In this document: positions 1-64,000 of the stretch, piece by piece
Numbering within the stretch: position 1 is the first letter of the stretch
Layout: every line of letters starts with the position of its first letter
Source: Progne subis subis
Lineage: Eukaryota; Chordata; Aves; Passeriformes; Hirundinidae
Assembly (NCBI GenBank): GCA_022316685.1
Contig: JAKJHU010000628.1
Coordinates: forward strand, 1-64,000
DNA length: 64,000 bases
Direction: 5' to 3'
Program-made: the position numbers and the translations under genes
Notes under the pieces: model-generated
Database searches by the model: none
Told to the model about the DNA's origin: nothing
The model's input: the letters and a program-made list of their open reading frames with translations, nothing else

Positions 1-567
1 GAATCTCCTCCTATTTTCAATTCTTAACATCTACATCACTATACTACATAGCTCATGCTCCACTTGTTGTTAGGGGGTCTTCTTGGCTTTTTGTTGGTCT
101 TCTTCAGAGGAAGGCTCAGCATCTTCCTCTCCTCCTATGAATAACCTTACTGGTTGTGCGTGCGCTCTAGTTTTTTATATATAACTAAGCATTATGTTCC
201 AAAAATAATTATTTCATGGATCAAACACCCAGCCAAACTCCCTACCTTGGAAAAGTCCCAACTTTGTCCATCTCAAGGCCAGTTCTATCTTAAACATCCT
301 GTATCCCATCACATCTGCAAAGGGCCCATCTCCCTACCTTGGAGTAGTCCCAGCTTTGGCCAATCCGCTTTGAACTCTTGCTTATCTCAAACTGCATCCT
401 GTATCTTATTTTTCTCATGTAGCATCTGCCAAGGGGCCCATCTGCTTTGTAACACTAATCACATCTACTTTTTTCCTTTACTACTTTATAAAAACAATTT
501 TCAAAAATATATATTATTAAAATATTGATACAATTACAATTAGCATGAATCATTTTCATTTATTACA
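1..567 (-). repeat. ERV1 3' LTR (truncated by window edge)
   Basis: Aligns throughout with 9741-10303. The U3 start (TG on minus) is at 567, directly after the polypurine tract. About 270 bases of the U5 end lie outside the window, so the flanking target duplication cannot be seen. Confidence 0.92.
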
Positions 568-585
568 GTTTCCCCCATTTCTCTT
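568..585 (-). other. ERV1 polypurine tract
   Basis: On minus, a purine run (aagagaaatgggggaaac) with one interruption ends exactly at the LTR's TG. It is the expected primer for plus-strand DNA synthesis and fixes the internal/LTR boundary. Confidence 0.85.
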
Positions 586-636
586 TTTAATCATATTGAT
601 TCATGCTTTTTAATTAAAACTGAATCTCAATTTCTT

Positions 637-1143
637 CTATATTCCCAATAATTCATGGTTTCTAAACTCTCTCATTTCAGCCTCTAATTTTTCTAACATC
701 TCCCATGCTGCATCAAGCTTTTTGCATTCCTTCTCAAATTTGGTTGACATCTCTTGTGCTAGAGTAGTCTCTTTACGTTCAGTCAACATCTCTTCAGGTC
801 CCTTCTTTTGAGTGTGAGTAGGTCTAGCTTTTAATATCAGCAAAGTATCTGGTTTCCCTTTTGCTGCCAGTTCTAGATCAATGGGCATTGCTGTCATTTG
901 CATTCCTTGTATCACTGGGTGGATTAGTCTAATAAGACATGGAATCATGCATGGTAAGAATAACAATCCTAATCCAGAACATAACAGCATAAATCCCACC
1001 TTCTTCCACCAGGCTCCTCCAAAGAGGTTATCCCACCAATCCGTTTTTAGAATAGAATTGCACTTTTGAACAGGTATGTGTGCCACCCTTTTAATTTCTT
1101 CAGCAAGTTTTGTGATGGCTTCCCCATGATCATCTCTCCACAC
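637..1143 (-). pseudogene. ERV1 env: transmembrane-subunit C-terminal fragment
   Basis: A 168-residue open stretch at the 3' end of the provirus. It has a tryptophan-rich segment near residue 36, a hydrophobic membrane-anchor segment at about residues 48-75, then a charged, coiled-coil-like cytoplasmic tail. The order (Trp-rich pre-anchor, anchor, tail, polypurine tract) is that of a retroviral envelope TM subunit. Upstream the frame runs into a stop codon at 1168-1170, in the region where gamma-type envelopes carry their cysteine motif. The fragment has no signal peptide or fusion region and cannot make an envelope. Confidence 0.8.
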
Positions 1144-2960
1144 AGCACTCAGATTCCTAAATCTTCCTCAAACTCCCCCTTCTTCAGCCAACCAGATAAT
1201 CTAGGGCAATTCTGGTTTGATATACAAATGCTCACATTTGTGAATGCTGCTTGGCCAGTAACTTCAGGGCATCAGAAGTATGGTTTGATACAACCTCCAC
1301 TCCCGCCTGGAGTCTTATCAACCAATTCAATAGATAAATTGGGGTCCTATATCCCCAAGATCCATCCTCAGCCCAAGTTGCTGGGTCATAATACGTTATG
1401 ATTCTTTCTGCAGGCCACTCTTCTTCCCCCCAATCCTGGTTTCCCCCTGCCTTTGGGAAGTCGAGATTTCAATCTCTTTTATTCCTTTCTAGAGTCTCAT
1501 CAAGTGGTGTTCCTAGCATATTGCTCCTAGACCTTGGTATGACAAAGAAGGAGGGTCGTATAACTCTTAAGGTACAGGTTCCCTCCCACTTTTGAGGTAA
1601 TTCACTCTATTCTCATTGCCCACAAATGCAATAGATTCCATCAGGGGCTTTCCATTTACGATCTGTTTTTTCTTGTTGTTTCCCAATAGGATTTATGTAT
1701 TTTTTTGGATTGGTAGGGGTTATCTCCAGGACTTAGGCCAGCACAAATCAGTTTGATTTTTCCACTCACAATTCATTTCCTTTGTTATTCCCCAATACCC
1801 AGTAAAAGTTTTTGGTTGCCAGGTCTTAGTTTTATTATCCGAAATAACTACTAACATAGATATTCAAGGAGTATATCTTACAACTTCATTGTATTTCCTT
1901 CCCTCTCAAGTTACACAGACTGTTCCATGTACTTGATGACTCAAAATCCATCCTTGAGGTAGTTTTAATATCTTGAAAATTTGAGTGTGATTCCAGTTTA
2001 AAAATTGTTCTGGAGCTAGACTCTCACCCTCTCCACAGCCATCTTTCAGCCATTCTAAGTCCTCCACAGATTCAGCATTTGGATAATCCTAATTCCGTAA
2101 CAATTTCTTGCATCAAATCTACAAAAAGTTTCTTAGTTGAGGTTGTCAAATTCCAGTTGCTATACTGCTGTTTGAATTGTTCATACAGCTTATCCAGTTC
2201 CTTTAATTCTTTCCCTATGGCCTTTTTACATCTTTCGTTTGTTTCTTTTGGTTTTTTCTTCTTTTTTCCTTAGTGCTATACCTCCTATACCTATACTTGG
2301 ATCATTTCTATTCTCATCTTTCTCAAAACAAAGAAAAGTTTCATATTGAGGACAGATTTGATTGCTATAAAATAAGGAGCTGGTCCATTAAATCCTAAAG
2401 TTTTCCATACCCAATCCATTTTTCTATTTTTAACACAAACCATATATAAAACTGCTGTGATCGTAGCAGGTAGCACTAACATGTGGAAGTGCCACGAACA
2501 CAAATTCCATCTTGTCCTTGACCCACATGGAGTGCTTGTCTTTATTACAGGGATCAACATTATTGGGACTTTGTTTTTCCATCAATTGTTCTCTTATTGC
2601 CCACTCTTGTGCTGCTTGTTTTATTATTGTTTGTTCCTGCATTGCTCATCCCTTCTCTCATGGACTCTGTCCAGAGTGGCTCCATAGTTTTGGCCAGTTG
2701 CCAAGGGCATCACGACAAACACCGTGAAAATAATCCTCAGGAGTTTTGACTTTCCTACTGTCCTCAAGGCCCTTTTTGTTGCAGCCAAGGGCCAAGATGT
2801 CAGGATTCTTGGCAGCAAAGTTTATATCCTGGGATCTAGTCACTGGTGCATTTGGTCTCACTGGTACCCTTGGCCTCATGTTTGTTTCAAGGATGGCACA
2901 GATTACTCACAGTTCTCGCAGCACTGCCCTCTCTCTCTCTGGTTAGTCAGCTACTTCCTC
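1144..2960 (-). pseudogene. ERV1 env: broken surface and ectodomain region
   Basis: Readable envelope-like pieces occur in different frames on minus at 2658-2879, 2430-2642 and 2291-2560, with further pieces between 1144 and 2100 separated by stops. The region precedes the TM fragment in viral order. I see a Leu/Ile-rich ectodomain stretch ahead of the stop at 1168-1170 but no continuous frame. Subunit boundaries cannot be placed. Confidence 0.65.
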
Positions 2961-3987
2961 TTTTATTCTAAACCACCAAAGCTCTGGAGATGTGCCAACC
3001 ACAATAAGATTTGCTTTTTCACTCCTTCAGTTAACAACTTGATTTGTTGGTCACTTTTTTTTCTCTGGTGTTAGGGACAGTTTATTAAGTCTTCATCGCC
3101 ACCAATAGGCACACTCGCAATGCCAATTCACGTAAGAAATGTGTCAATAGCGTTGGTACACAAATTCCTTCTCCACAGCAACTGTTAATTATGATACACT
3201 GGTCTATAATATTATGAATTGTTTGCTCTCTCACCTGCTCAAAAGCTAATATAGTAAAAACTCATTGGTCTAAATTTTCTATTAATTGAACCGCTGCATA
3301 AAGGTTCCATCTTCATATCTCAAAGGTGTTCCAAAAAATCACTGATGAATCTTTTTAAAGTTAACTGTTCACGCATGCAATCTAAGAAAGTTAAACAAAT
3401 CAATTAAAGAAATTAAATCAATTAAGTTAAAGAAAACAATGGAAAAACAAAGCTTAAATTAAGCTTCTGCTCTTGTTATTCTCCACGACAAATTAAGGCA
3501 AAGTGTACAAATAACACAAACCCATGGGCGACACTCTAAGCCATGCTTAGTACACTCCCAGTGTGTTACTTGTTCTTGGACTCTTTCAGTAACAGGTGTT
3601 TTCCAGTCTCCTGTTCTGGAATTGTAGTTCCTCAATGAAAATCTGTTAGTGTTAGTTGCTCAGGGCCTCTTAAAAGATTTTCAGTTTGTTCAGGCTGTTC
3701 CCATTGATCAAGGAAGTGTCTGATCCCTTCCCATCGCCATTGTTCTGCCTCCAAACTCAATGGAGTTGCCGTCAACAGCCAATCCAGAATGCCTAATTTT
3801 TCTAATAAATTAAGTTAATTGAAACTCTAAAACACAGATTTTTAATGGTTAACTATCAAGGAGTTTTATAACCTGAACAGGTTAAGCAAGACAATTTATC
3901 TTTTTCTGTTGTTTCTGGGTATCCTACTATATCCACATCTGACTTTATTATCCTTTGTTGTTCCTGCAGTGTTCTCAAAGCCACTAA
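2961..3987 (-). other. ERV1 decayed internal sequence, no usable frame
   Basis: AT-rich sequence inside the provirus. Short minus-strand readable patches occur near 3560-3780, but nothing is long enough to assign. It lies between the unrecognised ORF and the env remnants. Confidence 0.5.
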
Positions 3988-4425
3988 TCATTCCATGTGA
4001 TATGCTAAATAAATCAATGCTCTTTGTACTTGATCTTCTATTATATAAGTATCAACGTTGATCTGTGCCAAAACCCAATTGTGCTTTCTAAAGTCTTGCT
4101 CTACTCTACTAAAACATCGTATACAGTTAATCATAAAAGCTACATCTCTTTGGTCCCAAGGTACAGTTGTTCTGTGCCAATGTCTTTGTCTCAGCCACTT
4201 CATGGTCACTGCTTTACACCGCTCACACTGATGACCGTGTTTGCAGCAACCTTGCTGAAACATGGAAACTTCTCTCTGTGGGATGGCAGCTTCTGACCTT
4301 TCTGTCCTAAGGATATCTGGAATATCCTGGGGCTGGGTTATTCTTTCAATATGTGGGTGGCACACCAAATGTATTGCAGCATGATGTGAAATCCACAGCT
4401 GAAAACATTTTTCCATAAGAGCCAT
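3988..4425 (-). CDS. Unrecognised 145-aa ORF in the integrase position of ERV1
   Basis: An open frame of 145 codons in a provirus whose other genes are broken. The protein is rich in Cys and His, including a CCKHGHQCERC cluster around residues 59-69, an RQRHWHR run near residue 80, and an Arg/Trp-rich C-terminal half. The position just downstream of RNase H is where integrase belongs, but I do not see a DDE core, the usual HHCC spacing or a chromodomain. It could be diverged N-terminal integrase, an env-leader region, or an accessory ORF. The open frame may also be chance. Confidence 0.35.
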   Translation of the reverse strand: MALMEKCFQLWISHHAAIHLVCHPHIERITQPQDIPDILRTERSEAAIPQREVSMFQQGCCKHGHQCERCKAVTMKWLRQRHWHRTTVPWDQRDVAFMINCIRCFSRVEQDFRKHNWVLAQINVDTYIIEDQVQRALIYLAYHME

Positions 4426-4444
4426 TACCTCTGGGCACCAAATA

Positions 4445-4726
4445 CTCTCTTCAGCTCTGTTGTGGATTAATTACAATTTTACTTTAAACTGTACTTTGAA
4501 CCTCAATAAACAGGTTTTATTGTATTTAATTTTAAGTATTTATTTAATTTTACTTTCAGAACTCCTGGTGTCAAAATAATTTTCCAATCTTTATTGGGTA
4601 TAGGTCTTTCTACCCTTGAAGCATGAGTCTAGCCTTTTTCTGCCATTTGAACTGTGGTTTTGTCAGGGAGAATCCATTGTCCCTCTTTTAGAGTTGCTCC
4701 TAGGTTTTTCATGGCTTCTACTTCTG
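4445..4726 (-). pseudogene. ERV1 pol: RNase H-integrase linker remnant
   Basis: On minus the RNase H frame continues for a short distance into a linker-like peptide, then meets stops and AT-rich sequence up to 4445. No integrase catalytic core was found here. Confidence 0.45.
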
Positions 4727-5268
4727 CTAAAGAAAAGTATGGTGTTTGATTTTGTGTTCCTGCTTCCTGAAAGTCATAATTACGTTGCTGTTTTCCCTCA
4801 GGGCAGCTTTCTTAGCTTCATCATCAGCCAAATTGTTTCTTTTTGTTCTAATGTCTCTCCCTCTCTGGTGGCCTTTCACATGAATCACTGCTATCTTTTT
4901 TGGTCTCTTCAAAGCTTTAAGTATTTGAATTATCAATCCTTGGCGCACTAATCCTTTTCTTTGAATGTTTATAAGTTCCCTTTGTTCCAATTTTTTCTAA
5001 ATGTGTACGCTACCCCAAAGGCATATTTTGAGTCGGTGTATATGGTCCCTTCTCGATCCTTTAATAACAGCAACACACAGAATAATGCACAGAGTTCACA
5101 GGCTTGTGCTGAGCAGGACGGGCTAAGGGGACCAGATTCTTTTACTTCCAGTTTTTCTCCACGAATTATGGCATACCCAGATTTCCTTCTTCCATCTTCC
5201 ATCAGAATGATCCATCTATAAATAATTTTTCTCCTGCTTTTAATTCTTGTTCTCTGAAATCTGGGCAT
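4727..5268 (-). pseudogene. ERV1 pol: RNase H domain, frameshifted
   Basis: Two overlapping minus-strand frames (4969-5268 and 4727-4990) together cover RNase H. The first contains the YTDSKYAF motif with a catalytic-type Asp. The second has the VKGHQ segment followed by an NLAD motif, as in the C-terminal half of retroviral RNase H. The frame change near 4980 breaks the domain. Its role would be degradation of the RNA strand during reverse transcription. Confidence 0.85.
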
Positions 5269-5627
5269 ATTTTGTTTGTAACTCTATGACCTCTGTGCAA
5301 TCTTGTATTAATTCTTCCCCTGGGTCCCCTAAAGGAACTGAGTGGGGCTTTGTATATTTGTCACACTCAGCTTTAATTCAGAGGAGTCTATCAAGAGAGA
5401 CTCCTATTTTAATATTCTGCTATCATTTAACCATGTTTTGGCCTCTCTAGCAAGGATTCCCCTAATATTATGGGTGTGTACACTTCCAGTGGTGTCCCAA
5501 AGGTTACTTTTTGGGCTTCTTCTACTAACACAGCAGTGGCTACCAGAGCTTGCAGGCATGTTGTCCAACTCTTACTAATTGGATCCAATAATTTGGAATA
5601 ATATCCTACTGGCTTTTGGCTTCCCGC

Positions 5628-6500
5628 CTAATCTTGAGTCAATACTTCATAAGCCATTTGATCAACTGTATTAACAAATAATTGAAAAGGCTTGTCTAAA
5701 TTGGGAAGACTCAGTACAGGAGCTTGCAGTAGGGCTTCTTTAACTTGCTCCAAATTTTCCTGATCCCTTTCATCCCATTTCAAGTGATTGGTAGTTAATT
5801 TCCGATGTAGAAATTTTACTTTTCTACTAAACCCTTCTATCTCTTGCCTACAATAACCCAAGGGACGCAAAAACTGCTTTATTTGTCTTTTAGACTTTGG
5901 GGGTCCCATGTTCAATATTCCTGGAACCCTTTCAGGGTCTAGCTTTTTCTTTTGCTTACTAATCCAATGACCTAAACACTGCACTTCTGACTCTACAAAC
6001 TGCAATTTTGACTTTGATATCTTCAGCGCGTTTTCTCCCAGAAAATTTAGAAGCTTAATAGTACCCTTTCTAGCTTCCTCTTCAGTTTCTCTTGCTACTA
6101 ACAGACCATCTACATACTGTAGCAGCTTAATTCCTTTGAGTAACTCAAAGGACTTCCAAAGATTTTCTAATGCCCTCCCAAAAAGATTCGGTGCCTCTGT
6201 AAAACCTTGCAGTAGCACCGTTCACCTTAATTGCTCTCTCCTACCTGTAGCTGGGTCCTCCCACTCAAAGGCAATCCCTACTGCCCTCATCCAGAGGGAA
6301 AGTTCAAAAGGCATCCTTTAAATCCACGACACTGTGCCAAATGTAATTAGGAGGTATCTGGCTTAGCTACTCCTGGACAGCGGGTAATGGTTCTTTGATT
6401 TACCGCTCTGAGATCCTGCACTAGTCGGTAGCTACCATCAGGCTTCTTTACCGGCAGGATGGGGGTATGATGTGGTGACACACAGGACTCCAACACCCCC
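5628..6500 (-). pseudogene. ERV1 pol: reverse transcriptase, catalytic motif lost
   Basis: The finger/palm region begins near 6470 on minus with an ILPVKKPDGSYRLVQDLR-type gammaretroviral motif, interrupted by stops. The C-terminal part (5628-6218) is open for 196 residues, including the QGFTEAPNLF segment and the connection region. The catalytic YVDD box reads YVDG at 6105-6116, so one metal-binding aspartate is replaced. With the frame breaks this makes the enzyme inactive. Confidence 0.9.
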
Positions 6501-6507
6501 GATGTAC

Positions 6508-6975
6508 TCAATTCTCAACGACCGGTTTCAATCCCTTCCGACCTTCCAGTGATATCAGATATTGTTTTACTCGAATGGGGATTTCTGGGTTCTGTATTTC
6601 AATGCTAATGGGCTGAATGTTTAATTTTCCTACTTCACCAGTATACCACACAGTGTCGCTAATCTTGAAATTATCTTCTTCAGTTAAAGAATAGATTTTA
6701 AGTTTTCCTTCACAGGGTGCTATTTTAATGCTCAAGGCTACTATTAAGTCCCTTCCTAATAAATTATTATCAGCCTCTGGTATTATTACCAAATCATTCA
6801 ATCTAATTTTTTCATCCAGTTCAGTCTTCACATTTTAATTACAGGAACGTGAAAAACTTCTCCTTTAACCCCAATTACACGTTCATGACTTACTTCACAT
6901 CCTTTGATAGTTTTCTTGCTGTAGACCTAGTAGCTTCTGTGTCCACCAAAAATGTGACTTCTTCATTTTGAGGAC
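6508..6975 (-). pseudogene. ERV1 pro: aspartic protease remnant
   Basis: Minus-strand frames give a FLVDTEATRS active-site segment; the normal DTGA box reads DTEA at 6932-6943. Further on, 6508-6831 encodes an NNLLGRDL motif, the conserved C-terminal GRD/GRN-type element of retroviral proteases. The two parts are in separate frames. The protease would have cleaved Gag and Pol, and the altered active site argues against function. Confidence 0.8.
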
Positions 6976-7042
6976 CTATTTTCAGTTTTATCAAGGGCTC
7001 TTCTAGGTTTTCAGTCCTCATTAAATAGAGCTCCTGACCCCC

Positions 7043-7375
7043 CTAGTCTTCTTGAAACATTTCCTCATCTTGTGGCCTCTTTCTACAGAATTTTTGTAGA
7101 TGTCCCTTTTTGTGGCAGTAAAAACAAGTGCTTCCTGTTCCCCTGGAGGTAGGACAAGAAGTTTGTAAGTGTCCTTTCTGGTGACAGGAAAAACACGTGG
7201 ATCTCGTATCTCCAGAGGTGGGACCTGCCTTTTTCTGTTGTTTGTTCTTTCCTGAGCGCTTCTCTGTATTCATGGTTGTCTGTGTTTCCTTGACTGCTGC
7301 CATTAAAATCTGTGGGTTTGTCTTTTGCCTCTCCTCATCTCTTCTCACATACACTTTCTGTGCTTCTCTTAACAA
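7043..7375 (-). pseudogene. ERV1 gag: nucleocapsid with two CCHC zinc knuckles
   Basis: A 110-residue open stretch with two perfectly spaced CX2CX3GHX4C knuckles (CFSCHQKGHLQTSC and CFYCHKKGHLQKFC), preceded by a Lys/Arg/Gln-rich region. Nucleocapsid packages genomic RNA. The two knuckles share a repeated flanking segment, suggesting an internal duplication. The frame is open over this part although the rest of gag is broken. Confidence 0.9.
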
Positions 7376-8060
7376 TTCCTGAAGCCCCCTATCCTGCCAA
7401 TTTTCTGCTTTTACCAGCTTCTTCCTGATGTGCCCTCAGGACTTATCTACACATTGTGTTTTCAAAAGGACCTGTCCTGCTGCAGTATCGGGGTCTACAC
7501 CTGAATATAACTGCAAGGCTTTTCTTAGTCTTTCTAACCAGTCTGCCAGGGCTTCATCCTTCCCTTGGTGCTCACTTAGAGCTTTCCTTATATTCTACCC
7601 CTTGGGCACTGTTTCCCGGATTCCTTGGATAATCATCCACTGGAGATCACTCCTATTCTGCCTGTGTCTTTCATTCTGATTATTCCAACCTGGATCTTGC
7701 ATAGGCCACTTCTGATCCCCCTGGTCTGGCCCCTGACATTCTCTATCCCAAACCCTCATTCCTGAATGTCTAATCATTTCTCTTTCTTCCATGATAAACA
7801 AGATTCCTAAGATAGACTGCAGTTCCACCCAGGTGTATATATTCAGCCCAAGAACTGATCTAATCTCTCTGCCATTCCAAGAGGATCCTCTAGCAGCCTG
7901 CCCATCTCCTTCTTAAACTCCCTGACATCCCCTGTGTTCAGGGGAACACTCACATCACCAATAGGTCTCTGTTCTGGGTTTGTCATTGGAACTTTTCTAA
8001 GCGGGTATAGTCCATCTGTCATTTTTGCTTCCCCATCCCCATCATCACTTCTCCCTGTCC
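7376..8060 (-). pseudogene. ERV1 gag: capsid region, frameshifted
   Basis: The capsid start is recognisable on minus near 8020 by a YPLRKVPM segment, typical of gammaretroviral capsids. A frame runs to a stop near 7845. A second frame (7595-7828) carries the middle of capsid, including a GDQKWP segment, and runs towards the nucleocapsid. At least one frameshift separates them. Confidence 0.75.
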
Positions 8061-8513
8061 CCCACCTCTAGTTCTATGTGCTACTGGCTCCTCCTGAATA
8101 GGGGGTGCGTTTGCATTTACAGGAGGACCCTCGGGGGCTTGGGGTTGAACAGGCTGATTAGGTTGCCTATAAGGGGGTGGGAGGGGATCTAACGGATCCT
8201 AGGGCTCGTGTCTGTCTTTGTTGGCTGCTTGCTGTCTAGTTTGTAAAGGATAGAACAGAAAACCCTTGCTTCCTTGCCTTTGAGCGACAAATTCACCCTT
8301 TCCCCTGGGAAGCCACAGAGCAGCATATTCGCTTTCTTCGTGGTTAAAAGATTCATTTGAATTCACATACAAATTCAAAGCCTGGCAAATCCAACTTTCA
8401 AAGGATCTGGACTTTGTCCAATATAAATTATCTTTCTGGATCATTTCCTTTGTCCATTCAAACATACAATAATTAATCATTGTCTGCTTACTTTTTCCTC
8501 TTTGGATTCCCAT
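8061..8513 (-). pseudogene. ERV1 gag: matrix and PPPY late-domain region
   Basis: The frame from 8513 starts Met-Gly, fitting N-terminal myristoylation of a matrix protein, and continues for 104 codons to a TAG just before 8198. The same frame then resumes as a proline-rich linker with a PPPY late-budding motif at 8169-8180 and runs to about 8020. PPPY recruits Nedd4-type ligases for budding in gammaretroviruses. The in-frame stop between matrix and linker breaks gag. Confidence 0.8.
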
Positions 8514-9451
8514 GCATCCCAGAATCGTAACATCATCCCCAGTGGACTGTCCTGAGGGATGCTCCCCTTCTGAGAACCCCCCTCACAGTTCCCAGGTATA
8601 CCCGGCTCTTGTCAATTTCCTTCGTAATAATTCACAGCCCCTGGGTCTAAGGACTTATTTTTCCTTGGACCCATTTTTGGCAGCAACAAACTAAGAAATC
8701 CCTGGTTCCAGGACTCCCTCATTGTGTGGTTCAATCCTCTCACTTATTATTCTGTTGCACTGTTTTGTCTTTTGCCAACTGTTTACCTCACACCTAATTC
8801 CAATCTTTCTCCCGATCTGTCTTCCCTGACTATATCCTTCTAGCCACTTCCCCTTGCAATCCCTCTTAGTCTATTACTAAAGTTACCAACTATTTTCTTC
8901 TCAAAGAAAATTGAATGTGACTCAATTGCTCCCCTCCTTATTCACCTCACCCAGGGATCAGATCACTCCCTTCTCCTCAAGGACCTTCCCCTGGGTTCTC
9001 GGGTTGGGACCCTCCCTGCCAGTCCCTCCCAGGGAACCTCACTCATTCTCTCTTTTCACTTCCCTCCTTTCCCAGCTGGTCTCCTCACAGAGAGCCAAAA
9101 ACGTGGTACTGGGAGGTTCGTACTTGCTTTGGGGGTCTGGGCTACCAGCCCCCATTTTAGATATTCTACACACAAACACACAGCCACCTGCCGTCCCAAC
9201 CCCATGGGACTTACACAGTCTGTTTTTCCACACAGTTCTTGAGCACAAGACGTTTTACAGGCACCTTTACCTTTAGCTGGTACTAGCACAGGAGCATTTG
9301 TGCGTGCCTCCTATTGATAGCTTCCTTTGCTTATGCATTATCGTAATTGGAACTCCTTCTCCAAGGGAGCCTGGTCTAACCTCGGGACTACCTTAAAAGA
9401 GCTGGTGGGGAGCTCCTTCCCGAGACTAGCCGTCCTTCCCCAGGCTGGAGT
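8514..9451 (-). other. ERV1 5' leader
   Basis: About 940 bases between the primer site and the matrix start on minus. No convincing frame. A leader and packaging region is expected here from position, but no structure could be verified by eye. Confidence 0.5.
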
Positions 9452-9469
9452 TCCCAGGTTTCAGCACCA
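9452..9469 (-). other. ERV1 primer-binding site, tRNA-Phe type
   Basis: On minus TGGTGCTGAAACCTGGGA lies three bases inside the 5' LTR. It matches the complement of the tRNA-Phe 3' end at 16 of 18 positions. Both mismatches are C-to-T at CpG sites, so they look like decay of a perfect site. Confidence 0.85.
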
Positions 9470-9472
9470 AAT

Positions 9473-10303
9473 TGTTATAAATGAAGCTCTATATGTCTAA
9501 TTTAATAAGCAACAAAGTTGAATTTAGCAGCAATGCAATTTTATTTAAGTAGCATTTTATAATCAAGCATATTAAAAAATTCGGCAGTCATTAATAAAGA
9601 CAAGTACTTTCGGATAAAGCATACACATAAAGTGACCAGGGTGTGGAGGGAGTTTTCTCACCCTACTTCACATACAAAAAAAAGTAATCCAATTTAAACT
9701 TTTATGCTATATGCTAATACATATTCATTAATATTTCCTGTGAATCTCCTATTTTCAATTTGTAAAATCTACGTCACTATACTACATAGCAAATGCTCCA
9801 CTTGTTATTAGGGTGTCTTTTTGGCTTTTTGGTGGTCTTCTTCAGATGAAGGCTCTCGTCCTATGAATAACCATTACTGGTTGTTCATGTGCTCTGAATT
9901 TTGTGTTATACATAACTAAGCATTATGCTCCAAAAAGTAATTATTTCATGGTTTAAACCACCACCCAAACTCCCTGCCTTGGAATACTTGGAATAGCTTT
10001 GTCCATCTCAAGGCCAGTTCTATCTTAGGACATCCTGTATCCCATCACATCTGCAAAGGGCCCACCTCCCTACCTTGGAGTAGTCCCAGCTTTAGCCAAT
10101 CCAACTTTGAAACTCTTGCTTATCTCAAACTGCATCTTGTATCTTATTTTTCTCATGTAGCATCTGCCAAGGGGCCTATCTGCTTTGTAACATTACTCAC
10201 ATCTTATTTTTCCTTTACTGCTTTATAACAAATATTTTCTAAACAATATATAATTTTAAAATATTGTTATAATTACAATTAGAATAAATAATTTTCATTT
10301 AGT
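9473..10303 (-). repeat. ERV1 5' LTR
   Basis: About 831 bp. The U5 end (CA on minus) is at 9473 next to the primer site. The U3 end near 10303 has lost the consensus terminus seen in the other LTR. A minus-strand AATAAA at 9540-9545 is a plausible polyadenylation signal. Homologous to 1-567. Confidence 0.88.
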
Positions 10304-10439
10304 ATATCTTTATAGATTGATATCAGTAATGTCCCATTTATATTGATCCTCAACACATTAAATGCAATCTAAATATATATGAAAATCAAGACCCTTCATG
10401 GCTGATGATAAATCAGACTTTGTCCCCACCGCTCACCAC

Positions 10440-10772
10440 TATTTCTCTAGTCATATGGACCAGGAACAATGTGGCCAGCAGGAGCAGGGCAGTGATTCTT
10501 CCCCTGTGCTTGGCACTGCTTGGGCAGTGTCCAGTTCTGGGCTCCCGAATTTAAAAAGTCATGGAGGGGCTGGAGCGTGTCCTGAGAAGAACAACAAGGG
10601 TGGTAAGGAGTCTGGAACACAAGTCCTGTGAGGAGGGGCTGAGGGAGCAGGGGTTGTTCATCCTGGAGAAGAGGAGGCTCAGGGGAGACAAGGCAGTGTC
10701 AGGGCACAGGTCGGACTTGATGATGTCCAAGGTCTTTTCCAACCTGGCTGATTCTGTCATTCTCTGAAACCA
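10440..10772 (+). mobile_element. CR1 LINE 3' fragment
   Basis: 5'-truncated CR1 on plus. It shows the conserved tail segments 'cacaagtcctgtgagga', 'gaagaggaggctcagg' and 'ccaaggtcttttccaacc' and ends near the usual ATTCTNTGA terminus. No ORF2 coding portion is kept. Confidence 0.9.
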
Positions 10773-10780
10773 CCCTTGCA

Positions 10781-12165
10781 GCAGTCGCAGGATGAGCCCT
10801 CGGCCTCCTCTTCAGAAGGTCCAGCAGCCCAGGTGCCTCAGCTTCTCCTCACAGCCCCAAAGCCCATCCTGTCAGTCCTGCAGAGCCTCTGCAGCTCCTC
10901 CTCCGTGCCCAGAACAGGGAGCCCCAGAGCCAGACACAGCAGCCCAGATGTGCCCCCCTAGCCTGTGGTGCCTCTGGCAAGGGAGCAGCACGAGGCACTG
11001 CAGGAGCCTGCAGACAATTCCTGAAGCACTTGGAGGATGATCCTGCTCCCCAAGGGATGTTCCCATGGTGCCAACTTGGGAACTGAAAAGGGGAGTGGGG
11101 CCATGGAAGATCAGGCAAGCAGGGAGGGGCTGTTTACAGGGAAGTGAACAGGGGTGGGCAAAAGGAAGAAATTTGTAGCAGGAAGGGGAAAGAAAGCCCA
11201 GGTTAAGCAAAGGAAATGTTGAGGGCAGTTTGGGGGTGGCTGCCAGGCAGCCCTGGTTCTGAGCAACAACATCTACAGTGGCACAGGAAACTCACAGCTC
11301 ATGGGAACAAACTTTCTGGCTGACTTCAGAGGCCACCACAAAGCTGAGTGGTTTCCCTGCTGTCCCCCAGCCCTGCCTGGCCCCAGGGGCTGATGGCATT
11401 TGTGCTCCCTCAGGTTCATCTCCTCACACCAACACCATGGGGGTGCTGATGCCTGCTCTGGGCAGTGCAAATAGGGGCTCCTGAGCCAGTGCTGCCGTGT
11501 CTGTGCCTGCAAGGATGCGGCACCTGTGTGAGCTGGGGGAGAGGCCAGGGCTGCAGAGGGGGGATGTTGTTGGCAGGTGCATGAGGACGCTCTGGGACGC
11601 TGCCCTGGGGTGTCCAGCGCAGTGGGGATGGATCAGCCCCTGCTCTGCTGCTCCTTCCTGTCTCCCCCAGGCACCTTGCAGAGCCCCAGCCATGCTGTTT
11701 GCCCCCAGCCTGCCCACGGCCACCCTGGGGCTGCTCACGGGGCTTTTCTCTGCTGAGCATTGGCCTGGCCGTGTTCTGGAGAGAGCCTGGGCAAGGAGCC
11801 TGGAGCCCCCAGGCCCTGCCCTGAGGCGTCAGCGCTGCCCCAGCAGTGCCCATGGCCTGTCCCTGCTGCAGCCCCGGCACTGCCACCCCCAGCACTGTGC
11901 CCGGCCCCGAGAGCACTCAGGCCCTACAGCAACAGCAGGGCCAGGAGGGCAGCGGGGCAGGGCCACGGGAGCAGCACTGGCAACACCAAGTGCTGCTGCT
12001 CCTGGGCACAGCTGCTGTGCCAGCACTGATCTGCCCCAGCTCTGCACACAGACATTGCTGCTGCAGCTGCACAGAAGGGAACAAAAGGGGGATCTCTGCA
12101 GAAAACTTGGCTGGGAGATCCTTTAGTTCCTTTAAAGCCACTAAGAGTGCAGCCCATTGTTGACA
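10781..12165 (+). repeat. Module U, copy A
   Basis: GC-rich non-coding block starting right at the CR1 3' end. Copies occur at 21600-22975 (inverted), 32036-32960 (same orientation, shorter) and 56020-57155 (inverted). Long frames here are antisense and compositional artefacts with no domain. The identity of U is unknown; it may be an old LTR or a duplicated olfactory-receptor flank. Confidence 0.8.
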
Positions 12166-12242
12166 CAGTCTGTGGCCACAAAGAAAGTGGAGAAAAACAG
12201 AATGAGAAATGGCACAAACAATGAGATTTATTTGTGTACAGT

Positions 12243-12271
12243 ATGAAAAAAAAAAAAAAAAAAAAAAAAAA
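12243..12271 (+). repeat. Poly(A) run
   Basis: Uninterrupted A run of just under 30 bases, downstream of the minus-strand olfactory receptor. A length-variable site. Confidence 0.85.
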
Positions 12272-12347
12272 TCCTCAAAAATTAAACCAACAAGAAGTAT
12301 CAAAGATGACTTTTATTACAAGTGATTTGCAGAAATTGGCCAGCAGT

Positions 12348-13280
12348 TTAATGTTCCTGAAACCATCCAGTCATCAGCCTCCAGACTGCAGCCTTGAGCT
12401 CCTGGTTCCTCAGGCTGTAGATGAGGGGGTTCAGGGCTGGAGGCACCACTGAGTACAGAACTGACAGAGCCAGATCCAGGGATGGGGAGGAGATGGAGGG
12501 GGGCTTCAGGTAGGCCAAAAAGCCAGTGCTGATAAACAGAGATACCACGGCCACATGAGGGAGGCAGGTGGAAAAGGCTTTGTGCTGTCCCTGCTCAGAG
12601 GGGATCCTCAGCACAGCCCTGAAGATCTGCACATAGGAGAAAACAATGAACACAAAACAACCAAATGCTAAACAGACACTAACAGCAAGAAGCCCAAGTT
12701 CCCTGAGGTAGGATTTGGAGCAGGAGAGCTTGAGGATGTGTGGGATTTCACAGAAGAACTGGCCCAAGGCATTGCCATGGCACAGGGGCAGGGAAAATGT
12801 ATTGGCCGTGTGCATGAGAGCATTGAGAAAGGCACTGGCCCAGGCAGCTGCTGCCATGTGGGCACAAGCTCTGCTGCCCAGGATGGTCCCGTAGTGCAGG
12901 GGTTTGCAGATGGACACGTAGCGGTCGTAGCACATGATGGTCAGGAGGAAATACTCTGCTGAAATGAAGAACAGAAAGAAAAAGACCTGTGCAGCACATC
13001 CTGTGTAGGAGATGTTCCTGGTGTCCCAGAGGGAATTGTGCATGGCTTTGGGGACAGTGGTGCAGATGGAGCCCAGGTCGGTGAGGGCCAGGTTGAGCAG
13101 GAAGAAGAACATGGGCGTGTGCAGGAGGTGGCCGCAGGCTACGGCGCTGATGATGAGGCCGTTGGCCAGGAGGGCAGCCAGGGAGATGCCCAGGAAGAGG
13201 CAGAAGTGCAGGAGCTGCAGCTGCCACGTGTCTGCCAGTGCCAGCAGGAGGAAGTGGCTGATGGAGCTGCTATTGGACAT
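12348..13280 (-). CDS. Olfactory receptor, OR14-like (gamma-c group), intact
   Basis: A single-exon odorant receptor of 310 aa, the usual length, acting as a seven-helix G-protein-coupled receptor in olfactory neuron cilia. The N-terminus MSNSSS carries a glycosylation site. TM1 has the ANGLI segment; LHTPMFFFLLNLALTDL marks loop 1 and TM2; the cysteine in YTGCA starts TM3; CYDRYVSICKPLHY is the family's MAYDRYVAIC box; KAFSTCLPH leads into TM6; PALNPLIYSLRN ends TM7. The ATG at 13278-13280 fits family length and N-terminal sequence. The cysteine in place of Ala in the DRY box (MCYDRY) is a mild oddity. A paralogue lies inverted at 20472-21398. The ligand cannot be inferred. Confidence 0.93.
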   Translation of the reverse strand: MSNSSSISHFLLLALADTWQLQLLHFCLFLGISLAALLANGLIISAVACGHLLHTPMFFFLLNLALTDLGSICTTVPKAMHNSLWDTRNISYTGCAAQVFFFLFFISAEYFLLTIMCYDRYVSICKPLHYGTILGSRACAHMAAAAWASAFLNALMHTANTFSLPLCHGNALGQFFCEIPHILKLSCSKSYLRELGLLAVSVCLAFGCFVFIVFSYVQIFRAVLRIPSEQGQHKAFSTCLPHVAVVSLFISTGFLAYLKPPSISSPSLDLALSVLYSVVPPALNPLIYSLRNQELKAAVWRLMTGWFQEH

Positions 13281-13325
13281 TTCTTCACTCTGGCCATGGA
13301 GTCCTGTTCAAGGAACAGAGAGTGA

Positions 13326-16300
13326 CAAGTCAGGGGAGATTTTGCTGAGCAATTTCCAAACCCTTTCTCCCAGCCCTGCCCCTGCTGCTCTGTGCCACCC
13401 AATTTTCCTTTTCTCAGAGCCCTTCCTTCAGCCCCCTACCTGGAGCTCTGCTGGGATCTGTCCCCGTTGCTGTGACGAGCAGGGGCTCTGCCCATGGACA
13501 CTGAGCTATCAGCTCTGCTCTGCAGCACTGGGGTCATGGGAACAGGGACAGGGGCCAGTCCTGGGCTTGGACTTCATCAGCCCAAGCTGCTCCTGAGGCA
13601 GAGGAGCTTGGCAGCATCTCCTGTGCCAGGGCTAAGGAACGGTGATGGCCAAAGGCACTTGGAGAGGGTTTCCTGCTGTGGCCAGGGAGATCAGAGAGAA
13701 CTGTGCAAGGCAAGGGCAATGTCTGTAACTCAGTGAAGAGTGAGGGGAGCTGCTCTGTCACTCCATCTGTCCTCAGCTGCCCTGAGATCGAGGGCAGTCC
13801 CTGTGTTCCCCTGAAAATCAGCCTGACACAGCTGAGAGCAGAGGGAGCCACAGCAGAGTAAACTGGCTCAGCCTTTCTCAGAGTCCCGGCCCCACTCCTG
13901 GCCAAGGACACTCCTGTCCCCCAGTGTCCCCTGGGGGCAGCTCACAGCTTGGATGGCATCCCCAGGACACACCCAGGGTCCTGTCCATGGCACTGCTGGA
14001 GGAGAGTCAGCTCATTCCCAGCCTCCAGCCTGCCCTGCCCAGAGCTCCCCAGGGCAGAGGGAGCTGGGACACCCCATTGCTGTGCTCAGCCTGCATAGGA
14101 GGAGCCCAAGGGCTGGGCCTGAGCCTGCAGCTGGAGCTGCCATTCCCAGAGAGCCCATCAGCAATGCCAGGATCACCTGGGAAAGGCAAGGAGAGAGACC
14201 TGTGCTCTGAGGAAAAGCCTTTCCCTGCCCAGCCCTGCACAGCCCCTGCCAGGCAGCAGCAGTGCAGGACAGTGGCCCTCAGGCCCTGCTCAGCAGGAAT
14301 GGGCACATGGCAGGAGAGATGTCCTTCATCTCTGGAGCTGCTCTGCCGGCCCATGAGGGGACTGAGGGCCCCGAGCCCCCAGGCTGAGGGCTGTGCTGGC
14401 TGCGAGGGGACACAAGAGCTGTGCTGCTCAAGGGCAGTGTGTGCCCTGCAGGGCAGGGCCGGCAGGTGCCACATCTCCCCTGCAGCAGGGCTTCCCTCAG
14501 CACTGCCTCCCTCCCTCCCTGCCCACGGCTCTGCTGCTGAAGCTGTCCCAGCCCGAGCTGTTCCTGTGGCCCCGGGATCCTTCCCTGCCAGTGCTGCCAG
14601 AGCCCAGCCCAGCCCCTGGGCCAGCTCTGCCCTGCAGCTGCTCGGGGCTGCAGGGATTAAAGAACAGCTCCCCCACGCCTGGGCACCATGGAAAGGGGAT
14701 GCTGGATGGATCTGGAGGCTGGGGAGCTGGAGGCACTTGCTGAGGATCCCAGGAAAACCCAGTGGGATGGTTTAAGAGCCTCAGCCCTTTCTCTGCCTTG
14801 CACAGCTGCGTTTCCATTGCCACTAAGCTGAGCCAGGGAGAAGCGGGAGCACAGATTCAGGTAAGCAGAGACTCAAGCAAGAAACCCCTGCCCTGAATGA
14901 GCTCATGAAAAGTCCTCTTGGGAATGACCTGGGCATGAGCTGGAGCTGTGAGCAGCCCTGGCCCACACAGCACCCTCTCCACAGCAGCAGGACCTGCCCT
15001 GGCATGAGTCACTCCTTGCACCCACAGCTCCCCTCCACCATCCATGGGGAGCTCCCAGGCAGGCTGAGAGCTGCCCCTGGCAGGTGGCACATCCCCTGGC
15101 CTGGCCAAGAGCCCTCAGGGCTGCAGGAGCTGCTCTGCACGACAGCCCTGGCACCCCTTGCTGCAGCCCCAGCTTCAGCCCCTGCAGCTGTCCCTGGCAG
15201 CAGGAGCCATCCTGCCCTGTCCCTCTGATGGAGCCCAGTGCAGCCCCGCTCTGGAGCACATCCTCCCCCAAACCAGGAATAGCAGCAGAGCCATCCTTAC
15301 AGTCATCTCAGTCCTGTCAAAGGTCAGCTTTAGGAGATACCTGCAGCCAGGGACTGACTGTGTCAAAAGCTGTGAAGATTTCTCCATGAGTAATCTCAGA
15401 ATTGTCCTCCCAGCTGCTTTAAGCCTGTGTCTGCTTCACTGCTCTCAGGTACCTGCAGGCAGTGCCCTCAGCCCTGCTGGGCTGGGAAAGGAGCTGCTCC
15501 TCAGAAGTGTCTTTTTCAAGCTCTTCTTGGTTGCCAGGAGCTTCCTCTGTGCCAGGAGGCCAGCCCAGCTCAGCAGCACAGATAAAGCACAAAGCTTTTA
15601 ATTACCCTCTTGGGACATTGATGCTGATTACATCAGACTCAGTCCCTGAGAGTGTGCTCAAAAAACTTCTCAAGAACTCAAAGTCAGATTCAAAGTCCAA
15701 AGTTTCTTAAACTTTTAATGGGTCCCAGTGAGGGACACAACTCATAAGAAAGTATCCCCAGGTTCTAGTTAAGCAGAACACTGCAAGCACTGTGGACTGG
15801 TGAGGACAAACAAGGAAAAGGTGTCTTTGGGTGCTGAGCAAACCTGGATGTGTTTCAGGAATGCAAAGGGCCAAGGCCTGAGCCCCAGCCCCTGCCAAGG
15901 CAGATCCTGTCCCTCCCTCATTGCTCACAGCTCTTCCTGGGGCACTGGGATGTGGGGATGTGCAATGCCAAGGACAGCACCATGGGGCGGCCCCTGCCAG
16001 GCTGCTGAGCAGGGACAAGGAGGCAATGAGGCCCCAGGGCTGCAAGGGTCACTTGTCCCCTCCTGGCCTCAGTGCCAGGGCCAGCAGCCATGGCCAAAGT
16101 GCTGCAGGAGTTGGCTCTGTCAGGGCCTTTCAGCTGCTGCCCATCCCTGTGCCCTCTCCAGCCCATGCTGTCCTACGGTGTCCATGCCCTGTGCCTCTGT
16201 CCCTGCAGGCTGTCGTCATCCCCCGGCTGCCCCACCTCGCTGGCCCCTTCCTTTGCTGACAGCTCTGCGTCCTGCCTGCCTCTGCCTGGGCACACAGAGC

Positions 16301-16540
16301 CTTGGGCTGCTCCAGACTCCTTCTGGGAGATGTGTTGTACCACAGCCCTGCCCTGGGAGGGAAATTCCTTTCTCCTGGTGTCCAGTCTGGACTTCTCCAG
16401 CTGCCCTCTGCATCATTTTTTTCTTTCTCTCTCTCTTTTCTGCCATGTCAAAATGATCCCCCATCTCTGAAATCACCCTTCAAGCACTCCCAGGGCTCTT
16501 GTCCCCTGTCCTCAGTCTGCACTCCACTGAGCACAGAGCT
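13326..16540. other. GC-rich spacer, no gene seen
   Basis: Between the intact receptor and the first tandem array. Several frames of 100-280 codons are open but antisense to one another, Pro/Ala/Gly/Ser-rich, and lack a recognisable domain. I read it as non-coding. Confidence 0.6.
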
Positions 16541-16559
16541 CCTTTGTCTCTATACAGTG

Positions 16560-17440
16560 GTCAAGGGCTTGAGGCCATGGGTACCTGGAAAAGAAGGATG
16601 GTTCCTTTCTATAGGAAGGAAACCACAGAAACTCATTGTTTTGAAGGCAGATGAGAGGCACTCACCAGAGGCCAAGGCCTTGCAGCTTTTTTCTGAGAGC
16701 AGCCTTTGGATATATGGAGAGTTTGGAGGTGGATTTCCATTTGAGCCATGAGTGGCTGTACCAGAGTGACAATTCTCCTCCACAGGAAGGAAAGGGCAGA
16801 GCCCCAGTGTTTCAGTGGCTGATTATTGGTGGCCCCAGAGAGGCTGAGGCTAATGCCAGCAAGATCTGTTTGTCTTGTCTGCTTCTGTCTGGTAGCAGTC
16901 CTTGGTTAAAAGAGAATTTGAGAGGCCAAATCCCAGTTTTGTCCATGGGTGGCTGGACAAGCAGAGTTCTTTTCCATAGGAAGAACCCCTAGTGTTTCAA
17001 AGGCAGATGACAGCTGTCTCTCAAGAAGCCAAGGGAACCTGGCCATTCCTGGCAGCTTTTTATCTGGAAGCTTTCATTTGATATATGGAATTTCAGAGGT
17101 GGATTCCCAATTTTGGCCATGCACACCTGGATTTGAAAGATGTGTTTTCCATGGCAAGAAAAGCAGGCCTCTGCAGTGTTTTGAAGGCAGGCAATAGGTG
17201 GCCCCAAAGAGGCCAAGACCATCCAGAGCTGTCTGTTCTGTCAGGTTTCATTTGGGAAGTATCCTTGGATATAATCAAATTTGGAGGTAGAATCTCAGTC
17301 CTGGCCATGGGCACCTGGAGGAGAAGGACAGTTCTTTTCCTCAGGAAGGAAAGCACACAATTCCAGGGTTTCAGGGGCAGATGAGAAGTGACCCTCAACA
17401 TGCCAGGGCCAGCTGGACCAGTCAGGCAGCCCCCAGAAGG
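16560..17440 (+). repeat. ~180-bp tandem array, about five diverged units
   Basis: Units share the landmarks 'ccatgggcacctgg', 'cataggaagga', 'aaggcagatga' and 'tttggaggtgga'. The first landmark recurs near 16573, 16743, 16939, 17116 and 17303 (spacing 170-196). A single truncated unit also occurs at 28855-28920 and inverted at 61127-61195. Confidence 0.8.
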
Positions 17441-17449
17441 CCAAGCCAG

Positions 17450-17885
17450 CCAGACCTGTTCCATGTTCCCTTGGATCCTTGTGGCCCTACAGCATCAAAA
17501 TTGCCCCTTGGTTCCATGAGGCCTTGCAGTGTCAAAATGGTTTGGTCGTTTCCATGGGGTTGAAAAATAAACCCAATGGCCCTTAGGTTACTTGAGGTCT
17601 CAGAGTGTCACAATGATTTCCATGACTCCGTAAGTTCCTGCAGTGTCACAGTGTTCCCTTGGCTCCATTGGGCTCCCCAGGATCACAATGGCCCCTTGTT
17701 TCCATGAGACCTGGCAGTGTCACAGTGGTTGCCTTGGTTCTGTGGGGCCCTGAGGTGTCACAATGACCCTTTGGTTCCGTGGGGACTCACAGTGTCAGAA
17801 TGCTCTCACTGCTTCCATGAGGCCCTGCAGTGTCACAGCTGCTCCTTGGTTCCACAAGGCCCTGCAGAGCCCCTTGATTCACACA
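17450..17885 (+). repeat. Degenerate ~38-bp minisatellite
   Basis: Repeats of the form 'cagtgtcacaatgg...cttggttccatgaggccctg' spaced 34-40 bases. The same family occurs at 23590-24030 and 45150-45340 in the same orientation. Confidence 0.8.
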
Positions 17886-17890
17886 GCCTC

Positions 17891-18420
17891 TGTTGTGGTT
17901 TGGACTCATGGGTTGAGATGAGGACTGGGAGAAAAACACTCTAAAGGAAAAAGAGGTTCAAATTTAAAGGTATAAAGTAAATTTATTAGTCAAAGGAAGA
18001 TAATGAGAAGTAAAATGAGACTTTAAAACAACTTTTTTGCCCCCCAGCCCCTCCCTCTTTCCCACTGATAGCACAGGGAGACAGAGAGTGGGGTTTTTTG
18101 TCAGTTCATTACCCATGATCTTTCTCTGCTTAGGAAGAGGAGATTTTCTTCTGTTGTGTCATGAGTCCCTCACACAGGCAAAACAGTCTTCCCAATACTG
18201 TTGTGGCATGGGACACTTGTGAGTGGGCTGCAGTCTTTCAAGGATAGGCTGCTCTAGTTTGGAAGCAAAGGCCCTCTTTATCTCTGGGAGCGAGAGCCCT
18301 CTCTCTCTGTTCAGGTCTCTCACTGGATCACAGTTTCCTATGGCATCTACCTCTCGGTTTTTGTTCTGAGATTCAGGTGGTTTTAGAGTCTTTTTGCCTT
18401 CTGCAAAGCTCTGAGCCAGA
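17891..18420 (-). mobile_element. LTR fragment (minus strand)
   Basis: On minus the block ends in CAACA at 17891 and has an AATAAA-type signal upstream, at plus 'aaatttattag' near 17978. The other end is not defined and abuts the next LTR at 18421. Retroviral LTR of unknown family. Confidence 0.55.
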
Positions 18421-19003
18421 TGCAAAAAAAAGACGGAGACTTCAGGTTCTGATTTTTCAAGGTTGCGCACTTCGTTTATTGTTTCTTATCTTACAGTTTT
18501 CTCAGTGCCCAACAAAGGTCTGTGCAGCTGCCTGGGCATCTGGTGACTCCTCGACTCCTCCTGAACTGGGCTGTCATCTTTTATACTAATTGCTACGTGT
18601 TCTTTATTTATCATTATTTGCCAATACCTATCACTTATACTAAAAAGGTCATCCCTACTTTGACCCAATCTCTTGAAACTACTTTGTGCCACCATCACTG
18701 CAGAGAATGGAGTGAGGGAAGAAGAAAGAAGAAGCAGGAGACAATGCCCCAAATCCTCCATCTTGCTCCCATTCACTTCCATACTAAAACCCCAAATCTA
18801 CTGTTTTCTCACCCTGTAATAGGCTAAACTACTATCTTTCACACTCTTGTGGCTTGCAATCCTTCCCGCAGTGCAGGAAGCCTTTCCCATGGACTGAGAT
18901 CAAAGCCAATGTCCCCTCTGGGCTCTGGGCCAGGGTTCCAGACCCCTCGTGTCCAGGTCCCTGACCCTCCAGGGCAGCCAAAGGAATGCCCTGGACTCCA
19001 ACA
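18421..19003 (-). mobile_element. LTR, bird ERV family (minus strand)
   Basis: 583 bp from a TG/CA pair at 18421 to CAACA at 19003. On minus it starts TGTTGGAGTCC, has TATAAAAG-type sequence (plus 'cttttatac' near 18590) and AATAAA at plus 18475-18480. No matching target duplication at the two ends, so the left boundary may be off or the insertion nested. Confidence 0.65.
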
Positions 19004-20400
19004 GTTAACTACTATTATATATTTATAAATAAATAATCCTTAATTAACTCCATTTGACTACTATTACATACCTAGATAATTATAAACCTTAATTAACAGT
19101 AGTATGTTTCCTACCCTTCCTCTTACATTTTAGAAAAATATGCTTCTAAATACATTCCTGAAATACTCTATAGTCATAGTATCAGGAAAAGAACCTACGG
19201 GAAGAGCATTCTGGTTTTTAACTAGAGTGTGATCAGTCATAAAACAAGCAGGGCAAAGAAGCCCATGGTCCTATTCAAATGGATTTACCCACAGCTGTGT
19301 AACTGGGGCAACTGAATCTCCTATTGGATGTTCCTGTAAAATATACGAATTAATCGACCTTAATAAACTCTTGCAATATATGGCTGGGTATGCCACTCCC
19401 TTGATATTGTCACTGTCATCGGGTGCTCTCAGGGAGGTTCTGGCATTTGCAGCAGCTGAGTCAGGCACTGCCCTTGGGATTACTGCCAGGCAGCTGTGTC
19501 CATGGGAATGGGGTGTCCAAGCTTGCCTGTCACCTGTGGGGCTGTGGGCAAAGCAGCCCATGGGAAAGGGGAATGAGCTGAGCCCCCTCCCTGACATCCC
19601 ATCATGGGCACACCCGGGGATCTCCTTGCTGTGTCCTTCCAAGCTCTGAGCTGCCCTCCTGGCTGCAAATCTGTGCAGAGCCTCTGGGAGTTCCCTGAAT
19701 GTCCCACGGGGAAGTGCAGAGATGCCAGAGCTGAGGAAATGCTGTTGGGTTTGCCAAGGGAGCCGTGAGTGTCCTTGGCAGAAGGGGGTGCTGAGCCCTT
19801 GCCCAGAGACCTTTGGAGAGGCTGAGACATTCAGGGATCCCTCTGCACTGGGCAGGGTCTGGTTTATCCCAGGGTGACACGGGAGTGTGATTGTGCTCTG
19901 ATTGCAGCCAGAGGTACAAACCCAGGGGAGTTGGGAACAAACCCATCCAGCCCCTCACCTTCCCTAAGCCACAGGGAATCCTTTGCCTCTCACATCTCTC
20001 AGTGGCAAACTCTGAGTGCAGCAGAAATGCTGGGGAATTCTGATCTCAGAGAACTAGGAATAATGTGTGGGCAGGAAAATAATGGCTAAAATTCCTTCCT
20101 GCTCTCCATGCCCTTTAGGAGTGCAGATGGGAACAAGCCTGTCTGCATTAGGAATGATGCCAGTCACAAATCCTGAATATCCATCCTTGTCCCTCTGCCA
20201 CATGGCCACAAACCCAGGGCAGCAGGGCAGGGATGTCTCCTGGAGAGCCCCCATGCACAGGCCTGGCTGCTCCTGGCACACTCAGACAGCACAATTGGAG
20301 CTCAGGCAGGGACCTGGGTGAAGGTTTTCCCAGAGCAGGAACAAGGGTGGGTGAGTCACAGCAGGACAGTCTACAGGGAATGGCCCTGGTTTGGCTCAAA
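19004..20400. other. Spacer without a recognisable gene
   Basis: AT-rich to about 19400, then mixed sequence leading into the 5' flank of the second olfactory receptor. Nothing codes convincingly. Confidence 0.5.
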
Positions 20401-20471
20401 GCAGCCTCTGCTGACTTGTCACTGTCCTTTATCCATGAACAGGTCCCCATGGGCAGCCACAGCAAAAAAAA

Positions 20472-21398
20472 AACAGCAGCTCCATCAGCCACTTCCTCCT
20501 GCTGGCATTGGCAGACACGCGGCAGCTGCAGCTCCTGCACTTCTGCCTCTTCCTGGGCATCTCCCTGGCTGCCCTCCTGGCCAACGGCCTCATCATCAGC
20601 GCCGCAGCCTGCGGCCACCTCCTGCACACGCCCATGTTCTTCTTCCTGCTCAACCTGGCCCTCACCGACCTGGGCTCCATCCTCACCACTGTCCCCAAAG
20701 CCATGCACAATTCCCTCTGGGACACCAGGACCATCTCCTACACAGGATGTGCTGTACAGCTATTTTCCTATATGTTCTTCATGTCAGCAGAGTTTTCTCT
20801 CCTGACCGTCATGAGCTATGACCGCTACGTGTCCATCTGCAAACCCCTGCACTACGGGACTCTCCTGGGCAGCAGAGCTTGTGCCCACATGGCAGCAGCT
20901 GCCTGGGCCAGTGCCTTTCTCTATTCACTGATGCACACGGCCAATACATTTTCCCTGCCTATGTGTCATGGCAATGACCTGGGACAGTTCTTCTGTGAAA
21001 TCCCCCCAGTCCTCAAACTCTCCTGCTCCAAATCCAATCTCAGGGAGCTTGGGCTCATTGCAATTAGTTCCTCTTTAGCAACTGGTTGTTTTGTGTTCAT
21101 TGTTTTCTCCTATGTGCAGATCTTCAGGGCTGTGCTGAGGATCCCCTCTGAGCAGGGACGGCACAAAGCCTTTTCCACATGCCTCGCTCACCTGGCTGTG
21201 GTGTCTCTGTTTATCAGCACTGGCATATCTTCTCATTTTAAGCCCCCCTCCCTATCCTCCCCATCCCTGGATCTGGCCCTGTCAGTTCTGTACTCAGTGG
21301 TGCCTCCAGCCCTGAACCCCCTCATCTACAGCCTGAGGAACCAGGAGCTCAAGGCTGCAGTGTGGAGGCTGATGACTGGATGGTTTCAGGAGCATTAA
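20472..21398 (+). CDS. Olfactory receptor, OR14-like, start codon lost or out of frame
   Basis: About 308 codons open from the NSSSISHF N-terminus to the TAA at 21396-21398, paralogous to the receptor at 12348-13280 and ending with the same FQEH. The motifs LHTPMFFFLLNLALTDL, SYDRYVSICKPLHY, KAFSTCLAH and PALNPLIYSLRN are all present, so the seven-helix body is intact. The expected ATG is missing. In its place is a run of ten A (20464-20473); the nearest upstream ATG, in 'ccatgggcagcc', is out of frame, and the open frame runs back to a TGA with no ATG. A change in A-run length would alter this. It is either a recent pseudogene, an allele-dependent gene, or a consensus error. Confidence 0.85.
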   Translation, partial: NSSSISHFLLLALADTRQLQLLHFCLFLGISLAALLANGLIISAAACGHLLHTPMFFFLLNLALTDLGSILTTVPKAMHNSLWDTRTISYTGCAVQLFSYMFFMSAEFSLLTVMSYDRYVSICKPLHYGTLLGSRACAHMAAAAWASAFLYSLMHTANTFSLPMCHGNDLGQFFCEIPPVLKLSCSKSNLRELGLIAISSSLATGCFVFIVFSYVQIFRAVLRIPSEQGRHKAFSTCLAHLAVVSLFISTGISSHFKPPSLSSPSLDLALSVLYSVVPPALNPLIYSLRNQELKAAVWRLMTGWFQEH

Positions 21399-21599
21399 AT
21401 TGCTGTCCAATTTCTGCTAAATACTTCTAATAAAAGTAATCTTTGATACTTCCTGTTAGCTTCATTTTGGAGCTTCTTTTTCTTTGTTTTCCTTTTTTTT
21501 TTAATCTTGTCCACAGAGAAATCTTATGGTTTGTGCCGTTTCACATTCTGGTTCTCTCCACCTCCCCTGTGGACACCGACTGTGTAAATGAGGGGCTGT

Positions 21600-22975
21600 T
21601 ATTTTAGTCGCTTTAAATGAGCTGAAAGATCTCCCAGGCAAGTTTTCTGCAGAGATCCCCCTTTTGTCCCCTTCTCTGCAGCTGCAGCAGCAATGTCTGT
21701 GTGCAGAGCTGGGGGCAGATCAGTGCTGGCACAGCAGCTGTGCCCAGCAGCAGCAGCACTTGGTGTTGCCAGTGCTGCTCCCGTGGCCCTGCCCCGCTGC
21801 CCTCCTGGCCCTGCTGTTGCTGTAGGGCCTGAGTGCTCTCGGGGCCGGGCACAGTGCTGGGGGTGGCAGTGCCGGGGCTGCAGCAGGGACAGGCCATGGG
21901 CACTGCTGGGGCAGCGCTGACGCCTCAGGGCAGGGCCTGGGGGCTCCAGGCTCCTTGCCCAGGCTCTCTCCAGAACACGCCCAGGCCAATGCTCAGCAGA
22001 GAAAAGCCCTGTGAGCAGCCCCAGGGTGGCCATGGGCAAGATGGGGGCAAACAGCATGGCTGGGGCTCTGCAAGGTGCCTGGGGGAGACGGGAAGGAGCA
22101 GCAGAGCAGGGGCTGATCCATCCCCACTGCGCTGGACACCCCAGGGCAGCGTCCCAGAGCGTCCTCATGCACCTGCCAACATCATCCCCCCTCTGCAGCC
22201 CTGGCCTCTCCCCCAGCTCACACAGGTGCCGCATCCTTGCAGGCACAGACACGGCAGCACTAGCTCAGGAGCCCCTGTTTGCACTGCCCAGAGCAGGCGT
22301 CAGCACCCCCATGGTGTTGGTGTGGGGAGATGAACCTGAGTGAGCACAAATGCCATCAGCTCCTGGGGCCAGGAAGGGCTGGGGGACAGCAGGGAAACCA
22401 CTCAGCTTTGTGGTGGCATCTGAAGTCAGCCAGAAAGTTTGTTCCCATGAGCTGTGAGTTTCCTGTGCTTCTGCAGATGTTGTTGCTCAGAGCCGGGGCT
22501 GCCTGGCAGCCAGTCCCAAACTGCCCTGAGCCTTTCCTTTGCATCATGTTGGCTTTCTTTCCCCATCCTGTTACAAATTTCTTCCTATTGTCCACTCCTC
22601 TTCCCTCTCCTTCAAACAGCCCATCTCTGATTGCTCTTTCCTCTCTGGCCCCATTACTCATTTCAGGTCCTGAGCTGGCACCATGGGAATGTCCTTTGGG
22701 GAGCAGGATCATCCTCCATGTGCTTCAGGAATTGTCTGCATGCTCCTGCAGTGCCTCGTGCTGCTCCCTTGCCAGAGGCACCACAGGCCAGGGGGGCACA
22801 TCTGGGCTGCTGTGTCTGGCTCTGGGGCTCCCAGTTCTGGGCAAGGAGGAGGAGCTGCAGAGGCTCTGCAGGACTGGCAGGATGGGATTTGGGGCTGTGA
22901 GGAGAAGCTGAGGCACCTGGGATGCTGGAGCTTCTGGAGAGGAGGCCCAGGGCTCATCCTGCAACTGCTGAAAGG
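21600..22975 (-). repeat. Module U, copy B
   Basis: Inverted and closely similar to 10781-12165; the same translated shadow frames appear in both. Ends at the CR1 3' terminus. Confidence 0.8.
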
Positions 22976-22978
22976 GTG

Positions 22979-23595
22979 TTTTCAGAGAATCACAGAATCA
23001 GCAAGGTTGGAGAACACCTTGGAGATCATCAAGTCCAACCTCTGCCCTGACACTGCCATGCCTCCCTTGAGCCTCTTCTTCAGGATAAACAACCCCAGCA
23101 TCCTCAGGTTCTCCTCACAGGACTTGTGTTCCAGTCCCCTCACTAACATTGTTGTTCTTCTCAGGACACGCTCCAGCCCCTCCATGTCCTTTCTTAATTG
23201 GGGGGCCCAGAACTGGACACAGCACTCGATGTGCTGCCCAACCAGTGCCGAGCATGGGCGAAGAATCACTGCCCTGCTCGTGCTGCCCACACTGTCCCTG
23301 ATCCAGGCCAGGAGCCATTGGCCTTCTTGGCCACCTGGGCACACTGCTGGCTCATGTCCAGCCTGCTGTCCATCAGTCCATGCAAGTCCCTTTCTGCCTG
23401 GCTGCTGTCCAGCCACTCTGTCCCCAGCCTGCACCACTTCAGGGGTTGTTGTGGCCAAAGTGCAGGACTCAATATCTGGACTTGTTAAACCTCACATTGT
23501 TGGATTTGGCTTCCTGGATCCAGCCTGTCCAGGGCCCTGTGCACAGCTCTCCTACCCTCCAGCAGATCAACACTTCCAGCCAACTTAGTGTCACC
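22979..23595 (-). mobile_element. CR1 LINE 3' fragment
   Basis: Minus-strand CR1, longer than the copy at 10440. The 3' end lies at 22979 next to module U, and the 5' end runs into the minisatellite. Contains the 'catgtcctt', 'ggcccagaactggac' and 'cctgatccaggccagg' CR1 segments. Confidence 0.9.
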
Positions 23596-24030
23596 ACGGT
23601 TCCTTGTGTCCCTAGACTGTCACAATGGTCTCCATGATTCCATGAGTCTTCCCAGTGTCATAGTGTGCCTTTGGTTCCGTGGGACCCCTTGGTGTCACAA
23701 AGTCCCTTGGATCCTTGGGCCCCACAGTGTCACAATGGTGCCTTGGGCCCCCAAGACCCTGGAGTGTCACAATGGATCCTTTGTTCCATGAGGTCTGGCA
23801 GCACAGCAATAATCTCCTTGGTTCCACAGTGTCACAGTGGCCTCTGTGGTTCCACCAGGCCCCAGACTGTCACCATGGGTTCCTTGCTTGCATTTAGCCC
23901 CACAGTGTCACAATGGCCCCTTGGCTCTATGGTGACATATCATGCACAGTGTCACTCTGGTCCTCTTAGTGCCAGCAGGTCCCTCAGTGTCACAATGGCC
24001 CCTTGCTTCCCCAGGGCCCTGCAGTGTCAC
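23590..24030 (+). repeat. Degenerate ~38-bp minisatellite
   Basis: Repeats centred on 'gtgtcacaatgg', spaced about 37 bases, flanked on both sides by CR1 pieces. Same family as 17450-17885. Confidence 0.8.
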
Positions 24031-24034
24031 CATC

Positions 24035-24625
24035 ATCAGAGAATCAAGCAGGCTGGAAAAGACCTTGGAGAGCATCAAGTCCAACCTGTGACCCAACACC
24101 ACCTTGTTAGGCAGACCACGGCACTGAGTGCCACATCCAGTCATTCCTGAAACACTGCCAAGGACAATGACCCACCCACCTCCCTAGGCAGCCCATTCCA
24201 ATGCCCAGTCACCATTTTGGGAAGAATATTTCCTAACGCTCAGCTTAAACATCCCCTGTTGCAGTTTAAGGCTGTGTCCTCTTGTCGTGTCACTGTTTCC
24301 TGGGAGAAGAGCCCGACCCCCATCTAGCTGCACCCTCCTGTCAGGGAGTTGTAGAGAGTGATGAAGCCTCCCTGAGCCTCCTCTTCTCCAGGATAAACAA
24401 CCCCAGCTCCCTCAGCTGCTCCTCACAGGACTTCTGTTAGAGACCACTCACCAGCTTTGTTGCCCTTCTCTGGACACGCTCCCACCAGTCCATGTCCTTC
24501 CTAAACTGGGGGGTTCAGAACTAGACACAATATTTGAGGTGCTGCCCAACCAGAGCTGAGCACAGGGAAAGAATCACTGCCCTGCTCCTGATGGCTGCAC
24601 CATTCCTGATGCATAGGAGTGCCAA
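24035..24625 (-). mobile_element. CR1 LINE 3' fragment, second copy in arm B
   Basis: Minus-strand CR1 with its 3' end at 24035. It includes a segment ('cctaggcagcccattccaatg') not present in the other CR1 pieces here, marking a different CR1 subtype. Confidence 0.88.
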
Positions 24626-24649
24626 GGGTTGGATGAGAGAATTGGTGGG

Positions 24650-25080
24650 GAGGGGTTGGGGACAAAGTCTGATTGATTGTCAGCCATGAAGGGTCTTGAT
24701 TTTTACATCTATTCAGACTGCAGAAGAAGGTGCTGGACGTCAATATCAGTTGAACATTGCTGATATCAATAGATAAAAAGGAAAAGAAAACAGGAAAAAA
24801 CAGTTCTCTCTGAATTGTTTTCAATATAGTATATTCCCTTTGAATAAACTTCTGGAATTTGTCTAATTGACCACAGAAGAATTGAGAACTGAAATAATTC
24901 CCAGGGGCTTTTCTTGTTCAGAGTTTTGAATAAGTGTTTTTGAACCTTTACCACAGAATTCCTGAACTGAAGACCTCAAGAAAGAGGACTCTGGAGTAGT
25001 AAAACTCACCAGCAACCTCCAAGGGGCTGAGGATCCATCCTCATCAGAGCAGGAATGAACAGAAATGGGCACAGCTTTCT
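24650..25080 (+). repeat. R1 end repeat, copy in arm B
   Basis: Begins 'gggacaaagtctgattgatt' and is recognisable as a diverged copy of 27555-27990. The same element, inverted, marks the outer ends of arms A (10305-10432) and D (62055-62490). No coding content. Confidence 0.7.
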
Positions 25081-27550
25081 GGCTGCCCCAGCTTTGGGAT
25101 GGGCCCTGGGCCTGGAGCAGGAGCAGCTCTTGAGGGCCCCAAGGCCAGGGCTGTTGTGCTGGCCTGGGTAGATGGGATGGCAGCAGGGGCTGCAGAGCTC
25201 TCAGCACCTCAGGGAGAGGGGAACAGGGCACACAAGGAGCCTCCTTTTCCCTTGGCCCAGCACCTTCCCCATGGCTGGGGCTGAGTCCTGTCTGAGCTGC
25301 AGCTGCTGCTGTGCCCTTCCGAGGGGCTGAGGCCGTGGGGGCCCTGCCCAGAGCAGCCTGCCCTGAGCAGAGCTGTGGGGCCAGAGCCGGCTGCGCTGTG
25401 CTGGGGAGAGGCCCTTGGTGCTGCCGAGAGCTCAGGGCAGCTGGCAGAGCTTGGAGGGAGCTGGGCTGGGCTGAGAGAGCCTGCCACAGAAACCATCAGT
25501 GTCCATCTCAGCCTGTGTGAGCGTGCAGGGGCAGGACTCAGCCCAGGCCTTGTGGGGCAGGGCCAGTGCCTGTGGAAGGCCTTGAAAACAGGCAAGTGGC
25601 CCAGAGAGGAGGCTGCTCCGTGCCCTTGGTGGCATGGACAGAGCAGGAACACGGCCCAGGACATTTGTCAGCGCCAGCCTCTGTCCCCAGTATTGCCAGC
25701 CCTGGCTGCTCAGCCCAGGTTTGCAGGGCAGTTTGGCTGTGGCCCAGCTCCATCCTCCTGCGGGACTCAGGGCCTGTTCCCGGCCATGGGCAGCCCTGCC
25801 CGGCCTCTCTGCTGGCCCAGAGCCCGGCAGAGCCCGGGGCAGGGCTGTCTGTGCAGCCCCACAGGTGCCATGGGCTGTGCAGGAGCTGGCAGAGGCTGCC
25901 CAGCAGGGAGGCCATGGGGCACAGAGCCCCAAGGCTGCTGTGGGCACCACGGCACAGGGGCCGTTCCCACCCGCAATGCTCCTGTCCTGCCCTGCGCCTG
26001 CACAGGGGCTGTGGCACCATGGCTGGGCCAGCGCGGCACAAAGGGGCCACGCAGCCGCTGCCGGGGCTGACAGCAAGGCCAGGCACACACAAGGAATTGC
26101 TGGGCTTTGCCTGGGCTGGGCAGGGCTGACTGTGCCAAAGGCAGAGCTCAGCTGCCTTTGGTGGCTGCAGGAAAAGTCCAGAGCCCAAAGAACCTCCATG
26201 GCTGTGCTGGAGACCAAGGCTGGAGGAGGGAAATGCAGGGCTGCTGTGGGATGGGGAGGGGATTGAATTCCAGCACACACCTCAGTTCTCTGATGATCCC
26301 AGCACAATGCTGGTCCCGGTTCCAGCCTGGAGCAGAGCAGATGTTTATGGGACAGGAGCCCTCTGGGGCTGTCAGGGACCTGCAGCTTGCAAGGTGCTCT
26401 GCTCTCCCTCAGCTCCTCTCTGAGAGATGCCAATCCCAGCTCAGCACCTCAGGGCACAAGAGGCACTGCCTGCACATGGGTACACAACTGATGTCTGCCT
26501 GGAACGGGGCACAGATTTTAATTACTCTTAATTTCATAGTCTACCAGCAGATTTTTATTATCCAGGTCATTTGAGTACTTTCAAAAAGTGGCAAACTTTT
26601 CCCACCAGGAACAAGGATTTCCTGGATCTACTGGATTCTTCTACAGAGGGCAGGAGAAGAAACACTGATCTTCCCTTCTATCCTTGCCACCAACATTCAG
26701 TCTGATATTTCATGACCCTCTTGCTTCAGGTGTTTCCAGCTCCCTTGTTTGAATGGCCATGTCTAAGGACATCTCTTCATGTAGAGCAGCTGGATCTATG
26801 TCCTTCCTTTTGCTCTCAGATTTCCTCTTGCAGCTGTTCTCTTGTCAGTGCAATGTGTCTCCCTTGACTGACTTCATGCTTGGAGCTTCAGGAAATTGCC
26901 CAGTCTTTCACAAGTTTTTGTAACACCTCTGTCATCATCTTAGTTCTATTTTTATCTTATATATCACCTCTTCTCATGTCTTGGTTGAAAATTCTTTGTG
27001 TATGGGAATCCCTTGTGGATGGGGGATAGGTCAGATGGTGCTGGGATGTCACAAAGAGCTGAGGGAAGTGTTTCCATGTTTATTAAATTATATTCTTCAA
27101 ATTTTTTATGTTGGCCATATAGAGAAACCTTTCAGTGCCTCCAAGTGTCACCAGTTCCTTGTCCCTCAAAGGACACAAACCTGATGAGTTGTGGTTCCCA
27201 CTCCAGTGGCTGCACTTGCACCTCCCTCCATAGCCAGAGCAGAGCTCCCTTGTCCCAGGAAGTCCCTGGCAGTGGAGGGATGAAGGAAACAGGACAGGCT
27301 GTGGGGATCAGGTGCAGGGCAGAGCCAGGGAGAAGAATGACTTTTGCATTTGATAGAGCTGTGCCTTCCCTTGGGTTTGTTGGCTGACAATAAATGAACA
27401 TCCCTCTGTGTCTTGGGCAGCTCCTTCTCCAAGGAAAGCAGGTGGGAGTTGGAGCCCAGGAGCTGAAACCTGCAGGTCCAGCCTGGGGTGGAGGGAGCTC
27501 AGATTTGCGCAAGGCTGCTCGGAGTCCCAGGGCCTGGATGGGGGAAATGG
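25081..27550. other. Inter-duplication spacer, no gene seen
   Basis: GC-rich to about 26500, with a 333-codon minus frame and competing plus frames that are low-complexity and domain-free. AT-richer after 26520. No promoter, splice or RNA structure could be supported. Confidence 0.55.
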
Positions 27551-28920
27551 GGAGGTGGGAGTTAGGACAGAGTCTGATTGATTGTCAGACATAAAGGGTC
27601 TTGATTTTTGTATCTATTCAAACTGGATTAGAATATACTTGGATGCAGTGTCAACTGGAGATTGCCCATATCAAGGCATTAACAGAAACAAAACCTGAAC
27701 CGGACATAAAAAAATCTTTTCTCACTGCCTTTTGTAAATATATATTCACTTTTAATACACTTCAGAAATCGGTTCATTAACCACAAAATTTGAAAACCTG
27801 AATCAAATTATTCCCAGAGGCTTGGCTGTTAAGGGATTCTGAATGTTAATGAGCCCTGGGAGACTGAACAGCTGAAGGCTGAACAAGCCTCTGGAGAAGT
27901 CAAACCCAGCAGCATCCTCCAAGTGTCTGAGGCTGTCAGCAGCCCCCACTGAGGCCATCCCTGCCCAGAGACCGTGGGGGAATGGGCAGACAAGGAGAGC
28001 GTCCCTGGGGCTGGGCAAGCAGAGCTCAGGGGCACCAGCAGGTGCAGGTGGGAAATGGAGTGTGCAATGTGGCTGTGAAAGCCCTGCCTGGGCTGTGCCA
28101 AGCAGGACACACAAGACCTGACCCCCATCCCCCAAAAAACTCTCTTACTTAAACATTAAAAGGAATTACAATTGTTTGAGTACTCTGAGTTGGATGCACT
28201 GGAGAAATACCAACAAAAGATTTTCAGGAGCTCAAAACAACAAAACAGACTTTACTGGCAATTTTAGAAAATCAGAGAAATTTTGGCAAAAGGTTTAATA
28301 CAATATTCAATCAAAAAGAAACACTTCTGAAAGCATTAACTTGTCACATTCAACTTTGCAAACTCTAAGCCTGTTCAATTTTAAGTTACTCCAAATTAGC
28401 AAGAGGAGGGAATTTGAAGAATGACAACACAGAAAGAGAGAAAGACAAATAAGATATAGAGAAGCACACACACAGCTACCAACTCCTGGATTCCAGTTGT
28501 GTTCAGATACAAATTCCAAGAGGAGGTGGGGTCAAGATGTGTGCTTGCCTTGTGGTCAGCCTTGAATACCCCATGGTCTTCCTGGGCCCTTCCCCCAGGA
28601 GGGACTTTGGGTCACTTGGTCTCTCAGGAGCTGGGCTGGGGGCTGCAGAGGTGGCTGTGGAGCATTGCCTTTGGTGTGCCAGGGATTGGCAGACACTGCT
28701 GGGCTGGGATAGAGGCTCTGGGGGATTGGGGTTACAGGGCAGGGCAGTGCTGGGGTTTCAGGGCAGGGCAAGGCTGGACCTGCCCCTTCCTCCCTCACAC
28801 ACAAAATGTTTCCAGCCAACAATCTCCTCCAGTCTCTCACAACAGGCAATGCTGGAGGTGGAATCCCAATTGTGGATATGGGCACCTGGACAAGAAGGAC
28901 AGTTCTTTTCCATAGGAAGG

Positions 28921-30537
28921 TGTAATGGTTTTAGTTAAAACTGGGCTGAAACACTAATTAATGTAGTGACTACACATTTGTTGAATTTTATTTGGTAAAT
29001 TTAGTGTAGTGGTCTTAGTGTTTACTCTCTTTTTGTGGGAGAGGATCAGAAGAAACAAAGCAGGCTCAAGCTTAAAAAGTAAACAGTTTTATTAACACAC
29101 ACTAGAAGAATGGAAAAGTTAAGGACAGATGGAAAAAAAACCCCACTCAAAAAAACCCAAAATGCAACTTCAAAACACTCTTCCCTTCCCTTACAAACTG
29201 TTAACTTTCTTACAAACAACATAGACACAACCTGTGATTTTCAATCAGTTTCACCATTTAAACATAATCTTTCACCACTTTGGGAGAGGAGTCTCTCTAG
29301 AGTCTTATGGACACATTTGTCACAAGACAAAAACAGTCCTGGGGCTCTCAATGTCACAAATTTACAACTGCTTGGAGTTTTTGTAGATTGTGCTGTTCCA
29401 CCCATTAGCAGCCTTTCCCCTGGCTACTCATGGGCCTCTCAGTGTATCTGGGGTACTGTTTAAGAAAGCTTCTTCTAGTATAAAACAAGGATTCTCTGCT
29501 ATCTCTAAAAGTGTCTTTATCTCAAAAGAAATGAAGACCTCCTTTTACCCCAAGAGCCGAGGGCTTCAAATCACTTTCTCTCTAAAATCATCTTGGTCTC
29601 AAAGGCTGAGACCTCCTTTTACCCCAGGAGTGAGGGGCTTTAAGATTCTCACTTAAATCTCAATCATATCAATCCCCAACTTTGACTAGAATTAGCATTC
29701 CTCAAAACAACATTAGGACGTTACAAGAAACAGTCCATTTCTCCATCGTTTACACCAGAAAAGCTTGGTTAAAAATGTCCACATCCTCAATCCCTCTTCT
29801 AATAATCTTTATCAGTTCTTTCACTCCTGCTCCACTGACTTCATGCGACGTCTTTTCTACGTCCACTCTGTCTCTTTCTTTTCTCTCTCAGGGAAGGGTC
29901 AGGCCTTGGAAGCTCCATGGTGCCAGGACAGGGTTAACTCTGCCCAGGCCTGCAGTGGCCATGTGATTTCTACTCTAGGCAGCAGTCTCTCCATTTCAGA
30001 TCAGCCTGGTTTCCTCCCTCCACTCTTTCTTCTCCGTCTGGAAGACACCGGAGGAGGGGAGCGGGAGGAGAGCTCTGCCCACCCCTCGGTGACAATCGGG
30101 GCAGCCTCGGCCAAACCGGGCCCAGAGTTGTTATCAGGGGAGATCCCTCCCTGCTCTGGGGTCTTCAGGGAGGTTTTTTCAAAGTGGTTGATGTTAAGCT
30201 GCAACCTCTCCTCCCCCCGGGAGCCGATGGAGTCCGGCTGGGCCTCGGGCGAGCTTCCCCCCGAAGGGGGAGGTGGGGTGTGGGGAGCAGTAGGACCCAC
30301 TCGATGTTACCTGTTCAGCTGAGCAGGAGGAAAAGGGCCTGACCTGACCAAACCCAGGATTTATATGGGTACTGCCCAAAGTCGCATTCAACATTCTCAG
30401 TGGCCAAAGCAGGTGCCAGTATCTCAAACCAGCTTCTGATAGGTCCTTGTCCTTTCTAAAACTCTTTCTGGGGTCCTGACAGGGTAACACTTCACATTCC
30501 TCCCTAACTAAAAAACAAACTGTGCGAACCCATGACA
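28921..30537 (-). mobile_element. 1.6-kb LTR, copy in arm C
   Basis: About 1617 bp bounded by TGTAAT at 28921 and ATGACA at 30537, giving TG...CA ends with a short inverted repeat. On minus it has a TATA-type box (plus 'atttatatggg' near 30357) and AATAAA near its 3' end (plus 'ttttatta' near 29088). Copies at 59374-61126 and 38380-40279. No target duplication is evident, so it may be a remnant of a larger provirus. Confidence 0.72.
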
Positions 30538-31462
30538 GTGACCTTTAGGCTTTGCAGGGCTCAGGCACAGCGGCTGTGACAGAGTCAGGGCTGAGGTCAC
30601 ACTCTGTGGGCTGGGGCAGAGCCCAGCCAGAAATGACCTGAGATGGGCTCAAATACAATGATGGGACCATGGCCAGACCCTCATGTTCTTCAGCCCCACC
30701 TCACATCATTGCCAGGGGCAGAGAAAGGGACAGGTGACTTCTCAGCATGGGTCACAGGAACCGTGGGTCACCAGAGCCCTTCCCAAAGTGGCAATGGCCC
30801 ATTAACAGAAGATATCTCCCTGGAGGGAGGATGGGTCATGGAAGAGATCAAGAACACTGCCCGATTTGGTTTTACACAGCTGGCCCATCAAGAGAAGATC
30901 CCCCTCAGAGATATGAGGAATGGGTCATGGAAGAGATAAACAACCTGCCCAAGCTGGTGTTCACAGATGGTAATAGAATACCTCTTTTTGGATAAATCTT
31001 GTATTGCAAGACAGGGCTTGAGGCTCCTTGCCCAGGAGCTCTCAGGATTTCCTCAAGGCTACTGAGATAACAACAGGGCTAAAAATAAGAACCAGGAGCC
31101 TGAGAAACTGTTTACAAACAATGCAAAACTTAGAGGACACACAACATGATGTTGGATGCTTGACCAATGAGGAGTCCTGAAGGATGTGTGCCTGCCTTGT
31201 GAACAAGTGGCTTAGCCAACTGAGAGACACCTGTTCGTGTGGACAGTAGGGCTAGAATCCATAACTGGAATTTAACGTAAACAATAAACGGTTACTGCTA
31301 AAATGATATTGATTCTTCTATTCACTTGTGCAAGGTTTCCCCTGCACTGGACAGGACTGACAGGATGGGCTTTTGGGCTGTGAGGAGAAGCTGAGGAACC
31401 TGGGCTGCTGGACCTTCTGGAAAGGACGCCCAGGGCTCATCCTGCAACTGCTGCAAGGGTGG

Positions 31463-31580
31463 TTTCAGAGAATCACAGAATCAGCAAGGCTGGAAAAGAC
31501 CTTGGGCATCATCATGTTCAAGCTGTGTCCTGACACTACCTTGTCTCCCTTGAGAGTCCTTTTCTCCAGGATAAACAACT
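31463..31580 (-). mobile_element. CR1 3' end, left half of a CR1 foldback
   Basis: About 118 bp of CR1 3' end on minus, directly followed by a longer plus-strand CR1 piece. The two share sequence in opposite orientation. Confidence 0.82.
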
Positions 31581-31587
31581 GACAGGC

Positions 31588-32033
31588 TGGAGATAGAGTG
31601 GCTGGACAGCAGCCAGGCAGAAAGGGAAATGCAGGGACAGATGGATAGCAGGCTGGACAAGAGCCAGCAGTGTGCCCACATGGCCAAGACGGCCAATGGC
31701 TCCTGGCCTGGATCAGGGACAATGTGGCCATCAGTACCGAGGCAGCGATTCTTCACCTGTGCTCAGCATTCATTGGGCAGCACCTCGAGTGCTGTGTCCA
31801 GTTCTGGGCCTCCTAAATTAGGAAGGAAGTGGAAGAGCTGGAATGTGTCCAGAGAAGGGCAAGAAGGCTGGTGAGGGGTCTGGAACACAAGTCCTGTGAG
31901 GAGAGGCTGAGGGAGCTGGGGTTGTTCCTCCTGGAGAAGAGGAGGCTCAGGGGAGACAAGGCAGTGTCAGGGCACAGGTTGGACTTGATGATGTCCAAGG
32001 TCTTTTCCAACCTGGCTGATTCTGTGATTCTCT
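31588..32033 (+). mobile_element. CR1 3' fragment, right half of a CR1 foldback
   Basis: Plus-strand CR1 of about 450 bp ending in the standard 3' terminus next to module U. The mirrored pair is at 57160-57605 and 57612-57730. Confidence 0.88.
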
Positions 32034-32035
32034 GA

Positions 32036-32960
32036 AACCACCCTTGCAGCAGTTGCAAGATAAGCCTTGGACCTTCTCTTCAGAAGGTCCAGCAGCCCAG
32101 GTCCCTCAGCTTCTACTCACAGCACCAAAACCCATTATATCAGTCCTGCAGGAGCATGCAGACAATTCCTGAAGCACTTGGAGGATGATCCTGCTCCCCA
32201 GCGGACATTCCCATGGTGCCAACTCAGGAACTGAAACAGGGAATGGGGACAGAAAGGAATGGGCAACCAGGGATGGGCTGTTTGCAGGGGAGGGAACAGG
32301 GAGGGGCAAAATTAAGAAATTTTAACCAGGAAGGGGAAAGAAAGCCAAGGTGAGGCAAAGGAAATGCTAAGGGCAGTTTGGGGGTGGCTGCCAGACAGCC
32401 CTGGCTCTGAGCAACAACGTCTGCAGTGGCACAGGAAACTCACAGCTCATGGGAATAAACTTTCTGGATGACTTCAGAGGCCACCACAAACCTGAGTGAT
32501 TTCCCTGCTGTCCCCCAGCCCTTCCTGGCCCCAGGGGCTGATGGCATTTGTGCTCCCTCAGGTTCATCTCCCCACACCAACACCATGGGGGTGCTCACAC
32601 CTGCTCTGGGCAGTGCAAACAGGGGCTCCTGAGCCAGCGCTGCCGTGTCTGTACCTGCAAGGATGCGGCGCCTGTGTGAGCTGGGGGAGAGGCCAGGGCT
32701 GCAGAGGGGGGATGTTGTTGGCAGGTGCATGAGGATGCTGTGGGACGCTGCCCTGGGGTGTCCAGAGCAGTGGGGATGAATCAGCCCCTGCTCTGCTGCT
32801 CCTTCCCGTCTCCCCCAGGGACCTTGCAGAGCCGCAGCCATGCTGTTTGCCCCCAGCCTGCCCACGGCGACCCTGGGGCTGCTCACGGGGTATTTCTCTG
32901 CTGAGCATTGGCCTGGGCATGCTCTGGAGAGAGCCTGGGCAAGGAGCCTCAAGCCCTGTC
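32036..32960 (+). repeat. Module U, copy C
   Basis: Shorter version of 10781-12165; the internal 'gcagctcctcctccgtgcc' segment is deleted. At its right end it switches to 'cttgcaatgcaagat', a sequence found only in the C and D copies. Confidence 0.78.
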
Positions 32961-33180
32961 TTGCAATGCAAGATGTAACCAAAAAAATGTATTCTATTAC
33001 CATCTGCTAAAACCAGGTCGGCAGGTTGTTTATCTCTTCCATGACCCATTCATTCCTCATATCTCTGAGGGGGATCTTCTCTTAATGTCACAGCTGTGTA
33101 AACATCAAATGGGGCAGTGTTCTTGATCTCTTCCATGACCCATCCTCCCTCCAGGGAGATATCTTCTGGTAATGGGCCAT

Positions 33181-33708
33181 TGCCTCTCACTGCATGACTG
33201 ATAAAATTACAACATCCCATTGTGAGATGCTTCACCCAGAGGGAGGAGCCAAGCATTCTCACCTGGATATAAGCTGAGATTTAAATCACCAAGAGCAGCC
33301 CGTTTGCACTGGATACCCAGAGGAAGACCAGACCCGACTAAACCACCATTGGACCTTCAGAGGAAAACTACACCCTTCTACAAGATCATTGCTTCAACAA
33401 AACCACTTCTGTCACACCAGGAGGACTGCAGGCACAATTTGATTGAACTGCAAGCAGCACTCTGACTACCCGGGTGTCAGGTTGGATTCTGAGACTTATG
33501 TTTTGGGGATTTTTTGGTGGTGTCTTTTTTTACTACTGCACTTTTAGTTTAATTTTCCTACTGAAGAACTGATATTCCTATTGCCATATCCTTGCTTGAA
33601 AGCCCATTAATTTCAAAATTATAATTCAAAGAGAGGGAGTTTGTATTTTCCATTTCAAGGGAGGCTCCTACATTCCGTAGCAGATCCCTGTCTTACCAGC
33701 CTAAGACA
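33181..33708 (+). mobile_element. Probable solo LTR, arm C
   Basis: 528 bp with TG...CA ends, a 'ggatataag' TATA-type box near 33263, and an LTR-like 3' part (T-rich promoter-distal segment, 'aattataatt', terminal 'taagaca'). The mirrored copy is at 55262-55781. No clear target duplication. Confidence 0.55.
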
Positions 33709-34286
33709 GGGAGCTTGGCTCAGATATCCTGGGGGTGTCCTTGGGTTGGGTTTTTTCGGTTGGGCATGTTTAGAAAAGTAAGAACTCCAAAGCTGGGTGG
33801 AAAATGGCCCTTGGGGTGACATTGGGGGGTCCCAGTGGTGGCTGCTGGCAGAGGCAGCCTGGAGGAGCAGAGCCTTGTGTCCCCCTGGAGCCCAGAGTGG
33901 GGGAACACCGCAATTTGCAGGACCCTCAACAGCTTGGAGAGGGGCAGGGGGGACTCCTTGGAGCCCCTGCACCCCAAAGCAGAGAATAAGAGGAGAAGGG
34001 ACTCTGGGAACCCAAAATCCCAAGCATTCCTAAATATAAAATGGAAAAGGGGGGAGCTTTTCAGATTCCTGGGATTCTCAGCAGCCTGGGGAGGGCAGGG
34101 AGACCAGAGACAGGGAGCTCCACAAAGGAATTTTCAGGGCTGATCTTGGTGTTTGATAGGCTATTAGAGACTCCAGATGTCTGGTGACTTGTAGAGATGG
34201 ACTTGAGCAGAGGGACATTCAAACTCAACAAACTCATCCCTTGTTTTTGACCAAACCAGGATTTCCCATTCCCAAACCTTGGCTGG

Positions 34287-35447
34287 ATGGAGGAGGAGGC
34301 TGTGAGGAAGAGGAAGATGCCCCGGGACAGCCAGGAAGGTGAGGAGGAAGTCAGTGCCCCTTTCCCCCTCTCTCCTGCTCCATCTCCCAGCCCAGCATGG
34401 CCCCCAGCTGCAGGACAACCCTGCTGCCAACGCCGTCCTGCCGGGGATGTGTTGGGAGAATCTCCTTCCCCTTCCCTGTGGCATGGAGGCAAATCCCATC
34501 CACTCCTTGTCCTTCCTCCCCCAGACAAGGAGCTGAGGATGGAGACCAGGAAGGACAAATCTCTGCAGCAGAACCTCGTGGAAGAGGCAGTTTTGAGTGG
34601 CCCCATGGTACAGGAATCCAAAAGGGAGAAAAAGCGACGGAGATCCAACAGGAGGAAGGACTCCAAACCCATCCCAGGGTGCTCTCAGGAGGAAAGACCC
34701 ACCCTGTGCCAGGAAGGTGGACAGAGCTTCAGCCAGAGCAACACCCCTGTCCAGCACCAGATCATCCCCAGTGGGGAGAGACCCTACGAGTGTCCCAAGT
34801 GTCAGAAGAGGTTTCAGAGAAGCTCCAATCTCCTCAAGCACCAGCGGATTCACACAGAGGAGAGACCCTTCCGCTGCCCCGACTGCAGGAAGGGCTTCAA
34901 GCAAAACTCCCACCTCATCAGGCACCGGCGCATCCACACTGGGGAGAAGCCCTACGAGTGTGGGCAATGTGGGATGAGCTTCACCCACAGGTCCAACCTG
35001 ATCTCCCATCAGAAGATCCACACCAGGGAACGGCCCTACGAGTGTGAGCAGTGTGGGAAGAGCTTCAGCCGCAGCTCCAACCTGATCCGCCACCAGAACA
35101 TCCACGCTGAGGAAAGGCCATACAAGTGTGGGGAATGTGGGAAGGGCTTCAACCAGAGGTCCCAACTGATCATCCACCAAATGATCCACACTGGGGAGAG
35201 GCCCTACGAGTGTTCTGAGTGTAGGAAAAGGTTTCAGACCAGCTCACATCTCCTCCAGCACCAGCAGATTCACCGAGAGGAGAGGCCCTTCCGCTGCCCC
35301 GACTGCAGGAAGGGCTTCAAGCAAAACTCCACCCTCATCAGGCACCGGTGCATCCACACTGGGGAGAAGCCCTACAAGTGTCCCCAGTGTGGGAAGAGCT
35401 TCACCCGGAGGTCTCAGCTGAGCCAACACCAACAGAGGCACCGGTAA
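34287..35447 (+). CDS. C2H2 zinc-finger protein, eight fingers, candidate intron inside
   Basis: The open frame is 386 codons. The first part is acidic then basic ([10 protein letters not shown]). A degenerate finger follows near residue 141 (only one Cys of the pair kept), then eight canonical C2H2 fingers with TGEKPY-type linkers from about residue 169 to the stop. It is probably a nuclear DNA-binding regulator. Residues about 18-79 look like a retained 186-bp intron at 34339-34524: it begins 'gtgagg', ends 'cccccag' after a pyrimidine run, and keeps frame either way. Spliced, the protein is about 324 aa. The frame is also open upstream to 34260. A ninth, broken finger follows the TAA at 35445-35447, and AATAAA occurs at 35866-35871. 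The upstream exon structure is unknown. Confidence 0.85.
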
Positions 35448-35880
35448 AGGAATCCCTGGAAGTGCCCCAACTGTGGGAAGAGCTTCATGTGAGTCTCCAG
35501 CTTCATCCACCATCAGAGAACCCACATTGGGCAGAGCCCTGGTGAACCACATTTCCCATGATCCATGCTGGGAAGACACCTGTCCCTCTCCGTGCCCCTG
35601 GCAATGGTGTGAGGTGGAACTGAAGAACATGAATGTCTGGCCATGGTCCCGTCATTGTATTTGATCCCATCTCAGGTCATTGCCAGGGGCAGGAAAGGGA
35701 CCCTCTCTTTTCCCAAGGATAAGGGTGTCCTTTCCCAGCAGGAGGAAATACGTGGCTGGGAAGAGCCAGTCAGTGTTGTAGTTTTCCCTATATATTGTTT
35801 GTCTTATCCCTTCTGATATCAGTATTGCTTCGGTTCCTAGTTTTTTGTATCTTATTGCTGTTCCCAATAAATTGTTCTTA
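35448..35880 (+). other. Zinc-finger 3' region with decayed ninth finger and poly(A) signal
   Basis: Directly after the TAA the frame reads a finger start (KCPNCGKSF), then a TGA, then HHQRTH, so one more finger was once coded. AATAAA at 35866-35871 is a plausible polyadenylation signal. Confidence 0.65.
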
Positions 35881-36500
35881 TCCCGGCCCATGATTTTTGT
35901 CTTTTGTACTTTCCATGGGAGGCTGGAGAGCAGCGAGCAGTGGCAGGGTTTTTGCAGGAGCACAAAACTGGGAAATCCCATTCCTAAATCCCAACCTGTG
36001 GAAACCGAGCATCCCAGTTGCTCCCCGCCCTGGTTGCCCTGGCAGCAGCCTTGGGAGCGGGTCCCTGGCTGGGGGCTGTGGGAACCTCTTCACTCTGGTG
36101 CCCAGGGACAGCACTGGAGGGAAGGGCTGGAGCTGAGTTGGGGCAGCTTTCGGTTGGATGTCAGGAAAAGGTTTTTCCCCCAGAGGCTGCTGGGGCACTG
36201 AACAGGCTCCCAGGGAAGGGTCACAGCTCCAGGGCTCTGGGAGCTCCAGCAGCGTTTGGACACCGCTGCCAGGCCCAGGCTGGGATTGTTGGGGTGTCCT
36301 GTGCAGGGCCAGGAGCTGGACTCGAGGATCCTGATGGCTCCCTCCCAACTCAGCCAATTCTGTGCTTCTGGGATCCCATGGCCCTGGGAATGGGACTGCA
36401 AATGGTTGCCATGGCAATGGGCTCTGGCTCCAGGCCTGAGCTGGTGTCCATGGAACCACCCCTGGCATGGGATCTGCATGGAGCTGCCAAGGGACCGACC
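35881..36500. other. No gene seen
   Basis: GC-rich sequence between the zinc-finger 3' region and the 41-bp minisatellite. Frames are short and mutually antisense. Confidence 0.45.
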
Positions 36501-36501
36501 C

Positions 36502-36735
36502 TAGCAACAGGGGCTGGTGATGGTTGCCATGGAAACTGACCATAGCAACAGGGGCTGGTGATGGTTGCCATGTAAACTGACCCTAGCAACAGGGGCTGGT
36601 GATGGTTGTCATGGAAACTGACCATAGCAACAGGGGCTGGTGATGGTTGCCATGGAAACTGACCCTAGCAACACGGGCTTGTGATGGTTGTCATGGAAAT
36701 GGACCATAGCAACAGGGGCTGGTGATGGTTGCCTG
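36502..36735 (+). repeat. 41-bp minisatellite, about 5.6 units
   Basis: The unit begins 'ggggctggtgatggttgcca' and continues 'tggaaactgaccatagcaaca'. Adjacent units differ at one to four positions (for example ccatag/ccctag, gttgcc/gttgtc). Confidence 0.92.
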
Positions 36736-36750
36736 CTAAGGAACCGAGCT

Positions 36751-37057
36751 GTCACAGGCACTCAGAGGGGTTCCATGGGGACTTTCCAAGAGTCTTCAGG
36801 CTGTTCCAGAGCTGGAATGTCACAGGCAGAGACAGGGGCTCCATGAAGACCTCCCAGAGGTTTCTGGGGATGGGAAAGAGCCCAGTGGTCAGAGGCAGTC
36901 ACAGCCATTCCATGCTGACATCCCAGGGCACCTTGGGCTGCAAAGGCACCGATCTGTCACAGGCACTCACGAGGGCTCCACGGTGACATCCCAGGAGTCC
37001 CCAGGCTGCCAAAGAGCCGGGATGTCCCAGACACTCACAGGGGTTCCTGTCATGGGC
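36751..37057 (+). repeat. 68-bp minisatellite, about 4.5 units
   Basis: Units start at 36751, 36819, 36888, 36956 and 37024 with 'gtcacaggcactcac'-type sequence; spacing is 68-69 bases. Units are clearly diverged. Confidence 0.88.
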
Positions 37058-38089
37058 AGAGTGGGAGCTTCAGGCAAAAGCTTTATTTCATCATTGGATA
37101 AACTGCTGCTGAGTCATGAGGGGGAGAAATGACACCCAACAGCCACCATGGATCCCCAAACTCCTCCAGGATGCCTAGACTTCTAAAATTCCATCTAAGA
37201 GAGGAGACTCAGAGCAGCTGGATTAAATCCTAGCCCTGGACTTAGTCAATGGTTTACGTGTATAAGATTGGACAGGTGTATCTGAAGCAAAATGTAATTT
37301 GTCCCACAGGATTAATGATAGAATACCAGATTTACTTATGTAGATACAGCTATGATTGATTCTGATTAGGATTAGACAGAAAGATTTATTTACACCCCAA
37401 GGAAAATGTAAATAAGACTTATTTACTCCACAATATAGGAGCTATAACACTAATAAAATATTGTGCTCTAGAAAGCAATTTTGAAATAACAGGGCCTTCC
37501 TGGTGTTGTTTGAGCCCATTCCAGAAAGAGCCTCCTGCTCCAGCAGGAACTGCCTTTCCTGTGCCAGGACCAGGGCAGATCCCGCTGCAGGAAAAGCCCC
37601 AGGCCAGCCCCAAGACAGTGAAGGCCTCGGGCACAGGTGCAGAGTGCCATGCTGGGAGCTGTGCCAGGGAGAGCCTGAGGCACCAAAGGCACCTTGGCAG
37701 CAGCAGCTGCTTCCAGGCCATGGCCAGAAGCCTCCCTTGGCAAGGCGGCCTGGTGGCCACCACTGCAGAGCTGCTGCTCCTGGGCTCATTTTTGGATGGG
37801 CTCTGCCCCAGCCCACAGAGTGTGACCTCAGCCCTGACTCTGTCCCAGCCGCTGTGCCTGAGCCCTGCAAAGCCTAAAGGTCACCTGTGCCAGCCTGGCT
37901 CTGTCAGCCCCTGGGGCAGAGCAGGGAAAGGCCAGAGAAGGGGCTGGCTTTGGCTGCTGGATGTGGGCTCCAGCAGAGACAAGGAGGAGTCAAGGCAGTG
38001 GATGGAGTCCAGTGAGCAGCCCCTTCTCCCCATGCAATCCTGGAATGCTTTGGATGGGAAGAGCTCTGCAGTGCTCATCTCATCCAAAC
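37058..38089. other. No gene seen; contains a segment shared with both C and D arms
   Basis: 37790-37890 repeats sequence found at 30541-30630 (inverted) and 59272-59375. The rest is unassigned. Confidence 0.5.
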
Positions 38090-38330
38090 CCCTGCCATGA
38101 GCAGGGACATCTTTCACCAGATCAGATTGTTCAGAGCCCTGTCCCAGCTGGACTTGAATGTTTCCAGGGATGGGGCATTGACCACCTTCATGGGAACCTG
38201 TCCTGGTGTATGACCAATCTCATCATCAAAAATTTCCTCCTTATCTCCCCTTATCTGAGCCTCCCTTCCTTTAGTTTAAAAAGACCACCCTTTGTGCTAT
38301 TGTGACAGGCCCTACTAAAACCTTTGTCCA
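38090..38330 (-). mobile_element. CR1 fragment
   Basis: Contains the CR1 segment 'cagctggacttgaatgtttc' and following CR1-like text on minus. Both ends are truncated. A second short piece is at 41480-41575. Confidence 0.7.
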
Positions 38331-38476
38331 CCATTGCATTTCCAATCAGCTGGGTTTCTATGGCAATTGCCATGACAGGTGTAATGGTTTTAATTTAATA
38401 AAACCAGGCAGAAACACCAATTAATGGTGGGGGTTTTAGTATTTGTTCTCTTTTTGTGGAGGGGAGAGATTAGAGG

Positions 38477-38518
<42 letters not shown>
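38477..38518 (+). repeat. Long poly(A) run
   Basis: About 42 consecutive A inside the LTR, absent from the other two copies. Prone to length error in assembly. Confidence 0.85.
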
Positions 38519-38522
<4 letters not shown>

Positions 38523-38758
38523 GGCTTAAGCTTAAAAAATTAATTAAAAAAAGTTTTATTAACACACAATAAAAGAATTTTAAAAAGTTGAGAAAAAGAA
38601 AACTTAATCTAAAACAGAATGACTGACACTTTAAAACACACTTCTCTCCTCTTAAAAACTATTAACTTTCTTATTGAACAACATAGAAAGACATAACTTG
38701 AGATTTTCAGTCAGTTTCACTATTTAGACATAATTACTCATTACTTTTTGGAGAAGAG

Positions 38759-39292
38759 TGTTGGGAAGGATGAAGCCAGAAAGCCCTATAAATATGATTG
38801 CTTGGACTCTGAGAATGTGAAACCTGTAACTGAGATAGAATTGAAAGTAAGTTTTGATGTTTATAATGTCCTAGCTACTAGATGCCTGAGAAAACAACCC
38901 CCAATGTATAATTCATCCCACAAATGTAACCCCCCCTGAAGTAGCAAGTATCTGTAACCCCATTGGCACAAGCCTGTTACAGCCCACCTCGAGACCCCTT
39001 ATCAGGGGGCTGTGAGAGTGGGCCTGGCTCCTGCTTCTGTTTCTTCTCTCTCTTGTCTCTTTGTACCCTTCTCTCTTGCCTCTTGCATCTTGCTATTGGA
39101 ATTTCTTTATCTCTCACTGTCCCCACCTTCCAAGGCCATGCTACAGCTGCGCCTGGCAGCTCTGAGCAAGGCCTCACTCTCTACACAATAAACCTGTTCT
39201 TCTACAACCCAGCTTTAGAGACCTCTCGTCTACATTCATACACACTGTCCTGGAGTCCTCAGCAGCAGGAGGGAAGCAGGCATTTTTCTACA
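38759..39292 (+). mobile_element. Nested solo LTR with perfect 6-bp target duplication
   Basis: 534 bp, TGTTGGG...TTCTACA, flanked by GAAGAG at 38753-38758 and 39293-39298. AATAAA at 39187-39192 sets plus orientation. Removing it restores the host LTR sequence as read at 29285-29300. Same family as 63567-64000. A 6-bp duplication fits alpha/beta-type integrases. Confidence 0.92.
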
Positions 39293-40279
39293 GAAGAGTC
39301 TCTCTACTATTTTTTTATGAAGATGTTTGCCACAAGACAAAATAGTCCAGTGCTCTCAATGGCAAACATCTGCTGTCGCCTGGAGTTTTCACAGACTGTG
39401 ATGTTCTATCAGCAAAGCTTCTCAGTGTATCTGGAGTACTATTTACGAATACTTCTTCTAATCTAAAATCATCTTTGTCTCAAAGACAGAGACCTCCTTT
39501 TAACCCAGGAGTGTGGGCTTTAAAGTTCTCAAATAAATTTCAATTACATCAGTCCTCAATTTTGATTAGAATAGCATTCTACCCAACATCACTAAGATGC
39601 TGCAAAGAACAGTCCATTTCTCCATGGTTTACCCTAGAGAAGTCCGGTTAAAAATGTCCACTTCATCAATCCTATTCCAATATTATTAGTTCTTTCACTT
39701 CTAATCTAACTGACTTCATTCACTGCCTGTTCTATGTACCCTCTGATTTCTTTCTTCTTTCTCTCAAGGAGGAGTTGTGCTTTAAAAGCTCCATGTTGCT
39801 AGGAAAGGGTTAAATCCGCCCAAGGTTGCAAGGGCCACGTGCAAGCGCCAGGCTGCATGAGCTGTAGAAAATGCAAAGCTGTGCTGATGGAGGAAGCTGG
39901 CAGATGTCCTTTTTTCCACCCCTCGGTCTCATCCAGGCCGGCCCAGTTCAGAGCTGCCACAGAGCTGTGAAAGGGCTCAACCCAGGCTGCTCCCATGTGG
40001 GCAGCAGCTCTCAGGGGCCCGGCCTGGGCCTGCCCACCGCCCACGATGTTACCTCATGGCTGATTCCAAAGCGAGAGAGAGACCGATCAGCAGCAGGTGA
40101 GTTTAAAATGTCCCCTCCAAAGTCACATCGACATTTCCCTTTGGTCAGCTTAGCTGCCAATATCCCGGCCAGCTTTCTGATGGGTCCCTGTCCTCCCCCC
40201 ACAAAACCAGGGTGATGGCAGGGAAAAACATTTCACATTTCCCTCTAACCAGAAAACAAAACTGTGCTAACTCATGATA

Positions 40280-42240
40280 AAAGCCAAAGCTAAAAAAAAA
40301 TCAGCAATATTTCACATTATTGATTTTTAATTAAATTGAAAACAAAATAAAAAAATCATGGTATATTTTGAAATAGCTACAACTAATAATAACTATAATA
40401 CTATATTTCACTTGCACAAAGAACTCTGAGCTCAAGATTTAAACCTTCCTTCTCTCACTCCATGTGGGAGCATTCCAAAACCAATTCTTCCTTCTGTGGT
40501 GCTGTTTCCAATGTGCTGTTAACAAAATCCATCCTCATCTTCCCAAACACACAAGTTCTTTGCCTTTTTCCATATGCAATTTTTGGATGCATTTTAACAC
40601 ATCCAGCAGTTCAGCCTCCTTTACCTGACTCCTCCATTCCACATAGGGTGCTCTAACCTCAGCCCATTCTAGAGCCAGCGAGCACTAGGGAAGGGCCGCC
40701 CATCCAGGAATTTCAGACGGGGCTGATTCCTCACATTTACATTTAAAAAGTGACATTTTGATGTGATCTGGCCAGACTTCACCAGTTTTAATTTACCAGT
40801 GGGCAGGATCAGCACCAAAAACACAAACACCACCTGAAGGAATCAGTGTCATTTACTACAGCTCAAAGCAGCAAAGGAGCACAAAAGGAGCAGCTCAGCA
40901 ATGCACCCAACCATCACTACCAAAGATTGCCTGCAGGGATTGAGAAACATCCATCACCAGTTCCCCTCAGACTTTCCCATCATCCACATGCACACATCAG
41001 CTGGGGGAAGCTGTCCCAGCCAAGGACTGCAGAGCCACTCCCAGACACTGGGAATTGCTGCAGGTGCCTCCAGCCACAGGTGAGGCTCCAACCTGGCTGG
41101 GAGAGGGCCCAGCTCTGATAGTGCTGAATAAACAAACTGACAGCACTTCTAGGGCAGGAACAGCTGGTTTCATCCTCCTCTTGGCTCCCTCCCAAAGCCT
41201 GGCCAGGGCCCAAGGAGGAACCAAGGGAGGTGACTCTGACCATCCAGCCCCAAACAAGGCCAGATGTCAGATTTCATGGCCTTGTCTGGCTTCTAAACAC
41301 AGAAAGGTCAATACATGTCTCACTAATGAGTGGATACATCTGTCACACTGCTAATGACCATGCATATTTCACTAATGAGCAGATACAAAGATAACCTTTG
41401 GTTGGAAGGTTGATGCAGAGGTCACCTTTGGCTCAGGGCCTGCTGTTCAGGCCTCACTCAGGCCTCTTGTCCAGGCCTGGCATGAGCAGGGACATCTTTC
41501 ACCACATCAGGTTGTTCAGAGCCCTGTCCCAGCTGCACTTGAATGTTTCCAGGGATGGGGTATTGACCACCTGCAGCCCCCCACATCCCCCCTGGCCACG
41601 GAACCTGGCTGCAGAAATGGGTCCTTGGGGTGCTTTCCAAGGAAACTTGAAGGGATGAGGGATCCCAAGCCAGCAGTGGGGTCAGTGCAGTGTCCATGGC
41701 CACAGCCCCTTGCAATGGCCCAGGGCAGGTTGGGATGATGATGCACCCTCACTCCTGGCCCAGGGCAGGGCTGCAGTGCTCTTGGTGGCACCTTGGGCTT
41801 GGCCCACACTTGAGAAGGGTTTCTGTTTTCACTGGGGAAACTCAGGAGTTTTAGATTGCTTCAAAAATAAAAGAAGAAAATTCTTCTTTGGCTAAATGCA
41901 GCCTGGTCTTCAAGGAAAGCAGTTCCCAGGTGAGTGAGAATAGATAGGATGTGCTTTGGCAATGTGGAGCAAGGTTGTCCACACCGGGTCAGACCTCAAG
42001 GCACAGTTTCTCTGAGCAGGCCAGACCTCCTTGGGAGACCCTGGTTCAGTTTCAACCACAGAATGCTGCAACCACCTCCTGTGTAATGAGAACAGTATTG
42101 AAATACACCCTGGAAAATAGGAATACATATTTCTTAGAAGCTCTTTGAAATATTTCTCCATAACTCCAATAGGAAAACTTCCTAATGAATGGCACTAGAC
42201 CAGAGGGAACTCAAGGCAGAACCATGGTTTATCAGGACTT
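40280..42240. other. No gene seen, short CR1 piece inside
   Basis: AT-rich to 40420, then mixed unique sequence. A CR1 fragment lies at 41480-41575. Frames up to 100 codons lack domains. Confidence 0.5.
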
Positions 42241-43750
42241 ACATGACCCTGATGAGTCTAATGGTGGATTTGGTGCTGAGTCCTGGAACGTCAGGGCCTG
42301 AGAGGAGATTGCACAAACCTTTCCAGGAGTGAAAGTCAGAGGAAACACCCAAAGTGTCTTGATGCTTCAATGGGTCCCACAGAGGTCCATCCCCAACACA
42401 GGCTCCTCATGGAGTCGGTGAAGGAGAGAACTGGAGGCCAGGATTGCACAAAAACCTCTCAGAGACTCAGTGTCGGAAGGAAAACCCAAAGTACCTTAAA
42501 CACCTTGAGAATCTCAAAGCATTAATGAGCCCCACTGAGTGTCACTGCAAAGATCTCAAGGGACTCATTAAAGCAGATAATTGGGGCCATGATTTCAAAA
42601 ACCTCTCAGAGACTTGTTCTGGAAAAAAAAGAGAGTCAGAGACTTGCTGTTTTGTATGTTTCTTTATTATCAAGCTTGGCCTTGGGGGAGAGCTTGCTTG
42701 CTCCCTTGGCAACGTGGAGGAGGAGGTACACACAGCTTCACTTCACAGCAAAGCTGGGGACTCCCACCCCCCCTCACGGGCTTTTTCCCTTGCCGGGGAG
42801 TCCGTTTCGCGTCGCTGATCAGGGGTCATCCAGCGATGGGGGACTCCTTCTCAGGTCACGGCGACTAAATAAAGCTGCTTCAGCGCACCCCTGTACCTCT
42901 TCCACAAGTCTAAAATGCAACTATGGTCCTGGATTTTACTTTGGTTCCCTGCTTTTCAGAGTCTCTTGTTCTTGAGTTGTTTCCAGAATTCCAGTGTTCT
43001 TTTTATTTGCATATTCAGACACTATCTGGCGAATGGGAGCAGAGATACAGGTAATAAGGTGAATTCTTAATTAACAAACAAGTAAATAAGGTGATAAATC
43101 AGTATAAAAACAGGAATAAGGCAAATTCTTTATACAGAAATAGCATTAACAATCTTAATGGAATTACTTAACAATTAAGTAACTAAAACATAGATTATTT
43201 GAATAGAATTTATTTATAACAAGACTCAGTGGCACAAAGGAGTACTTAAACTACCCCTGAGTACCTTGAAGCCTTAATGAGCCACACTGAGTGTTGTTAC
43301 TGGTTAAGAATCTCAAGGGACTCATTAAAGCAGAAACTTAGAGGACATGATTTAACAAACCTCTCAGATTCAGTGTTAAAGAGAGTTCTTTAATAAATCT
43401 TGAGTATCCTGAAGTATTAATGACATCCACTGAGTGTTTTTACTGACTAAGAATCCCAAGGGACTTGTTAAAGTAGATAATTGGAGGCCATGATGGCACA
43501 AACTTCTCACAGAGTCAGTTTTAAAAGGGAAACCCCAAGTACCTTAAAACAACTGAAGTACCTTGAAGCATTAATGAGCCCCACTGAGTTTCATTACCCA
43601 CAAAGCCTCTCAAGGGACTAATTAAAGCAGATAATTGGAGCCCATGATTGCACAAACCTCTCAGAGACACCAAGGCAAAAGCAAAACCCAAAGTCCTTTG
43701 AAAAAACCTGCAGTCCCTGGGAGCATTCAGGAGCCCCCCAGGGCCATTGC
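42241..43750 (+). repeat. ~150-bp tandem array, interrupted
   Basis: Units carry 'gagccccactgagtgt', 'ctcaagggactcattaaagc' and 'cctctcagagac'. The first landmark falls near 42530, 43274, 43427 and 43575. The array is split by an unrelated 42645-43230 segment containing a CpG-rich patch (42785-42870) and minus-strand AATAAA near 42672, probably an LTR fragment. Confidence 0.72.
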
Positions 43751-44700
43751 TGACCAAGGCTCCCCAGGGACTCCTTCCAGCACATCCTTGAGGCCACTGG
43801 GATGTGAGGGGGATGCTGAGGGCAGCACAAGGGGCTGACAGTGCCCAGCTTTGCTGGGACTGTGCCAGGAGGCCCCAGGGCCTCAGGACAAGGTGTCTCC
43901 TCACAGCCCTTGGTGGCACAGAGGCTGCTGTGCCCCAGGACACCAGGACTTGGCTTCTCCTGGGCACTGCCAGCCCTGCCAGGGCCCTTGGCCATGTCCA
44001 GCACAGCTTGTCCTGCACTGTCCCACAGCTGCTGCACACTCCCATCTCGCTGCCCCCCTGGCTCTGCCCTCACATGGCCAGCCCTGCCCTGACCTCTGCC
44101 CAGGGCATGTCTGACACCCCCCATCCAATGGGCTGGGGGTGGGAAAGTGTTCCTGAGGGCACAGGGAGAGGACAGCTGGGCTGGGCTGACCCAAGGGAGC
44201 TCCCATTCCTTGTGATGTCATGGTCAGCAATAAACTGAGGGGAAAGAAGGGCAATGGGGGTGGCGGTGAGGGCTGTGGATGTCTTTTATTATTGAGACAT
44301 TTCTCATGCCAAGCACAAAGGACATGTACTCCATCCTTTCCTGCCAGGAGCTGGCTGGACATTGTCTGCTGATGGGAAGTAGAGAATTGATCTCAGATGT
44401 TATTTCTGTCCTTACACATGTGGCCTTTGCTTTTTGAGGCCCTTGCTGAGGAGGATGGTCACAGCACGGACATGCAGCAGGACAGTGACCAAACTGCCCG
44501 AGCACTCCGGCCTTGCACCCACAGGAGGGCTGGGAAGGGGAGTATGGAGCTGGGAAGAGCACATGTGGAAAGAGCCAGGGCCCTTGTCCCTGTCTGTGCT
44601 GGCTCTGCTGTGAGCCTCTTTCCTCCACATCTGCAAAAGATCATTATTTTATTCAGTTGCATAGAGAACAAAACTTCTGCAAGTCATTGAGATACCGAAT
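43751..44700. other. No gene seen
   Basis: GC-rich, many overlapping low-complexity frames, none with a domain. Confidence 0.45.
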
Positions 44701-44859
44701 AATGGCAGATACTCATGTAGAAATGCTGTGAGTAGTGATATTCGTTTCTGGAAAACATAACAGTAGGAATGTATTTAAAAAGTGCAAAAATGGAAAAAAA
44801 GGACACAAAGTCTGAGATTGAAATAAGTTATTCAGAAGGTTCTGCAGAAGAAAAGAGGC

Positions 44860-45115
44860 AGGTTTTTGCTTCTGAAATCCAGCCAGCAGTTCCCTCAGGG
44901 ACTCCACGAGTTCCTTATCCCTCAGGCTGTAGATGAGGGGGTTCAGGGCTGGAGGCACCAGCAAGTACAGAACTGACAGGGCCAGATGCAGGGATGGGGA
45001 GGAGATGGAGGGGGGCTTCAGGTGGGCAAATAAACCACTGCTGACGAACAAGGACACAACAACAAGGCAAGGGAGGCACGTGGAAAAGGCTGTGTGTCCT
45101 AGGAAGCCCCACTTT
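44860..45115 (-). pseudogene. Olfactory receptor pseudogene, TM6-TM7 fragment
   Basis: Only the last quarter of an OR14-like receptor remains: AFSTCLPCL, HLKPPSISSPS and PALNPLIYSLRD, followed by a diverged tail. Everything upstream of TM6 is missing; the homology ends near 45115 in unrelated minisatellite-like sequence. Confidence 0.88.
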
Positions 45116-45149
45116 GCCCAAGGAGAGCCTTGCATCCATGAGATTCCCT

Positions 45150-45338
45150 GTTGTCACAGTGCTCTGCTGGGTTCCGTGGGGCTGTGCTGTGTCACAGTGG
45201 ACACTGAGCTCTACGTGCCCTGGCACTATCCAAGGGGCACCTGGCTTCCATGAGGCCCCGCTGTGTTTGCAGTTAAAACTTGGTTCCCCAAGATGTCCTT
45301 GTGTCACAGAGCTCTCCTGGTGCCATGAGGCCCGGCTG
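45150..45338 (+). repeat. Degenerate ~38-bp minisatellite, short array
   Basis: 'gtgtcacagtgg' and 'cttccatgaggcccc' repeats of the family at 17450 and 23590. Confidence 0.6.
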
Positions 45339-45976
45339 TGTTGATGCCTTCAGGAACCCAGAAATAAAGTAACAGCCTTGGAGATAATATTATAGAGGAG
45401 GTAGTAGAAAGGCTGATCTTTATTGGAGGCCTCCAAGGGCCAGATATGGAAAATGTCCACAAAACGCTCAGCCCCCCAAAAGGTGAATACAGTTCTATAA
45501 TTGTAGCAGATTAGCATATTTGACAAAAATCACCAGTTAGGAGCACAGGTGGTGAGGCATGACAAAATTCCTTGCAAGAGTCACTCTGTCCATGACTGGA
45601 CACTTCAGGCACAGCAAGGAAGGAAAGCAACAACAGCACCAAACAAAATCCAAGCAATCAAACCAGAAACGAACCGAGGACTGTCCCTGTGTGTTTGTGA
45701 CAAGAGCACAGTGAGGGCAAGGATAAAAGGAACACGGCCAAAAAGCGTCACAGAGCTCCAAATTAACAGGACTTGACTTGTACCCGAACCTGAACTTACA
45801 CCTTCAACTTCACAGTTTAGCAAAAGAACAGCACTTGACAGTATTTATCCGAACTTAGAAACTATGACGTAACCATTTACAGAGGAATAGTATTAACTTT
45901 GCTTATAACTTCTATTAAACCTGGAATTATGGTAAGGCACTTCACAAACCACTGACTCAGAAAACTCTAAACCCTA
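45339..45976 (-). mobile_element. LTR fragment carrying the ERV2 insertion site
   Basis: On minus it ends 'ggcatcaaca' at 45339 with AATAAA at plus 45419-45424, typical of an LTR 3' end. The 5' end is not found before ERV2 at 45977, so the provirus may have inserted into this element. Confidence 0.55.
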
Positions 45977-46641
45977 TGTCCTGGTTTGGAGACAAATTTG
46001 GGGGAAAACCCTTGTATAGGATCTCTCTGGGAAGCAAACCTAAGTGGCTCCTCCCTCTAACCAGTCTGAAAAAAAAAAAAACTTTTGTGGAGAAAAGTGG
46101 AAAAAACTATTTTACTAAACAAATAAAGTGCATACAAGTATAAAGAATGAATAATATGAAACAATAAAACCTCTCGTTCTGAAGTGAGATGGCAAATTGA
46201 GAAAGTCCTTGCCGTGGGTGGAGCTCGGCTCTCTCTCAGTCTCTCCTCAGTCCCAGTCCCTCCGGCGCTGCTGGAAAATGCCGAGCTCCAGGCCCCGGTG
46301 GGCCGCAGGTGCAGCCCCCAGTGCTCCCCTGGGTTTTCAGTCCAGAGCAGGTTTAAACAGTTCCAAGAAAAAAGAAAGAAATAAAAACAGTCTCGGGAAC
46401 TTCTCTGCCCTAGCTAGCTGAAACTAACTAAAAGCAAAAAGATCTCTGTCCTGCAGTCTCTCTAAGCTTCTGCTGAACACCGTCTGGAGAAGAATGTGGA
46501 GGAGTCAGGCAGTTTTCTCAAAACAAACTCCGCGCTTCTCCTTGCTCTTAGAACTAGTCTTAAAGGCACAGGACTCAATATACAGAGTTCAAACAGAACA
46601 GACGATTGGGGTTACAAGCATTATAAAGTTACCCTAGGACA
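45977..46641 (-). repeat. ERV2 3' LTR
   Basis: Starts TGTCCTGG and ends CTAGGACA on plus. Differs from the 5' LTR at 14 bases and one A-run length; 11 of the differences are T here against C there on plus. Its outer flank is the target duplication. Confidence 0.95.
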
Positions 46642-46657
46642 TTCTACCCCTTATCCC
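46642..46657 (-). other. ERV2 polypurine tract
   Basis: On minus 'gggataaggggtagaa' directly precedes the 3' LTR's TG. Confidence 0.65.
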
Positions 46658-46899
46658 TATATTGTCAATTTACTAAAACTTATATATACTCTAGCTCTAC
46701 ACACACATACATCTATATAAAAAACAATATGCAATATACAACTACATACAGTGGCAGTACTATTCAGCACACAATGATAATTACACACGGTTCTCAACCA
46801 ACAATCAAATCTCCCTGGGGTACACATCGTGTGGTTCTATTTTTCTGCATTACCCACTATGTGCAGCCTGGCCCTTGAGCAAGGACAATCCCACTGATG

Positions 46900-47640
46900 G
46901 GATCTTCTGTACTTGAAGCAGGATTGATCTAAACTGTCTTCCTTAACAAACTTTTTATATGTACTACTGGGACTTTCTCTCCATCTACTGTATGTAGGGG
47001 CTCAGACTGGGCAGGGCCTGCTCGGTTGGTGGAACTTCGGGTGTTAACTAACCAGGTGGCCTTTGCTCGATGCTGCTCTCAATTTTTGAATGATCCCCCA
47101 CCCAGTGCTTTTAGGGTGGTTTTTAGCAGTCTATTGTATCTTTCTACTTTCCTTGAAGCTGGTGCATGATAGGGGATATGGTACACCTACTCAATGCTAT
47201 GTTCTCTAGCTCAGGTGTTTATAAGGCTGTTCTTGAAATGAGTTCCATTGTTTGACTCAATCTTCTCAGGGGTACTATGCTTCCAAAGAACTTGCTTTTC
47301 AAGGCCCAGGATGGTGTTCTGGGCAGTAGCGTGAGGCACAGGGTAGGTCTCTAGCCATCTAGTTGTGGCTTCTACCATGGTCAGTACGTAGCGCTTGCTT
47401 TGGCGGGTTTGGGGAAGGGTGATGTAGTCAATTTGCTAGGCTTTTCTATACTTATACTTGGACCATCGCTCACTATACCATAGGGGCTTTACTCGCTTGG
47501 CCTGTTTGATGGCAGCACACGTCTCACAGTTATGGATAACCTGAGAAATACTGTCTATGGTTAGATCTACCTTTCGGTCTCGGGCCTACTTATAGGTGGC
47601 ATTTCTGCCTTGGTGACCTGAGGCATCATGGGCCCATCGA
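46900..47640 (-). pseudogene. ERV2 pol: integrase
   Basis: On minus the frame shows a CETCAAIK zinc-domain segment, an IDYI core start preceded by an in-frame TAG (47436-47438), and a SNNGTHF segment where the second catalytic Asp is normally found (Asn codon at 47250-47252), then YHIPYHAPAS. Stops and the altered catalytic residue inactivate it. Confidence 0.8.
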
Positions 47641-48600
47641 GCTAGGAACAACTCTCCCTTGTGTTCCTAATTTAAGTCTATCTTTGACACCTCTATTTTT
47701 GCAGCTTGATCTACCTGCTCGTTGTTTTGGTGCTCCTCATTAGCCCGACTCTTGGGGACATGGGCATCTACATGACGGACTTTGACAGGTAGCTTCTCTA
47801 CTTGAGTGGCAATGTCTTTCCACTCATCTGTAGCCCAGATTGGCTTTCCCCTGCGCTGCTAATTGGCTTTTTTCTACTTCTCCAGCTATCCCCACAGAGC
47901 ATTAGCTACTATCTACGAATCAGTGTAGAGGTAGAGCTTTGGCTACTTCTCTCTTTCAGCAAGTTGCTGTCTAGGGCCAGTTGAACAGCTTTGAGTTCAT
48001 CAAGTTGGCTTGACCCACCTTCTCCTTCAGTGGCTTGTGCAACTTGTCGTGTGGGGCTCTATACGGCTGCTTTCTACTTTTGTTTCATCCCAACGATGCG
48101 GCAGGAACCGTCAGTGAAAAGAGCGTAGCAAGTTTCTTCTGCTGGCAGTTGGTTGTATGGTGGAGCTTCTTTAGCACGTGTCACTTGTTCTTGCTCTTCT
48201 TCATCTGTGAGACTAAAGTTTTCACTTTCCGGCTAGTTTGTAATTATTTCCAGAATCTCAGGGCGATTTGGGTTTCTAATGCGGGCGCGCTGAATGATGA
48301 GGGTAATCTATTTGCTCTATGTGGCATTGGTGGCATGGTGGGTAGAGGGTACTTCTGCTTTAAACATCTATCCCAGCACTGGTAGTCGAGGTGCCAGCAG
48401 GAGTTGTGTTTTAGTGCCTACTACTTCTGAGGCAGCTTGAATTCCTTTATAGGCGGCTAAGATTTCCTTCTCTGTTGGAGTGTAGTTGGCTTCGGACCTT
48501 CTGTAGCTTCGGCTCTAGAATCTCAGTGGCCGGCCCCGAGTCTCCTCAGGCACCTTCTGCCAAAGGCTCTAGGACAGGCCATTGTTTCTGGCTGCTGAGT
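47641..48600 (-). pseudogene. ERV2 pol: RNase H and connection, with stops
   Basis: The YTDS catalytic motif is readable near 47920 on minus and is followed by TAG at 47913-47915 and another at 47886-47888. The rest of the region shows scattered pol-like pieces broken by TAG codons. Confidence 0.65.
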
Positions 48601-48781
48601 AGAGCACGTTCTTTACATGTGGTCCCGTCTTGACTGGGCCAAGGGCTACCGCATGAGCGATCTCTTGTTTGATCTGGGCAAAGGCTTGTTGCTGTTCAGG
48701 GCCTCAGTGGAAATTATTCTTCTTGCGTGTGACCAGGTAGAGAGGGCTCACAATTTGGCTGTACTCAGGAATGTGCATCTT

Positions 48782-49760
48782 CTAGAAACTTATGGCGCTT
48801 AGGAAAGCTTGTGTTTCCTTTTTGTTGGTTGGTGGACACATTGCTGTGATTTTGTTGATGACTTCAGTGGGAATCTGACGCCTTCCATCTTGCCACTTTA
48901 TTCTTAGAAACTGGATCTCTCGAGCAGGTCCCTTAACTTTGCTCTTCTTGATAGCAAAGCTAGCTTTCAGGAGAATCTGGATGATCTTCTCTCTTTTCTC
49001 AAACACTTCCATTGCCATGTTCCCCCACATCATGATGTCATCGATATACTGTAGATGTTCCGGAGCCTCACCCTTTTCTAGTGCAGCCTGGATCAGTCCA
49101 TGGCAGATGGTGGGGCTGTGTTTTTACCCCTGGGGCAGTCGGTTCCAGGTGTACTGCACACCCCTCTAGGTGAAAGCAAACTGAGGCTTGCATTCTGCAG
49201 CCAGAGGAATGGAGAAAAATGCGTTAGCAATGTCAATTGTGGCGTACTATTTTGCTGCCTTGGACTCCAGCTCGTACTGGAGTTCCAGCATGTCCGGCAC
49301 AGCAGCGCTCAATGGTGGAGTCACTTCGTTCAAGGCACGGTAGTCCACAGTCAATCTCCATTCTCCGTCAGACTTGCGCACAGGCCAGATAGGGCTATTG
49401 AAGGGTGAGTGGGTTTTGCTGACTACCCCTTGGCTCTCCAGCTCACGGATCATCTTGTGGATGGGGATCACAGCATCTCGAGTTGTTCTGTACTGTCGGC
49501 AATGCACTGTTGAAGTGGCAATTGGCACTTGTTGCTCTTCCACTTTTAGAAGACTTACAGCAGATGGGTTCTCTGATAGTTTAGGCAAGGTATTTAACTG
49601 CTTAACATCTCTTGTCTCTACAGCTGCTATCCTGAATGCCCACTTAAATCCCTTCGTGTCTTTGTAATAGCTATTCCGGAGGAAGTCTATGCCCAAAATG
49701 CACGGAGCCTCTGGGCCAGTCACAATAGGGTGTTTCTTCCACTCATTTCCAGTCAGGCTT
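48782..49760 (-). pseudogene. ERV2 pol: reverse transcriptase with intact YIDD
   Basis: Frames 49247-49873 and 48782-49033 plus the intervening text cover RT: VVSKTHSPFNSPIWPV, EWRLTVDYRALNE, RLPQG, and YIDD at 49037-49048. Stops lie at 49247-49249, 49166-49168 and 49124-49126, where neighbours suggest tryptophan. The frame is otherwise continuous, so G-to-A changes account for most of the damage. Confidence 0.88.
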
Positions 49761-49920
49761 ACATCAGTTTCCACTAAAGTAAAATCTTGTGAGCCCCCTG
49801 TCACCCCAGCAATGGAAATAGATTCTTCCCTCACGTCTTGATGGGAGTAATGTGCATTGTGCACCAGTGTCAACTAAGGCCTCATATTTTTGTGGTTCTG
49901 ATGTGCCAGGCCAACGAATC
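49720..49920 (-). pseudogene. ERV2 pro: aspartic protease
   Basis: ALVDTGAQCTLLPS is readable on minus with the DTGA codons at 49860-49871, intact. A frameshift just downstream (near 49840) moves the rest, including ILGIDFL, into the frame that continues to RT. Confidence 0.82.
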
Positions 49921-50108
49921 TACACAGTCTAAAAAACACGGTTTTCCTTAGCCTCTACTTGGCTAGAGGCAGGGCCCCTCTAAGCCTGATTATCCTTATT
50001 TCCCTGGGTAACCGGAGCTGCTTCCTTCTTGCTCGAACTTCTTCTTACAGTCTTGCCATCCAACAATTTACGCAGCTGTTGTGTCATAGCATCAGTAGAT
50101 TCTCCATC

Positions 50109-51720
50109 TTATCTTTTCATGTTTTCTCCACAATCACGCAGGAAGGACCACAGCTTAGCTCGTGGAATGCCTTTTCCCTCTCTATCTAGGGAACGTTTGC
50201 GTGTGGTGCCAGAGCCTCTAACTTGTACTGCAGAGATTTGGAGAATGTTCTCTTTGAGTTCTTTGTGATTCTCCTCCATCTTGTCTGCTAATCCCCGCAC
50301 CTGTGTTTCCAAAGCTGCAATTCTTGCATGTGTTGGACTATGCACGGCATCTGCATATGTTCGGAGCTTCTTCGCTATATTCAGCACAGTCTCCTCTGTC
50401 TCATCCCGCTTCATTATTGCTAAAGCAGAGGAGTATTCTTGTGGCCTAAGTCGTACAAGTTTTCGCCACATTACAGGTGTACATGGTACTAAGTCGGGGT
50501 TCCTAGTGTTTAGGTCATCTGAGAAGACAATCTCCGCCACTGCTATTTCTTTCAAGCGCTGAATCTTTTGTTCAATGGTTTTCTACTGAGTTTGCTGCAG
50601 ATAGAGATCGTCGGCACACAGATATCTTTGTGCCACGCTTCTTAAGACCCGTTCCCAGAGACTGCAAGGACTAGCCTCCCTCATCATTTCTTGGTCAATA
50701 ACTGGATCATGTGATAGGGATCCAAGATGTCTCACTTCAGTGCCATCCAGTATTGTAGCCTCGCCTGCAGCATCCCAAAGACGGACTAACTAACTAATTA
50801 TAGATTCATCAGGTCGTTGAGTATAATCCTTTCTTAGGCTACGAAGGTCCTTCAGGGAAAAGGACTCAATAGTATTTCCTGATCTTGTAGCAGTTGGTCG
50901 GGCTCCTGATCTTGTAGCAGCTGGTTGGGCTTCTGATCGTGTGATAGTTGGTTGGACTCCCGATCTTGTACCAGTTGGTTGGGCTTCCGATTTTGTATCA
51001 GTTGGTTCAGCTTCTGACTGTGTATCATCAGTTGCTTCAGCTTCTGATTGTGTGTCAGGTGGTTTGACTTCCGACTGGGTGTCAGGAGGCACTGAGGATC
51101 CTTCACCTGAATCATCATCTACTGGTCGATTGGTTTTGTCCGTGTGCTTCTTTCCCTTCTTTACTGCAGCAACTGCCGGTGTCTTAACTTTTACTGTCTG
51201 GTTTAGCTGCAGCCTGAATAGCTGTGGGGTTGGCTGCAGCCTGAGTGACTGATTTATCTCCCTGCTCCCTTGCTTCTATCTGCTGCCCTACAGTGTTTAG
51301 CAGTGTGTGACTCATTCTAGAAAAGCTATAAGCTATATAGAGGAAAGTTACCAGGTGAAATACCAGGGAGGTGGGGTCTTTAACATTCAGGAGACCCTGA
51401 ACATTCTCCAAAAGTGATGTAACTGACTTAAAAGAAAAGAAGGAAAAAAGAGGCTGAAGAGCCTCATCCCCTACTCCTCCTCTAACAAACTGGGTGCAGT
51501 TATTGATAAATCCCCAAAACATGCTGCTGGAACTAGGACGCAGGGTAGGACGAAAGAACCATAAACTGAACATATCCAGAACAAACTCCAGTATCTTTAT
51601 AAGCTTCTTGTAAGCCATAATCACTGAACCCAGCAAAATAACTATTTTAATTTGTGCATCCTTAGTGTAAAAGCTGTATGTTAAGGACAATATTGGAGCT
51701 ATTTCTGGGTAGGAAAACAA
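50109..51720 (-). pseudogene. ERV2 gag, three open pieces
   Basis: 51184-51720 encodes an N-terminal part with hydrophobic helices. 50790-51092 encodes a linker with tandem nine-residue repeats. 50109-50555 encodes a C-terminal part with a predicted coiled coil (a THARIAALETQVRGLADKM-type segment). No CCHC knuckle is seen. Assignment is by position before protease. Frames are interrupted between pieces. Confidence 0.7.
50881..51099 (-). repeat. 27-bp tandem repeat inside ERV2 gag
   Basis: Eight units starting at 50881, 50908, 50935, 50962, 50989, 51016 (30 bp), 51046 and 51073. On minus they encode a nine-residue TRSEAQPT-like repeat. Confidence 0.9.
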
Positions 51721-51915
51721 ACCTAGGGACTAGAAAGGTATTAAGACCTCAAAAAAGCCTAGGGAACAGAAATGCAGAAAAGACTCTATTCTAAGAGACG
51801 TTAGGACTTCAAGAAGCAACATGGCCACTGTCTGTTTAATCCCTACCCAAAGGACAACAACAACAACAAAAAAAAATGCAGTTAATAGTAATACAAGTTT
51901 TTTCTACTCTCTTTT

Positions 51916-51933
51916 GCCCCGCAGTAGGCGCCA
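51916..51933 (-). other. ERV2 primer-binding site, possibly tRNA-Lys type
   Basis: On minus TGGCGCCTACTGCGGGGC, ten bases inside the LTR. Matches the tRNA-Lys complement at 13 of 17 positions. The long spacer and the mismatches make the tRNA assignment weak. Confidence 0.5.
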
Positions 51934-51943
51934 ATTAAGGGTA

Positions 51944-52609
51944 TGTCCTGGTTTGGAGACAAATTTGGGGGAAAACCCCTGTATAGGATCTCTCTGGGAA
52001 GCAAACCTAAGTGGCCCCTCCCTCTAACCAGTCCGAAAAAAAAAAAAAACCTTTGTGGAGAAAAGTGGAAAAAACTATTTTACTAAACAAACAAAGTGCA
52101 TACAAGTATAAAGAATGAATAATATGAAACAATAAAACCTCTCGTTCTGAAGTGAGATGGCAAATTGAGAAAGTCCTTGCCGTGGGTGGAGCTCGGCTCT
52201 CTCTCAGTCTCTCCTCAGTCCCAGTCCCTCCGGCGCTGCTGGAAAATGCCGAGCTCCAGGCCCCGGTGGGCCGCAGGTGCAGCCCCCAGTGCTCCCCTGG
52301 GTTTTCAGTCCAGAGCAGGTTTAAACAGTTCCAAGAAAAAAGAAAGAAAAAAAAACAGTCCAGGGAACTTCTCTGCCCTAGCTAGCTGAAACTAACTAAA
52401 AGCAAAAAGATCTCTGTCCTGCAGTCTCTCCAAGCCTCCGCTGAACACCGTCTGGAGAAGAATGTGGAGGAGTCAGGCAGTTTTCTCAAAACAAACTCCG
52501 CGCTTCTCCTTGCTCTTAGAACCAGTCTTAAAGGCACAGGACTCAATATACAGAGTTCAAACAGAACAGACGATTGGGGATACAAGCATCATAAAGTTAC
52601 CCTAGGACA
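51944..52609 (-). repeat. ERV2 5' LTR
   Basis: 666 bp; TGTCCTGG at 51944 and CTAGGACA to 52609, followed by the CCCTA target duplication. Retains C on plus at all 11 sites where the 3' LTR has T. Confidence 0.95.
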
Positions 52610-52614
52610 CCCTA

Positions 52615-53490
52615 CAACTTCAAGTTATCCAGATTTTGAGAAGAGGAAGTCAGGAGAAGAGAGAGAGAAAGATCCACAAATGGGCCTTGGATCCAGTGCC
52701 ATCTCAGCTGCTGTGAGCTCCGGGGCCGTGGGACGTGTCAGGGTCACAGCCGTGTCACAGCCTCACCTGCTCTGGCCCCTCTCACAGGTGGGGTTTTCAG
52801 GGTGCCAGGGGCTTGGCAGCCACTTTGGGGCTGCATCAGACACTGCAACGGCTGGGGCTGAGGCAGTGACCATCCCAAAACTACCTCAGAAACCTGGGAT
52901 GCACCAAAATCCCTTCAAGAACGTGGAATACCCAAAAACTCACTCAAGAACAGGTTCCCCCTCCCTTCATCATCCCAGACCTGTGGGTGTCTCATTCCAG
53001 ACTTCACCACACCCTCCCAATCCCCACCCAAACCCATCCCAGCTCTCCTGGACATTAAGACCCTCTTCCCAGGCCCTATTTCTCCCATCCCACCCCTCCC
53101 AATCCCCATCCCACCCATCCTGCTCACCCAATGCTCACCTCACCCCTCCTGATCTGCATCCCACTTTGCCCAACCCCTTTCCAACCCCATTCCACACTGA
53201 GGGGCTCAGGAATTAAATAATTTTGGGGTGGAATTGAGTAGTTTTCACTGGCAATGAGTGTTTTTGATGTGACAGATCAAACCCTCTTGTCTCTTTGAGC
53301 GATAAGAAATGGAGACAACCACACCAAATACCCCCAAATCCTCCCAAGTATCATCTGGAATTGCCAGATTCTTTAGAAACAGAAGTAAAAAGCGAGCATT
53401 GAGATGCCTTTGATCAACTTGTTGATTTTCAGCCCAATTTTGCTGGTTTAAAAGGGAGGAAGATGAATCAAAAGGATATCATGAACCACC
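52615..53490. other. Spacer, C/T-rich low complexity, no gene
   Basis: 52950-53200 is dominated by 'cccatccc' and 'cccctcc' text. The open frame crossing it is compositional. Confidence 0.55.
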
Positions 53491-53499
53491 AAACTAAAT

Positions 53500-54771
53500 G
53501 ACCACCAGCCCAGTGTCTTTGCAATGTGGGTCCCCTGATGGGGGATGGAGTTGGAGCAGTGCAGGAAGCTTTCCCCACAGTCGGGACACTCGCAGGGATT
53601 CCCTTACCAGGTGCCTCTGTTGATGTTGGCTCAGGTGAGACCTCTGGGTGAAGCTCTTCCCACACTGGGGACACTCGTAGGGCCTCTCCCCAGTGTGGAT
53701 GCGCTGGTGCCTGATGAGGTGGAAGTTGCGCTTGAAGCCCTTCCTGCAGTCGTGGCAGTGGAAGGGCCTCTCCTCTGTGTGAATCTGCTGATGTACAATG
53801 AGAGTGGAGCTAGTCTGAAACCTCTTCCCACACTCAGAACACTCGTAGGGCCTCTTCCCAGTGTGGATCATTTGGTGGATGATCAGTTGGGACCTCTGGT
53901 TGAAGCCCTTCCCACATTCCCCACACTTGTATGCCTTTCCTCAGCATGGATGTTCTGGTGGTGGATCAAGTTGGAGCTCTGGCTGAAGCTTTTCCCACAT
54001 TGCTCACACTCGTAGGGCCTCTCCCCAGTGTGGATGCGCTGGTGGGTAATGAGGGTGGAGTTTTGCTTGAAGCCCTTCCTGCAGTCAGGGCAGCGGAAGG
54101 GCCTCTCCTCTGTGTGAATCTGCTGGTGCTGGAGGAGATTCGGAGCTGGTCTGAAACCTCTTCCTGCACTCGGAACATTCGTAGGGCCTCTCCCTGGTGT
54201 AAATGATCTGGTGCTGGACAGGGGTGTTGCTCTGGCTGAAGCTCTGTCCACTTTCCTGGCACAGGGTGGGTCTTTCCTCCTCAGAGCACCCTGGAATGGG
54301 TTTGGAACCCCTCCTCCCACAAGATCTCTGTATCTTTTCCTCCCCACTGGATTCCTCTGCCATGGAGCAGCTCAAAATGACCTCTTCCACGAGGTTCTGC
54401 TGCAGGGATTTGTCCTCCCTGGTCTCCATCCTCAGCTCCTTGTCTAGGGGTGGAAGGACAAGGACAGGATGGGATTTGCCTCCATGCCACAGGGAAGGGG
54501 AAGGAGATTCTCCCAACACATCCCCAGCAGGACAGCATTGGCAGAGGCATTGTCCTGCAGCCGAGGGCCGTGCTGGGCTGGGAGATGGAGCAGGAGAGAG
54601 GGGAAAAGGGGCACTGACTTCCTCCTCACCTTCCTGGCTGTCCCGGGGCATCTTCCTCTTTCTCACAGCCTCCTCCTCCATCCGGACAAGGTTTGGGAAT
54701 GGGAAATCCTGGTTTGGGCAAAAGCAAGGGATGAGCATGTTGAGTTTGAATGTCCCTCTACTCAAGTCCAT
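53500..54771 (-). pseudogene. C2H2 zinc-finger pseudogene (arm D copy)
   Basis: Mirror copy of the gene at 34287-35447. The start region ([10 protein letters not shown] at about 54681) and the candidate intron boundaries are kept. The first full finger is cut by a frameshift near 54142, a second frameshift follows at about 53935, and the last three fingers are in a third frame (53494-53871). Finger identities differ in places from arm C (for example STLIVHQ and NFHLIRHQ), so the two copies may have exchanged or lost fingers. A protein with the full array cannot be made. Confidence 0.88.
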
Positions 54772-55261
54772 CTCTACAAGTCACCAGACATCTCGAGTCC
54801 CTAATAGCCTATCAAACACCAAGAGCAGCCCTGAAAATTCCTTTCTGAAATTTCCTGTCTCTGGTCTCCCTGCCCTCCCCAGGCTGCTGAGAATCCCAAG
54901 AATCTGAAAAGCTCCCCCCTTTTCCATTTTCTATTTAGGAATGCTGGGGGTTTTGGGTTCCCAGAGTCCCTTCTCCCCTTATTCTCTGCTTTGGGGTGCA
55001 GGGGCTCCAAGGAGTACCCCCTGCCCCTCTCCAAGCTGTTGAGGGTCCTGCAAATTGCAGTGCTCCCCAGCATCTGGGGTCCTGGGGGACACAGGGCTCT
55101 GCTCCTCCAGGCTGCCTCTGCCAGCAGCCACCACTGGGACCCCCCAATGTCACCCCAAGGGCCATTTTCCACCCAGCTTTGGAGTTCTTACTTCTCCAAA
55201 CATCTCCGACCAAAAAAACCCAACCCAGGGACCACTCAGGATATCTGAGCCAAGCTCCCCC

Positions 55262-55781
55262 TGTCTTGGGCTGGTAAGACAGGGGTCTGCTATGGAAGGC
55301 AGGAGCCTCCCATGAAATGGAAAATACAAACCTCCTCTCTTTGAATTATAGTTTTGAAATTAACGGGCTTCCAAGTAAAGACATGGCAATAGGAATATCC
55401 ATTCTTCAATAAAATTAAACTAAAAGTGCAGTAGTAAAAAACACCACCACCAAAAAAGCCCAAAAAATAAGACAGAATCTAACCTGACACCCGGGTAGTC
55501 AGGGTGTTGCTAGCAGTGCAATCAAATCGTGGCTGCAGTCCTCCTGGAGTGACAGTGGTTTTGTTGAAGCAATGATCTTGTAGAAGGGTGTAGTTTTCCT
55601 TTGAACGTCCAGTGGTGGTGTAGATGAGTCTGGTCTTCCTCTGGGAATCCAGTGGAAACCGGGCTGCTCCTGGTGCTTTAAATCTCAGCTTATATCCAGG
55701 TGGGAATGCTTGGCTCCTCCCTCTGGGTGGAGCATCTCACAATGGGATGATGTAATTTTATCAGTCATGCAGTGAGACTCA
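55262..55781 (-). mobile_element. Probable solo LTR, arm D
   Basis: Inverted copy of 33181-33708 with small indels; its presence in both arms means it predates the duplication. Confidence 0.55.
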
Positions 55782-56019
55782 ATGGCCCATTAACAGAAGA
55801 TATCTCCCTGGAGGGAGGATGGGGTGTGGAAGAGATAAAGAACACTGCCCCATCTGGTTTTAACAGCTGCCCCATTAAGAGAAGATGCCCCTCAGAGATA
55901 TAAGGAATGAATGGGTCATGGAAGAGATAAACAACCTGCCCTCCTGGTTTTAACAGATGGTAATAGAATATATTTTTTTTCGGTTACATCTTGCATGGCA
56001 AGACAGGGCTTGAGGCTCC

Positions 56020-57155
56020 TTGCCCAGGCTCTCTCCAGAACATGCCCAGGCCAATGCTCAGCAGAGAAAAGCCCCGTGAGCAGCCCCAGGGTGGCCGTGG
56101 GCAGGCTGGGGGCAAACAGCATGGCTGGGGCTCTGCAAGTTCCCTGGGGGAGATGGGAAGGAGCAGCAGAGCAGGGGCTGATCCATCCCCACTGCGCTGG
56201 ACACCCCAGGGCGGCGTCCCAGAGCGTCCTCATGCACCTGCCAACAACATCCCCCCTCTGCAGCCCTGGCCTCTCCCCCAGCTCACACAGGTGCTGCATC
56301 CTTGCAGGCACAGACACGGCAGCACTGGCTCAGGAGCCCCTGTTTGCACTGCCCAGAGCAGGCGTCAGCACCCCCATGGTGTTGGTGTGGGGAGATGAAC
56401 CTGAGGGAGCACAAATGCCATCAGCCCCTGGGGCCAGGAAGGGCTGGGGGACAGCAGGGAAACCACTCAGGTTTGTGGTGGCCTCTGAAGTCAGCCAGAA
56501 ACTTTGTTCCCATGAGCTGTGAGTTTCCTGTGCCACTGCAGGTGTTGTTGCTCAGAGCCAGGCCTGCCTGGCGGCCACCCCCAAACTACCCTGAGCATTT
56601 CCTTTGCTTCACCTTGGCTTTCTTTACCCTTCCTGGTACAAATTTCTTAATTTTGCCCCTCCCTGTTCCCTCCCCTGCAAACAGCCCATCCCTGGTTGCC
56701 CATTCCTCTCTGGACCCACTCCCCATTTCATTTCCTGAGTTGGCACCATGGGAATGTCCTTTGGGGAGCAGGATCATCCTCCAAGTGCTTCAGGAATTGT
56801 CTGCAGGCTCCTGCAGTGCCACGAGCTGCTCCCTTGCCGGAGGCACCACAGGCCAGGGGGGCACATCTGGGCTGCTGTGTCTGGCTGTGGGGTCCCTGTT
56901 CTGGGCAAGGAGGAGGAGCTGCAGAGGCTCTGCAGGACTGACAGGATGGGCTTTGGGGCTGTGAGGAGAAGCTGGGGCACATCTGGTCTGCTGTGTCTGG
57001 CTCTGGGGCTCCCTGTTCTGGGCAAGGAGGAGGAGCTGCAGAGGCTCTGCAGGACTGACAGGGTGGGCTTTGGGGCTGTGAGGAGAAGCTGAGGCACCTG
57101 GGCTGCTGGACCTTCTGAAGAGGAGGCCCAAGGCTCATCCTGCAACTGCTGCAAG
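56020..57155 (-). repeat. Module U, copy D
   Basis: Inverted module U. It keeps sequence deleted from copy C and contains a 116-bp direct duplication at 56861-57092. Confidence 0.78.
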
Positions 57156-57159
57156 GGTG

Positions 57160-57605
57160 GTTTCAGAGAATCACAGAATCAGCAAGGTTGGAGAACACCT
57201 TGGAGATCATCAAGTCTAGCCTGTGCCCTGATACTGCCTTGTCTTCCCTGAGCCTCCTCTTCTCCAGGATAAACAACCCCAGCTCCCTCAGCCGCTCCTC
57301 ACAGGACTTGTTTTCCAGACCCCTCACCAGCCTTCTCGCTCTTCTCTGGACACACTCCAGCCCCTCCATGTCCTTCCTAAACTGAGGGCCCAGAACTAGA
57401 CACAGCACTTGAGGTGCTGCCCAAACAGTGCCGAGCACTGGGGAAGAATCACTGCCCTGCTCCTGATGTCCACACCATTCATGATCTAGACCAGGTGCCA
57501 TTGGCCGTCTTAGCAACCTGGGCACACTGCTGGCTCATGTCCAGCCTGCTGTCCATCAGTCCCCCCAGGTCCCTTTCTGGCTGGGTGCTGTCCAGGCACT
57601 CTGTC
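57160..57605 (-). mobile_element. CR1 3' fragment, part of foldback in arm D
   Basis: Mirror of 31588-32033, with the standard CR1 3' end at 57160. Confidence 0.88.
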
Positions 57606-57611
57606 CCCAAC

Positions 57612-57730
57612 CTGTCGGTTGTTTATCCTGGAGAAGAGGAGTCTCAAAGGAGATAAGGGAGTGTCAAGGCACAGGTTGGACTTGATGATGTCCAAGGTCT
57701 TTTCCAATCTTGCTGATTCTGTGATTCTCA
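57612..57730 (+). mobile_element. CR1 3' end, other half of foldback in arm D
   Basis: Mirror of 31463-31580. Confidence 0.82.
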
Positions 57731-57924
57731 GAAACCACCCTTGCAGCAGTTGCAGGATGAGCCCTGGGCCTCCTCTCCAGAAGGTCGAGCAGCCCAGGTT
57801 CCTCAGCTTCTCCTCACAGCCCCAAAGCCCATCCTGTCAGTCCTGCAGAGCCTCTCCAGTGCAGGGGAAACCCTGGGCAACTGAATAGCAGAATCAATAT
57901 GATTTTAGCAGATGCTGTTTATTT

Positions 57925-57985
57925 AATAGTTTATATATATATAAAAAAAATATATATATTTAATATATATTTTATTTATGTTAAA
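57925..57985. repeat. AT-rich microsatellite
   Basis: TA-dinucleotide-rich tract, expanded relative to the matching place in arm C near 31290. Confidence 0.75.
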
Positions 57986-58332
57986 CTCCAGTTATTGATT
58001 CTAGCACTACTGTCCACACGTACAGGTGCCTCTCAATTGGCTAAGCCGCTTGTTCACGAGGCAGGCACACATCCTTCAGGACTCCTCGTTGGTCAAACGT
58101 CCATCATCGTGCTGTGTGTCCTCTAAGTTTTGCATTGTTTGTAAACAGTTTCTCAGGCTCTTGGTTCTTATTTCTAGTCCTGTTGTTATCTCAGTAGCCT
58201 TGACGAATTCCTGAGAGCTCCTGAGCAAGGAGCCTCAAGCCCTGTCTTGCAATGCAAGATTTATCCTAAAAAGTGTATTCTATTACCATCTGTGAACACC
58301 AGCTGGGGCAGGTTGTTTATCTCTTCCATGAC

Positions 58333-58983
58333 TGTTGAGGGTTAAGTTCTCCTGTAGAATTTCCCCCCCCCCCCCCCCCATGAGTTGCTAGATTTTAAGT
58401 AGGCGCAGTTTAAGCGGTGCTTAAGCTGACAAAAGAAGTTGATCACTTGGTTTTGGGGAAGGGAGGAGGCTCCGGAGAGAGCTGGGGGGTGGCCTCACTT
58501 CTCTCAGCTTTCCCGGGGAGGACGGTCGGACTACGGGTAGCTGCCTGGAGTCCACAGCTAACGGAGGAGTTTGGTCCTGGGAATTCTATCATCTGTTAGA
58601 GCGCCCAGGACTTCGGAGTTTCTTCGTTACCTTGCTGGATTTTGGGTCAGCCCGGGGTCCAGCCGCTGCGAGTTCTTCGGCACTGCCCACTTTGCCTGCC
58701 GGGGCACTCCCTGCCTGCCTGCTGAGGACAAATCCATCGCTTCCAGCTTGCAGCCATCAGCGACGGACTTTGCCACCGTTTGCCCTCAGGGTTCTTGGTT
58801 CTGTTTTACTGTTATTATAAGTGCTGTTGTTGTTTGTCTGTCCTGTTATATTTACTAGTAAAGGACTGTTATTCCTTTTCCCTATAGCTCTGACCGAAAG
58901 TTTTTTTTTTTAATCTTCTAAATTATAATAACCCGGAGGCTTGCCTCTCCTTAGCAGACAACTGTCTTTTTCAAACCAAGACA
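58333..58983. mobile_element. Solo LTR with 5-bp target duplication, arm D only
   Basis: 651 bp, TGTTGAGGG...CCAAGACA, flanked by ATGAC at 58328-58332 and 58984-58988. The uninterrupted site is seen in arm C near 30928. Contains a run of 17 C (58363-58379) and a 'ttataag' box. Orientation is uncertain; TATA-type sequence suggests plus. Confidence 0.93.
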
Positions 58984-59373
58984 ATGACCCATCCCTCATA
59001 TCTCTGAGGGGGATCTTCTCTTAATGGGCCAGCTGTGTAAAACCAAATGGGGCAGTGTTCTTGATCTCTTCCATGACCCATCCTCCCTCCAGGGAGATAT
59101 CTTCTGGTAATGGGCCATTGCCACTTTGAGAAGGGCTCTGCTGACCCAGGTTCCTGTGACCCACACTGAGAAGTCACCTGTCCCTTTCTCTGGCCCTGGC
59201 AATGGTGTGAGGTGGGACTGAAGAACATGAGGGTCTGGCCATGGTCCCATCATTGTATTTGAGCCCATCTCGGGTCATTTCTGGCTGGGCTCTGCCCCAG
59301 CCCACAGAGTGTGACCTCAGCCCTGACTCTGTGCCAGCTGCTGTGCCTGAGCCCTGCAAAGACTAAAGGTCAC

Positions 59374-61126
59374 TGTCATAGGTTCGCACAGTTTGGTATT
59401 TCGTTAGGGAGGAATGTGAAGTATTACCCTGTCAGGACCCTGGAAATAGTTTTAGAAGGGACAAGGACCTATCAGAAGCTGGTTTGAAATATTGGCATCT
59501 GCTTTGGCCACTGAGAATGTTGAATGAGACTTTGGGCAGTACCCATATAAATCCTGGGTTTGGTCAGGTCAGGCCCTTTTCCTCCTGCTCAGCTGAACAG
59601 GTAACATCCAGTGGGTCCTACTGCTCCCCACACCCCACCTCCCCCTTCGGGGGGAAGCTCGCCCGAGGCCCAGCCGGACTCCATCGGCTCCCGGGGGGAG
59701 GAGAGGTTGCAGCTTAACATCAACCACTTTGTAAAAACCTCCCTGGAGACCCCATAGCAGGGAGGGATCTCCCCTGATAACAACTCTGGGCCCGGTTTGG
59801 CCGAGGCTGCCCCGATTGTCACCGAGGGCTGGGCAGAGCTCTCCTCCCGCTCCCCTCCTCCGGTGTCTTCCAGACAGAGAAGAAAGAGTGGAGGGAGGAA
59901 ACCAGGCCGATCTGAAATGGAGAGACTGCTGCCTGGAGCAGAAATCACATGGCCACTGCAGGCCTGGACAGAGTTAACCCTTTCCTGGCAACATGGAGCT
60001 TCCAAGGCCTGACCCTTCCCTGAGAGAGAAAAGAAAGAGACAGAGGGGACGTAGGAAAGACACTGCATGAAGTCAGTGGAGCAGGAGTGAAAGAACGGAT
60101 AAAGATTATTAGAAGAGGGATTGAGGATGTGGACATTTTTAACCAAACTTTTCTGCTGTAAACTAGGGAGAAATGGACTGTTTCTTGTAACATCTTAATG
60201 TTGTTTGGAGGAATGCTAGTTCCAGTCAAAGTTGGGGATTGATATGATTGAGATTTAAGAGGGAATCTTAAAGCCCCTCACTCCTGGTGTAAAAGGAGGT
60301 CTCAGCCTTTGAGACCAAGATGATTTTAGAGAGGAAGTGATTTGAAGCCCTCAGCTCCTGGGGTAAAAGGAGGTCTCTATTTCTTTTGAGATAAAGACAC
60401 TTTTAGAGCTAGCAGAGAATCCTTGTTTTATACTAGAAGAAGCTTTCTTAAACAGTACCCCAGATACACTGAGAGGCCTCAGCTCCTGGGGTAAAAGGAG
60501 GTCTCTATTTCTTTTGAGATAAAGACACTTTTAGAGCTAGCAGAGAATCCTTGTTTTATACTAGAAGAAGCTTTCTTAAACAGTACCCCAGATACACTGA
60601 GAGGCCCATGAGTAGCCAGGGGAAAGGCTCGTAATGGGTGGAACAGCACAATCTGCAAAAACTCCAAGCAGATGCAGATTTGTGACATTGAGAACCCCAG
60701 GGCTGTTTTTCTCTTGTGACAAATGTGTCCATAAGACTCTAGAGAGACTCCTCTCCCAAAGTGGAGAAAAATTACGTGTAAATGGTGAAACTGACTGAAA
60801 ATCACAGGTTGTGTCTCTCTGTGTTGTTTGGAAGAAAGTTAACAATTTGTAAGGGTAGGGAAGAGTGCTTTGAAGTTGCATTTTGGTTTTTTTGGGGTTT
60901 TTTTTCCCATTTTTTCTTTTCTTGTCTTTTCCATTCTTTTAGTGTGTGTTAAAAAAAAAACCTTTGTTTTTTAAGCTTGAGCCTGCTTTGTTTCTCCTGA
61001 TCCTCTCCCACAAAAAGAGAGTAAACACTAAGATCACTACACTAAATTTAGCAAAAAAAAATCAACAAATGTGTAGTCACTACATTAATTAGTGTTTCAG
61101 CCCCGTTTTAACTAAAACAATTATAC
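59374..61126 (+). mobile_element. 1.6-kb LTR, copy in arm D
   Basis: Inverted counterpart of 28921-30537. TATAAA at 59546-59551. Carries the 128-bp tandem duplication. The terminal ATTACA has become ATTATA. Confidence 0.72.
60349..60604 (+). repeat. Perfect 128-bp tandem duplication
   Basis: Units 60349-60476 and 60477-60604 are identical as read. Arm C has one unit (about 29450-29560). Confidence 0.92.
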
Positions 61127-62490
61127 CTTCCTATGGAAAAGAACTGTCCTTCTTGTCCAGGTGCCCATGGCCACAATTGGGATTCCACCTCCAGCATTGC
61201 CTGTTGTGAGAGACTGGAGGAGATTGTTGTCTGGAAACATTTTGTGTGTGAGGGAGGAAGGGGCAGGTCCAGCCTTGCCCTGCCCTGAAACCCCAGCACT
61301 GCCCTGCCCTGTAACCCCAATCCCCCAGAGCCTCTATCCCAGCCCAGCAGTGTCTGCCAATCCCTGGCACACCAAAGGCAATGCTCCACAGCCACCTCTG
61401 CAGCCCCCAGCCCAGCTCCTGAGAGACCAAGTGACCCAAAGTCCCTCCTGGGGGAAGGGCCCAGGAAGACCATGGGGTATTCAAGGCTGACCACAAGGCA
61501 AGCACACATCTTGACCCCACCTCCTCTTGGAATTTCTGTCTGAACACAGCTGTAATCCAGGAGTTGGTAGCTGTGTGTGTGCTTCTCTATATCTTATTTG
61601 TCTTTCTCTCTTTCTGTGTTGTCATTCTTCAAATTCCCTCCTCTTGCTCATTTGGAGTGACTTAAAATTGAACAGGCTTAGAGTTTGTAAAGTTGAATGG
61701 GACAAGTTTAATGCTTTCAGAAGTGTTTCTTGTTGATTGAATATTGTATTAAATCTTTTGCCAAAATTTCTCTGTTTTTTCTAAAGTTGTCAGTAAAGTC
61801 TGTTTTGTTGTTTTGAACTCCTGGGAATCTGTTGGTATTTCTCCAGTGCATCCAACTCAGAGTACACAAATAATTGTAATTCCTTTTAATGTCTAAGTGA
61901 GAGAATTGTTTGGGGGATGGGGGTCAGGTCTTGTCTGTCCTGCTTGGCAGAGCCCAGGCAGGGCTTTCACAGCCACATTGCACACTCCATTTCCCACCTG
62001 CACCTGCTGGTGCCCCTGAGCTCTGCTTGCCCAGCCCCAGGGACGCTCCCCTTGTCTGCCCATTCCCCACGGTCTCTGGGCAGGGATGGCCTCAGTGGGG
62101 GCTGCTGACAGCCTCAGACACTTGGAGGCTGCTGCTGGATTTGACTTCTCCAGAGGCTTGTTCAGCCTTCAGCTGTTCAGTGTCCCAGGGCTCATTAACA
62201 TTCAGAATACCTTAACAGCCAAGCCTCTGGGAATAATTTGATTTAGGTTTTCAAATTTTTGTGGTTAATTAACCGATTTCTGAAGTGTATTAAAAGTGAA
62301 TATATATTTACAAAAGACAGTGAGAAAAGATGTTTTATGTCTGGTTCAGGTTTTGTTTCTGTTAATGCCTTGATATGTGCAATCTCCAGTTGACACTGAA
62401 TCCAAGTATATTCTAATGCAGTTTGAATAGATACAAAAATCAAGACCCTTTATGTCTGGCAATCAATCAGACTCTGTCCTTACTCCTCTT

Positions 62491-63560
62491 CTCCTGACCT
62501 GGATTCCACTGGGCACACAGCTTCCTTTTCCATCCTCTTTCCCAGAGAAGATGCCTCTTCAGGCAAGCCAGCCTTCTGCCTGGCCTGCTTGGCTTCCCAC
62601 GTTTGGGAATCACCTGCTCCTGTGCCCTTAGGAGGTGATGTTTCCAAAGTGACGAGCGCTGATGGAGCCCAGCACCTTCAAAAGCATTTTTCCTGGGGAC
62701 CTTGCTTACCAATTCTCTGAGCAGTCTGAGGTGTGCCCCGAGCTGAGGTTTTGCTGGTCCTTTTCCTCTTGTCAGGGGTTTGAAAGTCAATTTATTTGTG
62801 GTCACTGTGGCAGAAACGAAATCACCCCTGTTTGATTCATGGCATTCCCATTCAAAGCCAACCTGTGCCAGCTATTAGGAGGAAAGGAACCCTATCCCAG
62901 TCAAAACCAGAGCAGTGGGAGCAATTCAGCTGATTCAGGCAGACACCCGCCAATCCCCGCTTGGCTCAGGGCACGTGGGGCTGAGAGGGCGGCCTGGCTC
63001 TAGGGGGGCTGAGCTGGAGAGTGCTGGGCTGTGGGGGGCTCCCCCCTTCCTGGGAAGAGGCTCCCTGGGGAGGAAGAAGGGCCAGGCATGAGCCCCGAGG
63101 CCCCTGGCCAAGGGATGGCTGCAGGGGAGGCGTCTGTAGTGGATGCTGTCTGCAAGGAGCTGTGGGAAGGAGTGGCTGTGGGGCTGAGCTCAGGGAGGGA
63201 GTTCCCCCAGGCCCGCAGGCAGAAAGCCCTTGGCACAGAGCAGGAGCCAAGTTCCAGGTCACCAGGAAGAGCCCCTCCCTCCCTCCCCGGGGCTGCCATG
63301 GTTCCCACAGGAGCTCAAGGCCATTGGGGACCGTTTCCGCTCGCCATCGAGCCCCAATGTGCCCTCATGAGGAGCGGCAGCGTGAGGGAGGAGCCGCCAT
63401 TTCAGGGCAAGCCGTGAGGGCCAAGTGGTCATCCCTGAAGAACACTGAAGGGAACACTCTTGATTACCCCTTTTCCCGAGAGGTTTCTTTAGCTGAAGTT
63501 GCTGACAAGGAGCAGACTTGACAGCCCTGAATGGGTTGGTGGTTGTTTTATTCTCTATGG
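62491..63560. other. No recognisable gene
   Basis: Basic 112-codon minus frame at 62467-62805 and a 166-codon GC-rich plus frame at 63021-63521 show no domain I know. Treated as unsupported. Confidence 0.45.
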
Positions 63561-63566
63561 TTTTCG

Positions 63567-64000
63567 GTTGGACAGGGTAAAACGGGAAAGCCTTACAACT
63601 ACGATTGCTTGGGAGAAGATTCTAACAGCATGAAACCTATAAGCGATATAGAAATGAAAGCAAGCTTTGAGACGTAGGATGCCCAGCCGAGAGACAGTGA
63701 CCGAGTTAGCTGAAGGCAAGAGCCCTGTTGTTTGAGCAATATCCCTAACAGACCAAGGGATGCCGAGGGTCCAAGGGGGAGGGGCCCTGCCAAGGTGGCA
63801 GGGAAAAGGAGTCTAGAAAGGAGCTTTTAGGGTTCAAAATGAGGCGCGAACGAGAACTTAGGCCTCTTTGTTCGGGCACGCTTTTAGCTGTGGCTGGCAG
63901 CGTAAGCAAAGTTCTTGCACCGAGGAACTGTGCAATAAAGCCCATGTTTCAAGAGCTGCCCTGGACTCCAGAGATGTCTCATCTCTGTCCCTACACTCGC
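63567..64000 (+). mobile_element. LTR cut by window end, same family as 38759-39292
   Basis: Shares 'gattgcttgg' and following LTR text with the nested solo LTR; AATAAA at 63934-63939 in plus orientation. The start is uncertain by a few bases, and the 3' end or internal region lies outside the window. Confidence 0.75.

Follow-up and report, generated by a model that had tools for sequence, protein, structure and literature searches.

Strand-biased changes between the LTRs of a bird provirus

The window, a stretch of 64,000 nucleotides from the genome of Progne subis subis, contains an endogenous provirus whose two long terminal repeats (LTRs) differ by C/T changes in one direction only. In a bird lineage that, to our knowledge, lacks APOBEC3, this raises the question of how the changes arose and which enzyme may have made them.

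The provirus (45977-52609) has the minus strand as its viral strand and is flanked by the target-site duplication CCCTA, of which the left copy (45972..45976) is repeated after the right LTR (52610..52614, read from the sequence) and also surrounds the seven solo LTRs described below. In viral order on the minus strand, it comprises the 5' LTR (51944..52609), the leader and start of the gag region (51360..51943), the gag-pro-pol body (47760..51359), the 3' end of pol with the integrase and the stretch up to the 3' LTR (46642..47759, with an rve match at 47214-47435), and the 3' LTR (45977..46641). A 5-base target duplication and a spumavirus-like pol characterise class III, ERV-L-like elements, to which the family may belong; its integrase fragment resembles integrases of known structure, including that of PFV, weakly (best E 0.015).

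Alignment of the two LTRs reproduced the differences named in the original prediction. A total of 14 substitutions separate them. At 11, the left LTR, the 3' one in viral order, carries T where the right, 5' one carries C, while the reverse C/T difference and A/G differences are both absent and the other three are transversions. On the viral strand the 11 sites are G-to-A changes, and the base 3' of the edited G is G at nine, A at one and T at one. Edits fall on 9 of 50 CC sites and on 2 of 113 other cytosines (Fisher p 0.0004). Two of the 11 sites (46067 and 46124) are polymorphic in the family, leaving nine clean ones. Furthermore, four, perhaps five, more edits are present in both LTRs and are invisible to an LTR-LTR comparison. 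More specifically, the 3' LTR holds 14 polarised G>A changes, and the strict count gives four common to both LTRs (all in GG, and the only polarised G>A of the 5' LTR), nine in the 3' LTR only and none in the 5' LTR only. This combination is the 3'-LTR-specific hypermutation pattern. In 18 other LTR pairs without clear hypermutation, used as a control, five G>A changes were specific to the 3' LTR and five to the 5' LTR in total. Within the LTR, a middle segment of 268 bases with 24 CC sites carries no edit (permutation p 0.012); a single-strand folding test gave no support for DNA folding as the cause (p 0.21).

Hypermutation across the whole element

The original prediction had proposed a hypermutation test against relatives in the same genome, which we performed over the whole element. 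As references we used independent copies from the bird's own genome (up to 26 in the centre and 18 at the ends), which are the nearest matches to the edited copy itself and no random sample; L009, L010, L014, L033, L059 and L061, the last without an LTR pair, were left out. Of 6,632 sites, 6,473 were counted, and 159 were dropped for having fewer than 10 reference copies, less than 90% agreement or no alignment.

On the viral strand, we found 179 G>A, 9 C>T, 2 A>G and 4 T>C changes, a G>A density of about 28 per 1000 sites, so that G>A far exceeds both C>T and A>G, as hypermutation implies. A G>A count no higher than that of C>T would have contradicted the original prediction. The central gag-pro-pol body alone shows 103 G>A against 7 C>T (Fisher p 1.7e-21; GG versus other contexts p 4e-23), the integrase end of pol with its adjoining stretch 52 against 1, and the leader region 6 against 1. 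The changes depend strongly on context, with 128 of 473 GG sites edited (0.271), 44 of 547 GA sites (0.080), 4 of 360 GC sites (0.011) and 3 of 316 GT sites (0.009).

Hypermutation is confined to the element and spares its flanks. Window-specific changes on one side are unbiased (two each of G>A, C>T, A>G and T>C, and one transversion), and those on the other side amount to one G>A and one A>G. As a control, we compared four pairs of duplicated repeats from the window, three of which are roughly even in their changes; the fourth, 20411-23305 versus 10456-13333, is uneven (C/T 41, T/C 43, G/A 27, A/G 12). These results bear on the idea that the element simply decayed after integration, CpG deamination included, and acquired its strand bias by chance. 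Two of the 11 LTR sites do lie in a plus-strand CpG. Against such decay stand the 9 C>T beside 179 G>A, the balanced flanks, the three roughly even repeat pairs and the LTRs themselves, where changes of any kind number 12 in the 3' LTR only and none in the 5' LTR only. Strand asymmetry and clean flanks refute decay, to which we give practically no weight.

Coding damage and a protein-level comparison

The edits also show in the reading frames. In-frame stops, which in the gag-pro-pol body mostly stand at TGG codons of relatives, correspond to TGG in 21 of the 23 covered cases. The six proposed as former tryptophan codons (47436, 47886, 47913, 49124, 49166 and 49247) indeed read TAG or TAA, and TGG occupies these positions in at least 90% of the compared independent copies. 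At the suggested integrase aspartate the provirus encodes Asn, the Asp of S-D-x-G being present at this place in the two integrases of known structure that match best, in a weak match (E 0.015).

Before the DNA test, a protein-level test was made with predicted proteins, mostly of birds, as references; a search for DNA of relatives in viral_contigs and genome_contigs had returned nothing usable. The first setting gave 32 G>A (25 of them in GG), 1 C>T, 1 A>G and 0 T>C, and two other settings gave 3 C>T with 24 and 39 G>A. The pooled homologue proteins from other bird copies are likewise rich in G>A (544 G>A, 323 C>T, 289 A>G, 158 T>C), as are private changes in 33 barn swallow copies (44 G>A versus 16 C>T) and 46 crane copies (48 versus 27). 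Given this pooled excess, the protein-level test by itself would carry less weight than its counts suggest, and our conclusion therefore rests on the DNA test, though the two agree.

Duplicates of the insertion

The original prediction had regarded the provirus as a single locus, which it is not. All seven retrieved near-identical LTR loci, a set that leaves out the near-identical LTR place C648, lie in duplicated segments and represent this very insertion, reduced to a solo LTR. A further full copy, whose 5' flank is the same, is present on contig C809. The seven solo LTRs are edited at 10 of the 11 sites, their state at 46382 being alignment-dependent. Editing is thus older than the duplication. 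Two of 28 other copies of the family are hypermutated as well, with GG making up 27 of 31 and 25 of 37 of their G>A changes of known context.

The A states might instead go back to a parent or sub-family that had been edited earlier, as the near-identical LTRs elsewhere in the genome and the two polymorphic LTR sites could indicate. We had considered these LTRs as a refutation of editing and dropped this, the seven retrieved being the same insertion. Independent copies read G at nine of the 11 LTR sites (the exception, at one of the nine, being one 5' LTR of 20) and, by the counting rule, at the 179 polarised sites, where the original prediction would have been contradicted by A. An edited parent would, moreover, leave both LTRs in the same state. 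Inheritance of the whole set is very improbable; it may apply to part of the edits common to both LTRs or to some of the internal edits. For a 3'-LTR-only set found in both LTRs of an independent insertion, mouse Mtv17/Mtv23 offer a precedent (PMC12548423).

Gradient and proposed timing of editing

Inside the element, the edited share of GG sites climbs from about 0.10 to 0.53 on the way from the viral 5' to the 3' end (Spearman 0.82, p 0.007, nine internal bins; position test p 2e-6); it is 0.08 in the 5' LTR and 0.23 in the 3' LTR. The peak lies at about 47.2-48.4 kb and not directly beside the 3' LTR. Apart from this offset, the edit load follows single-strand exposure in reverse transcription, as seen in the gradient and the LTR asymmetry.

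Errors of the reverse transcriptase itself, caused by unbalanced nucleotide pools, would likewise be strand-specific. However, errors of minus-strand synthesis are copied into both LTRs, and nine strictly polarised G>A changes are found in the 3' LTR only, which refutes this origin for that set. The order GG > GA >> GC, GT and the rise towards the 3' end would not be expected from such errors either, and we consider this source scarcely credible.

Minus-strand specificity, GG > GA context, 5'-to-3' gradient and 3'-LTR-only edits fit deamination of cDNA during reverse transcription. Very probably, the provirus was edited G-to-A in one direction by a host deaminase during this process, integrated already edited and was then duplicated. 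We infer the following course. A young ERV-L-like family would have been mobile in a passerine-like germ line, and during one round of reverse transcription a host cytosine deaminase acting on single-stranded DNA would have attacked the minus-strand cDNA, with a preference for the second C of CC and, to a lesser degree, that of TC, giving G>A on the viral strand. Edits shared by both LTRs would date from before plus-strand strong-stop DNA was synthesised on the minus-strand LTR, and 3'-LTR-only edits from a later moment, once only the minus strand of the 3' LTR was single-stranded again. The cDNA would have been crippled by the time of integration, and the segment duplicated later, with some duplicates now reduced to solo LTRs that keep the edited state.

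Candidate deaminases

An NAD1-profile search of the genome gave seven matches, which we assign to an AID-like gene, to two APOBEC1-like genes beside it and to APOBEC2. The two APOBEC1-like exons have intact HxE and PCxxC motifs, and their best PDB match is APOBEC-1. Candidates thus exist for the previously suggested AID/APOBEC enzyme other than APOBEC3.

The AID-like gene makes AID with its usual WRC targeting a possible editor, WRC being its hotspot and SYC its coldspot (PMC5391955). Yet WRC-type sites are edited at 5 of 408 positions compared with 128 of 473 CC sites, and the most edited sites, ACC and TCC, are not WRC. This context argues against AID, which we regard as improbable. The description of the editing as APOBEC3G-type holds for the CC dinucleotide and fails at the third base: GGG (CCC on the other strand) is the least edited GGN, at 21 of 120 against 107 of 353 for the others (p 0.006). 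HIV-1 edited by human APOBEC3G shares the CC target on minus-strand cDNA and a load that climbs towards the 3' polypurine tract (PMC4488724, PMC5391955). The provirus differs in showing one gradient and in its low editing of CCC, which is the stated APOBEC3G hotspot. The enzyme would be another family member. Most likely it would come from one of the two APOBEC1-like genes, a candidate for which we see about even chances.

Relation to known systems

The edited element appears ERV-L-like and belongs to a bird, a lineage not known to have APOBEC3. Endogenous mouse mammary tumour viruses, in contrast, combine APOBEC3 with a betaretrovirus; they share edits in both LTRs together with G>A in the 3' LTR only, the proposed cause (the minus strand of the 3' LTR being single-stranded a second time) and the warning about LTR dating, and 3'-LTR-specific hypermutation was described there in 2025 (PMC12548423).

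Editing of bird LTR elements was, as anticipated, already published, and the present case is no first. APOBEC-edited bird LTR retrotransposons were treated by Knisbacher and Levanon 2016 (cited by PMC6497032, PMC6523648 and PMC12548423), with the strongest signal in birds, oscine passerines above all (PMC6497032), and with the same strand-specific G>A clusters in ERVs. The provirus adds a single insertion for which the LTR phases, the gradient, the flanks and the duplicates are resolved, along with the deaminase genes found in its own genome; its G>A density is below the 57.2 and 71.5 per 1000 bp of the zebra finch rows (PMC12548423). Non-mammalian APOBEC1 homologues exist in lizard and zebra finch, that of the lizard being a DNA mutator that restrains LINE elements; the passages compared connect neither the editing of retroviral cDNA in birds nor a preference for CC with these enzymes (PMC3880073).

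Discussion

The provirus is a further, well-resolved bird example of already known ERV editing. At one locus, it shows that the editing of retroviral cDNA in a bird that, as far as is known, has no APOBEC3 matches that of mammals in the strand hit and in the 3'-LTR signature, with a gradient that is comparable. The locus also quantifies the target motif, which speaks against AID and allows a comparison with the two APOBEC1-like genes of the same genome. Somewhat tentatively, and with a little less confidence than in the candidate genes, we propose that a bird APOBEC1-like enzyme, neither AID nor APOBEC3, may have evolved its own CC preference (ACC, TCC > GCC > CCC) and be the bird counterpart of APOBEC3G against germ-line retroviral cDNA, in which case the LTR pair of each young hypermutated two-LTR copy would record editing before versus after plus-strand strong-stop synthesis. 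Finally, editing can make LTR-based ages of bird ERVs too high, as the original prediction had warned for this copy: with 11 of the 14 differences between the LTRs being of the kind that editing produces, a naive age of this provirus would be several times too old.

Structure of the provirus and its surroundings

The provirus spans 6,633 bases (45977-52609), is coded on the minus strand and is adjoined on either side by CCCTA. Its viral 3' LTR lies at 45977-46641 (minus) and its viral 5' LTR at 51944-52609 (minus); the computed LTR starts, 45978 and 51945, fall one base inward and leave 6,632 sites examined. Stretches bounded by stops yield matches to rve above the Pfam cut-off and to RVT_1 and RNase_H below it, and the integrase piece shows a weak match to solved integrases including that of PFV (best E 0.015). 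The nearest predicted proteins come from barn swallow, with identity of up to 93% over 94% of the piece. A 385-base contig filed under Klebsiella pneumoniae (P0140) encodes a piece 79% identical to the provirus reverse transcriptase and is probably bird DNA inside a bacterial assembly.

The gag region contains 27-base tandem repeats (50877-51085), with copies 61-82% like a reference stretch. Inverted duplications of several blocks at 85-95% identity flank the provirus on both sides (27558-35319 and 53649-62486). Further frames in the window include a C2H2 zinc-finger frame at 34251-35444, two olfactory-receptor open frames of 319 residues each within inverted duplication (12351-13307, minus, and 20439-21395, plus), and a frame at 5631-6221 (minus) resembling the reverse transcriptase and RNase H of another retroelement.

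G-to-A editing across the element

The window's own assembly (1.166 Gb, 2,896 contigs) was searched with the pol piece 49250-49873, which found at least 40 matching places, the best 40 being scored and copies thus undercounted. Thirty loci were fetched: the window itself, a full copy on contig C809, and 28 independent copies. Pairwise comparison on the viral strand, across some 3.5 kb, gives roughly 100 G>A and 5 A>G between the window and most of the 28, and just 18 G>A between the window and C809. Two independent copies, L014 and L033, carry edits of their own, with A>G raised to 22 and 29, respectively.

Polarisation was done region by region, adding end pieces from 20 copies, with 6,473 of 6,632 sites usable. 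As originally predicted, the provirus is edited G-to-A on the viral strand: against same-genome copies there are 179 G>A changes at 1,699 G sites versus 9 C>T at 1,463, together with 2 A>G at 1,739, 4 T>C at 1,572 and 17 transversions.

The damage is also visible in the coding frames. Among 23 covered in-frame stops in the chosen gag and pol frame ranges (19 TAG, 2 TAA, 2 TGA), 21 are TGG in at least 90% of relatives, and the remaining two are stops in relatives as well. The assembly also contains copies free of the provirus's stops. Six stops had been assigned to tryptophan codons, and all six stand: four are among the 21, and the other two, outside the chosen ranges and checked separately, correspond to TGG in 23 of 24 copies and in all 24, respectively.

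Editing is concentrated at GG (128/473), followed by GA (44/547), GC (4/360) and GT (3/316). By following base, edited GG sites number 26/76 for GGT, 58/179 for GGA, 23/98 for GGC and 21/120 for GGG, with GG before G edited less than other GG (p = 0.006). By preceding base, the counts are 60/154 for TGG, 45/162 for AGG, 9/43 for CGG and 14/114 for GGG, and TGG is edited more than other contexts (p = 0.0001). WRC sites, the AID type, are edited at 5 of 408.

GG editing rises along the element, from 4/51 in the 5' LTR to 12/52 in the 3' LTR. The internal bins, in viral order, are 4/36, 3/29, 9/39, 14/56, 8/40, 15/40, 23/43, 20/43 and 16/44 (Spearman 0.82, p = 0.007), and edited GG sites are shifted 3'-ward relative to unedited GG sites (p = 2e-6). 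APOBEC3 editing of HIV-1 is described as climbing towards the 3' polypurine tract, with the single-stranded time of the minus strand given as the cause (PMC4488724). Both gradients rise 3'-ward, but in the provirus the peak does not directly adjoin the 3' LTR: it lies 0.6-1.7 kb upstream.

Asymmetry between the two LTRs

The LTRs differ by 14 substitutions, of which 11 have G in the 5' LTR and A in the 3' LTR, none has the reverse, and three are transversions. The one-directional pattern first noticed by eye is confirmed, including its context (GG in nine, GA in one, GT in one): among 163 plus-strand C sites of the 5' LTR, CC differs at 9 of 50 and other C at 2 of 113 (p = 0.0004). At two of the 11 sites, 46067 and 46124, the family is polymorphic. 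At 640 LTR positions with agreeing reference sets, four G>A changes are found in both LTRs, nine in the 3' LTR only and none in the 5' LTR only; all three transversions are likewise 3'-only. A fifth common site, 46589, has A in both LTRs and is polarised on the 3' side only.

In standard reverse transcription, minus-strand LTR edits made before plus-strand strong-stop synthesis enter both LTRs, and later ones only the 3' LTR. The four common edits would then predate this step, and the 3'-only edits would follow it. The L014 LTR pair shows five 3'-only, no 5'-only and two common G>A changes, along with a few changes of other kinds in each LTR. The other 18 pairs pooled are balanced for G>A (five 3'-only, five 5'-only), so such an asymmetry is no general trait. 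No report of 3'-LTR-only editing in birds was found in a literature search that did not extend to the principal study of birds (Knisbacher and Levanon 2016), and no priority is claimed.

The LTR middle (46125-46392) and its 5' LTR counterpart hold 24 CC sites and no edits, the LTR ends being edited. The longest unedited LTR run has a permutation p of 0.012, and folding fails to explain this unedited middle.

Duplicates of the insertion and timing of editing

The assembly holds LTRs nearly identical to the edited 3' LTR, which might suggest relatives with A at the same sites. This objection was dropped, as all seven that were read are single LTRs with the window's left and right flanks and CCCTA; they are solo LTRs of the same insertion within duplicated segments. 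Of the 11 sites, 10 are edited in them as well (the exception is 46622), and editing therefore preceded duplication. Their state at 46382, next to an A run, is alignment-dependent. At 46394 and 46612 they match the 5' LTR; since they lack the window's 3'-LTR state there, these two changes may be later still or the result of a crossover.

The full copy on C809 has a 5' flank 99.5% identical to the window's, agrees with it at each of the 19 compared LTR sites, and shares 91 of the 103 central edits. Its 3' flank, near the contig end (L040 804-1634), has no match in the window, which may reflect a rearrangement or an assembly join. Substitutions between the window flanks and the duplicates are balanced, so the bias ends at the LTRs.

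Frequency and age

Among the 28 independent copies, L014 (31 G>A versus 2 C>T) and L033 (38 versus 3) are clearly hypermutated, and L027 (9 versus 2) and L038 (10 versus 3) perhaps are too, in a set of nearest matches to an edited query whose hypermutated share is not a frequency. L014 and L033 sit on one contig (C2542:3221658-3225283 and C2542:2564570-2568195), and their edits are mostly GG.

The family is young, because 7 of 19 comparable LTR pairs, one compared across 325 bases only, have no substitution. At a bird substitution rate near 2e-9 per site and year, excluding the 11 edit-type differences lowers the divergence of the provirus LTRs from 14 to 3 in about 664 positions and its insertion age from roughly 5 to roughly 1 million years, in line with the expectation that editing inflates the LTR age.

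Candidate deaminases

A genome search with the NAD1 profile for deaminase exons found an APOBEC2 exon, whose top PDB match is APOBEC-2, and a tandem pair of APOBEC1-like exons that match APOBEC-1 best in the PDB (E 9e-34 and 8e-18), both with intact HAE...SPCxxC motifs. About 10 kb beyond this pair lie the split exons of a gene that we take, by resemblance, to be AID-like; together they occupy C1112:7712931-7735991 (loci L082-L087). The AID-like catalytic exon spans two frames, perhaps through an assembly frameshift.

Anole and zebra finch have APOBEC1 homologues, and the lizard protein shows mutator activity, according to one study (PMC3880073). Another states that AID prefers WRC and avoids SYC and that APOBEC3G prefers CCC (PMC5391955). 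The CC and TC order of the provirus, with CCC lowest, is an exact fit to neither, which makes an APOBEC1-like enzyme the best-supported candidate; the chance that it is the editing enzyme is about even.

Overall, the editing observation and its main interpretation hold, and the provirus is a well resolved case of an already known phenomenon. It provides a bird example of a recently described 3'-LTR signature, with a testable motif and gene list.
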